Part shown: in pieces, positions 1-49,886 of the stretch
Position numbering within the stretch: the stretch's first letter is position 1
Layout: every line of letters starts with the position of its first letter
Assembly (NCBI GenBank): GCA_029778615.1
Contig: JAKOPZ010000104.1
Coordinates: forward strand, 1 to 49,886
Direction: 5' to 3'
DNA: 49,886 bases
Source: Chloroflexota bacterium
Lineage (GTDB): Bacteria; Chloroflexota; Anaerolineae; UBA4142; SHND01
The notes under the pieces: model-generated
The model's database searches: none
Told to the model about the DNA's origin: nothing
Seen by the model: only the letters and a program-made list of their open reading frames with translations
Position numbers and translations under genes: made by a program

Positions 1-1
1 A

Positions 2-370
2 TGCCTGCTCTATTACACGGAGGTGACTCCAGATACCGGACCGTTTAGCTTTGTGATGGGCAGCAATCGCTTTACAACGAGCGCGATAGAATACGCGACA
101 CGCAAAGCCAACGACCTTTCGCGCCTCGACCGCTGCGACCCCGAAACGCGCGCACAATTTTGGGCGCTTCCCTCGTTCTTCCAACACAAGTCAGAGTTTG
201 GAAACGATTTAACCGACCCTACTCAAATGAACGCACTGCTCGCTAATGAGCGGCACTTTACTTCGGCGGAAGGCAACTTGATTTTCTTTGACAACAATGC
301 GGGTGTCCATCGCGGCGCGCTGATAAAATCGGGGCACCGCGTCATTGTGCAAATTCTTATCGGCGGGTGA
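2..370 (+). CDS. Phytanoyl-CoA dioxygenase (PhyH) family protein, C-terminal part
   Basis: The frame is open to the left edge, so the start lies outside the window. The visible part of about 122 residues begins with a strand reading YYTEVTPDTGPFSFVMGSNR, typical of the core of PhyH-type Fe(II)/2-oxoglutarate dioxygenases. It ends in VHRGALIKSGHRVIVQI, where the first His would be the distal iron ligand and the final Arg would bind 2-oxoglutarate. The HxD iron pair would lie upstream and cannot be seen. The stop overlaps the next start (GTGA), so it is co-translated with the phosphatase gene. Relatives in polysaccharide clusters are thought to hydroxylate or otherwise oxidise sugar or lipid intermediates. 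The substrate here is unknown. Confidence 0.75.
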   Translation, partial: CLLYYTEVTPDTGPFSFVMGSNRFTTSAIEYATRKANDLSRLDRCDPETRAQFWALPSFFQHKSEFGNDLTDPTQMNALLANERHFTSAEGNLIFFDNNAGVHRGALIKSGHRVIVQILIGG

Positions 371-888
371 ATTCTTTGTTTTCCGATGAGCTGGCACAAT
401 TGGCGCGCGGCATTCGACTCGTCGTTTTTGATTTCGACGGTGTTTTTACCGACAACGCGGTGTATGTGTTTCAAGACGGACGCGAAGTCGTGCGCTGTTA
501 TCGCGGCGACGGCATCGGACTGCGGGCATTAGAGCGCGTGGGCTTGACGCCCCTGATTCTGTCAACCGAAGTGAACCCGGTCGTACGCGCACGCGCAGAA
601 AAATTGCGCGTGCGCTGTGTTCACGGCGTCGATGACAAATTGCGCGCGCTGCAAAACATCGCGGCGGAAATGGACGTGCCGCTCGCGCAGTGCGCGTATG
701 TGGGAAATGACGTGAATGATGCGGACTGTCTGCGCGCGGTCGGTTTCCCTATCGTCGTACAAGACGCGCATCCCGACGTAATTCCGTTGGCGCGCTACCA
801 AACGAAAACGCGCGGCGGGTACGGCGCCGTGCGCGAGGTTTGCGATATGTTTGTCGAAATCCTCAAGTCGGGAAAACGTTTTTCATGA
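367..888 (+). CDS. KdsC-type HAD phosphatase (ulosonate-phosphate phosphatase-like)
   Basis: This is a 173-residue single-domain HAD phosphatase, the usual size for KdsC and the C-terminal domain of NeuA fusions. Visible motifs are DFDGVFTD with the nucleophile/acid pair D22 and D24, a Ser in LST near residue 66, Lys91 in the DDK segment, and GNDVNDAD near residues 113-120 with the metal-binding acids. No cap domain is present, as expected for the tetrameric KdsC class. Known members dephosphorylate Kdo-8-phosphate or N-acylneuraminate-9-phosphate just before CMP activation. The CMP-sugar synthetase at 5327 is the natural partner. The start GTG overlaps the previous stop by 4 bases, and the stop overlaps the next ATG. 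The exact sugar cannot be read from the sequence. Confidence 0.85.
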   Translation: MNSLFSDELAQLARGIRLVVFDFDGVFTDNAVYVFQDGREVVRCYRGDGIGLRALERVGLTPLILSTEVNPVVRARAEKLRVRCVHGVDDKLRALQNIAAEMDVPLAQCAYVGNDVNDADCLRAVGFPIVVQDAHPDVIPLARYQTKTRGGYGAVREVCDMFVEILKSGKRFS

Positions 889-1706
889 ACGCGCGGGATT
901 TGTTTGACGTGCGCGAGCGCGTCGTCGTCGTCACAGGGGGACTGGGACAGCTCGGACGCCAATTCACATTGGCGCTGGTGGAGCGCGGCGCACGCGTCGC
1001 CGTCCTCGACCTTATCCCCAATCCTTCGCGCGTAGCCGGACGCTTTGGTGAACACGCGGGCAATGAGAATTTGTTTTTTGTGAACACAGACGTTACGCAG
1101 CGCGAGTCCGTACAACACGCGCTCGACGAGATTACCGCACATTGGAGTACTCCATTTGGGCTTGTGAACAATGCGGCGTTGGATTCACCACCCGATGCGC
1201 CTGCGTCCGAGAATGGTCCGTTTGAATCCTATCCCGACGCGTCGTGGGACAAAGTGATGGATGTAAATGTCAAAGGCGTCTTTCACTGTTGCCAAGTTTT
1301 TGGTGGCGCCATGACGGAAGCGGGGCGCGGTTCAATCATCAATATCTGTTCCATCTACGGTTTGGTCTCACCAGATCAGCGGTTGTACGAATACCGCCGC
1401 CGCGACGGCACAACCTTTTTCAAGCCCGTCGCTTATTCGGTTTCCAAATCCGCGCTCTTGAATTTGACGCGCTATCTCGCGACGTATTGGGCGCCGCAGA
1501 ATGTGCGCGTGAACACCTTGACCTTCGCGGGCGTATTCAATTCGCAAGACGCGGAATTTTTGAAAAACTATACCGCAAAGGTCCCGCTCGGGCGAATGGC
1601 GCGCGAAGATGAATACAACGGCGCGGTAATTTTTTTAATCTCGGATGCATCGTCGTACATGACTGGTTCCAATCTTGTGATGGATGGCGGTTTTACGGCA
1701 TGGTAA
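885..1706 (+). CDS. Short-chain dehydrogenase/reductase (SDR)
   Basis: This is a 273-residue classical SDR. It has the dinucleotide-binding VTGGLGQLG motif near residues 13-21, the structural NNA motif (LVNNAALD), a catalytic Ser at about 156 (ICSIYG) and the YxxxK pair Y184/K188 (YSVSKSAL). It ends with the usual SSYMTGSNLVMDGGF substrate-loop and C-terminal segment. The ATG at 885 is chosen over an earlier in-frame start because it overlaps the phosphatase stop (ATGA) and begins just before the Rossmann fold. Similar SDRs sit beside CMP-sugar genes in environmental polysaccharide clusters, where they probably oxidise or reduce a sugar hydroxyl. An alternative is a FabG-like housekeeping reductase, which the neighbourhood makes less likely. 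Confidence 0.85.
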   Translation: MNARDLFDVRERVVVVTGGLGQLGRQFTLALVERGARVAVLDLIPNPSRVAGRFGEHAGNENLFFVNTDVTQRESVQHALDEITAHWSTPFGLVNNAALDSPPDAPASENGPFESYPDASWDKVMDVNVKGVFHCCQVFGGAMTEAGRGSIINICSIYGLVSPDQRLYEYRRRDGTTFFKPVAYSVSKSALLNLTRYLATYWAPQNVRVNTLTFAGVFNSQDAEFLKNYTAKVPLGRMAREDEYNGAVIFLISDASSYMTGSNLVMDGGFTAW

Positions 1707-3184
1707 ATTCATTGATGGAAAATCTCATTCCCGAATTCATCCCCAATTGGATTGACGGCGCGCAAGTGACCGCACGCGCCAACCAACAATTTGAAAAAAT
1801 AAATCCACATGATGGACATGTACTGACACGCGTCGCGCGCTCGCGCGCCGCAGATATTGACGACGCGGTGACCGCTGCACAGCGCGCACACCGCGCGTGG
1901 GCGGATGTTCCACCTGTGCGGCGCGGCATGATGCTCCACGATGTCACGATGGCGCTGAAACAAAATCGCGAAACGATGGCGCGCATCGTGGCATTGGAGA
2001 CGGGCAAGTCATACAAACTCGCGTTGGGCGAAACGGACGGCGCGATTGAACTCGGAATTTTTTATGCGAGCGAAGGACAGCGCTTGTATGGTCGAACGAC
2101 GACGAGCGGCGCGCCGAACCGGTACGCAATGACCGTACGCCAGCCGTTGGGCATTGCGGGTCTCATTATTGCGGCGAATACGCCCATCGCGAACACGGCA
2201 TGGAAAGTGTATCCCGCGCTTGTTTGCGGCAACGCGGCGATTTTGAAAGCGGCAGAAGACACGCCCGCGACCTCGTGGTATTTCGGCAAACTCGCGCACG
2301 AAGCAGGTTTGCCGCCCGGAGTGCTAAATATCGTTCACGGTTACGGCGAAGAGGCGGGCGCGCCGCTCGTCGCGCATCCGAACGTGGATGTCATCAGTTT
2401 CACGGGTTCGACCGTGGTTGGCAAATTCATTGCGCGCACGGCGGGCGAACGTCTTGCGCGCGTGTCGCTCGAACTTGGCGGCAAGAACGCGCTCGTCGTT
2501 TGCGATGACGCGGATTTGGAAAACGCCGCCAAGTGGGTCGTGCTTTCCGCATTCAGCAATGCGGGACAGCGCTGCGCGTCTGCCACGCGTGTCATCGTGT
2601 TCGACGCGGTGTATGACAAGTTTTGTGAAATGCTCATCACGCGCGCAAACACCTTGCGCGTGGGTCCGAGCGACGACGATGATTTTGGACCGGTGATTAA
2701 CGCGACCCAATTGGATTGTATGGAAGACACTGTTGCGCGTGCGCGCGAACATGGCGCGCGTATTTTGTGCGGCGGCGCGCGGCTCCGGGACGACGCGCAT
2801 CGTGACGGCTTTTACATGTCACCGACAATTCTCGACAACGTGGACGCGCGCGCGGAAATTTCGACGACAGAATTATTTGGACCCATCACGTGTTTATATC
2901 GCGTCAAAAATTTTCAAGAGGCGTTGACGCTCGCGAACGATTCGCCGTACGGACTGACCGCCAGCATTCATACGCGGAATGTACATCGCGCGATGCAGTT
3001 TGTCCAAAAAGTCCAAGTCGGTGTCGTTACGGTAAACGCGGGAACGTACGGCAGTGAACCCCACATGCCGTTTGGCGGCGTCAAGCAGTCGGGCAACGGT
3101 TCGCGCGAACCAGGCACCGAAGCGTTGGACATTTATTCGAATTTGAAAGATGTCTATTTCCAACTCGACCCAAATTCGCTCTAG
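1700..3184 (+). CDS. NAD(P)-dependent aldehyde dehydrogenase
   Basis: A full-length ALDH superfamily enzyme of 494 residues. The catalytic Cys292 lies in NAGQRCASATR and the general base Glu258 in LELGGKN. The nucleotide-binding FTGSTVVG, the EELFGP-like TELFGP segment and a C-terminal MPFGGVKQSGNGSREPG are also present. It oxidises an aldehyde to a carboxylate. In this cassette that could create an acidic sugar or clear an aldehyde intermediate. The ATG at 1700 overlaps the SDR stop by 7 bases. A second in-frame ATG at 1715 is an equally possible start. ALDHs linked to a KdsC phosphatase, a transketolase and a CMP-sugar synthetase are unusual for standard sialic acid routes. Family assignment is firm and substrate is unknown. 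Confidence 0.9.
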   Translation: MVNSLMENLIPEFIPNWIDGAQVTARANQQFEKINPHDGHVLTRVARSRAADIDDAVTAAQRAHRAWADVPPVRRGMMLHDVTMALKQNRETMARIVALETGKSYKLALGETDGAIELGIFYASEGQRLYGRTTTSGAPNRYAMTVRQPLGIAGLIIAANTPIANTAWKVYPALVCGNAAILKAAEDTPATSWYFGKLAHEAGLPPGVLNIVHGYGEEAGAPLVAHPNVDVISFTGSTVVGKFIARTAGERLARVSLELGGKNALVVCDDADLENAAKWVVLSAFSNAGQRCASATRVIVFDAVYDKFCEMLITRANTLRVGPSDDDDFGPVINATQLDCMEDTVARAREHGARILCGGARLRDDAHRDGFYMSPTILDNVDARAEISTTELFGPITCLYRVKNFQEALTLANDSPYGLTASIHTRNVHRAMQFVQKVQVGVVTVNAGTYGSEPHMPFGGVKQSGNGSREPGTEALDIYSNLKDVYFQLDPNSL

Positions 3185-3208
3185 TGGGCGTGCATCTGTT
3201 CAGAGAAA

Positions 3209-5233
3209 ATGCTGCTTGAATCTCTTTTGACCATCGTCTTTTTTTTGCTTCTCACGCTGATTGGACTCGGACCCGCGCTGTGGTTTTTGCGAGGGCGCCC
3301 GGTGGGCTTGGCGTACGCGTTCGGCATGGCTCCCGCGCTTGGCACAGCGATTGTGGGATTGCTCGTATTTCCACTCGCTCGTTTTGTCGCGCCGGTCGAG
3401 AATTGGGCAGAGGGACTGCTGTTTGTTTTGAGTGCGGGCAGCATCCTGATAACTGTTCGTGTGTTCGACCTGTACAGGAAGCAGTTGTCAGAACTGGACA
3501 AAAAACGCGCGACGTTTGTGGTTGTTTTTGTTTTGTTGTGCGCTCTCGGCTTGCTTGCGCCGTTGGTCTTGCGCGGAATCCAGTACGCGATTTTTCGTTC
3601 CAATCCAAGCGACTCGCTTTTGTACATGTCGCTTGCGTCGTCCTTGCAGCAAGTTCCGTGGACAACTCTACTGCACGGCGCGGAATACTCGCAGCAAAAC
3701 CTAGAGGGGCTGCAAGCGCTCGCGCGCGTTTCTCCGACGTCACTATTTACCGCGCGCATGGTGGTGCTGCCTCTCGCTTTGAACAAACCTGCGTTCCTGG
3801 CGTGGCTCGCTTCGATTTCGAACGAGCCCGTGTACCGTCTTTTTTTGGCGCATCATATATTGGCAATCATGACGAGCGTGCCTCTATTGTTGGTCATGCA
3901 AGACCAGCTGCGCTTGCCCGCGCGCATTAAATTTCTGGGTGCGGCGGCAATCGTTCTCGGGTTCTGGATGTGGTTCACGCTCGAGTCGGACGCGGGCTAT
4001 GAAATCAGCGCGATGCCGCTTTTGTTTTTGTTTGTGTTGGCGTGGATGCGTTTGGAGCAAGAGCCGACACAGCTGTTTTCCAGAATGCGGCTATTGCTCG
4101 TTATTGCGGGCGCTGCCATCGTCACGTTTTATTTTCCGTACGTCGCCGTAATCGTCGTCGCGTTCGTGCTCTACTATGGATACACGGCGCTGCAACAGCG
4201 CACTCTACGCCCTGCGCTCTATCACGCGGCAACACTCGCGGGTATCCTGCTCGTGTTGTTGGTGACGGGTCAACTCGATTTCTACATTTATAACGTCGCG
4301 TATTTGGTGTTGAACCAGAACAACGGAATTGCAAATCCCAGCCCTGTTGCGAATGTCATTCGCCAAGGTAAATTTGCTGCCTTTTGGGGGCTCGGCGTCG
4401 GCGATAACTTGCCCCGTTCCGTAAATTTTCTCAGCCGCCCGGTGTCATGGCTTTTGCAGGCGTTTGGATTATTTTTGACCATCGCGTTTGGCGTTTCCGC
4501 GTGGATGCACTTGCGCTCCGCATCCAAGGCGCCGTCGCGGATTGTCTTTATGTTGTGCGCGAGCGGTATCCTCTTGGCGCTTTGGTTTATTTGGCGCAGC
4601 AACGTTCTGCTCAGCGGTCGGCTGTTTAGTTACACCTATCCCTATTTTGTGCTCGGCGTGCTGCTCATTCTCAACGCGCCGCTCACCGGCTGGTGGCAGC
4701 GCGCAATCACGCTGGGCGTCTCGCTTTGGCTCGTCAGCCAGATTGCGATGACCTTTTATCTGCCCTATGCTTTGAACCCGAATGCGAATTTTAGGAACGC
4801 GAGTGTGAGCAAACGGCATGAGTACGACCTTGCTGCAATTACGCGTGAACTGGATGCGCGTTCGCCGCAGCATTTGCTTGTCAACATTCCGCGCGAGAAC
4901 GATTGGCCCTTTGCGTATTATTGCATGTTGGTATTCAGCGCCTATCCTGCGCATTTTCAAAGCGGTATTGTGGTAGACAATAGTTTGACGCCGCGAAATT
5001 TTTGGCTCCCGACATCTGGCGAGCTGCCCGATTATGCCGTCGTCGCAAAGGATGTGGATTACTTTGGTCCCAAAGGATTGGGCGAACCAATTGCCGCGAC
5101 GAATGACCTTGTTCTCTATCGCATCACGACGGCGGATTCAAAACTGATACAGGCGCAAGAGGAGGCGATACAGTTGTCCGAGCAGCACAAACCTTTTTTC
5201 CACAGCGACGTGCAGCCACTTTGGCATCCTTGA
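3209..5233 (+). CDS. Polytopic membrane protein, GT-C-like, function unknown
   Basis: A 674-residue protein with roughly a dozen hydrophobic segments. The first begins at residue 3, and others follow at about 45-60, 105-125 and in pairs through residue 520. A soluble C-terminal part of about 150 residues comes after the last membrane span. This layout, with large lumenal loops and a soluble tail, resembles GT-C glycosyltransferases or related membrane glycan enzymes, but I see no convincing catalytic acid motif. The N-terminal segment GLGPALWFLRGRPVGLAYAFGMAPALGTAIVG is typical of uncharacterised Chloroflexota membrane proteins. It sits between the aldehyde dehydrogenase and the CMP-sugar synthetase genes, so a role in the same glycan is likely. 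The start ATG has only a weak ribosome site. Confidence 0.6.
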   Translation: MLLESLLTIVFFLLLTLIGLGPALWFLRGRPVGLAYAFGMAPALGTAIVGLLVFPLARFVAPVENWAEGLLFVLSAGSILITVRVFDLYRKQLSELDKKRATFVVVFVLLCALGLLAPLVLRGIQYAIFRSNPSDSLLYMSLASSLQQVPWTTLLHGAEYSQQNLEGLQALARVSPTSLFTARMVVLPLALNKPAFLAWLASISNEPVYRLFLAHHILAIMTSVPLLLVMQDQLRLPARIKFLGAAAIVLGFWMWFTLESDAGYEISAMPLLFLFVLAWMRLEQEPTQLFSRMRLLLVIAGAAIVTFYFPYVAVIVVAFVLYYGYTALQQRTLRPALYHAATLAGILLVLLVTGQLDFYIYNVAYLVLNQNNGIANPSPVANVIRQGKFAAFWGLGVGDNLPRSVNFLSRPVSWLLQAFGLFLTIAFGVSAWMHLRSASKAPSRIVFMLCASGILLALWFIWRSNVLLSGRLFSYTYPYFVLGVLLILNAPLTGWWQRAITLGVSLWLVSQIAMTFYLPYALNPNANFRNASVSKRHEYDLAAITRELDARSPQHLLVNIPRENDWPFAYYCMLVFSAYPAHFQSGIVVDNSLTPRNFWLPTSGELPDYAVVAKDVDYFGPKGLGEPIAATNDLVLYRITTADSKLIQAQEEAIQLSEQHKPFFHSDVQPLWHP

Positions 5234-5326
5234 ACAGGAGCGGAATACGAGATTCGTCGTGACGACAAGTTTGGGATTTCTCTATGCGCGCCGCGCGTGC
5301 AAGTGGAAAGGCGGCGGGTGAGCGCA

Positions 5327-6085
5327 ATGGCGCAGCCGTCCGTTGTGGCATTGATTCCCGCGCGTTCGGGGTCAAAACGCGTGCCTCACAAAAACATTCG
5401 CGCGTTGGCAGGACATCCTTTGCTCGCGTACACGATTTGCGCCGCGCGTGACAGCGGAATTTTTCAGGCGGTCATCGTCTCCACCGATTCCGACGAATAT
5501 GCCGCGCTCGCCCAGCAGTACGGCGCACAGGTGCCGTTTTTGCGCCCCCCCGAATTGGCGGGCGATGTCTCACCCGACATCGAGTGGGTTGAATTCACAC
5601 TGAAACGATTGAAAGAACAGGGACAGCATTTCGACTGCTTTAGCATCCTACGTCCGACAAGTCCATTTCGACAACCCGAAACCATTCAGCGCGCGTGGCG
5701 CGAATTTTTGAGTGAACGCGGTGTGGACTCACTGCGCGCGGTGGAAAAAGCAAAACAGCATCCAGGCAAGATGTGGGTTGTGCGCGGCAAGCGCATGATG
5801 CCGCTGCTCCCCTTGTCGCCGACCGAGCAGCCGTGGCACAGCAGCCAATACCAAGCGCTGCCCGAAGTGTATGTGCAAAACGCGAGTTTGGAGATTGCAT
5901 GGACGCGCGTCGTACTGGAGGAACGTACCATCGCGGGAAACACGGTGATGCCTTTTTTTACAGATGGCTACGAAGGGTTGGACGTGAACCAAGAACAAGA
6001 TTGGTGGTATGCCGAAACGCTCGTGCAGCGCGGGCTCGCAGTGCTGCCGAAAATTACGCGGCACGGGGAGCGTGTAGACTCATGA
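5327..6085 (+). CDS. CMP-ulosonate synthetase (acylneuraminate cytidylyltransferase family)
   Basis: A 252-residue nucleotidyltransferase with the family signature IPARSGSKRVPHKNIRALAG at its N terminus, which is the CTP-binding loop with its Arg and Lys. It also has LRPTSPFR near residue 110, which contacts the sugar. It would couple CTP with an eight- or nine-carbon keto-acid sugar to give CMP-sugar. The ATG at 5327 is preferred over a GTG at 5297, because the family starts a few residues before the IPARSGSKR loop. Its partner phosphatase is at 367. The stop overlaps the next gene by 4 bases. A run of seven C lies in the gene at 5555-5561. The sugar could be a nonulosonate, Kdo or a novel relative. 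Confidence 0.9.
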   Translation: MAQPSVVALIPARSGSKRVPHKNIRALAGHPLLAYTICAARDSGIFQAVIVSTDSDEYAALAQQYGAQVPFLRPPELAGDVSPDIEWVEFTLKRLKEQGQHFDCFSILRPTSPFRQPETIQRAWREFLSERGVDSLRAVEKAKQHPGKMWVVRGKRMMPLLPLSPTEQPWHSSQYQALPEVYVQNASLEIAWTRVVLEERTIAGNTVMPFFTDGYEGLDVNQEQDWWYAETLVQRGLAVLPKITRHGERVDS

Positions 6086-6912
6086 ATCCGCCCGCTGCAT
6101 ACCAGACAATTATTTTTACGCACATTCCCAAAGTCGCGGGCATGACGGTGCGGCAGATTGTGCAGTTTCAATATCCGCCGGAACAAGTTTTTACAATTTT
6201 CGCTTACACGGATGAGTCTTTGCAAACTTTTGTGGGTCTGTCTGAAATTCAAAAACAAAGATTGCGAGCAGTTCAAGGACATATCGGCTTTGGGGTTCAT
6301 GATTATCTGGGGCAGCCCGCCACCTATTTTACGCTGCTGCGCGACCCAGTAGAACGCGCCATCTCGTACTATTATTTTATCCGCCGCCATCACCAACACT
6401 CCAAACACAAACTATTGGTAGAAGGAAACATTGGGCTGCGCGAATACGTCGAGCGCGAAATTTCAGCCGTAGGGACAGACAATGAACAAACGCGCTTTTT
6501 GGGCGGCGGCTTGAACTGCGGCGAAGATATTCCGTATGGACAAGTCACGCGCCAAGTTTTGGAAAATGCGAAAACGAATTTGAAAAGGCATTATTCCGTC
6601 GTCGGCTTGACCGAAAAATTTGGCAAGACATTGCTGCTGCTGCAGCGCACGTATGGATGGCGAATTCCGCTGTCTCACAACCAAAACGTCGGAACCAATC
6701 GCCCATCTTTACATGAAATTGATTCCGAAACACTCGCGCTGCTGCGCCAGTGCAATCAACTCGACTATGAGTTATATGCGTTTGCTCAAGATTTATTTGA
6801 GCAGCAGGTTGCCGCGCGCGTGCCAAATATCAATCTGGCGTTGTTTCAGTATCAACTGAAAAACCGCGCGAGAACTTGGAAGCGGTCGCTGAACGGTTGG
6901 CGTGTGCGCTAG
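6082..6912 (+). CDS. Sulfotransferase family protein
   Basis: A 276-residue protein of the sulfotransferase family 2 type (heparan 2-O-sulfotransferase-like). The N-terminal FTHIPKVAGMTVRQIV is the 5'-phosphosulfate loop. LLRDPVERAISYYYFI near residue 90 is the 3'-phosphate-binding motif with canonical RDP. It would transfer sulfate from PAPS to a sugar hydroxyl in the cytoplasm. The ATG at 6082 overlaps the CMP-sugar synthetase stop (ATGA), so an upstream in-frame extension is rejected. No PAPS synthesis genes are visible, so PAPS must come from elsewhere in the genome. Its placement suggests that the acidic sugar or the glycan bearing it is sulfated. Confidence 0.8.
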   Translation: MNPPAAYQTIIFTHIPKVAGMTVRQIVQFQYPPEQVFTIFAYTDESLQTFVGLSEIQKQRLRAVQGHIGFGVHDYLGQPATYFTLLRDPVERAISYYYFIRRHHQHSKHKLLVEGNIGLREYVEREISAVGTDNEQTRFLGGGLNCGEDIPYGQVTRQVLENAKTNLKRHYSVVGLTEKFGKTLLLLQRTYGWRIPLSHNQNVGTNRPSLHEIDSETLALLRQCNQLDYELYAFAQDLFEQQVAARVPNINLALFQYQLKNRARTWKRSLNGWRVR

Positions 6913-6950
6913 ATAAAATCTGCTTGTCTCTCAATGGGAAATTAATCTGT

Positions 6951-8945
6951 ATGCCCGACATTTACCTTATTCCTCAAATCGAATTTACACGCGTCGAGTC
7001 CGCCGCCCTTGACCGCTTTCAACGCGTGCCGCTGCTCGCGAACATGGCGCGCGCCAATGCGTTGGCAATGGTCAAGCGCGCGGGTTCTGGGCATCTCGGC
7101 TCGAGTTTTAGCGCGATGGACATTGTTACGTGGCTTTACTATGAAGAAATGAATCTCCGCGCGCTCGGCTGGGATAGTTCAAATCGCGATATTTATTTTT
7201 CATCCAAAGGACATGATGTGCCCGGGCTCTATGCGGTCTTGTACGCACTCGGCGTCATTCCCTACGACCGCTACATTCGCTTACGTCGTTTCGGCGGACT
7301 AGATGGGCATCCCGACGTTGGCGTCCCCGGGGTGGAAGCAAATTCGGGTTCGCTGGGCATGGGCATTTCAAAAGGCAAAGGGATGGCGTGGGCGAAACGC
7401 TGGCGCGGCAGCGACGGACGCGTGTTTGTTATGACTGGCGATGGGGAACTGCAAGAGGGGCAAAATTTCGAAGCGCTGCAGACGGCGGTTCAGCAGCAGC
7501 TGGGCAATTTGATTGTCATCGTAGACCATAACAAGGTTCAATCCGACAAACTCGTTTCGGAAATCATTGACCTCGGGGATTTAGAAAATAAATTTCGCGC
7601 GTTCGGCTGGCGCGTGGCGCGCATTGACGGACACAATGTCCGCGCGTTCGCGGAAACTCTGACCCAGCTGCGCGACCGCGAAGGACAACCTAAAATCATC
7701 ATCGCCGATACAGTAAAAGGCAAAGGTGTTTCGTTTATGGAACACCCGCGCGCGTTGCAAGACGCGAACGGCTTGTATCCGTTTCACGCGGGCGCGCCGA
7801 ATGATGAAACGTTCCAACGCGCGTACGATGAACTCATCGAAAAAATCAATTCCGCGCTCGATGCGTTCGACCTCGCACCGCTCTTGCTCAAACTCGTCCC
7901 GCCCGAACCGAGCGAAAGCAGCAAACCCATTATGCTGTTGGGCGAACCCGTGAGTCAAGCTGCCGCCGAAAAGATTCGGAGCGGCGTGTCGGATGAGTAC
8001 GTCGCTGTCGCCTACGGACAAGCGCTGGTCGAACTCGGTGCCAAGCATCCCGAACTCGTCGTTCTGGATGCCGACCTCGCTTCGGACTGTCGCCTGCGCG
8101 GCTTTGAGCAAGCGTTCCGCGAACGGTTCATCGAAAATGGGATTGCCGAGCAGGATATGGTTTCGATGGCGGGGGGGTTGGCGCGTCTGGGCATGTTGCC
8201 CGTCGTCAATTCGTTTGCCAGTTTTCTCGCCGCGCGCGCGAATGAACAAATCTACAACAACGCGGGCGAACAGACCAAAATCCTTTACGGCTTGCATTAC
8301 GCGGGTCTGATTCCTGCAGGTCCCGGCAAATCGCACCAAAGTATTCGCGACATTTCACTGCTCGCCGCGCTGCCCAACATGACGATTGTCCAACCGTGCA
8401 ATGCGGTGGAAACCAAATTGTTTGTAGAATATTGTGTTGAACGCGCGCAAGAAAACTGTGCGCTGCGCCTGGTGATTGGTCCTTCGCCGCGCAAGCTGCA
8501 ATTGCCTGCAAAGTATGAATTGCAAGTCGGCTGTGGGGTCGAATTGGCGGCGGGAACAGATGCCGTTCTCTTTGCGTATGGCCCCGTCATGCTTCACGAG
8601 GCACTGCTGGCGTCCGAGCTTTTGGGCGAACGCGGGTTCGCTTTGCGCGTGGTGAACATGCCGTGGTTAAATCGCTTTGACCGCGCGTGGCTCGCACGCA
8701 CCGTGTCTGACATGAACTATATTTTTGTTTTGGATGACCACTCGCCTATCGGAGGGTTGGGCGACCAATTGCAGAGCGCATTACTGGAGAGTATGCTCTG
8801 GAATGACAGGCGCCTCACAAAATTCGGTGTCGAAGGGTATCCTGCGTGCGGCACGCCGCAACAGGCGTTGCATTTTCATCAACTCGACGGCGCGTCCCTT
8901 GCCGCGCGCATTTTGCAGCGAGTCAAGCAGGGAAAGGTCAACTGA
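6951..8945 (+). CDS. Transketolase, full length (both domains fused)
   Basis: A 664-residue transketolase with both the TPP-binding and Pyr domains. Near the N terminus is AGSGHLGSSFSAMD with the substrate-phosphate His. The TPP/Mg motif starts at GDG (163-165) and ends at the Asn of VDHNKVQ (about 194). The catalytic Glu is at about 400 in ENGIAEQDM. It moves a two-carbon ketol unit between sugars. The ATG at 6951 is chosen because it does not overlap the sulfotransferase gene and precedes the conserved core by a normal distance. The stop shares a base with the next ATG (TGATG). In many polysaccharide clusters transketolase is split into two genes; here it is fused. Position inside a CMP-sugar cassette suggests a dedicated biosynthetic role rather than central metabolism. 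A run of seven G lies at 8171-8177. Confidence 0.88.
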   Translation: MPDIYLIPQIEFTRVESAALDRFQRVPLLANMARANALAMVKRAGSGHLGSSFSAMDIVTWLYYEEMNLRALGWDSSNRDIYFSSKGHDVPGLYAVLYALGVIPYDRYIRLRRFGGLDGHPDVGVPGVEANSGSLGMGISKGKGMAWAKRWRGSDGRVFVMTGDGELQEGQNFEALQTAVQQQLGNLIVIVDHNKVQSDKLVSEIIDLGDLENKFRAFGWRVARIDGHNVRAFAETLTQLRDREGQPKIIIADTVKGKGVSFMEHPRALQDANGLYPFHAGAPNDETFQRAYDELIEKINSALDAFDLAPLLLKLVPPEPSESSKPIMLLGEPVSQAAAEKIRSGVSDEYVAVAYGQALVELGAKHPELVVLDADLASDCRLRGFEQAFRERFIENGIAEQDMVSMAGGLARLGMLPVVNSFASFLAARANEQIYNNAGEQTKILYGLHYAGLIPAGPGKSHQSIRDISLLAALPNMTIVQPCNAVETKLFVEYCVERAQENCALRLVIGPSPRKLQLPAKYELQVGCGVELAAGTDAVLFAYGPVMLHEALLASELLGERGFALRVVNMPWLNRFDRAWLARTVSDMNYIFVLDDHSPIGGLGDQLQSALLESMLWNDRRLTKFGVEGYPACGTPQQALHFHQLDGASLAARILQRVKQGKVN

Positions 8946-10645
8946 TGCTGAAACGCGTCGAACAAAAGTTGAAAGCGCTGCTTCCCGTCCGCGCGCCGAA
9001 TTCGGCGCGCGGACGCGTTGCGCCTCCGTTCGATTGGCAGCCCGTTTTACGGCGTGACGCGGCAGCGTGGCGCGCCGCTCGCGCGCGAGCGCGAACGGGT
9101 CCGCGTGTACTCGTCGGCACCACGGTCGGCGGATACGCGGCAGGCACTCTGGTCGAAAGTCTTTTGGCGGTTGCGCTGACGCTGCGCGGTGCGAACGTGG
9201 AAATTCTCTTGTGCGACCACGCGCTCTCTGGCTGCCAACAAGCGATGATTTCAAATCTGCGCGCGGAAGCCATCGCCGCGCACGGACCTCAGCGCAAGCT
9301 GTGCCCCGCGTGCTTTGGCGCAGGCGATGCTTTGTATCGCGCGTTGGGGCTGCGTATTCATCGTCTGGGCGACAATGTGAGCGCGGCGGAACGGCGTCAA
9401 GCCGACGCGTGCGCCGAAAAAATTCCGCTCGACGCGATTCCCCAATTCACCGACGACGGTTTGGCGATTGGGGAGCACGCGTACGCGGGCGCCCTGCGCT
9501 ATTTTGCGCGCGGCGACTTGGGCGACGAGGAATTGGCGGAACCGATTCTGCGGCGTTATTTTCACGCAGCGCTGCTCACCACGGCGGCAGTGAAAAAGTT
9601 ACAGCAGGCGCGGCGCTTTGAACATTCCGTATTTCATCACGGCTTGTACGTGCCGCAAGGCATTCTGGGTCAAGTGGCGCGGCAAGAAGGAGTGCATGTT
9701 GTCAATTGGGCGCCGGGCTATCGCAAGCAGCGTTTTATCTTTACCCACGACGAGACGTACCATCATGCGCTCTTGGCGGAGCCCACCTCGAATTGGGAAG
9801 ATATCGGATGGAATGCGACTCTCGAAAAGGACACGCTGGATTATCTCAAGAGCCGTTGGCAAGGCACACGCGATTGGATTTGGTTTCATGAAAAACCGCA
9901 AGAGGAATTGTCAGCGATTGCGGCGCAGCTCGGAATTGATTTCAGTCGTCCGACAATTGGGATGTTGAGCAACGTGATGTGGGACGCGCAGCTGCACTAT
10001 CGCGCCAACGCGTTCGCGAACATGTTGGAGTGGACCTTGAGCACTCTCCGTTACTTTGCAACGCGCCCAGAATTGCAGTTACTGATTCGGATTCACCCTG
10101 CTGAAATTCGCGGTACGATTCCATCGCGTCAGCCGCTGCTGGCAGAAATTGAAAAAGCGTTTCCGCAGCTGCCAGCCAATGTGTTTGTTATTCCCCCAGA
10201 GAGCCAGACCAGCACGTATGCGGCGATGCTGCCCTGCAACGCAATTTTGATTTACGGCACCAAGACGGGGGTGGAGCTCGCGAGTTTGGGACTGCCCGTA
10301 ATCGTCGCGGGGGAAGCATGGGTACGCAACAAAGGATTGACACTGGACGCAAGCAGCGCGGACGAGTATTTTCGTTTGTTGGACAAACTGCCGCTGCCCG
10401 CGCGTCTGGACGCCTCGACGACGCAGCGCGCGCGGAAATACGCGTATCACTTTTTCTTTCGCCGCATGATTCCACTTGGCATGTTTGAGCCACTGACCGG
10501 CGCGCCACCGTACCGCCTCAATATAGCGGCTCTTGACGAGCTGCGTCCGGGCAAGAGCGAGGGATTGGACATTGTCTGCGATGGGATCCTCAACGGCAGC
10601 GAGTTTATTTATCCCGCCGAAAACAGCGCGGAACATTTCGACTGA
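8945..10645 (+). CDS. Capsule-synthesis-type glycosyltransferase (GT-B-like)
   Basis: A 566-residue protein. Its C-terminal half has IYGTKTGVELASLGLPVIVAG, a hallmark of capsular polysaccharide synthesis proteins (the KpsC/KpsS-like and LpxB-like GT-B group), where this loop binds the sugar nucleotide. The N-terminal half has a KLCPACFGAGDALYRALGL segment, a Cys-pair motif seen in related proteins from polysaccharide clusters. An LIRIHPAE motif near residue 380 also fits GT-B enzymes. Some relatives use CMP-Kdo, which fits the CMP-sugar genes just upstream, so this may be the transferase for the cassette's product (inference). The first 45 residues are basic and low-complexity and carry a 30-base perfect palindrome at 8986-9015. 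Confidence 0.65.
   Translation: MLKRVEQKLKALLPVRAPNSARGRVAPPFDWQPVLRRDAAAWRAARARARTGPRVLVGTTVGGYAAGTLVESLLAVALTLRGANVEILLCDHALSGCQQAMISNLRAEAIAAHGPQRKLCPACFGAGDALYRALGLRIHRLGDNVSAAERRQADACAEKIPLDAIPQFTDDGLAIGEHAYAGALRYFARGDLGDEELAEPILRRYFHAALLTTAAVKKLQQARRFEHSVFHHGLYVPQGILGQVARQEGVHVVNWAPGYRKQRFIFTHDETYHHALLAEPTSNWEDIGWNATLEKDTLDYLKSRWQGTRDWIWFHEKPQEELSAIAAQLGIDFSRPTIGMLSNVMWDAQLHYRANAFANMLEWTLSTLRYFATRPELQLLIRIHPAEIRGTIPSRQPLLAEIEKAFPQLPANVFVIPPESQTSTYAAMLPCNAILIYGTKTGVELASLGLPVIVAGEAWVRNKGLTLDASSADEYFRLLDKLPLPARLDASTTQRARKYAYHFFFRRMIPLGMFEPLTGAPPYRLNIAALDELRPGKSEGLDIVCDGILNGSEFIYPAENSAEHFD
8986..9015. repeat. 30-base perfect palindrome inside a coding region
   Basis: Bases 8986-9015 read the same on both strands, with GAATTC at the centre flanked by GC-rich arms starting CGTCCGCGCG. 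The palindrome encodes residues of the low-complexity N terminus of the capsule-type glycosyltransferase. It would form a very stable hairpin in mRNA about 40 bases after the start codon. Confidence 0.85.
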
Positions 10646-10648
10646 ATT

Positions 10649-11605
10649 ATGAACACTTTTCGCGTATTGCCCGGGTTGAAACGCCGCGCGGGCAAGTTGA
10701 TGCGGCGCGCGCGCGGCTTGCGCTCAAATGACACTGCGACGCGACCGAACGAGGCGGTGACATCGCCCCCGAACGGTTTGGAGGAGCATGTCATCGCGAA
10801 CGCGCGGCTGCTACTTCCAAGCGGAAACAGACTGCCGCTCTTTCTCAAGCACAATCCGCAGTACAACGCCAATCTGCCGCGCATCGCCAAACATGTCAAG
10901 GCAAAATACTCTGCGCTGACATTGATTGATGTAGGCGCGAATGTCGGCGACACGGTTGCTTTTTTGCGCGCAGAGGCGCACTTTCCGATTTTGTGCGTTG
11001 AAGGGGATGAGCAATTCTTTTCGATTCTGCAAAAAAATCTACAGCAGTTCGCGGATGTGCAAGCGGTGCAAGCGTACGTCGGCGTCACAACGGAAACGGC
11101 TCCGCTGGAAATCAAGCATAACGCGACAACCGCACAGCTGGTGCCTTCCTCATCGACAACAGACCTGCAAATGCGAACTCTCACCGATATTCTGGCGCAG
11201 TATCCCGCATTTGCTCAAGCGAAAATTCTAAAGATTGATACTGACGGCTATGATGGTCAAGTGCTGCGCGGGGCGCGGGCTTATCTCGAAGCGGTCCAGC
11301 CCGTTGTTTTCTTTGAGTATATGCCCGATGAGCTTGCCGCGTTCGGCGACGATGGATTGAGTCTCTTTCCGGTTTTGCATGCGGCGGGCTATCGCGACGC
11401 GTTGATTTATGATAATGCGGGCGATTTGATGCTGTCGCTCCGCGTGGATGACGCTTTGCGCTGGCAAGAGCTGCATATCTATTTTTCGGGGCGTCGCGGT
11501 TTGCGTTATATGGATTTGGCAGTTTTTGTGGAGCAAGACCGGGATTTATTCGAGAACGTGCGTGCAGCCGAGTTGGAATTCAGTCGGCGCGGGCGCACCG
11601 CGTGA
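10649..11605 (+). CDS. FkbM family methyltransferase
   Basis: A 318-residue SAM-dependent methyltransferase of the FkbM type. The SAM loop LIDVGANVGDTVAFL lies near residues 92-106. The acidic end of the second strand is LCVEGDE, and the family-specific ILKIDTDGYDGQVLRGA follows near residue 195. FkbM enzymes methylate hydroxyl groups, often on sugars, so this one probably O-methylates a residue of the polysaccharide. The ATG at 10649 follows the previous stop by three bases. The first 40 residues are basic and poorly conserved in appearance. The substrate cannot be told from sequence. Confidence 0.85.
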   Translation: MNTFRVLPGLKRRAGKLMRRARGLRSNDTATRPNEAVTSPPNGLEEHVIANARLLLPSGNRLPLFLKHNPQYNANLPRIAKHVKAKYSALTLIDVGANVGDTVAFLRAEAHFPILCVEGDEQFFSILQKNLQQFADVQAVQAYVGVTTETAPLEIKHNATTAQLVPSSSTTDLQMRTLTDILAQYPAFAQAKILKIDTDGYDGQVLRGARAYLEAVQPVVFFEYMPDELAAFGDDGLSLFPVLHAAGYRDALIYDNAGDLMLSLRVDDALRWQELHIYFSGRRGLRYMDLAVFVEQDRDLFENVRAAELEFSRRGRTA

Positions 11606-11633
11606 GCGCGCACCCGCATATGGCATTGCAAGC

Positions 11634-12872
11634 ATGGGTCTAAAGATTGGTATCGGCGTGGGTGATACCGCGCTTGGCAGCGCAGGGGGACTCGATGTAT
11701 ACACGCGCACGCTCGTCGAAGCGCTCGACGAGCACGAACACACCAACCAGTACTTTGTGCTCTTGCGTGAAAAAGGCAAGCGCGCCGAGAGCCGCGCGCG
11801 TGAAGCATGGTTGGATAGAAAATGGTCGCGCAATGTTCGCTTTATCATCGTGCGCGACCACGCACTGCCGCCCACGCGCCGCGAAATCTGGCAACGCCGT
11901 ATCCTTCGGCGCTTACGGATGGAGCCGCCGCAAATTCCCGACACTGTTGAAGAATATCGCGCGTACCAAATAGACCGCTTACGTTTAAACTTGGTCCATT
12001 TTCCGCGCACTGCAATCAGCCCGCTGTGTTTGGGGACGCCCGCACTACTCACCTTTTTTGACTTGCAGCACGAATATTTCCCCGAATTTTTCACGCCTGC
12101 CGAAAGGTTGGGACGCACTACTCATTTCCGGGCAGCAATCGCCAAAGCGCGCCATATCATTGCCCCGTCGGAATACACCAAGCACACGCTAAATGAAACT
12201 TACGGTGTGCTAAATTCCAAAATGAGTGTCGTGCCCGTCGGCATCTCTCGGTCCTTTCAGCGCGTTCCGCCGCACGAAATTGAACGCGTGCGTGCCAAAT
12301 ACAATCTGCCGCAAGAATTTATTTTCTATCCCGCGAATCCGTGGCGGCATAAAAATCATCAGCGGTTGTTTCAGAGTCTGCGCCTGTACCGCGAACGCTA
12401 CGGACAAGCGCCCAAGTTGGTTTTGTCGGGACGCTTGCGCGGCGAACAGTTGGATGCGCTTTCACTCGCCGAGCAAGAAGGTGTCGCCGACCTTGTAATT
12501 GATTTGGGCTTTTTCCCGCGCGCGGACAGTGCCGCGATTTTCAGCGCGGCGACAATGTTGGTGTTTCCTTCGCTGTTTGAGGGGTTCGGAATTCCGTTGA
12601 TTGAAGCAATGGCGTGTGAATGTCCAATCGCCGCCGCGGATGCAACCGCGATTCCCGAATGTGTGCAAGACAGCGCGTTGCTTTTCAATCCGCTCGACGT
12701 GAACGAAATGACGGACGCAATCTATCGGGTAATGAACGACGCGACTTGGCGCGCAACCCTTGTGGCGCGTGGACGCGTGCGCGTGCAGCGTTATCACTGG
12801 GAACGGGTCATCCCGGAATTACTTTTGGTGTATCGCCAAACTATGTTACTATCCCAGACCGGGCAAACGTAA
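11634..12872 (+). CDS. Glycosyltransferase family 4 protein
   Basis: A 412-residue GT-B enzyme. It begins with LKIGIGVGDTALGSAGGLDVYTR, where the Gly-rich loop follows the first strand. The C-terminal donor domain has FPSLFEGFGIPLIEAMACECPI, the EX7E motif that binds the nucleotide-sugar in GT4 enzymes. It would act in the cytoplasm on the lipid-linked repeat unit. The ATG at 11634 is chosen because the open frame upstream overlaps the FkbM gene and lacks GT character. The stop shares one base with the next start (TAATG). The overall type resembles retaining mannosyl- or glucosyltransferases; the sugar is not predictable. Confidence 0.85.
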   Translation: MGLKIGIGVGDTALGSAGGLDVYTRTLVEALDEHEHTNQYFVLLREKGKRAESRAREAWLDRKWSRNVRFIIVRDHALPPTRREIWQRRILRRLRMEPPQIPDTVEEYRAYQIDRLRLNLVHFPRTAISPLCLGTPALLTFFDLQHEYFPEFFTPAERLGRTTHFRAAIAKARHIIAPSEYTKHTLNETYGVLNSKMSVVPVGISRSFQRVPPHEIERVRAKYNLPQEFIFYPANPWRHKNHQRLFQSLRLYRERYGQAPKLVLSGRLRGEQLDALSLAEQEGVADLVIDLGFFPRADSAAIFSAATMLVFPSLFEGFGIPLIEAMACECPIAAADATAIPECVQDSALLFNPLDVNEMTDAIYRVMNDATWRATLVARGRVRVQRYHWERVIPELLLVYRQTMLLSQTGQT

Positions 12873-13837
12873 TGACCAAAAGCACTCTTGTTTCGCCAAA
12901 TCAACGCTGGAACAAATTGACCCGGCGCGCCCGGCGCGAAGGCGTCAAGGGCTTGGCGCGCTGGGGCGCGGAATGGCTGTACTGGAACGGGAGACTTTAT
13001 CGCGCCGTCACTCCCACAACACTGGAACAATGGCGCCTCGCGCTCAAGTACAATAGCCCATTCAAAAAATACGGCATCCACGCGCCCATCATTGTTTATC
13101 AAATGGGCAAAGTTGCATCCACTTCCGTCTATAATTCGCTTCGGGCGCTGGACTTGGATGTGCCTGTTTATCATCTGCACTTTTTGAATGACCTTGAAGC
13201 GCATGAAGAGGAACTCGCGCGCCTGTATCGTCCCGAGCACGGGGGACGCCAGATGATTCGCATTGCGCGAGAATTACGCGCCCAAATGCAGGATGCCCCA
13301 CGTCAAAAGTGGAATCTCATTAGTCTGGTTCGCCTGCCCATCCCACGCGCCATTTCGGGCTATTTCATGAAACTGGAGCATTACTTTCCCGCATTTCAAG
13401 AGCGGCTCGCACGCGGTGAATTGACCATCCGAGAAATTGCCAATTACTTTGCCGAAGAGTATCGCGACCGTATGCCCGATTTTTGGTTTGAACAACAGGT
13501 TCAAGCCCTGTTTGGAATTGATGTCTATGCGAGCGAATTTCCCAAAGCACGCGGCTTTCAGATTTATGAACAAAAGAATATCCGTTTACTTGTGATTCGA
13601 GCGGAAGATTTGAATCGGTGCGCTGTGGAGGCAATGCGCGCATTTCTTGGTCTCGCCAGTTTTCAAGTGATGAACAAAAATCTGGCTGAAGAAAAAAAAT
13701 ATGCCGGTGCCTATCAAGACTTTCAACGCGTGTTGCGAATGCCGCCAGAATATGTTCGGCAAATGCACGATACCCAGTACGCGCAACATTTTTATACGCA
13801 GGAAGAATTGAATGCAAGCGTCCAAAGATGGACATGA
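12872..13837 (+). CDS. NKWYS-type sulfotransferase-like protein, tandem copy 1
   Basis: First of four tandem paralogs, 321 residues. It shares with the others a basic N terminus, LYWNGRLY, then VYQMGKVASTSVYNSL, which resembles a PAPS 5'-phosphosulfate loop. LVRLPIPRAISGYF resembles the 3'-phosphate motif, but Leu replaces the usual Asp of RDP. FGIDVYASEFPKARG and a C-terminal QYAQHFYT are also shared. The loop has Ala where the other three copies have Gly. The family matches what is annotated as putative capsular polysaccharide synthesis protein (NKWYS). Sulfation of the glycan is the likeliest role, by analogy only. The ATG overlaps the preceding stop by one base. Confidence 0.75.
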   Translation: MTKSTLVSPNQRWNKLTRRARREGVKGLARWGAEWLYWNGRLYRAVTPTTLEQWRLALKYNSPFKKYGIHAPIIVYQMGKVASTSVYNSLRALDLDVPVYHLHFLNDLEAHEEELARLYRPEHGGRQMIRIARELRAQMQDAPRQKWNLISLVRLPIPRAISGYFMKLEHYFPAFQERLARGELTIREIANYFAEEYRDRMPDFWFEQQVQALFGIDVYASEFPKARGFQIYEQKNIRLLVIRAEDLNRCAVEAMRAFLGLASFQVMNKNLAEEKKYAGAYQDFQRVLRMPPEYVRQMHDTQYAQHFYTQEELNASVQRWT

Positions 13838-13929
13838 ACAGAATGGCTCAAGAGACAAGTGTCTTGTGCTCTTGACTCGCTAGACCTCGGGCATATCTTG
13901 TTGCGCGCATCCATCATTCGGAAAAAAGA

Positions 13930-14886
13930 ATGGCAAATCATGCAGTGTCAGTCAGCTCACGACGTTTCGCCAAAATTGTGAATCGGCTTAGGCGAGACGG
14001 CGTCAGTACACTTCCCAACTGGGCAATGGATTGGGTTTATTGGAAGGGTGGTCTTTACCAAATTCCAAGATTGCATGAATTGCGCGCCAAGTACAAATAC
14101 AATCGCCGCACAAAAAAATTCGGTATACAGGACCCCGTTCTCGTGTACCAAATGGGCAAGGTCGGTTCGAGCTCAATTTATTATTCTTTGCTGAGACTGG
14201 ACTTGGATGTTCCCATTCACCAGATTCATTTTTTAAACCACATTGACCATTACGAGCAATGGATGCGGAGTACGATGCCGAATAATACTGCCGCGCCCAA
14301 GCTGTTCGGACTTGCGCGAAGCATCCGCCGCGAGTTAGACAGCGCACCCGGACGGCGGTGGAATCTAATCAGTCTGGTGCGCGCACCGATTCCGCGCGCA
14401 ATTTCCAGTTTCTTTCAGAATTTGGATGCCGCTTTCCCATCCTACCGTCAACGCGTAGCAGAGAATCAGCTGACCGCGCGCGAGATTGCAGACTTTTTTG
14501 TGAATCAGTACTATGACATTCTGCCCCAACAATGGTTTGACACCCAAATCAAAGCTGTATTTGGGATTGACGTTTATGCCAGCGAATTTCCGAAAGCGCG
14601 CGGCTATCAGATTTATGAACAAGACAACATTCGCCTAGTTGTTATTCGAATGGAGGATTTAAGGTCGTGCGCAGCAGAGGCGATGCACGAATTTCTGGGG
14701 ATTGCCGATTTTCAACTTGTTAATAAAAATATCGGCGACGAAAAAAAATACGCGGACTTGTATCGTGAGTTTCGGCAGCTCTTGCGCTTGCCGCCGGAGT
14801 ATGTTCAGAAAATGCACAGCACCCAGTACGCGCAGCATTTTTACACTGTTCAAGAACTAGCCGAGAGTGTGCGTCAATGGCTTTAG
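13930..14886 (+). CDS. NKWYS-type sulfotransferase-like protein, tandem copy 2
   Basis: Second copy, 318 residues. The 5'-loop reads VYQMGKVGSSSIYYSL and the 3'-motif LVRAPIPRAISSFF, with Ala in place of the canonical Asp. FGIDVYASEFPKARGYQIYE and QYAQHFYT are nearly identical to copies 1 and 3. It is separated from copy 1 by 92 bases and from copy 3 by about 100 bases, unlike the tight overlaps elsewhere. This spacing looks like tandem duplication with flanking DNA. Divergence is concentrated in the segment between the two motifs (about residues 95-140) that in sulfotransferases helps shape the acceptor site. The copies may therefore sulfate different positions (inference). Confidence 0.75.
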   Translation: MANHAVSVSSRRFAKIVNRLRRDGVSTLPNWAMDWVYWKGGLYQIPRLHELRAKYKYNRRTKKFGIQDPVLVYQMGKVGSSSIYYSLLRLDLDVPIHQIHFLNHIDHYEQWMRSTMPNNTAAPKLFGLARSIRRELDSAPGRRWNLISLVRAPIPRAISSFFQNLDAAFPSYRQRVAENQLTAREIADFFVNQYYDILPQQWFDTQIKAVFGIDVYASEFPKARGYQIYEQDNIRLVVIRMEDLRSCAAEAMHEFLGIADFQLVNKNIGDEKKYADLYREFRQLLRLPPEYVQKMHSTQYAQHFYTVQELAESVRQWL

Positions 14887-14986
14887 GATGCGTAAGGCAA
14901 GCTTGATTTTCAGCGGCGAGCAAATCAGAAATGCGAGCACAGCAATCAGAACGCCATCTTGACTCGCAACGGACATTTCGTTGAAT

Positions 14987-15925
14987 ATGACATCGCAAGG
15001 AAAGTGGAGCAAGCTACAAAGCCGTGTTGCGCGCGAGGGGTTTGGCGCCGTCCCGCGTTGGGCAGTAAATAGTCTGTATTGGAACGCTCAACTGTATCGC
15101 ATTCCCGGCTTGCCCGAACTCCGCACCGCATACAAATACAACCGGCGCGCGAAAAAATTCGGCATTCAAGACCCGCTTATCGTTTATCAGATGGGCAAGG
15201 TCGGTTCGAGTTCACTCTATCGCTCTCTGCTGGCAATGGATTTGGATGTCCCTGTATACAAAATCCATTTCCTGAACCATCTGGAGCAGAAAGAACAATG
15301 GATGAGCCAAGCCATGCCGGAAAATTCTGACGGGTTCCGCATGTTCGCGCTGGGGAAACAGCTTAGGAGCGAAATGGAACGCAACCCGCACAAAGCTTGG
15401 AATCTAATAAGCATGGTGCGCGCGCCCGTTCCGCGCGGTATTTCCGGTTTCTTTCAAAATTTGGAAGCAACCTTTCCATCGTTTCGCCAAGTCAACGCGT
15501 ACAACAAATTGACGGCGCGTGAACTGGTTGACTATTTTGTCAACACTTATTATGACCGCGTCCCAAATGAATGGTTTGACGCGCAGGTAAAAGACTTGTT
15601 TGGAATTGACGTATATGCGACTGAATTTCCCAAAGCGCGCGGCTATCAAATTTACATCAAGGACAATATCCGATTGTTGGTCATCCGTCTGGAGGATTTG
15701 AATCGCTGCGTAAGCGATGCCATGCGCGAGTTCCTTGGCATTCCCAATTTTCAGCTCAAGACTGAAAATGTTGGTGAGCAAAAAAAATACGCCGAGCTCT
15801 ATCGCGATTTTCTCCACACGCTGCGACTGTCACCGGAACGGCTGGCACTCTGGCACGATTGTCAATACGCGCAGCATTTTTACACAAGACAAGAGTTGGC
15901 GAAAAGTGTCGAGCGGTGGGTGTAA
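14987..15925 (+). CDS. NKWYS-type sulfotransferase-like protein, tandem copy 3
   Basis: Third copy, 312 residues. It carries VYQMGKVGSSSLYRSL and MVRAPVPRGISGFF, then FGIDVYATEFPKARGYQIY and QYAQHFYT. It looks closest to copy 2, sharing YKYNRRxKKFGIQDP and IHFLNH. The ATG at 14987 is preferred; a TTG six bases earlier is also possible. No strong ribosome site is seen. Only 18 bases separate its stop from copy 4. As in the other copies, a hydrophobic residue replaces the RDP aspartate, so catalytic activity should not be assumed. Confidence 0.73.
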   Translation: MTSQGKWSKLQSRVAREGFGAVPRWAVNSLYWNAQLYRIPGLPELRTAYKYNRRAKKFGIQDPLIVYQMGKVGSSSLYRSLLAMDLDVPVYKIHFLNHLEQKEQWMSQAMPENSDGFRMFALGKQLRSEMERNPHKAWNLISMVRAPVPRGISGFFQNLEATFPSFRQVNAYNKLTARELVDYFVNTYYDRVPNEWFDAQVKDLFGIDVYATEFPKARGYQIYIKDNIRLLVIRLEDLNRCVSDAMREFLGIPNFQLKTENVGEQKKYAELYRDFLHTLRLSPERLALWHDCQYAQHFYTRQELAKSVERWV

Positions 15926-15943
15926 AACTCTAGCAAATACTCT

Positions 15944-16945
15944 ATGAGTACTTTGTCAAACGTTGAAACGCAAGGGCGCTGGAACAAGCTGAAAAATCGC
16001 GTCGCCAACGAAGGCGCTGCGAGTCTTGCGAAATGGGCAGCGCAATGGATATATTGGAATGGGCGCTTGTATTACTTGGCGCATCCGCCCAATCGTGAGC
16101 ATCTGCGCCTTGCCTATAAATATCGTCGTCGCAATAAAAAGTACGGAATCCATGAGCCAATCTTGGTTTATCAAATGGGCAAGGTTGGGTCCACTTCTGT
16201 CTACAAATCGTTGGTGGCACTGGATTTGGATGTGCCGGTTGACCAAACGGTCTCTCTAAATCGCCTTGATATACGCGAACAGTGGCTTTTGCAAGCCAAC
16301 CCCATTGACACCGTTGCGCTGGAAACTTTAGCGCGCGACCGTCGGATTCGGCGACACATTGAGGAACGTCCAAATCAAAAGTGGAACATTATTTGTTTGG
16401 TACGCGCGCCACTGCCGCGCGGGATTTCGGCTTTTTTTCATAATATGGGAGCAACCTTTCCCGGCTATCACGAACGACGGGCGCAGAATGACTTGACAGC
16501 GCGCGAACTCGTCGAATATTTTGTTAACCACTACTTTGACAACATTCCGAACGAGTGGTTTGACCGCGAACTCCGGGCGCTGTTTGGAATTGATGTATTC
16601 GCAACCGAATTCCCCAAGTCTCGTGGGTACAGCTTTTATGAAAACGAACGCTGCCGCGTCCTATTGATGCGCTTGGAGGACTTGGAGCGTTGTGCGGCGC
16701 CCGCGTTATATGAATTTCTGAAGATTCCCAACTTTGAATTGTTGAAAGCCAATACCGGCGAGCAGAAAGAGTACGGCGAATTGTACCGCGAGTTTCTTGC
16801 TATTCTTCGTGTGACGCCGGAATGGCTCACGCCGTGGCACGAATCGCGCTATGCGAAACATTTTTACACGCCAGAAGAGTTGGAGAAAAGCGCGCAACGC
16901 TGGACATCTTTTTCTTTGGCTCCGAATCAACCGGCGCGGGTCTGA
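15944..16945 (+). CDS. NKWYS-type sulfotransferase-like protein, tandem copy 4
   Basis: Fourth and most divergent copy, 333 residues. It keeps VYQMGKVGSTSVYKSL and LVRAPLPRGISAFF. It changes the following segment to VDQTVSLNRLD where the others have an IHFLN or LHFLN motif. It also has FGIDVFATEFPKSRGYSFYE and a C-terminal RYAKHFYT with an extra tail of about 13 residues. Loss of the HFLN His may alter the acceptor site. It ends the tandem array; a GT2 gene follows after 57 bases. Confidence 0.73.
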   Translation: MSTLSNVETQGRWNKLKNRVANEGAASLAKWAAQWIYWNGRLYYLAHPPNREHLRLAYKYRRRNKKYGIHEPILVYQMGKVGSTSVYKSLVALDLDVPVDQTVSLNRLDIREQWLLQANPIDTVALETLARDRRIRRHIEERPNQKWNIICLVRAPLPRGISAFFHNMGATFPGYHERRAQNDLTARELVEYFVNHYFDNIPNEWFDRELRALFGIDVFATEFPKSRGYSFYENERCRVLLMRLEDLERCAAPALYEFLKIPNFELLKANTGEQKEYGELYREFLAILRVTPEWLTPWHESRYAKHFYTPEELEKSAQRWTSFSLAPNQPARV

Positions 16946-17002
16946 CAAGCGTGACAACGCACCGACGCGTAAATATATCTTTTTGTCGTAGGCACAAATT
17001 CA

Positions 17003-17857
17003 TTGAAAATTTCCATCGTTACACCCTCGTTCAATCAAGCCCGCTATCTCGAAGCAACCATCCTGTCGGTCTTGAATCAGGATTATTCCAATGTCGAGTA
17101 CATTGTCATTGATGGCGGCAGTACGGATGGTTCGGTTGACATTATCCAAAAATATGCAGACCGTTTGACGTATTGGGTGAGCGAACCCGACAGCGGACAG
17201 TACGATGCGATTAACAAAGGGTTCGCGCACGCGACGGGCGACATCATGGCATGGCTCAATTCCGACGATATGCTCTTTCCGTGGGCATGTCGTGCGGTGG
17301 CACTCGTGTTCCAGCAAATGCCGCACATCGAATGGTTGACCAGCAACTATTTAATGAGTTGGACGCGCACGGGGATTGGTAACACAGCTGCGACGGCGAA
17401 TGGTTTTTCGAAACGGTCATTTTACGCCGGACGCAACTTGAATCTTAACCACTATTATCATTCCTTTATTCAGCAAGAGTCTACATTTTGGCGACGCAGT
17501 TTGTGGGAACGTATCGGGAGCCATTTGGACGTTGAGCTGGATTATGCCGCGGATTTCGATTTGTGGGCGCGTTTTTGGCAATTTACCGAGCTGGCAACTT
17601 TGACCGCACCGCTCGGCGGAATGCGTTTTCATACAGAACAAAAGACGGCGCGTGACGCCGCGCGCTATACGCGTCAAGCAGAATCTGTTTTGCGGCGACA
17701 TGGTTACAAAGGCAGCCCATCGCGGCTGTCTCTCTTGTTGCGGAAAGGTTTGCGGCGTATTCCTTACGTGAGGCGGTTTATTGGAGACCGCGCGCGCATG
17801 GTCGGCATCGAATCGGCAACGGAAAAAGTTTTCGAGTACTGGGTGCCAATTATTTAA
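17003..17857 (+). CDS. Glycosyltransferase family 2 protein
   Basis: A 284-residue GT-A enzyme. It starts [10 protein letters not shown]-like ([20 protein letters not shown]), followed by the nucleotide-binding [14 protein letters not shown] and the metal-binding LNSDD near residue 90. A late DFDLWARF segment supplies the probable catalytic acid. It transfers a sugar in the cytoplasm. The start is a TTG at 17003, since no ATG precedes the conserved first strand. It belongs to the same subgroup as the genes at 17875 and 21031, which share the EYIxIDGGSxDxSV and YWVSExDxG strings. Confidence 0.87.
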
Positions 17858-17874
17858 CTGACGGGTGTACAGAC

Positions 17875-18846
17875 GTGATAATTGATGTTAACGATTTGCC
17901 GCCACCACCGGCGGGACGTGCGGGATTCCCATGGACAGAAGGCAGTCCGCCGTTGCCGCCGACGATGCCCAACGGCGCGGCATGGCTCAAGGTCTCCATC
18001 GTCACGCCCTCTTTTCGTCAGGCGCAATATCTGGAAGAAACAATTCGTTCGGTGTTGCTGCAAGGGTATCCGAATTTAGAATACATCATCATTGACGGCG
18101 GCAGCACCGACGGCAGCGTCGAGATTATTCGCAAATATGAAAAATGGCTCGCCTATTGGGTCAGCGAAAAAGACAAGGGACACGCGAACGCATTAAACAA
18201 AGCATGGGGCAAATGCACCGGAGAGATTTGGGGCTGGCTGAATTCCGATGATGTGTACATGCCCGGCGCGCTTGCGACGGTGATTCCCCATTTCGCGCAA
18301 GCGCCCGATGTGAAATTGGTCTATGGCTCGGCGATGTTTACCAACCAAAATGGGGAACCGATTCAGATTTATCAGGGCAAGCCGTTAGCGCCCGGATTGG
18401 AACGGTTGAAATTGTGGAAAGGTTGGCCCCTGCCCCAGCCGAGCGCGTTCTTTGCTCGCGAATTGGTCGCGCGCTATGGTGGCTTGGACGAGACCCTTTA
18501 CTATTCATTCGACGCCGAATGGTTTCTCCGCGTCGCACAGCGCGAAAAATTCATTTGTCTTGACGCGGTGCTGGCAACCTATCGCTTTCATACCCAGTCC
18601 AAAACCGGCGTCAGCTATGCGAACAAAGAACTATTTGAAATTGACAATCGCAAAATCATGGCAAGATATGCGCCCCTCTACTCTCCCAAGTCTTGGGGAC
18701 TGTATTGGGCATACGCGGCAGAACAGTTGGGTCCGGTTGTGCGTTCGCGCTATTGGCGGTTGCACGCGTTGGTGCGACGTATCTATGGCGGCACGCGTCG
18801 CCGCGTGCGCGAGTATGGCGGCAAATTGCGCGGCATGAGCAATTAG
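17875..18846 (+). CDS. Glycosyltransferase family 2 protein with PPPPAGR leader
   Basis: A 323-residue GT-A enzyme. It begins with a Pro-rich leader, PPPPAGRAGFPWTEGSPPLP, that I recognise from a recurrent group of GT2 proteins in polysaccharide clusters. Then come [24 protein letters not shown], the metal-binding LNSDDVYMPG, and FDAEWFLRVAQ as the likely catalytic region. The start GTG at 17875 is supported because the leader is part of the family's usual N terminus. It follows the related GT2 at 17003 by 17 bases, so the pair probably arose by duplication or was acquired together. Confidence 0.87.
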   Translation: MIIDVNDLPPPPAGRAGFPWTEGSPPLPPTMPNGAAWLKVSIVTPSFRQAQYLEETIRSVLLQGYPNLEYIIIDGGSTDGSVEIIRKYEKWLAYWVSEKDKGHANALNKAWGKCTGEIWGWLNSDDVYMPGALATVIPHFAQAPDVKLVYGSAMFTNQNGEPIQIYQGKPLAPGLERLKLWKGWPLPQPSAFFARELVARYGGLDETLYYSFDAEWFLRVAQREKFICLDAVLATYRFHTQSKTGVSYANKELFEIDNRKIMARYAPLYSPKSWGLYWAYAAEQLGPVVRSRYWRLHALVRRIYGGTRRRVREYGGKLRGMSN

Positions 18847-18909
18847 CTTGCGTTTTTCAACACGCTCTGCCAAATCTCTACGTGCTGGGTAAACTCATTC
18901 CGCGTTCTT

Positions 18910-20181
18910 ATGCAAATCATTTTTGTCACGCACTTTGACCCGCTTCCGGTCGGTCACGGCGGCGTCCATCGCACCTACCAAATTTTTAACGAATTGGAAG
19001 CGGTGGTCGGACAAGGCAACGTCACGCTCGTCAAAGTATGGCTCCAGTGGTGGAAAGAATACAAGCGCGCGCCAAGCGACAAACCCCTTGCGGCGCGTCT
19101 CGGCGCCAAAGTGGAGCGCAATCGTTCACAACTCAAGAATCCATCCCTGTACTTGCGTCCGTTCCACCGTATCAGCAAATCCATCCGTCGCAATGTCGCG
19201 CGCGTTCCCAAGGCGTTGGGAAGCTATGCCGAGAATCCACTCAAGCTCCTCGCGAACACCGACTATACAACGCGCAGTTGCAGCAGCGCCGAGTTTCGCG
19301 CGCGCTATGAACGAATCTTGGACCAAACGCATCCTATCGCGTGCGTGCTCGAACACACAACCTTTGCCGATTTGATTCCGCTGAACGCGCGCCGCAACAT
19401 TCCCACCCTTTGTTGTCCGCAAAATTTGGAAGCATTTGATTTGATGCCGCTCGCAAAACCGGCGTCGCTCAACACGGCAGCCATAGACTTTGCAAACGAA
19501 ATCCGCGTGTTGGCGAAATGTGACGCGCGCTTGATGATTTCCCAAGTCGAAACAGCTGTTGTGAACGCTTTCGGCATTCCATCGCACTATTATCCCTATC
19601 TGCCCGTCGGCGAAATTCGCGCGCAACACCTACAGCTGCGCGCCGAGCGCGCGCAGGTCAAGCAAGAGCCGGGCTTGTTTGTCATGCTGGGAAGCGCCGA
19701 GCACGAAACGACGCGCGAAGCGTTCGTTTGGTTTCTGGACCAAGTCCGACGCTGTGGACTTCCGAGCGGTGCGCGCGTGGTGGTGGGTGGAAATGGAACG
19801 GACAAATTGTTGGCAAATGGGGAAAGGGTGCCAAGTGTCGAACTGCGCGGTTGGTTGGAACATGCCGAGCTGCAAGACCTTTTGTTGCGCGCACAAGCAA
19901 TGTTAATTCCACAGCGGCGTGGTTTCGGCGCGCTCACGCGTTTATCCGAATTCGCGTGCGCGGGGATTCCCGTCATCGTTTCGCATCATGCCACTTTCGC
20001 GCAAGATGCGACGCCGGGGGCGCGTCCGGTGGGCGATGATTGGAACGAATGGTGTGCGGAAATGCAAAACATCATAAAACACACCCCAACCGTTTCGGCG
20101 GACGAGTACGCACGCTGGGACGCGCGTCAACCACGCACGTTGAGCGCGGTCTTGCAGGAATTCGTCCACAGTCTATCGTGA
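18910..20181 (+). CDS. Glycosyltransferase, GT-B fold (GT4-like)
   Basis: A 423-residue protein starting MQIIFVTHFDPLPVGHGGVHRTYQIFNEL, a typical first strand and Gly-rich loop of GT4-type enzymes. The second domain has LFVMLGSAEHETT, VELRGWLEHAELQDLLLRA and RRGFGALTRLSEFACAGIPVIVS, matching the donor-binding half. The classical EX7E is weak: a single Glu in SEFACAGIPV is visible. Some residues between the domains are rich in Arg and Asn. A role in the glycan is inferred from its neighbours; the sugar is unknown. Confidence 0.7.
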   Translation: MQIIFVTHFDPLPVGHGGVHRTYQIFNELEAVVGQGNVTLVKVWLQWWKEYKRAPSDKPLAARLGAKVERNRSQLKNPSLYLRPFHRISKSIRRNVARVPKALGSYAENPLKLLANTDYTTRSCSSAEFRARYERILDQTHPIACVLEHTTFADLIPLNARRNIPTLCCPQNLEAFDLMPLAKPASLNTAAIDFANEIRVLAKCDARLMISQVETAVVNAFGIPSHYYPYLPVGEIRAQHLQLRAERAQVKQEPGLFVMLGSAEHETTREAFVWFLDQVRRCGLPSGARVVVGGNGTDKLLANGERVPSVELRGWLEHAELQDLLLRAQAMLIPQRRGFGALTRLSEFACAGIPVIVSHHATFAQDATPGARPVGDDWNEWCAEMQNIIKHTPTVSADEYARWDARQPRTLSAVLQEFVHSLS

Positions 20182-20223
20182 GCAGGACGCCGCTTGCTTT
20201 TTGGCTGACGCAATGGATTGTCT

Positions 20224-20853
20224 ATGCAACAGGCGCGGGCGACACTGGGTAAATACACGTGGGTCAAAACGATTGCGCGCGCTTGCCGTGCGGCAGTGGC
20301 AACCCTGCGGAAAAAAGCCAAGCAGTTCAAAGGCGGATTGGAATTTTTGGCGCTGCGCTACTTGATGCAGGTGCCATCCCAAAACGTGCGCCATGTCATT
20401 CTGCGAAAATGTTTTGGACTGTTGATTGACCCAACAAGTGTAATTTACATGGGGACCGAAATCCGAAGCCCTTCCAGAATTCGCATCGGTGCAAATTCAT
20501 CCATCGGACACAATTGTGTTCTCGATGGGCGCGGCGGACTCGAAATTGGCAAGTGTGTCAATCTTTCGTCCGAAGTGATGCTCTGGACAATGCAGCATAA
20601 CCCGCAAAGTCCTGTCTTTGATGTCAAGGTAGCCGCTATAGTGGTCGAGGACTATGCGTGGCTGAGCGCAAGGGCTATCATTCTTCCCGGAGTAACGATT
20701 GGTGAAGGAGCTGTAGTCGCGGCAGGAGCCGTTGTGACCAAGCCCGTCGAGCCCTATGTCATTGTCGCCGGTATTCCCGCGCACCCCATCGGTGAGCGCC
20801 CTCGAAACCTGAGCTATCGTCTTGGCACGGATGACAGTATCTGGTTTGTTTAA
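20224..20853 (+). CDS. Left-handed beta-helix (hexapeptide) O-acyltransferase
   Basis: A 209-residue protein. From about residue 70 it has hexapeptide repeats forming a left-handed beta helix: [31 protein letters not shown], then [32 protein letters not shown]. The catalytic His of this group is probably in MQHNPQSP. It would move an acetyl or related group from acyl-CoA to a sugar. The ATG at 20224 is preferred to a TTG six bases upstream. The first 60 residues are basic and contain no signal peptide, so it is cytoplasmic and probably membrane-associated. Confidence 0.85.
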
Positions 20854-21030
20854 GCAGCCGAAAGATGGACAACAAAATTATTTGGCACAACAATATTTCG
20901 CCAACCGAAAAAAACCGCGTCGGTCTTGCATCGCAAATTTGAAATTTGCTGTACTTGCAAATTGAAAGAGCTTGTGCCCGAAAATTTTTTTGAGTACATG
21001 TCCAACGAGCGTCGGAGTTCGAATCACTAA
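20854..21030. other. AT-rich intergenic region with short palindrome
   Basis: A 177-base gap, markedly more AT-rich than its surroundings. It holds a 17-base palindrome at 20933-20949 (GCAAATTT, a central G, AAATTTGC), and the string GCAAATT recurs at about 20957. It could be an operator for the GT2 downstream, but no clear -35/-10 pair is seen. Only a 23-codon open frame lies here, with no reason to call it a gene. Confidence 0.4.
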
Positions 21031-22197
21031 ATGTCCGCAACCGTAAGCATCGTTACGCCTTCTTACAATCAAGCGCAATTCTTGGCAGAGACCATTCAAT
21101 CCGTCTTGCATCAAGATTACGCGCCGCTGGAATACATCATCATTGATGGCGGTTCGAGTGATGACAGTGTGAACATCATCCGTCGCTACGCGTCGCGTTT
21201 GGCATATTGGGTGAGCGAACGCGACGCCGGGCAAGCGGATGCGATTAACAAGGGTTGGCAAAAAATCACAGGTGACATTGTGGCGTACCTGAATTCGGAC
21301 GATGTGTATATGCCGGGTGTAGTGCGCCAAGTGGTCGAATTTTTTGACGCGCATCCGGACGTGGATGTCGTTTATGGCGACCGCATTGTGATTGATGCTC
21401 AAAGCCGCGTACAAGAAATTGTGCCCTCGCGCGAATTTTCGCTTGACACACAAATCGCCGAGAGTTTGCCGCAAGAGTGCGTTTTTTTTCGCCGCCGCGC
21501 GCTGGATGCCGTCGGTTTGTTGAATCCGGAGCTGCATTACCTGATGGACTATGATTTGTGGCTGCGGATGCTGCGCGCGGGCATGAAATTTCAACACGTC
21601 CCGCAGGCGTGGGCGAAATATCGCATCCACACGACTTCGAAATACTCGAACCAGCGCGTCTTTTTTTGGCGTGAGATGCTAGATGTGATTGAAGCATATT
21701 TGAAATCCGACCCGCGCGTTCCTTACCACCTCGCGGCGGCAACCCGCGCGCATCTTTATTTTCAAGCCGGCTTGGAAGTGGCGTGCGGCGGCGCGCGGGA
21801 AGAGGGAGCGCGTTACATACACGAGTCGTTTACGTACAACACACTTCCCTTTGGCGACATCGAAACCTTGGCGGCGCGCGCCGCGAATATTATCGTGAAT
21901 GCGCTGTTGCTCGCGCGCAGCTCCGAGTCGCCCGAAAAACTCTTTGTCTGGCTGCTCGAACAAATCCCACCTGTTCCGGCACGCGCGCAGATATGGCGAG
22001 CCATCGAGTCTGTGCGCGAGCGCGCGCTGGGCGAGTATTATTTGGCGAAAGCATTTGACGATTACGCGCACGGCGATTACGCGCACGTCGCACGCCATGT
22101 CGTTGCCGGGGCGCGCCGCATTCCGGCTGCGCTGGCGAATCGCGGTGTGTGGTCAATCACCGCCAAGTCATTGATGAAACCAAGTGCCCAGCGTTAG
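21031..22197 (+). CDS. Glycosyltransferase family 2 protein with helical C-terminal extension
   Basis: A 388-residue protein. Residues 1-225 are a GT-A domain with VSIVTPSYNQAQFLAETIQS, IIDGGSSDDSVNII, LNSDDVYMPG and YDLWLRMLRAG. The last 150 residues are Ala-rich and helical, with TPR-like spacing (RAHLYFQAGLEVACGGAREEGARY and later ALGEYYLAKAFDDYAHGDY). Similar tails occur on GT2 enzymes that contact protein partners. Paralogous to the genes at 17003 and 17875. The next gene starts 14 bases before its stop. Confidence 0.87.
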   Translation: MSATVSIVTPSYNQAQFLAETIQSVLHQDYAPLEYIIIDGGSSDDSVNIIRRYASRLAYWVSERDAGQADAINKGWQKITGDIVAYLNSDDVYMPGVVRQVVEFFDAHPDVDVVYGDRIVIDAQSRVQEIVPSREFSLDTQIAESLPQECVFFRRRALDAVGLLNPELHYLMDYDLWLRMLRAGMKFQHVPQAWAKYRIHTTSKYSNQRVFFWREMLDVIEAYLKSDPRVPYHLAAATRAHLYFQAGLEVACGGAREEGARYIHESFTYNTLPFGDIETLAARAANIIVNALLLARSSESPEKLFVWLLEQIPPVPARAQIWRAIESVRERALGEYYLAKAFDDYAHGDYAHVARHVVAGARRIPAALANRGVWSITAKSLMKPSAQR

Positions 22198-23386
22198 CGT
22201 AATCATCCCCACCCACAACCGCGCAACCTTTCTCCTTTGCACGCTTGCAAGTGTCTTGCGCCAAACCTTCGCCGATTTCGAAATCATTGTCGTGGATGAT
22301 GGCTCGACCGACGATACTGCCGCGCGCGTGCGCGGTTTGGGTGACGCGCGGATTCAATTGGTGCAGCAAGAAAAACAAGAGCGCGCCATCGCGCGCAATA
22401 CCGGCATCCGTCATGCGCGCGGCGAATTCGTCGCGTTTTTGGACGACGACGATGTGTGGCAGCCGGATTTTCTCGCGCACACATTGCGCGCCTTCGAGTC
22501 CCACTTTGGCGTTGTGTACTGCGGCTGGTCGTTCATTGACGCGCGGGATGAACCATTGCCCGAAGCACCGCATCTGCCGCAAGCGCGCGGCGCAGTGCTC
22601 ACCGATTTTTTTCGCGGATGTTTTTTCCCAACCAGCGCCGCGCTCGTTCGACGCGCGTGTTTGGAAAACGTTGGCGACTTTGACCCTTTGCTCGTTCCGG
22701 TTGAAGATTGGGACATGTGGCTTCGCCTGTCGTTAAAGCGAGTCGAATTTGATGTTGTGCCGGAGCCGTTGTTGCTGTATCGCCTGCACGACCAAAATTC
22801 CACCAACGCGCTCGAACGCGTCGAATCGAGCGCGCGCAACTTGCTGTCAAAAACGTTTGCCGTACTCGGCGCCTCGTTCGCGGACGCTCGGACAGAAGCG
22901 TTCGCGCGCTTGGATTACAGCAACGCGGTCAAATATTTCGGAGCTGGGCAAAGCGAACGCGCGGCGGAATTCTTTGCGCGCGCGGTGAGCGCGTTTCCCT
23001 CTTTGCTTGACGATGTGGCAACTTTTTATCAAATCATTTGCGCCATGCAACCCGACGGTTACAAAGGGACGGCGGAGCGGCTTGACCTCGCACAAGGACG
23101 CGACTATGTTGAGCGCGCGCTGGCAACATGTTTCGCGCAGGATGCGGCGTTACAATCGCGCCGCGCCAGCGCGTACGCAAACGCATACATTACATTGGCG
23201 CGCTTGCATTTTGCTCGCCGCGAAATGAGCGCCGCGCGCCGCTTTCTGAGAATGGCAATCCAATCCAATCCACATCTGGCAACGCGCGTCCAAACTTGGT
23301 CACTTGGGGCAAAGACAATTGTGCCCGCGCCAATGCTTGAGCAATGGAAAACGCGGCGTCAAAAAGACAGGGCACAGTCCGCGTGA
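22184..23386 (+). CDS. Glycosyltransferase family 2 protein with helical C-terminal extension
   Basis: A 400-residue protein. Its N-terminal GT-A domain has VSVIIPTHNRATFLLCTLASV, IIVVDDGSTDDTAA, the metal-binding FLDDDDVW and the catalytic EDWDMWLRLS. The second half is Ala- and Arg-rich helix of TPR-like type (SNAVKYFGAGQSERAAEFFARAV), as in the preceding gene, so the two may work as a pair. The start is GTG at 22184, 14 bases inside the previous gene. The stop overlaps the next GTG by 4 bases. Confidence 0.87.
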   Translation: MPSVSVIIPTHNRATFLLCTLASVLRQTFADFEIIVVDDGSTDDTAARVRGLGDARIQLVQQEKQERAIARNTGIRHARGEFVAFLDDDDVWQPDFLAHTLRAFESHFGVVYCGWSFIDARDEPLPEAPHLPQARGAVLTDFFRGCFFPTSAALVRRACLENVGDFDPLLVPVEDWDMWLRLSLKRVEFDVVPEPLLLYRLHDQNSTNALERVESSARNLLSKTFAVLGASFADARTEAFARLDYSNAVKYFGAGQSERAAEFFARAVSAFPSLLDDVATFYQIICAMQPDGYKGTAERLDLAQGRDYVERALATCFAQDAALQSRRASAYANAYITLARLHFARREMSAARRFLRMAIQSNPHLATRVQTWSLGAKTIVPAPMLEQWKTRRQKDRAQSA

Positions 23387-24606
23387 ATATTCTTATTCTT
23401 TCCCAAGAATTTCCACCCGAAACGGGCGCGGGCGGGGTTGGCGTTTTCAGTCGTACACACGCGCACGCCCTGGCGCAACTCGGGCACACCGTTCACGTCT
23501 TATCCAGCGTGGTCCCTCCACAAACCAGCTATTCTTATGAACAAGACGGTGTGATGGTGCATCGCCTGCGCCGTTGGAAATTTGAGGTTCCACTGCTCCG
23601 ACGACTGTGGCATCAAACGCTGCCCTGGACCAAGCACCAATGGGAATATATGGTCGGCATCACAGGAGAAATCCGTCGGCTGGTTCGAGCGCATCAAATT
23701 CAGATTATCGAGGCGCCCGAAATTTGGTCGGAAGGATTGCTTTACTCGTTCGTGCGTCAGGTGCCCATCGTCATTCGTGTGCATGGTCCACTGTTCCTCA
23801 TTACTCCGGCAAACCAGATTCGTCGCAATTTCGACTGGCGTCTCGTGCACAAAACGGATCAAGTGTGGACGCGACGCGCGGACCGTTTGGTTTCGGTTGG
23901 CAGCCAAGTCGCTGACGAAGCCGCCGCCGAGTATCACATTCCCCGCGAAAAAATTCAAGTGATTCACAACAGCGTGGACACCACGCGTTATGACGCGATT
24001 CCTCTACGCACAGACACACCCCCATTGATTTTGTTTGTCGGACGCGTTGAACCGCGCAAAGGGGTGATGCTTTTGATTGAAGCGCTGCCGCGCGTTTTCG
24101 AGTTGCATCCCACCGCACGCGCTCGGATTGTAGGCAAAGATGTAATCGTCAATGGCAGCTCGTATCGCGCCCAACTGGAAAAGCGCGCGGCGGAACTTGG
24201 CATTGCCGAGCGTATTGAATTCACCGGCTTTGTTTCCGATGAGGCACGCTTGGAAAATTATCAAGCGAGTACGTGCTGCGTCTTTCCTTCCAGCTGGGAC
24301 GCGCAAGGCATTGTTGCAGTGGAGGCAATGGCTGCGGCGCGCCCCGTGATTGTTCCCGAGCGTACGGGACTCGCTGAAATGGTCAAGCCCGGCGAAACGG
24401 GTTTGCTCTTTGAGCCATCAAACGCCGCCGCCCTCGCGGATGCCTTGCACCAGACTCTCAGTGACCTCAATCGGGCACGCGCTTGGGGTCTTGCGGGACG
24501 CGCGCGGGCGGTGCAGGAATTTGACTTGCGCGTCGTAACGCAGCGCAATCTCGAGATGTACGACAGGACGATTCAGGAGTGGTACACCAAGCGCTCCCAC
24601 CGCTAA
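23383..24606 (+). CDS. Glycosyltransferase family 4 protein
   Basis: A 407-residue GT-B enzyme. It starts with MNILILSQEFPPETGAGGVGVF, the strand and Gly-rich loop of GT4. The donor domain has PPLILFVGRVEPRKGVMLLIEA and then FPSSWDAQGIVAVEAMAAARPVIVPERTG, with the EX7E-like pair reduced because Asp precedes the usual Glu position. GTG at 23383 is preferred over an ATG at 23344, because it overlaps the previous stop (GTGA) and begins exactly at the first strand. The sugar is unknown. Confidence 0.85.
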   Translation: MNILILSQEFPPETGAGGVGVFSRTHAHALAQLGHTVHVLSSVVPPQTSYSYEQDGVMVHRLRRWKFEVPLLRRLWHQTLPWTKHQWEYMVGITGEIRRLVRAHQIQIIEAPEIWSEGLLYSFVRQVPIVIRVHGPLFLITPANQIRRNFDWRLVHKTDQVWTRRADRLVSVGSQVADEAAAEYHIPREKIQVIHNSVDTTRYDAIPLRTDTPPLILFVGRVEPRKGVMLLIEALPRVFELHPTARARIVGKDVIVNGSSYRAQLEKRAAELGIAERIEFTGFVSDEARLENYQASTCCVFPSSWDAQGIVAVEAMAAARPVIVPERTGLAEMVKPGETGLLFEPSNAAALADALHQTLSDLNRARAWGLAGRARAVQEFDLRVVTQRNLEMYDRTIQEWYTKRSHR

Positions 24607-24613
24607 TTGCACG

Positions 24614-26005
24614 ATGGAAACAGCAACGCGCCGTGTAAAAAAAATCCTGCTCGCCGTGCATCACTATCCGCCGCGTCGCGTCGGCGGTGCGGAATTGTTG
24701 GCACAGCGCATGGCACGTTGGCTCACCCGGCGCGGCATTCAAGTCTTGGTGGTGTGCATCGAAAACGTAACGCGCGGCTCCGAAACTTTAATCCACTTTC
24801 GGGATGAGATGGAGGGCACTGTGCGCGTACGCCGTTTGGACCTCACGCTGGAACGGAATGCTGACTTGAGTTTGTGGTACGATGCGCCGGAACTGCGTAC
24901 CCAATTGGAAATGCTTGTGGCGGAATGGCAGCCCGATGTGCTTCATCTCATCAGCGGTTACTTGATGGGCGTGCCGTCACTCGATGCGGCGCGCGCTCAC
25001 AACATTCCAACCGTCGTTACGCTCACCGATTTTTGGTTTCTCTGCCCCACGATTCAATTGTTGCGCGGCGATGGTTCACTGTGCGATGGACCGGAACCGT
25101 CCGAATGTGCGCGGTGTTTGTATGATGAACGCCGCGTGTGGCGCGCGCTCGATGCACGCGTGCCAAACCTTACGCGCGCGTTTTGGCACGCGGCAGCAGA
25201 ACACCCCGCTCTCGGCGCGCCCTTTGCGTTGCCCACGCGGCTGACGCAGATTCAAGCAAGACGCGTCCGTTTGATGAACGCGTTGAATCAGGTAGACGCG
25301 CTGCTGCCCTTGACTCATTTTGTGGTCGAAATGCACCGCCGCAACGGTTTCGTCGCGGATATTCCGATAGCGCAAATTGATGGTTTTGACCTTGGCGATT
25401 TTGATTCGTTCACGCCGCGCGATGCGCGTCCGAATGAAATCCACTTTGGCTATTTGGGACAGGTGACGCCCATCAAAGGGGTTGACGTTTTGCTGCGCGC
25501 ATTTTTGCGACTCAAACAAAACGCGTCCGCCGACAAGCAGATTTATTTACACATTCACGGAAAATTGAATGCCGATTCTGCGTATGCGAATCAATTGCGC
25601 GCGCTCGCCGCGAATTGTCCTGAAATTATTTTTCACGGCGCGTATGAGCATCGTCGCGCGCTCGAACTGTTGAATGCGTTGGATGTGGTCGTGATTCCGT
25701 CCATGTGGTACGAAAATGTGCCGCGCGTAATTTTCGAAGCGTTCGCCGCACGGCGTCCCGTGATTGGCACGCGCGTTGGCGGCATCTCCGAAGTGGTACG
25801 CGAAAATCAAGACGGCTTGTTATTTGAACGCGGCAGCGCCACCGATTTAGCGCGCGTGATGCAGCGCGTGGTGGACGAACCGGGTTTGCTTTTATCCCTC
25901 GCACAAAACATCCCTGCCACCCGGACGCTGGAGCAAGACATGCAAGCTGTTTTCGCCATGTACGAACGCGTGCTCGCCGCGCGAACAAAGGAAACAAGCC
26001 GATGA
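24614..26005 (+). CDS. Glycosyltransferase family 4 protein with Cys-rich insert
   Basis: A 463-residue GT-B enzyme. It has the N-terminal KKILLAVHHYPPRRVGGAELLAQRMA, a Cys-rich stretch near residues 155-170 (CDGPEPSECARCL) that probably binds a metal, and the donor domain HFGYLGQVTPIKGVDVLLRAF. It ends with PSMWYENVPRVIFEAFAARRPVIGT, the EX7E motif. The Cys-rich insert preceded by TDFWFLCP is a known variation in GT4 enzymes of polysaccharide clusters. It is followed immediately by the GT2 at 26002 with an ATGA overlap. Confidence 0.86.
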   Translation: METATRRVKKILLAVHHYPPRRVGGAELLAQRMARWLTRRGIQVLVVCIENVTRGSETLIHFRDEMEGTVRVRRLDLTLERNADLSLWYDAPELRTQLEMLVAEWQPDVLHLISGYLMGVPSLDAARAHNIPTVVTLTDFWFLCPTIQLLRGDGSLCDGPEPSECARCLYDERRVWRALDARVPNLTRAFWHAAAEHPALGAPFALPTRLTQIQARRVRLMNALNQVDALLPLTHFVVEMHRRNGFVADIPIAQIDGFDLGDFDSFTPRDARPNEIHFGYLGQVTPIKGVDVLLRAFLRLKQNASADKQIYLHIHGKLNADSAYANQLRALAANCPEIIFHGAYEHRRALELLNALDVVVIPSMWYENVPRVIFEAFAARRPVIGTRVGGISEVVRENQDGLLFERGSATDLARVMQRVVDEPGLLLSLAQNIPATRTLEQDMQAVFAMYERVLAARTKETSR

Positions 26006-26910
26006 GCGCGGCGCACGCGGTCACCATTGTCGTACTGACATACAATCGCTGGCAAGACACGCGCGAATGTCTCGCGTCCATTTACGCGAGTGACGCGTGT
26101 GACTCGAACGTGATAGTTGTTGACAATGGCTCCACCGACAACACGCTTAAAATGCTGCCGCGCGAATTTCCCAACGTCACGCTCATTTGCAATTCGGATA
26201 ACGCGGGTTATGCCGAAGGCAACAACATCGGCATCCGCGCGGCGCTGGAACAGAACGCGGAATTTGCGCTCGTGCTCAACAATGATGTGGTCGTTGCAAA
26301 AACGTGGCTGACGCCTTTGCTCGACGCGATGCAGAAGGATGTGCGCGCGGCACTCGCGGGTCCATTGGTGCTTCATGCGGACGAACCGCGCATAATTCAA
26401 TCTGCCGGCGGGGTACTGCCGGCGAGCTGGCACGCATTCCATCGCGCCGCGAACGAAGCATTCGTGGGACAGTTCACCCAAGTCGAACAGGTGGATTGGT
26501 TGTCGGGGTGCACAATTCTGGCGCGCAGCCGCGCCGTGCGCGAATTCGGTTTGCTCGATGCCGCGTTCTATATGTATGGCGAAGATGTGGATTGGTGCGT
26601 GCGCGCGCGCAAGGCGGGCTACCATGTTTTGTTTGTGCCAGAATCGAACGTGTGGCACAAAGGCGTTCAACGGAACTATACTCCGCCACCGCACGTGACC
26701 TATTACAGTGCGCGCAATGAACTCCAATTGATTCGCCAACATCGCGGCGGGACGGGCGCGCTCGTTCGCGCGCTGTTGCGCGACGCGCGAACGTTGACCA
26801 GTTGGTCGCTGCGCCCGCGTTGGCGCGCGCAGCGCGCGCATCGGGACGCGCTGGCGCGCGCGCTGCGCGATTTTTTTCGCGGCGCGCGCGGACGCGTGGC
26901 GCGTGGGTGA
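26002..26910 (+). CDS. Glycosyltransferase family 2 protein (WbbL/rhamnosyltransferase-like)
   Basis: A 302-residue GT-A enzyme. It has VTIVVLTYNRWQDTRECLASI, VVDNGSTDNTL, the LNNDV metal site, WLSGCTILARSRAVREFGLLD and MYGEDVDWCVRARKAGY with the catalytic acids. These match rhamnosyltransferase-like enzymes of the WbbL type, so a deoxyhexose donor is possible but not proven. The last 50 residues are almost pure Arg/Ala, probably a basic membrane-contacting tail. The stop overlaps the next GTG start. Confidence 0.87.
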   Translation: MSAAHAVTIVVLTYNRWQDTRECLASIYASDACDSNVIVVDNGSTDNTLKMLPREFPNVTLICNSDNAGYAEGNNIGIRAALEQNAEFALVLNNDVVVAKTWLTPLLDAMQKDVRAALAGPLVLHADEPRIIQSAGGVLPASWHAFHRAANEAFVGQFTQVEQVDWLSGCTILARSRAVREFGLLDAAFYMYGEDVDWCVRARKAGYHVLFVPESNVWHKGVQRNYTPPPHVTYYSARNELQLIRQHRGGTGALVRALLRDARTLTSWSLRPRWRAQRAHRDALARALRDFFRGARGRVARG

Positions 26911-28121
26911 AGCGATTGAAAATTCTTTTTCTTTCCAGTTGGTTTCCCTATCCACCCGACAATGGCTCACGGCTGCGCGCGTTTTATCTTTTGCAAGGTT
27001 TGGCGCAAAAGCATGAGGTGACGCTCATCACATTCACCGACCCCGAGCAGTCACCCCAAGACGCCGCGCCTTTGAACGCACTGGTGCCGCGCGTCATTAC
27101 GTTTCCGCGTCGCATGTACCAACCCCGTCGCGCGCAGGCGCTCGCCGGTTTTTTTTCCGCGCAACCGCGTTCGTTAGCGGACACATTCGACCCACACGTC
27201 GAGCAAAGCCTTCGCGAAACAGCGCGCGAGGGCTTTGACCTGATTTTTGCTTTTCAGTTGAGCATGGCAGTTTATGCGCGCAGTCAGCCGAACCCCGCCA
27301 AGATTTTTGATGAAGTCGAGTTGGGCTTGTACGCGGACCTGTACCGGAACGCGCGCGGAATCGCGCGGCTGCGTCACGGGCTGACCTGGTACAAATACAC
27401 GCGCTATATCCGCAACCTGACGCGGGCGTTTCCTCAAGTGACCGTCGTCTCGGCATTGGAGCGCGAGATGCTCGCGCGCGCGGGCGTTCCCTTGAACCGA
27501 ATTCAAGTGGTGCCGAATGGGGTGGACTGCGAAAACGAAAAATTCGCGGACGCGCCGCGTGAACCGTTCACGTTGATTTATAACGGCGCGCTCACATTTG
27601 ATGCAAATTATGACGCAATGCGTTATTTCGTGAGCGAGATTTTGCCGCGCCTACGCGTGCTGGAACCGCGCGTCCATATCAAGATTACGGGGCGTGCCCC
27701 GCAATTTGCCATAAACGAATTATCGCAAGATAATGTCGTGTCGTTTACGGGCTATGTCGCGGACGCGCGCGCGGCGGTGGCGGGCGCGGCAGTTTGCGTG
27801 GTGCCGCTGCGTAAGGGGGGGGGGACGCGTCTGAAAATTTTGGAGGCAATGGCAGTTGGTACGCCGGTTGTCGCAACGAGCAAGGGCGCGGCAGGACTCG
27901 CCTTGCAAGACCAAGAACATCTGTTGATTGCCGACACGCCCGAAGAGTTTGCCCGCGCGACCCTCCGCCTTTTGCATGACCCCGCGCTGCGTTCCAAACT
28001 GGCACGCGCCGCGCGCGAACGAGTCTGTCAAGAATATGATTGGCGCGTGATTCAGAAAAAAATGGAACGCCTGGTCGAGCAAGTCGCGCTACAAAAAGGA
28101 ACAGCGAAACAATTGGATTAG
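26907..28121 (+). CDS. Glycosyltransferase family 4 protein with ten-G tract
   Basis: A 404-residue GT-B enzyme starting KRLKILFLSSWFPYPPDNGSRLR, resembling the GT4 group found in PEP-CTERM/exopolysaccharide clusters. The donor domain has TLIYNGALTFDANYDAM and VPLRKGGGTRLKILEAMAVGTPVV. The Gly-Gly-Gly in this motif is encoded by a run of ten G at 27815-27824. A paralog at 34746 has the same motif and the same tract length. Start GTG at 26907 overlaps the previous stop (GTGA). Slippage in the tract would truncate the last third of the protein. Confidence 0.86.
   Translation: MKRLKILFLSSWFPYPPDNGSRLRAFYLLQGLAQKHEVTLITFTDPEQSPQDAAPLNALVPRVITFPRRMYQPRRAQALAGFFSAQPRSLADTFDPHVEQSLRETAREGFDLIFAFQLSMAVYARSQPNPAKIFDEVELGLYADLYRNARGIARLRHGLTWYKYTRYIRNLTRAFPQVTVVSALEREMLARAGVPLNRIQVVPNGVDCENEKFADAPREPFTLIYNGALTFDANYDAMRYFVSEILPRLRVLEPRVHIKITGRAPQFAINELSQDNVVSFTGYVADARAAVAGAAVCVVPLRKGGGTRLKILEAMAVGTPVVATSKGAAGLALQDQEHLLIADTPEEFARATLRLLHDPALRSKLARAARERVCQEYDWRVIQKKMERLVEQVALQKGTAKQLD
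27815..27824 (+). repeat. Homopolymer of ten G in a GT4 gene
   Basis: Ten consecutive G encode the end of Lys and three Gly codons within the donor-site motif VPLRKGGGTR. Together with the tract at 35666-35675, this is the longest G run I noticed in the window; the frame is open across it. Confidence 0.95.
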
Positions 28122-28147
28122 AATTGTCTCGCCGTTTTCAAAGAATC

Positions 28148-28292
28148 AGGACTTTTGCTCAGATGTCATTTCGAGCCGTTCCCTCAATGCTTCGGGACAT
28201 GCTTTGCGAGAAATCTCAGTGGTACAGTCCGAGATTTCTCACAGAGTTTACCCCGAAGGATTGAGGGGTTCGAAATGACAAGCGCAAGTCCT
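28148..28292. repeat. MITE-like long inverted repeat (hairpin element)
   Basis: The left arm starts AGGACTT and then TGTCATTTCGAGCC. The right arm ends TTCGAAATGACA and then AAGTCCT. The arms pair over about 50 bases with some mismatches, through CTCAATGCTTCGGG versus CCGAAGGATTGAGG and GAGAAATCTC versus GAGATTTCTC. The words TGTCATTTCGA and GAGAAATCTC are familiar from a hairpin repeat scattered in intergenic regions of many Chloroflexota and Bacteroidota genomes. It fills the 182-base gap between the GT4 and polymerase genes and may also act as a terminator or transcript stabiliser. It has no coding content. Confidence 0.75.
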
Positions 28293-28303
28293 AAGAATGA
28301 ATT

Positions 28304-29761
28304 ATGTTGGAACAAGGTTTGCAACGCATCGGGATTGATACGGGACCGCTGCATCGCGTACAGTGGACGCGGTGGTTGCTCATTCTTGCCGCCATTGGTT
28401 TCGCCGCGTTTATCGGGACGAATGCACCGCGCACGTTTATTGCCGGTCGCGGCGGGTTCGAAATTTTCCTGCTCGTAGTCCTTTTGTTGATTGCGGTTGT
28501 GCTGGTTTTCTATCGGCTCGAATTGGGCGTCATTGCCATTGTTCTCAGTTCGTTCTTTTTGCGCTTTTCGTTTTCTACCGGTTCCGCCAGCGCCATCCCG
28601 GTGAGTCTTGTGGTCTCGAGTCTTGTCGTCGGGGTATGGGTACTCTCGATGTTGGTGCGGCGGCGCGTCCAGCTCGAGCCGGGGCTCTATGTTGCCCCGA
28701 CCCTAATTTTTATTGCCATCAGTTTGTTTTCGGTCCCGTACAGCTGGTTGATTCTGCGTCCCGATATTTTTGGCAATGGCGGCTCGGGGCGTTCGGGCTT
28801 GGGGTTTACGTTTGTGCAGCTTGGCGGCGTCGCGTTGATGATACTATTGCCTGCCGTGATGCTAATGACCGCGAACGTTCTGAAAGGCGAACGATGGTTC
28901 AAAGCGCTTTTTTGGATTGTCGTAATCGTGGCGATTCCCGAACTGCTCTCGCGCTTGGGTTTCTTTTCACTTTATATTGCAGGCGTTGCGCTCCGCACGG
29001 GCGCGTCGTACGCACTGTGGGTGGTCGCCCTCTGCGTTGGGCAAGCGCTCTTTAACAATTCCTTTCCGAAATTGTTTCGCGCGTTTCTGTTGCTGATTGC
29101 CGGGCTGTGGTTATATTATGGCGCGGAAGTTGGCGCAACGTGGTTTTCCGGTTGGATGCCCGCCGCCGTGGCGATGATGTTTTTGGTTTTTATCCGTTCG
29201 CGTCCGGTGTTTCTTGTTCTGCTTGTCGTCGCATTCGTCTTGTTCAGTTTTCGTGCCGACCATTACATTGATTTTATTTGGAATGATGCGGTGACGTACG
29301 ATTCGAACCGCTTTGAGATTTGGCAGATTATCATTTTCGACCTTACGCTCACCAAGACCAATATCTTTTTTGGCGCGGGACCTGCCGGCTATTTACCATT
29401 TTACGAAACGTATTATCCGGGCAACGCTTGGGTCTCGCACAATAATTATGTGGACATCTTTGCCGAAGTCGGGCTGGTCGGTTTCAGCGTGTTCATCTGG
29501 CTCTTGGTAACGACTTTTTTGAGCGGTTGGCATCAGCGCAACGACATGCCGACACCGTTCCTCAAAGCATTCAATCTGAGCATTGTCGGCGGTTTTCTCG
29601 GCACTTGCTTTGCAATGGGTTTGGGTGATTGGCATATACCGTTTGTGTACAACATCGGAATCCCCGGTTTTGATTTTGCGGTCTATGGTTGGCTTTTGAT
29701 TGGCGCAATGCTTGCCCTGCGTCAATTTCGACCTGCGATGCAACAACATGTCAAAGGATAA
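28304..29761 (+). CDS. O-antigen ligase/polymerase (Wzy-like) membrane protein
   Basis: A 485-residue protein with about eleven membrane segments, the first at residues 25-40. A large periplasm-facing loop at about residues 330-395 has TKTNIFFGAGPAGYLPFYE and then WVSHNNYVDIFAEVGLVG. This GxGxxxY...SHNxYxxxxxxxGxxG pattern is the signature of the O-antigen ligase/Wzy polymerase family. It would polymerise lipid-linked repeat units on the outer face of the membrane. It is the only polymerase candidate in the window and lies just downstream of the hairpin repeat. The ATG at 28304 is the first start before the first hydrophobic segment. Confidence 0.82.
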   Translation: MLEQGLQRIGIDTGPLHRVQWTRWLLILAAIGFAAFIGTNAPRTFIAGRGGFEIFLLVVLLLIAVVLVFYRLELGVIAIVLSSFFLRFSFSTGSASAIPVSLVVSSLVVGVWVLSMLVRRRVQLEPGLYVAPTLIFIAISLFSVPYSWLILRPDIFGNGGSGRSGLGFTFVQLGGVALMILLPAVMLMTANVLKGERWFKALFWIVVIVAIPELLSRLGFFSLYIAGVALRTGASYALWVVALCVGQALFNNSFPKLFRAFLLLIAGLWLYYGAEVGATWFSGWMPAAVAMMFLVFIRSRPVFLVLLVVAFVLFSFRADHYIDFIWNDAVTYDSNRFEIWQIIIFDLTLTKTNIFFGAGPAGYLPFYETYYPGNAWVSHNNYVDIFAEVGLVGFSVFIWLLVTTFLSGWHQRNDMPTPFLKAFNLSIVGGFLGTCFAMGLGDWHIPFVYNIGIPGFDFAVYGWLLIGAMLALRQFRPAMQQHVKG

Positions 29762-30686
29762 TTCCGAACCGCTTGTTTCCATCCTTGTCGTCAATTGGAA
29801 CACGCGTCCGCTTTTAGAGGCGTGTCTGGATTCCGTACACGCGAGCGTTGAGGCAACGCCGCACGAAATCATTGTCGTTGATAACGGCTCGACCGATGGT
29901 TCGGCGGCGTGGCTCCGCGCGACGCATCCGCATATCCTCCTCATCGCCAATAGCGAAAACGTGGGCTTTGCGCGCGCCAACAACCAAGCGCTCCAACAGT
30001 GTCGTGGGAAATTCGCGCTGCTGCTCAACAGCGACGCGCAACTGTGCCCCGAAGCACTGCCCCGTTTGTTGAATGTGATGCGCGAGGATTCCAACGCGGC
30101 GGCCGCCGCGCCGATGCTGCTGAATCCTGACGGCTCGTTTCAGGCAGGACCCAATGATGATGTAACGTTGTGGAGCGAAGCGTTATTGATGCTCGGACTC
30201 GCGCGCTGGGTGCGCGGCGGGTATTATCCCGGTTACGGTGCGGACGCGAAACGCGGGACGTACGCGTGGGTTGGCGGGACGTGCATGCTCTTGCGCCGCG
30301 CGGCGTGGGAACAAGTGGGTTTGCTCGACCCCGATTATTTCATGTACACCGAAGAGACGGACTGGTGTTGGCGTGCGCGCCAAGCCGAGTGGAAAATTCG
30401 GTACGAACCGGCGGCACAAGTTGTTCATCTTGGCGGCGGCAGCAGTCGTCATGCTTCCGCACAAATGCGCGCCGCGCTGTACAAAAGCAAACTGATTTTT
30501 TTTCAAAAGCACCGCGCGGGCTGGCAAACATTTATGCTCCGCAATTTGTTAGTCCTGACCGCTTCCGCCAAAGCATTCGGGTACGGTCTCGCCGCGAGAT
30601 TGAATCATGTGCGCGCGCAAAATTGGGCTGAACGCGCGCAAAGTTTCCGCCTCGTCATCGAAGCGGTAAAAACCGTTGCGGCATGA
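29748..30686 (+). CDS. Glycosyltransferase family 2 protein (WbbL-like)
   Basis: A 312-residue GT-A enzyme. It carries VSILVVNWNTRPLLEACLDSV, IIVVDNGSTDGSAAWL, NVGFARANNQAL, LLLNSDAQL, WVGGTCMLLRRAAWEQVGLLD and YTEETDWCWRARQAEW. All match WbbL-type (rhamnosyl-like) transferases. The ATG at 29748 overlaps the polymerase gene by 14 bases; an earlier in-frame start would reach far into that gene. The C-terminal part has a His-rich HLGGGSSRHA, seen in relatives. Very similar in design to the next gene. Confidence 0.87.
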   Translation: MSKDNSEPLVSILVVNWNTRPLLEACLDSVHASVEATPHEIIVVDNGSTDGSAAWLRATHPHILLIANSENVGFARANNQALQQCRGKFALLLNSDAQLCPEALPRLLNVMREDSNAAAAAPMLLNPDGSFQAGPNDDVTLWSEALLMLGLARWVRGGYYPGYGADAKRGTYAWVGGTCMLLRRAAWEQVGLLDPDYFMYTEETDWCWRARQAEWKIRYEPAAQVVHLGGGSSRHASAQMRAALYKSKLIFFQKHRAGWQTFMLRNLLVLTASAKAFGYGLAARLNHVRAQNWAERAQSFRLVIEAVKTVAA

Positions 30687-31627
30687 ACGACGCACCCGAT
30701 GTTTCCACGCTTATTGTCAATTGGAACGCGCGTGATTTTTTGCGCCGCTGTCTCGAATCGCTGCAAGCGCAAGCCGTGACGCAAGAAATTTTCGTGGTGG
30801 ACAATGCGTCGCGCGATGGCAGTGTCGAAATGGTGCGGACAGAATTTCCCGACGTGCGTTTGCTAGCAAGTGAAAAAAATTTGGGGTTTGCGGCAGGCAA
30901 CAATCTGGCGGCACAGCACGCGCGCGGGCGTTATCTTTTTTTGCTCAATCCCGACACGATTGTTCCTCCCGAAACCTTGCCCGCACTCGTCGCCTTTGCG
31001 GACGCGCATCCGAAAATTGGCGCGCTCGGTCCGCAATTGCAGAATGCGGATGGTTCGGTGCAGCGTTCTTGCTGGCGCGGTTTTCCGGGCTTGCGGATGG
31101 CGCTCGCGGACGCGTTGTATTTGTGGAAAATTCCTTGGCTCCCGTTTGCACAGGCGTCCGAGTATCGTTCCGAAGAACTACGCGCCGCGCGCCGCGTGGA
31201 CCATCTGCTCGGCGCGTGCATGTTGATTCGACATGCGGCATGGGAACAAGTGGGCGCGCTGGACGAAAATTATTTTTTGTTTTTGGAAGAAACGGATTGG
31301 TGTTGGCGCGCGCAGCGCAAGGAATGGCAGCTGTTTTATTTCCCCGACGCGCACATTGTCCATTTTGGACAGCAGAGTATGCGACAGGCGCCGCGCAAAA
31401 ACATCCCACAATTTTATGCGAGTTATTTGCGTTTCTATCGCGCCACGCACAATCAAAACTCTATCGGCGCGTGGACGCTCAAGGGCATCATTGCTTTGGC
31501 ATGTTTGATTCGTATGGGCATGTGGCGTGAACGCGCGGCGCGGGCGCGTGATGCGGCGGCGCGCGAATTGGCGCGGGCGATGACGTTGGGATACCGTCAA
31601 ACCTTGAGTGAGTTGGGAACGTTGTAA
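30683..31627 (+). CDS. Glycosyltransferase family 2 protein (WbbL-like)
   Basis: A 314-residue GT-A enzyme in tandem with a paralog. It has VSTLIVNWNARDFLRRCLESL, FVVDNASRDGSVEMV, NLGFAAGNNLAA, FLLNPDTIV, LLGACMLIRHAAWEQVGALDE and FLEETDWCWRAQRKEW. The NPD metal site replaces the more common NSD. The start ATG overlaps the previous stop by 4 bases (ATGA). The C-terminal hydrophobic stretch near residue 270 may touch the membrane. Confidence 0.87.
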   Translation: MNDAPDVSTLIVNWNARDFLRRCLESLQAQAVTQEIFVVDNASRDGSVEMVRTEFPDVRLLASEKNLGFAAGNNLAAQHARGRYLFLLNPDTIVPPETLPALVAFADAHPKIGALGPQLQNADGSVQRSCWRGFPGLRMALADALYLWKIPWLPFAQASEYRSEELRAARRVDHLLGACMLIRHAAWEQVGALDENYFLFLEETDWCWRAQRKEWQLFYFPDAHIVHFGQQSMRQAPRKNIPQFYASYLRFYRATHNQNSIGAWTLKGIIALACLIRMGMWRERAARARDAAARELARAMTLGYRQTLSELGTL

Positions 31628-31636
31628 CGATTTGTG

Positions 31637-33148
31637 ATGTACAAGAATCTTGTACCGGCAAGTGACCGTCGCGCCGAGTGGTTCATTTTTTTGTTGCTCC
31701 TCGTGTGCTATACGTACTTTTTGCCGCGTTGGGCGGATTGGAATGTCAACTCGCGCATGGACTTGGTTCTCGCCGTAGTGGACCAACACACGTTGGCGAT
31801 TGACAGTTATTTCGAGAACACGGGCGATTACGCAAAATTTCAAGGGCACTATTACAGCGACAAAGCCCCGGGCACATCCTTTTTAGGAATACCCGTGTAT
31901 TGGGTTTTCAAAACGCTTGGCGGGCGCGCAATCGTCGAAAGCATCGGGACGCGCTTTGCCAATTCCGCGTTCGTCTCGACACTGAATGCGAACGGGCGCG
32001 GGCTGGTGATGGACAGTTTGTATTATTTCGCCGCGCTCACGTTTGTTACATTTTTTATCAGCGCGGTGCCCGCCGCGCTGCTCGGCGTTGTCCTGTATCG
32101 TTTCGCGCTCCATTGGGCAAATACATCGTCCATTGCCATGCTCGTTGCTTTGGCGTATGGCTTGGCAACTCCTGCTTTCGCGTACGCAAACAATTTGTAT
32201 GGTCATCAATTAAGCGCCTTTTTTTTGTTCACCGCGTTCTATCTCACGTATCGCGGCACGGGCAGTCCCCGCGCGGTATGGTATGCGCTTGCCGTCGGCT
32301 TGCTGCTCGGCGCCGCACTCGTGACAGAGTATCCGAATGCGCTCATCGTCGCTGCCGTTGGTCTGTATGCGATATATAAATGGCGCGACGCAAAACTCAT
32401 CGCGTTGACATGCGCGGCGGGTTTGCCGCCGGTGCTATTGATGATGGCGTACAACTATGCAATCTTTGCAACGCCGCTTCCGGTGGGTTATTTGTATTCC
32501 GCGTTGTATACAGATTTGCATCACACCGGTTTAATTAGTCTCACCTATCCCAAGTTGGACACGCTGTATCAATTGACGTTCGGACCCGAGCGCGGGTTGT
32601 TTTTGATTGCGCCGTATCTTGTGTTCGCTTGCATCGGCTTGTACTGGTTTGCGCGCGAACGCGCGTGGCGCGCCGAATTTTTTGTCACGTTGTGGGCAAG
32701 CATCGCGTTTTGGTTGTTCAACGGTTCCTCCGCGATGTGGCAAGGCGGCTTTGCGGTCGGTCCGCGCTATCTGCTGCCCATGTTACCTTTTCTCGCGCTG
32801 CCGTTTGTTTTTGTACTGAATCGTGCGCGCACCGTATGGGCACGCGTTGGTATCGCACTGGTGCTATGGCTGTCTGCGCTCTGCGTGTGGACGCTCACGC
32901 TTGGCGGACAAATGTTTCCGCAGTATCAAGCGTTTCCTTTATTTGCCTATTCACTTCCGCTGTTGGCGCGCGGCGTGATTTTGCGAAACGTGGGCATGCT
33001 GTTCAATCTGGCAGGACTCGCGAGCTTGCTGCCATTGGTCGTACTGGTTGCGTTGTTGTGCGGGCTATATTGGCGTACGCGTCCGCCGCATCCCTCGACG
33101 CGCATCGCCGCGCGAAATTCTCAACCCGCGCTGCGTGAATCCCATTGA
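31637..33148 (+). CDS. GT-C-type membrane glycosyltransferase (putative)
   Basis: A 503-residue polytopic protein with about eleven membrane spans. The first extracytoplasmic loop has WNVNSRMDLVLAVVDQ, IDSYFENTGDYAKFQGHYYSDKAPGTSFLG. Acidic residues here are in the place where GT-C enzymes (PMT/GT39-like) bind polyprenyl-phosphate sugar and acceptor. It resembles the group often annotated as phospholipid carrier-dependent glycosyltransferase. It could decorate the polymer or proteins on the outer face. The ATG at 31637 is chosen; a GTG sits directly before it. It closes a tight run of genes, and the next gene has its own good ribosome site. Confidence 0.7.
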   Translation: MYKNLVPASDRRAEWFIFLLLLVCYTYFLPRWADWNVNSRMDLVLAVVDQHTLAIDSYFENTGDYAKFQGHYYSDKAPGTSFLGIPVYWVFKTLGGRAIVESIGTRFANSAFVSTLNANGRGLVMDSLYYFAALTFVTFFISAVPAALLGVVLYRFALHWANTSSIAMLVALAYGLATPAFAYANNLYGHQLSAFFLFTAFYLTYRGTGSPRAVWYALAVGLLLGAALVTEYPNALIVAAVGLYAIYKWRDAKLIALTCAAGLPPVLLMMAYNYAIFATPLPVGYLYSALYTDLHHTGLISLTYPKLDTLYQLTFGPERGLFLIAPYLVFACIGLYWFARERAWRAEFFVTLWASIAFWLFNGSSAMWQGGFAVGPRYLLPMLPFLALPFVFVLNRARTVWARVGIALVLWLSALCVWTLTLGGQMFPQYQAFPLFAYSLPLLARGVILRNVGMLFNLAGLASLLPLVVLVALLCGLYWRTRPPHPSTRIAARNSQPALRESH

Positions 33149-33169
33149 ATTATTTTTGCAGGAGTTGCA

Positions 33170-34642
33170 ATGAACGTTCGTCCTTTTTGGCGTCACATCC
33201 CGGTGGCGTTTGGCATAGTCTTGCTCTTGGTCCTCCTCGCGCGCGGAACAAGTGTTCAAGCGCAAGCCGGCGCGTTGCAGTGGAGCCGTCCCATCCCCGT
33301 TTCGGGCGCTCTGGGCGGCTCCCGTTTTCCTTCCCTTGTCGCGCAGGATGATGGGACTGTGTTTTTGTTCTGGAGTTATAGTGAAGACGGCGACACAACT
33401 ATTTTTGTCAGCAAGTACGAGAACGCAATCTGGCTGCGTCCGGTGGACGTGCTGATTGGAGGTCCGCGCACGCTCGCGTATTTGGATGGGCGCAACCTCA
33501 TTCATATTTTGTTGAATCAAGGCAAGTCTTTGGGGCTCGCCGTTGCCGACACAGCGGATGCCACAAACGTACACGGCTGGAGCGGCGAGAGTACAATTTC
33601 ACGCGAAGGAGGCGGCTTGTTTGGAGATATCCTCCCCTACGCGGATGGAAAAATGGATGTAGTATGGGAACAAGCAGGTGCCAACTGCAAAGATTGCTAC
33701 AGCATCGCGTATCAAAAGCTCGGCGTTCCGGGCGACCCATCATTGACGTATCGCGTTCTTTCCGATATAGAAACGACGCCGCAACATCGTCTGCAAATTT
33801 TGCGCGGGACAGACAATGTCCTGTATGTCATGTGGGATACCGAGTCAAAACGCGACACCCATGCAGGCATCGCGTTGAGCGTTTCGGCAGACGAGGGCAA
33901 CCAGTGGCTCGACGACCCGCGTGTTATCACGTTTGCAGACCAGGATGTCCGCGAACCATTGATGTTTCTCGATAAAGCAAATCAGTTGGTTTTGGTTTTC
34001 AATTACGGCAACAAAGACGAAGTTTATTACAGTGTTTCGGCAGACCAAGGCGTCACGTGGACTGAACCGCAAGCCATCCCCGGACTCTTTTCCAATTTAC
34101 AAGCCGCTTCGACTGATAACTTTGCAGCGGCGATGGATACCAATGGCATTACGCATTTGATTTCGAGCGGACGCAAATCCAAACCGCAAATTGTGCCGGC
34201 GTTGTACCATGTGGCATGGGATGGCACAGCATGGACTGCACCGCAAGAAATTTACGCGAGCGAACTGCTTCCGGAAAATCCGACACTGGTTATTGGCAAT
34301 GGCAATCAGCTGCATGTTTCTTTTGCCACACGCAATCGCGGCGACGGCGAAGCAACCACTTCGCAAATCTGGTATACCACCGCGCAGACCGACGCGCCAG
34401 CGGCGACGCGGGTGCCGCTGCCCACTTTTACGCCAGAGCCGACGCGCACACCGACTGCAGAACCGACGCAAACTCCAACACCGCTCCCGTCTCCAACACC
34501 CTTGACGGCAGACAATGCCGATTCGGCATCGGATGTCTCTGCCATCAACACTCAACTGCCGGTCCTGATTGGCGTGGTGCCGGTGCTGGCGATTTTGGTC
34601 ATCGTAATCGTTTGGTTTACGGCATTTCGCGGCAGACGCTGA
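33170..34642 (+). CDS. Surface-anchored Asp-box (sialidase-fold) protein
   Basis: A 490-residue exported protein. The N terminus has a basic start, a hydrophobic core and an Ala-x-Ala-like end (QAQA, about residues 30-33), typical of a signal peptide. Residues 40-400 form a likely beta propeller with two Asp-box-like motifs, SADEGNQWLD and SADQGVTW. A Thr/Pro-rich spacer (about 415-445) is followed by a C-terminal membrane segment and FRGRR stop-transfer tail. Asp boxes occur in sialidases and other glycan-binding or hydrolysing propellers. I see no full set of sialidase Arg residues, so binding rather than hydrolysis is possible. A strong AGGAG ribosome site (33160-33164) precedes the ATG. 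Confidence 0.72.
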   Translation: MNVRPFWRHIPVAFGIVLLLVLLARGTSVQAQAGALQWSRPIPVSGALGGSRFPSLVAQDDGTVFLFWSYSEDGDTTIFVSKYENAIWLRPVDVLIGGPRTLAYLDGRNLIHILLNQGKSLGLAVADTADATNVHGWSGESTISREGGGLFGDILPYADGKMDVVWEQAGANCKDCYSIAYQKLGVPGDPSLTYRVLSDIETTPQHRLQILRGTDNVLYVMWDTESKRDTHAGIALSVSADEGNQWLDDPRVITFADQDVREPLMFLDKANQLVLVFNYGNKDEVYYSVSADQGVTWTEPQAIPGLFSNLQAASTDNFAAAMDTNGITHLISSGRKSKPQIVPALYHVAWDGTAWTAPQEIYASELLPENPTLVIGNGNQLHVSFATRNRGDGEATTSQIWYTTAQTDAPAATRVPLPTFTPEPTRTPTAEPTQTPTPLPSPTPLTADNADSASDVSAINTQLPVLIGVVPVLAILVIVIVWFTAFRGRR

Positions 34643-34741
34643 GAAACGCCAACAAAATGAATTTACCGGATTCACCGTATGCAATTAATCAATTGAAGTC
34701 GTCAGCCGCCGTTTTTGCACAGCCCTTTTGTTGGTGTTTCT
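34642..34741. repeat. Inverted repeat spanning an intergenic gap
   Basis: Arms at 34642-34657 (AGAAACGCCAACAAAA) and 34726-34741 (TTTTGTTGGTGTTTCT) pair over 16 bases with one G-T wobble. They fill the whole gap: the left arm begins in the stop codon of the Asp-box gene, and the right arm ends four bases before the next ATG. A smaller CAATT/AATTG hairpin lies inside. It may be a MITE remnant or a terminator-like structure. Confidence 0.7.
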
Positions 34742-34745
34742 AAAC

Positions 34746-35948
34746 ATGCATATTTTGTTTTTGTCCCAAGTGCTCCCGTATCCGCTTGACGCGGGTCCCA
34801 AGGTCCGCAGCTATTATGTGCTGCGTTATCTCGCCCAAGCCCATCGCGTCACCCTTGTCGCGTTCACACGCGCGACCGATTCGCCGGAGGCGATTCAACA
34901 TCTGGAAACCTTTTGCGATACCGTGCACACCGTCCCGCTCACGCGCTCGCGGGTTCAGGACGCGGCGCACATGGCATCCAGTTTTCTCCAGCGCCGTCCC
35001 TTTTTGATTGTGCGTGATGATTTGCGCGTAATGGATGACACGCTTGCCACCATCACAAAACATTCAATTTTTGATGCCGTGCACGCCGACCAATTGGCAA
35101 TGGCGCATTACGCGCTGCGTTTGCCCAAGCCGAAAAAAATCTTGGACCAGCACAACGCGGTGTGGACGATTATGGAACGACTCGCAGAAAATGAACCAGC
35201 GCCGTTCAAATGGTTCGTGATGCAGCGCGAGGCGCGATTACTCCGCGAGTACGAAGCAGTCACATGTGCCCGCTTTGACCGCGTGGTCACGGTGACGGAA
35301 GAGGATAAACGCGCGCTCTCGTTTTCCGCTCATCCGCCGCGCGCTCCGCTCTTGACGATTCCTATTTGTATTGCCCCGGATGAAATTGCGCCGTTGCCTT
35401 TCAATCCCACCGCACAAGATGTCATCTGTGTCGGTGGGATGTTTTATCCACCGAATGTGGACGGAATGCTCTGGTTTGCGCGCGAGGTCCTGCCGCGCAT
35501 TTGGAATGAATCGCCTGCCACGCGTTTTTTTATTGTCGGCGCGCGTCCGGATTCACAGCTGCGCGCATTGTCCCAGACCGACGCGCGTATCGTTGTCACC
35601 GGCTATGTGGCGGACACGAATGCGCTGCTCGAACGCGCTGCCGCGTTTGTGGTGCCCTTGCGCGCGGGGGGGGGGATGCGCGTAAAAATTTTGGACGCGT
35701 GGGCGCGCGGTGTGCCAATGGTTTCGACCATCATCGGTGCGGAAGGCATTCGCGTGCGCGCGGGCGAAAATATTTTGCTCGCCGATACCGCTGAAGAATT
35801 TGCGCGCGCCGTATTGAGTTTGATTCAAGACCGCGCCTTTGCTGCGCAGATGTCAGCGCGCGGGCGCGAGTGGGTGGAAACGCAATATGCGTGGCAGCGC
35901 GTCTATCGCGCGTGGGACGAAATCTATTCGGCGCCCTTGCGGGCATGA
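34746..35948 (+). CDS. Glycosyltransferase family 4 protein with ten-G tract
   Basis: A 400-residue GT-B enzyme, paralog of the gene at 26907. It starts MHILFLSQVLPYPLDAGPKVRSYYVLRYLA. The donor half has VICVGGMFYPPNVDGMLWFAREVLPRIW and VPLRAGGGMRVKILDAWARGVPMV. The Gly triplet is encoded by ten G at 35666-35675, the same position and length as in the paralog. The ATG at 34746 is preferred over an upstream TTG, because it starts at the first strand and lies outside the inverted repeat. It belongs to the PEP-CTERM/exopolysaccharide-associated GT4 group by resemblance. Confidence 0.86.
   Translation: MHILFLSQVLPYPLDAGPKVRSYYVLRYLAQAHRVTLVAFTRATDSPEAIQHLETFCDTVHTVPLTRSRVQDAAHMASSFLQRRPFLIVRDDLRVMDDTLATITKHSIFDAVHADQLAMAHYALRLPKPKKILDQHNAVWTIMERLAENEPAPFKWFVMQREARLLREYEAVTCARFDRVVTVTEEDKRALSFSAHPPRAPLLTIPICIAPDEIAPLPFNPTAQDVICVGGMFYPPNVDGMLWFAREVLPRIWNESPATRFFIVGARPDSQLRALSQTDARIVVTGYVADTNALLERAAAFVVPLRAGGGMRVKILDAWARGVPMVSTIIGAEGIRVRAGENILLADTAEEFARAVLSLIQDRAFAAQMSARGREWVETQYAWQRVYRAWDEIYSAPLRA
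35666..35675 (+). repeat. Homopolymer of ten G in a second GT4 gene
   Basis: Ten consecutive G encode the end of an Ala codon and three Gly codons in VPLRAGGGMR. It occupies the same motif as the tract at 27815-27824. Confidence 0.95.
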
Positions 35949-35951
35949 GGT

Positions 35952-35979
35952 TTGACGAATACACCCATTAGCATATACT
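35952..35979 (+). promoter_or_regulatory. Predicted sigma70-type promoter
   Basis: TTGACG (35952-35957) and TATACT (35974-35979) each match the consensus at five of six bases, with a 16-base spacer. They lie in the gap before the GT4 gene at 36016, giving a leader of about 30 bases. Confidence 0.5.
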
Positions 35980-36015
35980 CGCAGTGAACGCGAGAAAACT
36001 GGTACTGCGGTACTT

Positions 36016-37296
36016 GTGCCTCGCGGGGACGCGCGCGCGGAGAAGATTGAATTGCGATTGCTTTATTTGGTCCCGTATGTGCCAACGCCCATACGCACCC
36101 GTCCTTTTCATCTGCTCCAGCAGCTTGCCCATAATGGATGCGAGATAACGCTGGCGACATTGTACGGCGATTCGAGTGAACAAGCCATGTTGGCGCAATG
36201 GGGCGCATCGGGAATCAAAATTCTCGGCGCACGCCTAACGCGCCAACGTTCATTATGGAACATGGTGAAAACTTTTCCGGGCGCGGCTCCTTTGCAAGCC
36301 GCGTATTGTTGGCAGCCGGACTTGGCACAACAGCTCTTGCAAACCATTGACCGAACGCCTTTTGATGTGATTCACATTGAACACTTGCGCGGCGCGCAGT
36401 ACGGTTTGGCGGCACAGACGCATCTGCAACAACAGAAGCGCCCAATACCGGTGGTATGGGACAGCGTGGACTGTATCACGCATTTGTTTTCGCAAGCGAG
36501 CCGCGACAGCACGCAGCGCACGCGACGTTTCATCACGCGGTTTGAGTTGGAACGCACACGGAAATACGAAAGAGAATTGGCACAGCGTTTTGCGCGAACT
36601 TTTGTTGTTTCCGAAAGCGAGCGCCGCGCGTTTCTTGAACTCGGCGGCATCGAGCCGCGCGAAATCGGTGTTGTGCCCAATGGCGTGGATACTATTGCGT
36701 TCACGCCGCCGACGCGCCCACGCGACCGCGCAACGATTTTGTTATCCGGAAAAATGAGCTATCACGCCAACGTCACCGCCGCATTTTTTTTGTTGGATGA
36801 AATCATGCCGCGCGTCTGGCATCAAATGCCCGACGCGCGCGTTTGCATCGTTGGACAAAATCCTCCGCCGGCGCTCCGTCAACGCGCAAACGAAAAAATC
36901 GAAATTACCGGCAGCGTTCCCGATTTGAATGTGTACTTGCAGCGCGCCACCGTCGCGTGTGCGCCGATTCGGTATGGCGCCGGTACACAAAACAAAGTTC
37001 TCGAAGCGATGGCAAGCGGCACGGCGGTGGTTGCGACACCGCAAGCAGTCCAGGCATTGCAAGCGCAACCCGACCACGATGTCTTGTTGGGCAGTGATGC
37101 AGAAACGCAGAGCGCGCAGATTGTGCGCGTGCTACAAGACGCCGAGTTGCGTACGCGGCTTGAACGCAACGGACGCGCGTATGTCCAGATGCATCATCAG
37201 TGGTCAAACAGTGCGCGCATCTTGACAGAGTTCTATGCCCAAGCCATCCAAGACCTGCAACACCCCGGGGGGATTGAAAAGCATGTCCGCAATTGA
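36016..37296 (+). CDS. Glycosyltransferase family 4 protein
   Basis: A 426-residue GT-B enzyme distantly related to the two poly-G GT4 genes. After a short leader it has LRLLYLVPYVPTPIRTRPFHLLQQLA, then VVPNGVDTIAFTPP and a donor site reading CAPIRYGAGTQNKVLEAMASGTAVVAT. Its Gly loop is coded by mixed codons, with no G tract. The start is given as GTG at 36016; a TTG at 36052, directly before the first strand, is also possible. A promoter-like pair lies just upstream. Its stop overlaps the start of the initiating sugar transferase by 14 bases. Confidence 0.85.
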   Translation: MPRGDARAEKIELRLLYLVPYVPTPIRTRPFHLLQQLAHNGCEITLATLYGDSSEQAMLAQWGASGIKILGARLTRQRSLWNMVKTFPGAAPLQAAYCWQPDLAQQLLQTIDRTPFDVIHIEHLRGAQYGLAAQTHLQQQKRPIPVVWDSVDCITHLFSQASRDSTQRTRRFITRFELERTRKYERELAQRFARTFVVSESERRAFLELGGIEPREIGVVPNGVDTIAFTPPTRPRDRATILLSGKMSYHANVTAAFFLLDEIMPRVWHQMPDARVCIVGQNPPPALRQRANEKIEITGSVPDLNVYLQRATVACAPIRYGAGTQNKVLEAMASGTAVVATPQAVQALQAQPDHDVLLGSDAETQSAQIVRVLQDAELRTRLERNGRAYVQMHHQWSNSARILTEFYAQAIQDLQHPGGIEKHVRN

Positions 37297-38755
37297 TTTG
37301 GAACGTGTGGTAACGCATCCGCAAGCTGCCGGACGACGCGCGCAGCAGCGTATCTTTATCACCATGTTGTTAGTGGGCGATGTGTTGGCGCTTGGTCTTG
37401 CGCTCGCGCTCGCCTATGCCATCCGTTTTGAATTTGACATTTCGATTTTTGAAGAGAGTGATTTGCCGCTGCACCTCCCGGTATATTGGTTCTTTCTTTT
37501 AATTCCGTTGTGTCTCTTGGTGCTCGCGCTGGTGCAATTGTATGACCCGCAATATCTTCTTGGCGGCATGCAAGAATATGCGCGCATTTTTAATGCCACT
37601 TCCATTCTCGTAACTCTCGCCATCCTGCTCTCTTTCTTTTTTCCTCTCTTTCGTCTCTCGCGCGGTTTCATCGCGCTGAGCTGGTTATTCATCACGTGTT
37701 TACTCTTTCTGGAACGCTTTATAGTTCGGCATGTAATATATCGTCTGCGTCGTCACGGCTTTATGACACGCCGTACCCTCATCGTCGGCGCGGATGAAGA
37801 CGCGCGTCATATCGCCGAGCAGCTTTTGTCCACACCAACGGCGGGCGCGGAACTGTTGGGATTTGTGACCAATGACGTGCCGCTGGGAAAAACATTAACA
37901 AGCAATTTGGCGGTCTTGGGTACGCTCGACCTGTTGCCCGCGTTGGTGGAGCGGCTTGGCGTAGAAGAGATTGTGGTTTCCACTCAAGGACTGCATCGCA
38001 CGGACACGATTCGCGTTTTTCAAAATTACGCCTATGCCGATGACGTAGATTTACGATTCTTGCCGGGGCTGTTTGAAATTTTTGCTACGGGCGTGCGTGT
38101 CAAAGAAATCGGCTCGGTGCCGCTCGTCAGTATGAATCGCGTGCGGTTAGGCATTTGGGAGTCCACCATCAAATCAACGGTGGACTATCTCGGCGCCATC
38201 GTGTTGTTGCTCATGCTCTCGCCGCTGTTTCTCGTGCTGGGCATTCTCATCAAACGCGATTCACCCGGACCCATTTTGCATCGGCGCCGCGTAGTGGGAC
38301 GCGGTGGGCAAACCTTTGACGCGTTCAAATTCCGCACCATGTACCAAGATGGCGCGGCGATTCTTGCGCAATATCCGGATTTGGAAGCCGAGCTCAAACA
38401 AAATCACAAGCTGAAAAATGACCCGCGCGTAACGCGTATCGGCGCGCTCTTGCGCCGCACGTCGTTGGACGAACTGCCACAATTGCTCAACATTCTGCTC
38501 GGACAAATGAGTTTGGTCGGACCGCGTATGATTACGTTGGAAGAGATGGACAAGTATGGCAAATGGCGCTGGAATCTCTTGACAGTCAAACCGGGAATTA
38601 CAGGGCTGTGGCAAATCAGCGGGCGCAGTGATGTTTCGTATGAAGAGCGCGTGCGCCTCGACATGTACTATATTCGCAATTACACGTTGTGGCTCGACCT
38701 GCTCATTTTATGGCGCACGCCTCCCGCAGTGATTGGACGGCGTGGGGCGTACTAG
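37283..38755 (+). CDS. Polyprenyl-phosphate sugar-1-phosphate transferase (WcaJ/WbaP-like, initiating)
   Basis: A 490-residue membrane enzyme. Four to five N-terminal membrane segments are followed by a Rossmann-like domain ([19 protein letters not shown]). The catalytic C-terminal domain has [50 protein letters not shown] and [15 protein letters not shown]. It transfers a sugar phosphate, often glucose- or galactose-1-phosphate, to undecaprenyl phosphate, starting the repeat unit at the cytoplasmic face. The ATG at 37283 overlaps the GT4 gene; GGGGGGAT upstream may serve as the ribosome site. It is the last gene before a 313-base gap. Confidence 0.92.
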
Positions 38756-38988
38756 TGCATCATTAAACAAGCTCTTTTGCGTCCAAGCGCAAGAACTCGT
38801 TTAGAAATCGGTCTTGGCTCAACACGCACTCACAACAAGTTGGTTAATGATGCAATAGTGCCTTCGATGTTTTCGGAAACCTTGAAGGTGCGAGCAGTGC
38901 AATCCATCGCCATAAGCGGCGTTCACGCTTTGCAAAAGTGTTTTACGGCAAACAATTTTTGCATCGGATTGCGATTCAGCTGATTCTT

Positions 38989-39016
38989 TTGCACTATTAT
39001 TGTTTTGGCATATAAT
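38989..39016 (+). promoter_or_regulatory. Predicted promoter of the Wzc-like kinase gene
   Basis: A perfect -10 TATAAT (39011-39016) lies 16 bases after TTGCAC (38989-38994), a weak -35. Transcription would start near 39023, leaving a leader of about 45 bases. Confidence 0.55.
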
Positions 39017-39023
39017 TTGCCGC

Positions 39024-39052
39024 GCTGCCTGCACAATCCCTCTTAAGGCAGC
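39024..39052 (+). promoter_or_regulatory. Leader hairpin before the ribosome site
   Basis: GCTGCCT (39024-39030) pairs with AGGCAGC (39046-39052), a 7-base stem with a 15-base loop. It lies at the predicted transcript start and ends four bases before the AAGGAG ribosome site (39057-39062). It may protect or modulate the message. Confidence 0.5.
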
Positions 39053-39068
39053 TTGCAAGGAGTTTCGG

Positions 39069-40670
39069 ATGGAATTACGTCAGTATTTAAAAATTCTCCG
39101 CAAGTGGTTGTGGCTCATCGTCTTGGTCGCAGTCGTCGCCGGTGTTGCGAGCTATTACACTACCAACCAACTTCCGCGCCTTTATCAAGCAACTGCCAAA
39201 GTCATGGTGGGCGAAAGTTTTCAAAAAACCAATCCCACGCAAGGTGATATTGCCACCGGCTCTGTCCTCGCCGAAACGTATATTCAGCTTGTTGACACCA
39301 GCGCGGTGTTGAACGGTGTGCGTCAAGAGTTGGGTTTGCAATCTTCAGTGGACGAACTGCGCAGCGCTGTGAGCGCTTCGGCCATCGCGCGCACCCAATT
39401 CATTGACGTGCGCGCCAACAGCACTGACCCGAAACGTGCCGCGCAAATTGCCAACGCTGTCGCCAACCAATTGATTCTGTTGGGTCCTGCCTCTTCCAAT
39501 GCCGACCTCCTCAAGCAACGTGAATTCATTCGCGGACAAATTGAGGATTTGGAAACCAAAATTGGCGATGCCGAAGCAAATATCAATCAGCTGGAAGAAT
39601 CGCTCAAGACCACAACGAGTGTGCGCGAGACCTCTGACAAACGCGCCGAGATTGACCGGTTGCGCGGGCAAATCGCACAGTATCAACAGAACTATACACA
39701 GTTCGTCAACTATCTCGCGCCTTCATCGCAAAACACGCTGACGATTCTCGAACCTGCCGAGCCGCCTGCCGCGCCCTTTGCGCCAAACTTGGTTCTGAAT
39801 GTGAGTTTGGCAGTCATTATCGGCATTATCCTTGCAACCGCTGTAGCATTCTTGATTGAATATTTCGACGATACGCTTAAAACCAAAGAGGATGTGACGC
39901 GGGTCCTGACGGCTTCGACGCTCGGCGAAATCGGTGTCGTCAAAAACCGAAACGATAAATTGATTACTGCTGCCGAACCGCGTTCTGCCAATGCCGAAGC
40001 GTACCGTATGTTGCGGAGCAATATCGGATTCTCGTCGGTGGACAAACCCATCAAGACCATTTTGGTCACGAGCGCGAGTCCCAGCGAGGGCAAGAGTATC
40101 ACAGCGGCGAACCTTGCCGTGACGATGGCGCAAGCCGGTTATCGCACGGTGATTTTGGATTGTGACTTGCGTAAACCGACACAGCAAAAGATTTTCAATC
40201 TGTCGAACGATGTGGGCTTGACCAATGCGTTGCTTGCCCACTCGACAGTGCAGAATTTTATCCGCCCTGTGCGGGTCGAAAATTTGAGCGTCATGCCCAC
40301 CGGCTCGCTGCCGCCGAACCCTGCCGAACTTTTGGGCTCGCGCCGCATGGCCGAAATGTTATCCGCGTTGGAGGGCGAGGCGGATATCATTGTAATAGAC
40401 AGTCCGCCTGTGCTCGCCGTCGCCGACTCGGCAATTCTGTCACGCATGGCAGATGGCGTGTTACTTGTCATTGACAGTGGACAGACCAAACGCGAATCGG
40501 CACAGCGTGCCAAAGAAGCGTTGGAAAATGCCGGAGCGCGTCTTTTGGGTGTTGTGTTGAATCGAATGCCCGCGAGTCGCAGTTACTATTCATACAACAG
40601 CAAATATTACACATCGGTCGGCGAAGCCAAGGCGAAACCTTCGACTCCTGCCACATCGAGCAGCAGCTAA
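39069..40670 (+). CDS. Chain-length regulator fused to BY-type tyrosine kinase (Wzc/CpsCD-like)
   Basis: A 533-residue protein. The Wzz domain starts MELRQYLKILRKWLWLIVLV, with a first membrane span at about 14-32 and a second at about 242-262, and a coiled-coil loop between. The kinase half has Walker A SASPSEGKSITAANLA (about 334-349), Walker A' VILDCDLRKP (about 362) and Walker B IIVIDSPP (about 440). The tail has a tyrosine cluster SYYSYNSKYY, the expected autophosphorylation sites. It controls polymer length and export through phosphorylation cycling. The ATG at 39069 follows AAGGAG by six bases; an open frame upstream of it overlaps the promoter and is rejected. No cognate phosphatase is visible here. 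Confidence 0.92.
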   Translation: MELRQYLKILRKWLWLIVLVAVVAGVASYYTTNQLPRLYQATAKVMVGESFQKTNPTQGDIATGSVLAETYIQLVDTSAVLNGVRQELGLQSSVDELRSAVSASAIARTQFIDVRANSTDPKRAAQIANAVANQLILLGPASSNADLLKQREFIRGQIEDLETKIGDAEANINQLEESLKTTTSVRETSDKRAEIDRLRGQIAQYQQNYTQFVNYLAPSSQNTLTILEPAEPPAAPFAPNLVLNVSLAVIIGIILATAVAFLIEYFDDTLKTKEDVTRVLTASTLGEIGVVKNRNDKLITAAEPRSANAEAYRMLRSNIGFSSVDKPIKTILVTSASPSEGKSITAANLAVTMAQAGYRTVILDCDLRKPTQQKIFNLSNDVGLTNALLAHSTVQNFIRPVRVENLSVMPTGSLPPNPAELLGSRRMAEMLSALEGEADIIVIDSPPVLAVADSAILSRMADGVLLVIDSGQTKRESAQRAKEALENAGARLLGVVLNRMPASRSYYSYNSKYYTSVGEAKAKPSTPATSSSS

Positions 40671-40690
40671 GCCAACCGAAAACCCAAGTA

Positions 40691-40753
40691 CGCTACAGGA
40701 GTTTGGGAGCGCCGATGCGTGCCGGTTCCGCATCGGCTCTCGTTTGTGTAGCG
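40691..40753 (+). ncRNA. Nested-stem structured leader or terminator candidate
   Basis: An outer stem CGCTACA (40691-40697) pairs with TGTAGCG (40747-40753). Inside, GAGCGCCGATGCG (40707-40719) pairs with CGCATCGGCTC (40729-40739) with a two-base bulge. It sits 20 bases after the kinase stop and 43 bases before the next start. It could be a weak terminator, since only a short T-rich stretch (TCGTTTG) follows the inner stem, or a structured leader of an unknown class. Confidence 0.4.
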
Positions 40754-40796
40754 GGGAGCTTGAAGCATCAATACTTTCAAGGATTAGACAAAGCGC

Positions 40797-43130
40797 ATGG
40801 ATGAACTGAACCACAAGAGTGAACAGGATGCGGCAGAGCAGAACGCGCCAAATTCGTCGCAGGCAGATTCCAGCAACGGCGCAGACACAACTGTCACTCC
40901 GCACAACATTTCACGAATGATAACATCCAAACGAGTTGTCATTCCTCCGAGCGCCAAGCGTCTCGCCAAAGCTCCCCCTCGTCCGGCGGAACCGCTGGTC
41001 AAGCCCGCGCCTCCCGTTTCACCGCAGGTGCCCGTCGAACCGAACGGCGAGACCACTGCTGCATCGATTGTACAAGAAACGAGCCGCGCCGAATTCGTCG
41101 AACCTGTCGCGCTGTCTCCAACACACACAGTAGAGATTCCACCGCAAGGAACCGAGGACCAAAACCTAGACGCGACAAAAGACGCAGCGCCAACTGTGGT
41201 CGTCCTTGCGGAAACAACAGATGCCCAGACCGAACGCCTTGAGCCCGCGCCATTCGTTCCGTCGAGTGAGTCGTCATCATCAACCACCGGCAGCGTGAAA
41301 ACGACGGGTCTGCCATACACGCAGGCGGTTCCTTATTTTCCGCCCACAACAATTCCACAACCGCGCAAGCAAAGCAGTTTAGGCGTGGTGTTGTGGGGCG
41401 GCGTCATTCTCTTTTTGATTGCAGCAGTTGTCGTCGCACTGTTCGCCCTGAATTTGATCCCGATTTTTGGAACACCGGAAGCTGTGGCAACACCAACTCA
41501 AGTGGTTGCAGTTCAACCGACCACCGCACCCAGCCCAACGACGACCCTTCTTCCTACCTCACTGCCGACGGAAGCGCCACCGGTTCCGACGACCGTGCCG
41601 CTGCTGATACCGACACCGCCAATAGACGGCGACCAAAAAAGTTTGCTGCCACTTGCCGACTTGACCGGTTGGTACAGTGCGGGTTCTACGGAAACGAATT
41701 ACGGCGATGAAAATCTGAATGCAGGTACCTTTCAAGGACAACCTTATTCGAGCATCATTCAGTTCAATCTCGACAATCTGCCCACTGACACACAAATCCT
41801 TTTTGCGGCTATCGAATTGACCGGGCGCGATGCATCGCGTTTGGGCACGACAGGGACTTGGCAACTGGAACTGCTTGAGAATTCACTCGCCACTGATTGG
41901 AGTCAAGCGACACCTGAACAACTCGCTCAGGCAAAATCGCTCGGCACAATGGGCGAACCAATTCCCGCGTCCGATTTGGGAGCCGGTCGCGTGAACCGCT
42001 TTGTCTTGAGCGAAAGTGAGTTGCAGCTTTTAGCGCAACAATTCAAGAATGGCAACGCCGTCTTTCGCTTGCGCGGACCGGAGGGCACAGAGGACAATCT
42101 CTTTTCTTGGGAATCGGGCGCCAACACGGCGACACTCAATTCACCCACATTGCATCTGGTCTATGTTCCGGGCAAATATGTTATCGTCACCAACACGCCC
42201 GAGCCGACCAACGTCTTGACCGCCGCCGCCTATGTCGTGCGCGGCACCGACCAGGCGAAACGGAACGGCACGCCCACCCCATTCCCGCCCGGCGTTGCCA
42301 CAGCCACTCCCGGCGGTGCGCCGATTGTGATTGGAGCCGAGACCGCGCTTCCGGCCAATGAGGAAACGGCAATTGCGCGTGCCCAGCTGGCAACCGCTAT
42401 TGCGCGAACGACGGGGACGTACACGCCAACACCACCGGTTGTGATTATCGAGTATCCGACAAATACTCCGGTTGTGATTGACCCAATTCGTCTCAGCACC
42501 TCGACACCAATTCCGCCCGATACAGATTTGATGACCATCCCCATTGACTATGAAAAATGTCAATGTCAGGGACAGATTCTGTTGCTCTCCAATCGCTATG
42601 GCGGAGACAAACGGGCGCCCATCATGCTCGACCCGCAAGGCGCAGAACTCGGCAAGCTCTCCGGGGACTTGTATTATCGCCTTGCGCTCGCGCGCGAACC
42701 GTATTCACCGGACCGCACCAAGCGCCTGATTTATCCAAACGATTCCAATGGCGTGCAACAGATCGGCTATGAAGACGTTGCCACCGGCGAAATAACATTC
42801 CTTACCAATTTCTCCAAAGGAATTGCGTACGATGCCGCGTGGTCGCCTGATGGCAGTGCGATTGCATTCGTTTCCACCGAGCGCGGCAACACCGACGAAA
42901 TCTATATCTATGATTTCGGCACGCAGCAAGTTACGCGCATCACCGATGCCAGTGAATTGGGGCAGCCGTGGAGCAAACATCCTTCATGGTCCCCGAACAG
43001 TCAACAAATCGTTTTCTGGTCCAGTCGTTCCGGTACCCCACAAATCTGGATTATGAACCGCGACGGCTCTGACCTCCACAACATCAGCAACAACGATTTC
43101 GACGAACGCGATCCTGTATGGGTCAAGTGA
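40797..43130 (+). CDS. Membrane protein with DNRLRE-like and TolB-like domains
   Basis: A 777-residue protein. Residues 1-190 are a charged, Pro/Ala/Thr-rich cytoplasmic tail. One membrane span lies at about 196-222. A Thr/Pro spacer leads to a DNRLRE-like (CBM96-type) domain at about 285-455, with YSAGSTETNYGDENLNAG and SSIIQFNLDNLP. A second low-complexity spacer rich in TPTP follows. Residues 590-777 carry TolB/PD40-like propeller repeats: AAWSPDGSAIAFVSTERGN and PSWSPNSQQIVFWSSRSG. DNRLRE domains are linked to binding carbohydrates on the cell surface. Its position next to the Wzc-like kinase suggests a role in holding or sensing the polymer. The cytoplasmic tail could be a kinase target (inference). 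No catalytic residues are apparent. Confidence 0.75.
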   Translation: MDELNHKSEQDAAEQNAPNSSQADSSNGADTTVTPHNISRMITSKRVVIPPSAKRLAKAPPRPAEPLVKPAPPVSPQVPVEPNGETTAASIVQETSRAEFVEPVALSPTHTVEIPPQGTEDQNLDATKDAAPTVVVLAETTDAQTERLEPAPFVPSSESSSSTTGSVKTTGLPYTQAVPYFPPTTIPQPRKQSSLGVVLWGGVILFLIAAVVVALFALNLIPIFGTPEAVATPTQVVAVQPTTAPSPTTTLLPTSLPTEAPPVPTTVPLLIPTPPIDGDQKSLLPLADLTGWYSAGSTETNYGDENLNAGTFQGQPYSSIIQFNLDNLPTDTQILFAAIELTGRDASRLGTTGTWQLELLENSLATDWSQATPEQLAQAKSLGTMGEPIPASDLGAGRVNRFVLSESELQLLAQQFKNGNAVFRLRGPEGTEDNLFSWESGANTATLNSPTLHLVYVPGKYVIVTNTPEPTNVLTAAAYVVRGTDQAKRNGTPTPFPPGVATATPGGAPIVIGAETALPANEETAIARAQLATAIARTTGTYTPTPPVVIIEYPTNTPVVIDPIRLSTSTPIPPDTDLMTIPIDYEKCQCQGQILLLSNRYGGDKRAPIMLDPQGAELGKLSGDLYYRLALAREPYSPDRTKRLIYPNDSNGVQQIGYEDVATGEITFLTNFSKGIAYDAAWSPDGSAIAFVSTERGNTDEIYIYDFGTQQVTRITDASELGQPWSKHPSWSPNSQQIVFWSSRSGTPQIWIMNRDGSDLHNISNNDFDERDPVWVK

Positions 43131-43166
43131 TTTACTCGCAACGCTTTCCTTCCCCAGTGCAAATTG

Positions 43167-43200
43167 ATACAGAGCTGCTGTAGAGCAGCTCTGTATTATT
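43167..43200 (+). terminator. Strong Rho-independent-type terminator
   Basis: ATACAGAGCTGCT (43167-43179) and AGCAGCTCTGTAT (43184-43196) form a perfect 13-base stem with loop GTAG, followed by TATT and, after CCCAACGAA, a T5 run. It closes the unit ending with the gene at 40797. It precedes the giant gene, which must have its own start site nearby, though no clear promoter is visible. Confidence 0.8.
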
Positions 43201-43230
43201 CCCAACGAATTTTTCTACGAGGCAGCAGCT

Positions 43231-46200
43231 ATGCCTGCATTAATCGAACTTCTTGACCAATATCTCTTTGCCGATGTCCCGGGCTTGTCCGCGCGCAACG
43301 CGCTCCGCCGCGCGTGGGAACTTGCGACCGGCAGCGTGTGGAGTGACCTCTATCTCTCGTCACTCGACGACGCGCTGACCGAAGAGTTACCGCATTTGTC
43401 CGCATACAGCGGGCGGACGACCGAACGTCCCATGCGTCCACAGCTGGCAGCCGTCTTGACGGCGGATTTGGGCGAAGCCGGCAACGCGGTTCAAAAACCG
43501 GACCAGACCAGCCGCCAATTTTTGACCGAACTGGCGCGCGCAATGCAAGCCCAGCGCCTCATCACAATCAATCGTCACAACCTTTTCACCGACGAATACC
43601 GCCAAGTTTTGTTGAACCTCTTTGACCACGTTCACACGCGCTTCAAATCGGTCCTCCTTCGCAATGAGCCTGAATTCAGTGCCGCGCTCGCCACAGCAAC
43701 CGATTATGATTCCATTTTGGCGGCGAGTGTATCCGCGTATTTAGAACGTCAATTCGGCGTGACCTTGCCCACCCTGACGCTCAACCTGCCAACTACTGTT
43801 CCGCAATATCCCAACACAGAAATTCCGGAACCCATTTCCGCAGAACCCGAGCCCGCGCCATTGACCGCTGAAACACTCATCACGACACAAACCCCAGACG
43901 CGGAAATGCCCGCCGCATCGAGCGCAGAACCACCAACCTTTGCGCCGGAATCGTTAGATGCCGAGCTCCCTCCTGCCGAACCGATTGTCGCAGCCGAGAT
44001 GCCATCTGCAGAAATGAGCGCGCCATCCGCGACCGACCGCGTGGCAGAAACATCCATGTCTCCGGCAATCAATACAGAACCGCCCGCGCCGCGCACAACA
44101 CCCAACCGCTTGCGCGTTCTCGTCGCCACGCCGGGCGATGTACAAAGCGAGCGCCGTCTGCTCCTCGAACTTTTGCGCGAACTCGACGCGCGTTCACGCG
44201 CGCGCTTTGGCGTCGAAATCAGCGTCATTCAACCGACCCCGGGTGAACTCGATAACGGGCAATCGCCTGTAGAACTCGCGGATATTTTCATCGGCGCGGT
44301 GTGGCTGCAATTCGGCAGCCGCAAGCTGGACACCAACGCGATGGGCGAAACCTATTACGCCGGAACGCTTGAAGATTTCGCGCTTGCGCTTCAGCAAGGC
44401 AGTGTGCGCGATGAAGGGTGGCTGCGCACCGTTATCTATCGTTCCATTCGTCCGCCCCTCGACCTCTTGCATTTGAACGTAGCGGAATACGCGCGCGTAC
44501 AGCAATTTTTTGAACGCGCGGGTGCGTACGCGGGCGATGACCTTGTGCGCGTGTACAACGACCCTTCCGAACTGATTCACGACGCGCGCGCGCGGCTCGA
44601 CGCGTGGATTTACAACTATGCCGTTGACCTCGCCTCGGCGTACAGCGAGTACGGAAAAAATTCGGCAAGCACCGGACAACCCGCCGCCGCGCTCACCGAT
44701 TTTGCACAAGCGATTGCGTTGTATCGCGAGCTGGACCGCCCCGAACAAGAACTCGCGCTGTGGCTTCAAGTTGGCACGCTGCATCAACAGACCGATAACG
44801 TTTCAGCCGCAACGGATGCGTTCAACACGGCACTGCGTCTCGCCGACCGCGTTGAAGATGACGCGGCAGCAGCATTTGCCCTGCGCGAGCTCGGCGCGCT
44901 CGATGCGCGGGCGGGCGATTGGCGTCAAGCGCTCGAAAAATACCAACACGCGCGCGCCTACGGAAAATCCACCGAGGGCTTGTATTTGCAATTACTGCGC
45001 GATGAAATCGCCGCGCATACCGCGCTCGGCGACGCGGCGCGCACGCGCGGCGAATACGAATCCGCCAACGCCGCATACACAAACGCACTGGAACGCGCGC
45101 AAGAGATTGATGACCCGAACCAGACCGCCAAACTGTGGAGCCAACTCGGCGCGCTCGCGGCAGAACATGGCAAATGGAAGGACGCTCTCAACGCGTACGA
45201 CAATGCGCTCGCGCACCTGAACGCGCCCGCCGATTTTGATATGCGCCACGCCATTCTGGACGCACAATCGTTCGCGCACGCCGAACTGGCGCGCGCCGCA
45301 ACCGACGCGGGCGACGATGCAACGGCGGAACATGAATATCAAGCTGCACTGCGCGCCAACGCGCAAGGAAGTGGTACACGCGCCCAACGCATCGAATGGT
45401 TCACCGCGCTCGGCGCCCTCGCCTCGAACCACAACGACTGGGAACGCAGCATCGAAGCATACGAGCAAGGGCTTGCCTTGCTGGACTCGCCCGACGACGT
45501 AACCGCGCGGCATGTGCTGCTGACGAAACAAGCGAACGCGTACCAACAGCTCGGCACAGTGCGCGCCGCGCGCAGCGAGTGGAGTCAGGCAAACAGCGCG
45601 TTTCGCGATGCGCTCGCGTTGTACCAAGAATTGGACGCCCAAGCCGAAGCAAGTGTTGTACTCGTTCATCTCGGCGAGATTGCCGCCGCGCAAGCCGAGT
45701 GGGACAAAGCCAACACCTATCTATTGCAGGCACTGCCGCAGCTTGACGCGCCCGACAAGTCTGAATTGCGAGTCCAAGCAATCCGTCTGCAAGCAGACGC
45801 ACTCACTCACATTGGCGATGCCCATCGTCAAGCGCAAGCGTGGGGCGAAGCAGAAATCAGTTACGTCCAAGCGCGCGCGAATCTCGAACAGGTCGGTGCA
45901 GGCAGTGAAACCACTCCCCTCCTCTTTCGTCTCGGCGTCGTCACGGCAGCACAATCGCGCTTGCCCGAAGCATTGGCATTTTTACAGCAAGCGCACGCGC
46001 GCGCAACTGACGCATCGCAAACCGAATTGCGCCGCGAGATTTTGCGCGCAGAGGCGGACACGCTGCGTCGGCTCGCCGACATGTATCGCGGCGCGGGCGA
46101 TGCCACTTCGGCGCAGGGCGCCTATCGGCAGCAATTGGAGCTGGCGCAGGAATTGAACGACGACGCGCTCGAAGCCGACGCGTTTCATTCGCTCGGTCTC

Positions 46201-49200
46201 GTCGCATCCGATGCCAACGACTGGAACACCGCGCTTGACCAGTACGAACAGGCGCTCTCGCGTTTGAACGCGCCCCACGCGGCGAATACGCGCACCCTGA
46301 TTCTGCGGCATCAATTTGCCGCGTACCAAAAATTGGGGGAACGCGAACATGCCGCGCACCAACTCGACCAAGCTGCCATGGCGTACCGTTCCGCGCTCAC
46401 CCTCGCCCAAACTCTCGGCGAACGGGAACGCGAAGCCGATTTGCTTTACACGCTCGGTCTCATTGCGATTGAACGCCAAGAGTGGGACGAAGCATTGACC
46501 GATTTGCGGCGCGCGCTCGGCATTTACAACTTGATGCCCGCTGCCCGCAACGTGCCGCAGGTCATTTGGAATATCGGGCGCGCGCAGCGCGGGCAAAAAC
46601 GCGCGCACATGCAGCAAACGCTGGAACGCGCAATGGTGGCGCGTGACCCCGCGCTCTATGCAACCGCTCGCGAACTCGCGCGCGAATTGGGCGATACGCG
46701 CACTGCGGCTATGGCATCGGAACAGCTCGGCACTCTCGCGTCCGAGCATGCCGATTGGGACAACGCGCTCGCGGCGTACGATGATGCGCTCGCGGGTTTG
46801 ACAGAACCGGATGACTTGGCTCTACGCGCCGATATTCAACGCGCCCAGCTGCACGCGCGACGTGAGCGAAGCGACCGCGCCCGCGATGCCCGACGCTGGA
46901 CCGAAGCAGATGCCGATTTGTTTGTCGCCCTCGACCTCGCGCGCGAATTGAACGATGCCGAGGCGCAAGGCGAAATCATTTACCGGCGCGGACGCGTTGC
47001 CGCCGCGCAGGAACGTTGGAACGAAGCCATTGACCTTTATTCCGACGCGCTCAATCGTTTTGCCGAACCCGGCGAGATGCGCGCGCGGATTGAACGCGCC
47101 CAAGCCGACGCATATCGCGCGCTTGGTGACGCGGAACGCGACGCGCAAAATTGGGAAGGCGCCGACGCCGCTTACGCGCAAGCACTCACACTGGAACGCG
47201 GACTGGGCGACAACGCGGCGCAGTCACACCTCCTCGCCGCACTCGGCGATGTCGCCACGCGTCAAGCGCGTTGGAGCGACGCGCTGGAACGTCTGACCCA
47301 AGCGCGGCATCTGGCAGAAACACTTCAAACTCCTGCCGCGCTCGAGTCGCTGGATGCCGATATTCAGTTGGCAACCCAGGCGCTAAAACGCGAACAGCAA
47401 GCGGACGCGGAACGACGCGGCGATACGGCACGCGCCGCGCGCGCCTTTGTCCAAGCGCACGCGGATTATCTGCAAGCACTCGGTTTGGCACAGGAGCTCG
47501 GCGACCGCAGCGCGCAAGCCGAGTTGACAGCAAAGCTTGGTTTCGTCGAGACCGAACGCGGGGAACATGCCGCCGCGTTGGAACAGTATCGCGTCGCGGC
47601 AGGCATGTACGATGCCGCGTCGGATGCGCCACAACGCGCCGCGCTCATTGAACTCCAGGCGCAATCACTTCAAGAATTGGGCAACGCCGCCGGCGAAAAA
47701 GCAAATTGGCAAGACGCGCTGCAACTTTATTCGCAAGCCATTGCGCTGTTGGATGCGCCGTCACAAACGGACCAACGCAACGCGCTTGTTCATTTGCAAG
47801 CCGTCACGCTTCAAAACATCGGCGACAGGGCGAGCGCGCAACAAGAATGGGAGTCCGCGCTGGACGCGTATCGTCGCGCGGGAGGATTGTTCAAGCTGCT
47901 TGGCGCAACGGCGGATGAACATATTGTCCTCGCGCGCGAAGGCAATGTCTTGGCGGTGTTTGCGCGGGACGCGCACGCCACACGCGACCTCGACCTTGCG
48001 CTGGCGCGTTATGACGAAAGCATCGCGCGCTTGAGCGACGCACAAGCGTCGGACGCGTTGCGACAGGTGCGCGCAGAACAATGGCAAGTCTATCGCGATG
48101 CGGGCAATGCAGCGGCGGAAGCGGGCGACTATGCGGGAGCGCGTCGCCACTATCGCCAAGCGCTCACGATTGCGGAAGAGTTGGACAATCGTCCCGCTCA
48201 AGCGGATTTGTACCGGCAGCTCGGCGATATTGCCGCACGCCAGAATGATGATTCGGCAGCGCTGCTTTCGTATCAATACGCGTTGGAACGCGCGGACGAC
48301 GCGGCTCTGCGAAACGCGATTCTGCACGCGCAAGTGCAAGCATATCGCTCGCTCGGCATTGCACAGCGAATTGCCGGAGATTACGCGGGCGCGGAAGCCA
48401 ATTCGAGTCGCGCCTATGCCATCGCACAATCTCTCGACGACGCGGCACTGGAAGGCGAATTGGCATTTTTGTTGGGCACGTTGGCTGCCGACCAACAGAT
48501 GTGGGAATCCGCGTTGGGCTATTACCAACGCGCGCTCGATACGTTTCCTGCCGACGCCCCGCCGCGCGCGGATGTGCGCGCCTATCAAGCATTTGCTTAT
48601 CAACAGCTGGGCAACACACAACGCGCCGGTGGTCAATTCGACGCGGCACTGAGCGCATATGCAAATGGCTTGCGCGTCGCGGACGAATCGAGCGATGCGG
48701 AACAAAGTGGACAAATTCATCACGACATGGGTTTGCTCTTTGCCGCGCAAGCGCGCTGGCAAGACGCGTTGAACGCGTACGCCCATGCAACCGAGCGGCT
48801 CGCAGGCGCAGATGCCGCGACGCTTGCGCTCGTCGAGCGCGACGCCGAGATTGCAACACGCGCATTCCGGCGTGAACAATATGAAACCCAAATCTCACAT
48901 GCCGAAACGGCGCGCGCCGCGCAGCAATGGGATGACGCCGCGACCGCGTATCGCGCGGCGTTGCATTTGGCAGACGAGTTGGAGGATGCCGACGCGTCAG
49001 CCGCCACGCGCCGGGCTCTGGTTTCGCTTTACGCTCAAAAAGGGGATGTGCTCGCCGCGCAAGATTGGAACGACGAAGCACAGGACGCGTATCGCGAAAG
49101 TCTTGTCCTCGCGCGCGAGTTCCTCTTTGACGAGGACGCAGCACAGCGCGAACGCGATTTGCTCAATCTGGCAGCCGCGCGCGTCACAGCATTGCGCGAG

Positions 49201-49886
49201 GCAAAAGATTGGACACATGCCACCGATGCCGCGACGGCTCAACTCGCACTGGCTCAAGAATTCAACAGTACGGACGCCCAAGCCGACGCGCTCTTGGCAC
49301 TGGGCAATCTCTCCGCCGCGCAGCGCCGCTGGGACGCCGCGAAAAACTATTACGAACAAGCGCGCCCGCTTTTGGTTCAGGCAGAACGAAGCGAACCGCT
49401 TGTCGCGTTGGATGCAGAGCTCGCGCTTGTCAACGAACGCTTGTCCCGTCTCGCGCGGCTCCAAGAACAATCTTCTATCGCGGAAGCAGCCATCCGCGAA
49501 AATGATTTCGATACAGCAAATCAAGCATTTCGTTCCGCGCTCGTCGAGGCGCGCGAGCTCGACGATGACGAAACGGGAGAAACGCTCGTAACCCGATTGG
49601 TTGCGTTGTCGCAGAACAAAACAACCTTCCTCCGCCAAGCGAACGATTTGAACGCCGCCGCGCGCGCCGCGCAGGAACAATATTCCGTCGCCCAAGAGTT
49701 TGACATTTCTGGCGCACGGGCAGATGCACTCGCACAGTTAGGTGAAATTTCTGCCGCGCAAAATGAGTGGGCGCAAGCGAAACAATATCTCGAACGCGCC
49801 CACACACTTTTTCAAGAACAGGAACGCGGCGCGGACGCGGACGCCGTCGCAGGTCAACTCGCGCGCGTGAACGATGTGTTGGCGCG
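43231..49886 (+). CDS. Giant DUF4062-like / TPR-array protein, continues past right edge
   Basis: This frame is open from ATG 43231 to the window end: 2,218 codons with no stop. GAGG (43219-43222) is the ribosome site. Residues 1-185 are an unknown, mostly helical region. Residues 190-290 are a Pro/Glu/Ala-rich linker. Residues 293-465 resemble DUF4062: LRVLVATPGDVQSERRLLLE, then ADIFIGAVWLQFGS, then ETYYAGTLEDF, VIYRSIRPP and VQQFFERAG, in the order seen in NLR/STAND-like conflict proteins. From about residue 467 on, everything is TPR-like helix pairs built around LGxxAxxxxxWxxAlxxYxxAL. In much of the array the LG of each unit recurs every 87 residues. No P-loop NTPase is seen between the DUF4062-like part and the repeats, where STAND proteins have one. 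Such proteins are thought to sense invasion or damage. Function here is unknown. Confidence 0.8.
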   Translation, partial: MPALIELLDQYLFADVPGLSARNALRRAWELATGSVWSDLYLSSLDDALTEELPHLSAYSGRTTERPMRPQLAAVLTADLGEAGNAVQKPDQTSRQFLTELARAMQAQRLITINRHNLFTDEYRQVLLNLFDHVHTRFKSVLLRNEPEFSAALATATDYDSILAASVSAYLERQFGVTLPTLTLNLPTTVPQYPNTEIPEPISAEPEPAPLTAETLITTQTPDAEMPAASSAEPPTFAPESLDAELPPAEPIVAAEMPSAEMSAPSATDRVAETSMSPAINTEPPAPRTTPNRLRVLVATPGDVQSERRLLLELLRELDARSRARFGVEISVIQPTPGELDNGQSPVELADIFIGAVWLQFGSRKLDTNAMGETYYAGTLEDFALALQQGSVRDEGWLRTVIYRSIRPPLDLLHLNVAEYARVQQFFERAGAYAGDDLVRVYNDPSELIHDARARLDAWIYNYAVDLASAYSEYGKNSASTGQPAAALTDFAQAIALYRELDRPEQELALWLQVGTLHQQTDNVSAATDAFNTALRLADRVEDDAAAAFALRELGALDARAGDWRQALEKYQHARAYGKSTEGLYLQLLRDEIAAHTALGDAARTRGEYESANAAYTNALERAQEIDDPNQTAKLWSQLGALAAEHGKWKDALNAYDNALAHLNAPADFDMRHAILDAQSFAHAELARAATDAGDDATAEHEYQAALRANAQGSGTRAQRIEWFTALGALASNHNDWERSIEAYEQGLALLDSPDDVTARHVLLTKQANAYQQLGTVRAARSEWSQANSAFRDALALYQELDAQAEASVVLVHLGEIAAAQAEWDKANTYLLQALPQLDAPDKSELRVQAIRLQADALTHIGDAHRQAQAWGEAEISYVQARANLEQVGAGSETTPLLFRLGVVTAAQSRLPEALAFLQQAHARATDASQTELRREILRAEADTLRRLADMYRGAGDATSAQGAYRQQLELAQELNDDALEADAFHSLGLVASDANDWNTALDQYEQALSRLNAPHAANTRTLILRHQFAAYQKLGEREHAAHQLDQAAMAYRSALTLAQTLGEREREADLLYTLGLIAIERQEWDEALTDLRRALGIYNLMPAARNVPQVIWNIGRAQRGQKRAHMQQTLERAMVARDPALYATARELARELGDTRTAAMASEQLGTLASEHADWDNALAAYDDALAGLTEPDDLALRADIQRAQLHARRERSDRARDARRWTEADADLFVALDLARELNDAEAQGEIIYRRGRVAAAQERWNEAIDLYSDALNRFAEPGEMRARIERAQADAYRALGDAERDAQNWEGADAAYAQALTLERGLGDNAAQSHLLAALGDVATRQARWSDALERLTQARHLAETLQTPAALESLDADIQLATQALKREQQADAERRGDTARAARAFVQAHADYLQALGLAQELGDRSAQAELTAKLGFVETERGEHAAALEQYRVAAGMYDAASDAPQRAALIELQAQSLQELGNAAGEKANWQDALQLYSQAIALLDAPSQTDQRNALVHLQAVTLQNIGDRASAQQEWESALDAYRRAGGLFKLLGATADEHIVLAREGNVLAVFARDAHATRDLDLALARYDESIARLSDAQASDALRQVRAEQWQVYRDAGNAAAEAGDYAGARRHYRQALTIAEELDNRPAQADLYRQLGDIAARQNDDSAALLSYQYALERADDAALRNAILHAQVQAYRSLGIAQRIAGDYAGAEANSSRAYAIAQSLDDAALEGELAFLLGTLAADQQMWESALGYYQRALDTFPADAPPRADVRAYQAFAYQQLGNTQRAGGQFDAALSAYANGLRVADESSDAEQSGQIHHDMGLLFAAQARWQDALNAYAHATERLAGADAATLALVERDAEIATRAFRREQYETQISHAETARAAQQWDDAATAYRAALHLADELEDADASAATRRALVSLYAQKGDVLAAQDWNDEAQDAYRESLVLAREFLFDEDAAQRERDLLNLAAARVTALREAKDWTHATDAATAQLALAQEFNSTDAQADALLALGNLSAAQRRWDAAKNYYEQARPLLVQAERSEPLVALDAELALVNERLSRLARLQEQSSIAEAAIRENDFDTANQAFRSALVEARELDDDETGETLVTRLVALSQNKTTFLRQANDLNAAARAAQEQYSVAQEFDISGARADALAQLGEISAAQNEWAQAKQYLERAHTLFQEQERGADADAVAGQLARVNDVLA

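Follow-up and report, generated by a model that had tools for sequence, protein, structure and literature searches.

Why should an exopolysaccharide gene cluster carry four adjacent copies of a gene family for which the libraries we searched state no enzymatic function? The question is raised by a stretch of 49,886 nucleotides from a Chloroflexota bacterium (contig JAKOPZ010000104.1; hereafter the window), in which a preliminary description had recognized four tandem NKWYS/sulfotransferase-like paralogs. That observation is confirmed by our analysis, whereas its interpretation, either as position-specific modification of one polymer or as an expanding family, is supported in part. All four ORFs are intact and lie on the same strand between positions 12872 and 16945:

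12872–13837, forward strand: NKWYS copy 1, 321 amino acids, RLP variant, histidine kept.
13930–14886, forward strand: NKWYS copy 2, 318 amino acids, RAP variant, histidine kept.
14987–15925, forward strand: NKWYS copy 3, 312 amino acids, RAP variant, histidine kept.
15944–16945, forward strand: NKWYS copy 4, 333 amino acids, RAP variant, valine in place of a near-invariant histidine.

The ATG of copy 1 overlaps the stop codon of the preceding glycosyltransferase gene, and gaps of 92, 100 and 18 bases separate copies 1 and 2, 2 and 3, and 3 and 4, with a TTG at 14981 as a possible alternative to the ATG start of copy 3 at 14987. Each protein matches the Pfam family PF10364 (NKWYS, 'Putative capsular polysaccharide synthesis protein') with 86.5–97.3 bits (E 2e-24 to 1e-27), the curated cut-off being 25.1 bits. 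Identity across the copies amounts to 47–59%; copies 2 and 3 are 59% identical, and copy 1 shares 47–52% with the others. The motifs named in the preliminary description are present in all of them: VYQMGKV(G/A)S(S/T)S, R(A/L)P(I/V/L)PRxIS, FGIDV(Y/F)A(S/T)EFPK(A/S)RG and YA(Q/K)HFYT. No NKWYS gene was found outside the array in the 6.0 Mb draft genome, i.e. these four are its only copies.

The array is part of a Wzy-type exopolysaccharide cluster, in which Pfam recognizes many glycosyltransferases and a hexapeptide transferase in addition to the following genes:

6079–6912, forward strand: classical Sulfotransfer_2 gene with HIPKVAGMT and the usual RDP motif (LRDPVERAIS); start codon provisional.
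10649–12872, forward strand: FkbM methyltransferase and GT4 glycosyltransferase, directly upstream of the array.
17003–18846, forward strand: two family 2 glycosyltransferases, directly downstream of the array.
28304–29761, forward strand: Wzy-like polymerase/ligase.
37235–40670, forward strand: initiating sugar transferase (Bac_transf) and Wzz/ParA co-polymerase.

Pfam detected no flippase in this cluster. Three large cluster ORFs (3209–5233, 8846–10645 and 31634–33148) have no Pfam match, and the missing flippase may be one of them. A congener (L102:41–2337) carries genes for an aldehyde dehydrogenase, a CTP_transf_3-like protein and a Sulfotransfer_2 protein in the same order as positions 1700–6912 of the window.

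We consider it probable that the products of the four genes are carbohydrate sulfotransferases which belong to the NKWYS family, depend on PAPS and decorate the repeat unit or the polymer of the surrounding cluster. Family and clade membership, the predicted fold, the conservation of motifs and the gene neighbourhood are results of the analysis; PAPS binding, acceptor, catalytic base and division of labour are inferred. In the mechanism that we propose, the GKVGSSS loop would hold the 5'-phosphosulfate and the arginine and serine of R-x-P-x5-S the 3'-phosphate, a histidine terminating the second strand would serve as the base that activates a sugar hydroxyl, and the helical segment after it (residues 104–140) would help to select the acceptor. 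Following serial local duplication, copies 1–3 are predicted to be active on different acceptors. We hold the family assignment with more confidence than the division of labour. It counts against this reading that the genes for ATP sulfurylase and APS kinase, which the genome does encode, are located on a different contig from the array and serve other needs too.

The residues that would contact PAPS are well conserved. The 5' loop GKV(G/A)S(S/T)S, as expected for binding of 5'-phosphosulfate, is present in all copies (family: lysine and serine each in 65 of 66 rows). In known sulfotransferases the 3'-phosphate is bound by an arginine and by a serine eight residues further on, a spacing typical of these enzymes. 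R-x-P-x5-S is likewise found in all four copies, and in the family the arginine (66/66) and the proline are invariant and the serine is present in 61 of 66 rows. An aspartate or asparagine following the arginine is a common sulfotransferase consensus which is not known to be required. The preliminary description had pointed out that alanine or leucine replaces this aspartate in all copies. The replacement is real, but it characterizes the genus and not the NKWYS family: 70 of 80 domains carry D, E or N at this position (47, 21 and 2, respectively), and alanine (7) or leucine (3) occurs only in this genus and in one further row. The loss of the aspartate counts against the sulfotransferase reading, yet it need not abolish PAPS binding, because arginine and serine are retained.

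In SULT enzymes the catalytic histidine ends the second strand. The NKWYS family has histidine at the end of this strand in 63 of 66 rows, tyrosine in two, and valine solely in copy 4. Judged by topology rather than coordinates, this histidine probably sits at the place of the catalytic one and is thus a candidate for the base. It is kept in copies 1–3, while the valine of copy 4 replaces what is most likely the residue needed for catalysis; copy 4 is therefore predicted to be inactive or to rely on another base.

It is possible, though less likely than not, that the array mixes active enzymes with pseudoenzymes, such that the loss of the aspartate in the clade and of the histidine in copy 4 marks proteins that still bind nucleotide or glycan and serve the other sulfotransferases as scaffolds or regulators. 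The occurrence of R-A/L-P throughout the nine-member genus clade is compatible with this idea, as is the restriction of the histidine-to-valine exchange to copy 4, whose branch is longer (0.54) than those of copies 2 and 3 (0.19–0.20) and whose predicted fold is retained (AlphaFold2 model, pLDDT 90.5). By contrast, the arginine and serine that contact phosphate in known sulfotransferases are kept in every copy. Moreover, synonymous sites are saturated between copies (hence dN/dS ratios were not used) and dN is 0.32–0.46, which indicates that the duplications are old and that the intact ORFs have been selected as proteins.

The segment after the 5' loop, which had been described as differing between copies, does show the strongest divergence within the array. 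Residues 104–140, right after the histidine, are 16–35% identical between copies, compared with 47–65% for residues 141–318. Among family pairs with an identity of 0.60 or above elsewhere, the window pairs show the lowest identity in residues 104–140, a comparison that is suggestive and no formal test as many of the pairs are Vibrionaceae orthologs. The loss of the near-invariant histidine in copy 4 and the fast-diverging segment that follows this position are new observations. The latter is consistent with the proposed position-specific modification of one polymer; copy 4 may be non-catalytic altogether. Since motifs, cluster and strand are the same for all copies, they might merely represent redundant copies that raise the dosage of a single activity with no division of labour. 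We regard this as unlikely in view of their ancient divergence and of a segment 104–140 whose divergence exceeds that in all other pairs with comparable overall identity (0.60 or above).

Fold prediction, profile comparisons and gene neighbourhoods support the sulfotransferase-like nature of the family. For the AlphaFold2 model of copy 2 (66-row alignment; pLDDT 91.7, pTM 0.84), the best 50 PDB entries found with a second-look aligner are all PAPS sulfotransferases (Z 7.6–9.1), headed by human 3-O-sulfotransferase 5 (Z 9.1), and the same is true of the best 50 entries for copy 4 (Z 7.0–8.7). As Z values of 7–9 fall in the range which that aligner calls common, weight rests on the uniformity of the match list and on the sequence evidence. 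Foldseek returned no match in the PDB at E < 0.001. Taken together, the models predict a sulfotransferase fold for copies 2 and 4.

At the sequence level, a search with the family profile hits heparan 3-O-sulfotransferase 3 (E 0.005), the match lying at the 3' motif. With hhalign, a probability of 94.8% was obtained against four Sulfotransfer_2 proteins, with both motifs in register, and only 16.7% against a Sulfotransfer_1 alignment, yet at the correct motif. Independently built Sulfotransfer_1 and Sulfotransfer_2 models detected, at E < 1e-3, 23 and 24 of 80 NKWYS domains, respectively, but no reversed-sequence control, and an Enterovibrio member exceeds Pfam's own cut-off for Sulfotransfer_1. 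Among the copies themselves, copy 1 reaches 16.8 bits with Sulfotransfer_2 (PF03567) and copies 2–4 have no match; the cut-off is 22 bits, and therefore they are not filed under this family. A phmmer search of PDB sequences with copy 2 gave chance matches only, NCBIfam yielded nothing meaningful for the copies, and literature searches on NKWYS and PF10364 found nothing. An Armatimonadota protein (L019:1618–5229) is a natural fusion of Sulfotransfer_3, a WbsX glycosyltransferase and NKWYS.

In three unrelated lineages NKWYS genes are located beside PAPS-making genes:

Gracilibacillus: cysD, a cysN-cysC fusion and cysQ.
Hanstruepera: cysQ, cysC, cysD and cysN.
Enterovibrio/Grimontia: cysD and cysN, at many loci that were counted as one lineage.

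A crude estimate of the chance of finding such neighbours at three of 68 loci is 0.005, on the assumption that loci are independent, which they are not. In one Enterovibrio stretch (L061) the gene order is export protein, co-polymerase, DHH phosphoesterase, cysD, cysN, glycosyltransferase, Wzy, NKWYS, glycosyltransferase, citrate/sulfate-type transporter and Wzx, the first two being named from their own sequences and from matching genes of L055. This exopolysaccharide cluster (L061:4202–14860) thus has cysD, cysN, the phosphoesterase and the transporter built in, together with a single NKWYS gene; no other sulfotransferase was found in the stretch.

These data bear on the alternative that NKWYS proteins are P-loop-type transferases for another donor, for example glycosyl- or phosphotransferases, and that their likeness to sulfotransferases reflects a shared nucleotide fold only. 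Weak direct sequence similarity, a Foldseek result below threshold and a Pfam family name that refers just to capsular polysaccharide synthesis would all accord with it. We nevertheless judge it improbable, because hhalign and the two independently built sulfotransferase models concur, PAPS-making genes adjoin NKWYS in three lineages, and the Arg-Ser spacing of eight matches that of sulfotransferases.

With respect to origin, the family occurs in six of 400 Chloroflexota genomes, and the other carriers have at most two copies each. Among 60 relatives, tandem pairs occur in two congeners and a single gene in one, while two congeners have no copy. In a 70-row tree the nine sequences of the genus form one clade (support 100/99), all members of which carry R-A/L-P. 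Within it the four window copies are a clade with moderate support (99 bootstrap/57 SH-aLRT), which adjoins the second gene of the congeners' pairs and branches in gene order, (1,(2,(3,4))). The tree thus supports the suggested expansion through local duplication, and the copies appear to have arisen serially and long ago. That each copy came separately through horizontal transfer, as the array's G+C content of about 48.5% (window 12001–17000) against 55–59% upstream might suggest, is hardly credible and was rejected on the tree, given the genus-wide clade and the serial branching, albeit with mixed support for the four-copy node (99/57). The low G+C fits a single acquisition preceding the duplications and is no proof of it.

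In the stretches that were read, congeners G003 and G005 share almost no neighbours of the array, and G004 shares several glycosyltransferases. The claim that four adjacent copies are exceptional holds insofar as this is the largest array among the genomes compared; tandem pairs or fused double domains recur, however, in other Chloroflexota (L017, L021), on an Aminicenantes contig (L038) and in the Vibrio harveyi group. At L017:4373–6097 and L021:135–3113 two NKWYS domains are combined in one protein, the L021 pair behind a glycosyltransferase domain. At L080:9941–10800 and L078:1542–2431 an NKWYS gene is spread over two frames, owing to either pseudogene formation or sequencing error. No NKWYS relative was found in phage records, and a plasmid collection gave three weak matches and nothing stronger.

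A link to phenotype may come from Vibrio vulnificus, in which rugose colonies and the pellicle depend on cysD and cysC, and hence on PAPS, separately from brp expression; the matrix component behind this need was left open by the authors (PMC6113621). In the brp paper of 2014, functions are assigned to brpA, C, D, I and J, and further genes are shaded to mark an unknown function (PMC4094392); brpH is presumably one of the latter. When the published brpH-brpI linkage primer CAP25 was used as a search pattern over 227 Vibrio genomes, its site was present in exactly one, a genome in which six of nine published brp primers match. The site falls within an NKWYS ORF, on either side of which a glycosyltransferase gene occupies the position of brpI or brpF:

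L133:7420–8370, reverse strand: NKWYS gene at the brpH position.

The encoded protein carries GKVGSSS, the histidine and RDPIATVLS. Primer sites and gene order suggest that this genome is V. vulnificus and the ORF brpH. If BrpH were an exopolysaccharide sulfotransferase, this would explain the PAPS requirement.

A survey of sulfated exopolysaccharide genes covered PF00685, PF03567 and PF13469 only (PMC8205485), and a second one, which recorded the gene as absent from Chloroflexi MAGs, PF13469 alone (PMC9723792). It is tempting to speculate, though we do so tentatively, that NKWYS proteins are unrecognized, widespread bacterial exopolysaccharide sulfotransferases missed by surveys based on these three usual Pfam families, that they have expanded here into a four-gene array which includes a conserved pseudo-sulfotransferase, and that the member at the brpH position accounts for the PAPS dependence of biofilm rugosity in Vibrio. 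Were PF10364 a sulfotransferase family, bacterial polysaccharide sulfation would reach wider than both counts, and the basis of the PAPS need of V. vulnificus apart from exopolysaccharide gene expression would become directly testable (PMC6113621).

Compared with PF10364 at large, whose motifs the four copies share, this genus is distinguished by the absence of the RDP aspartate, and the window by an array of four and a copy 4 devoid of the near-invariant histidine. With heparan 3-O-, 2-O- and N-sulfotransferases (Sulfotransfer_2/Sulfotransfer_1) the copies have in common the predicted fold, the 5' loop, Arg-x-Pro...Ser, a post-strand histidine (copies 1–3) and a carbohydrate setting; they are, however, too dissimilar in sequence for the Pfam sulfotransferase cut-offs, and NKWYS possesses a conserved C-terminal part of its own (FGIDV, WFD, HFYT). 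Like the present cluster, the synechan cluster xss of Synechocystis makes an exopolysaccharide by the Wzx/Wzy-type route and holds at least two sulfotransferases, whereas PF10364 is absent from the families covered in that survey (PMC8205485). Finally, the brp locus of V. vulnificus (PMC4094392, PMC6113621) resembles the window in that, in the one Vibrio genome with the CAP25 site, an NKWYS gene occupies the brpH position; it differs in that a single such gene was found in this stretch, with the RDP motif intact.
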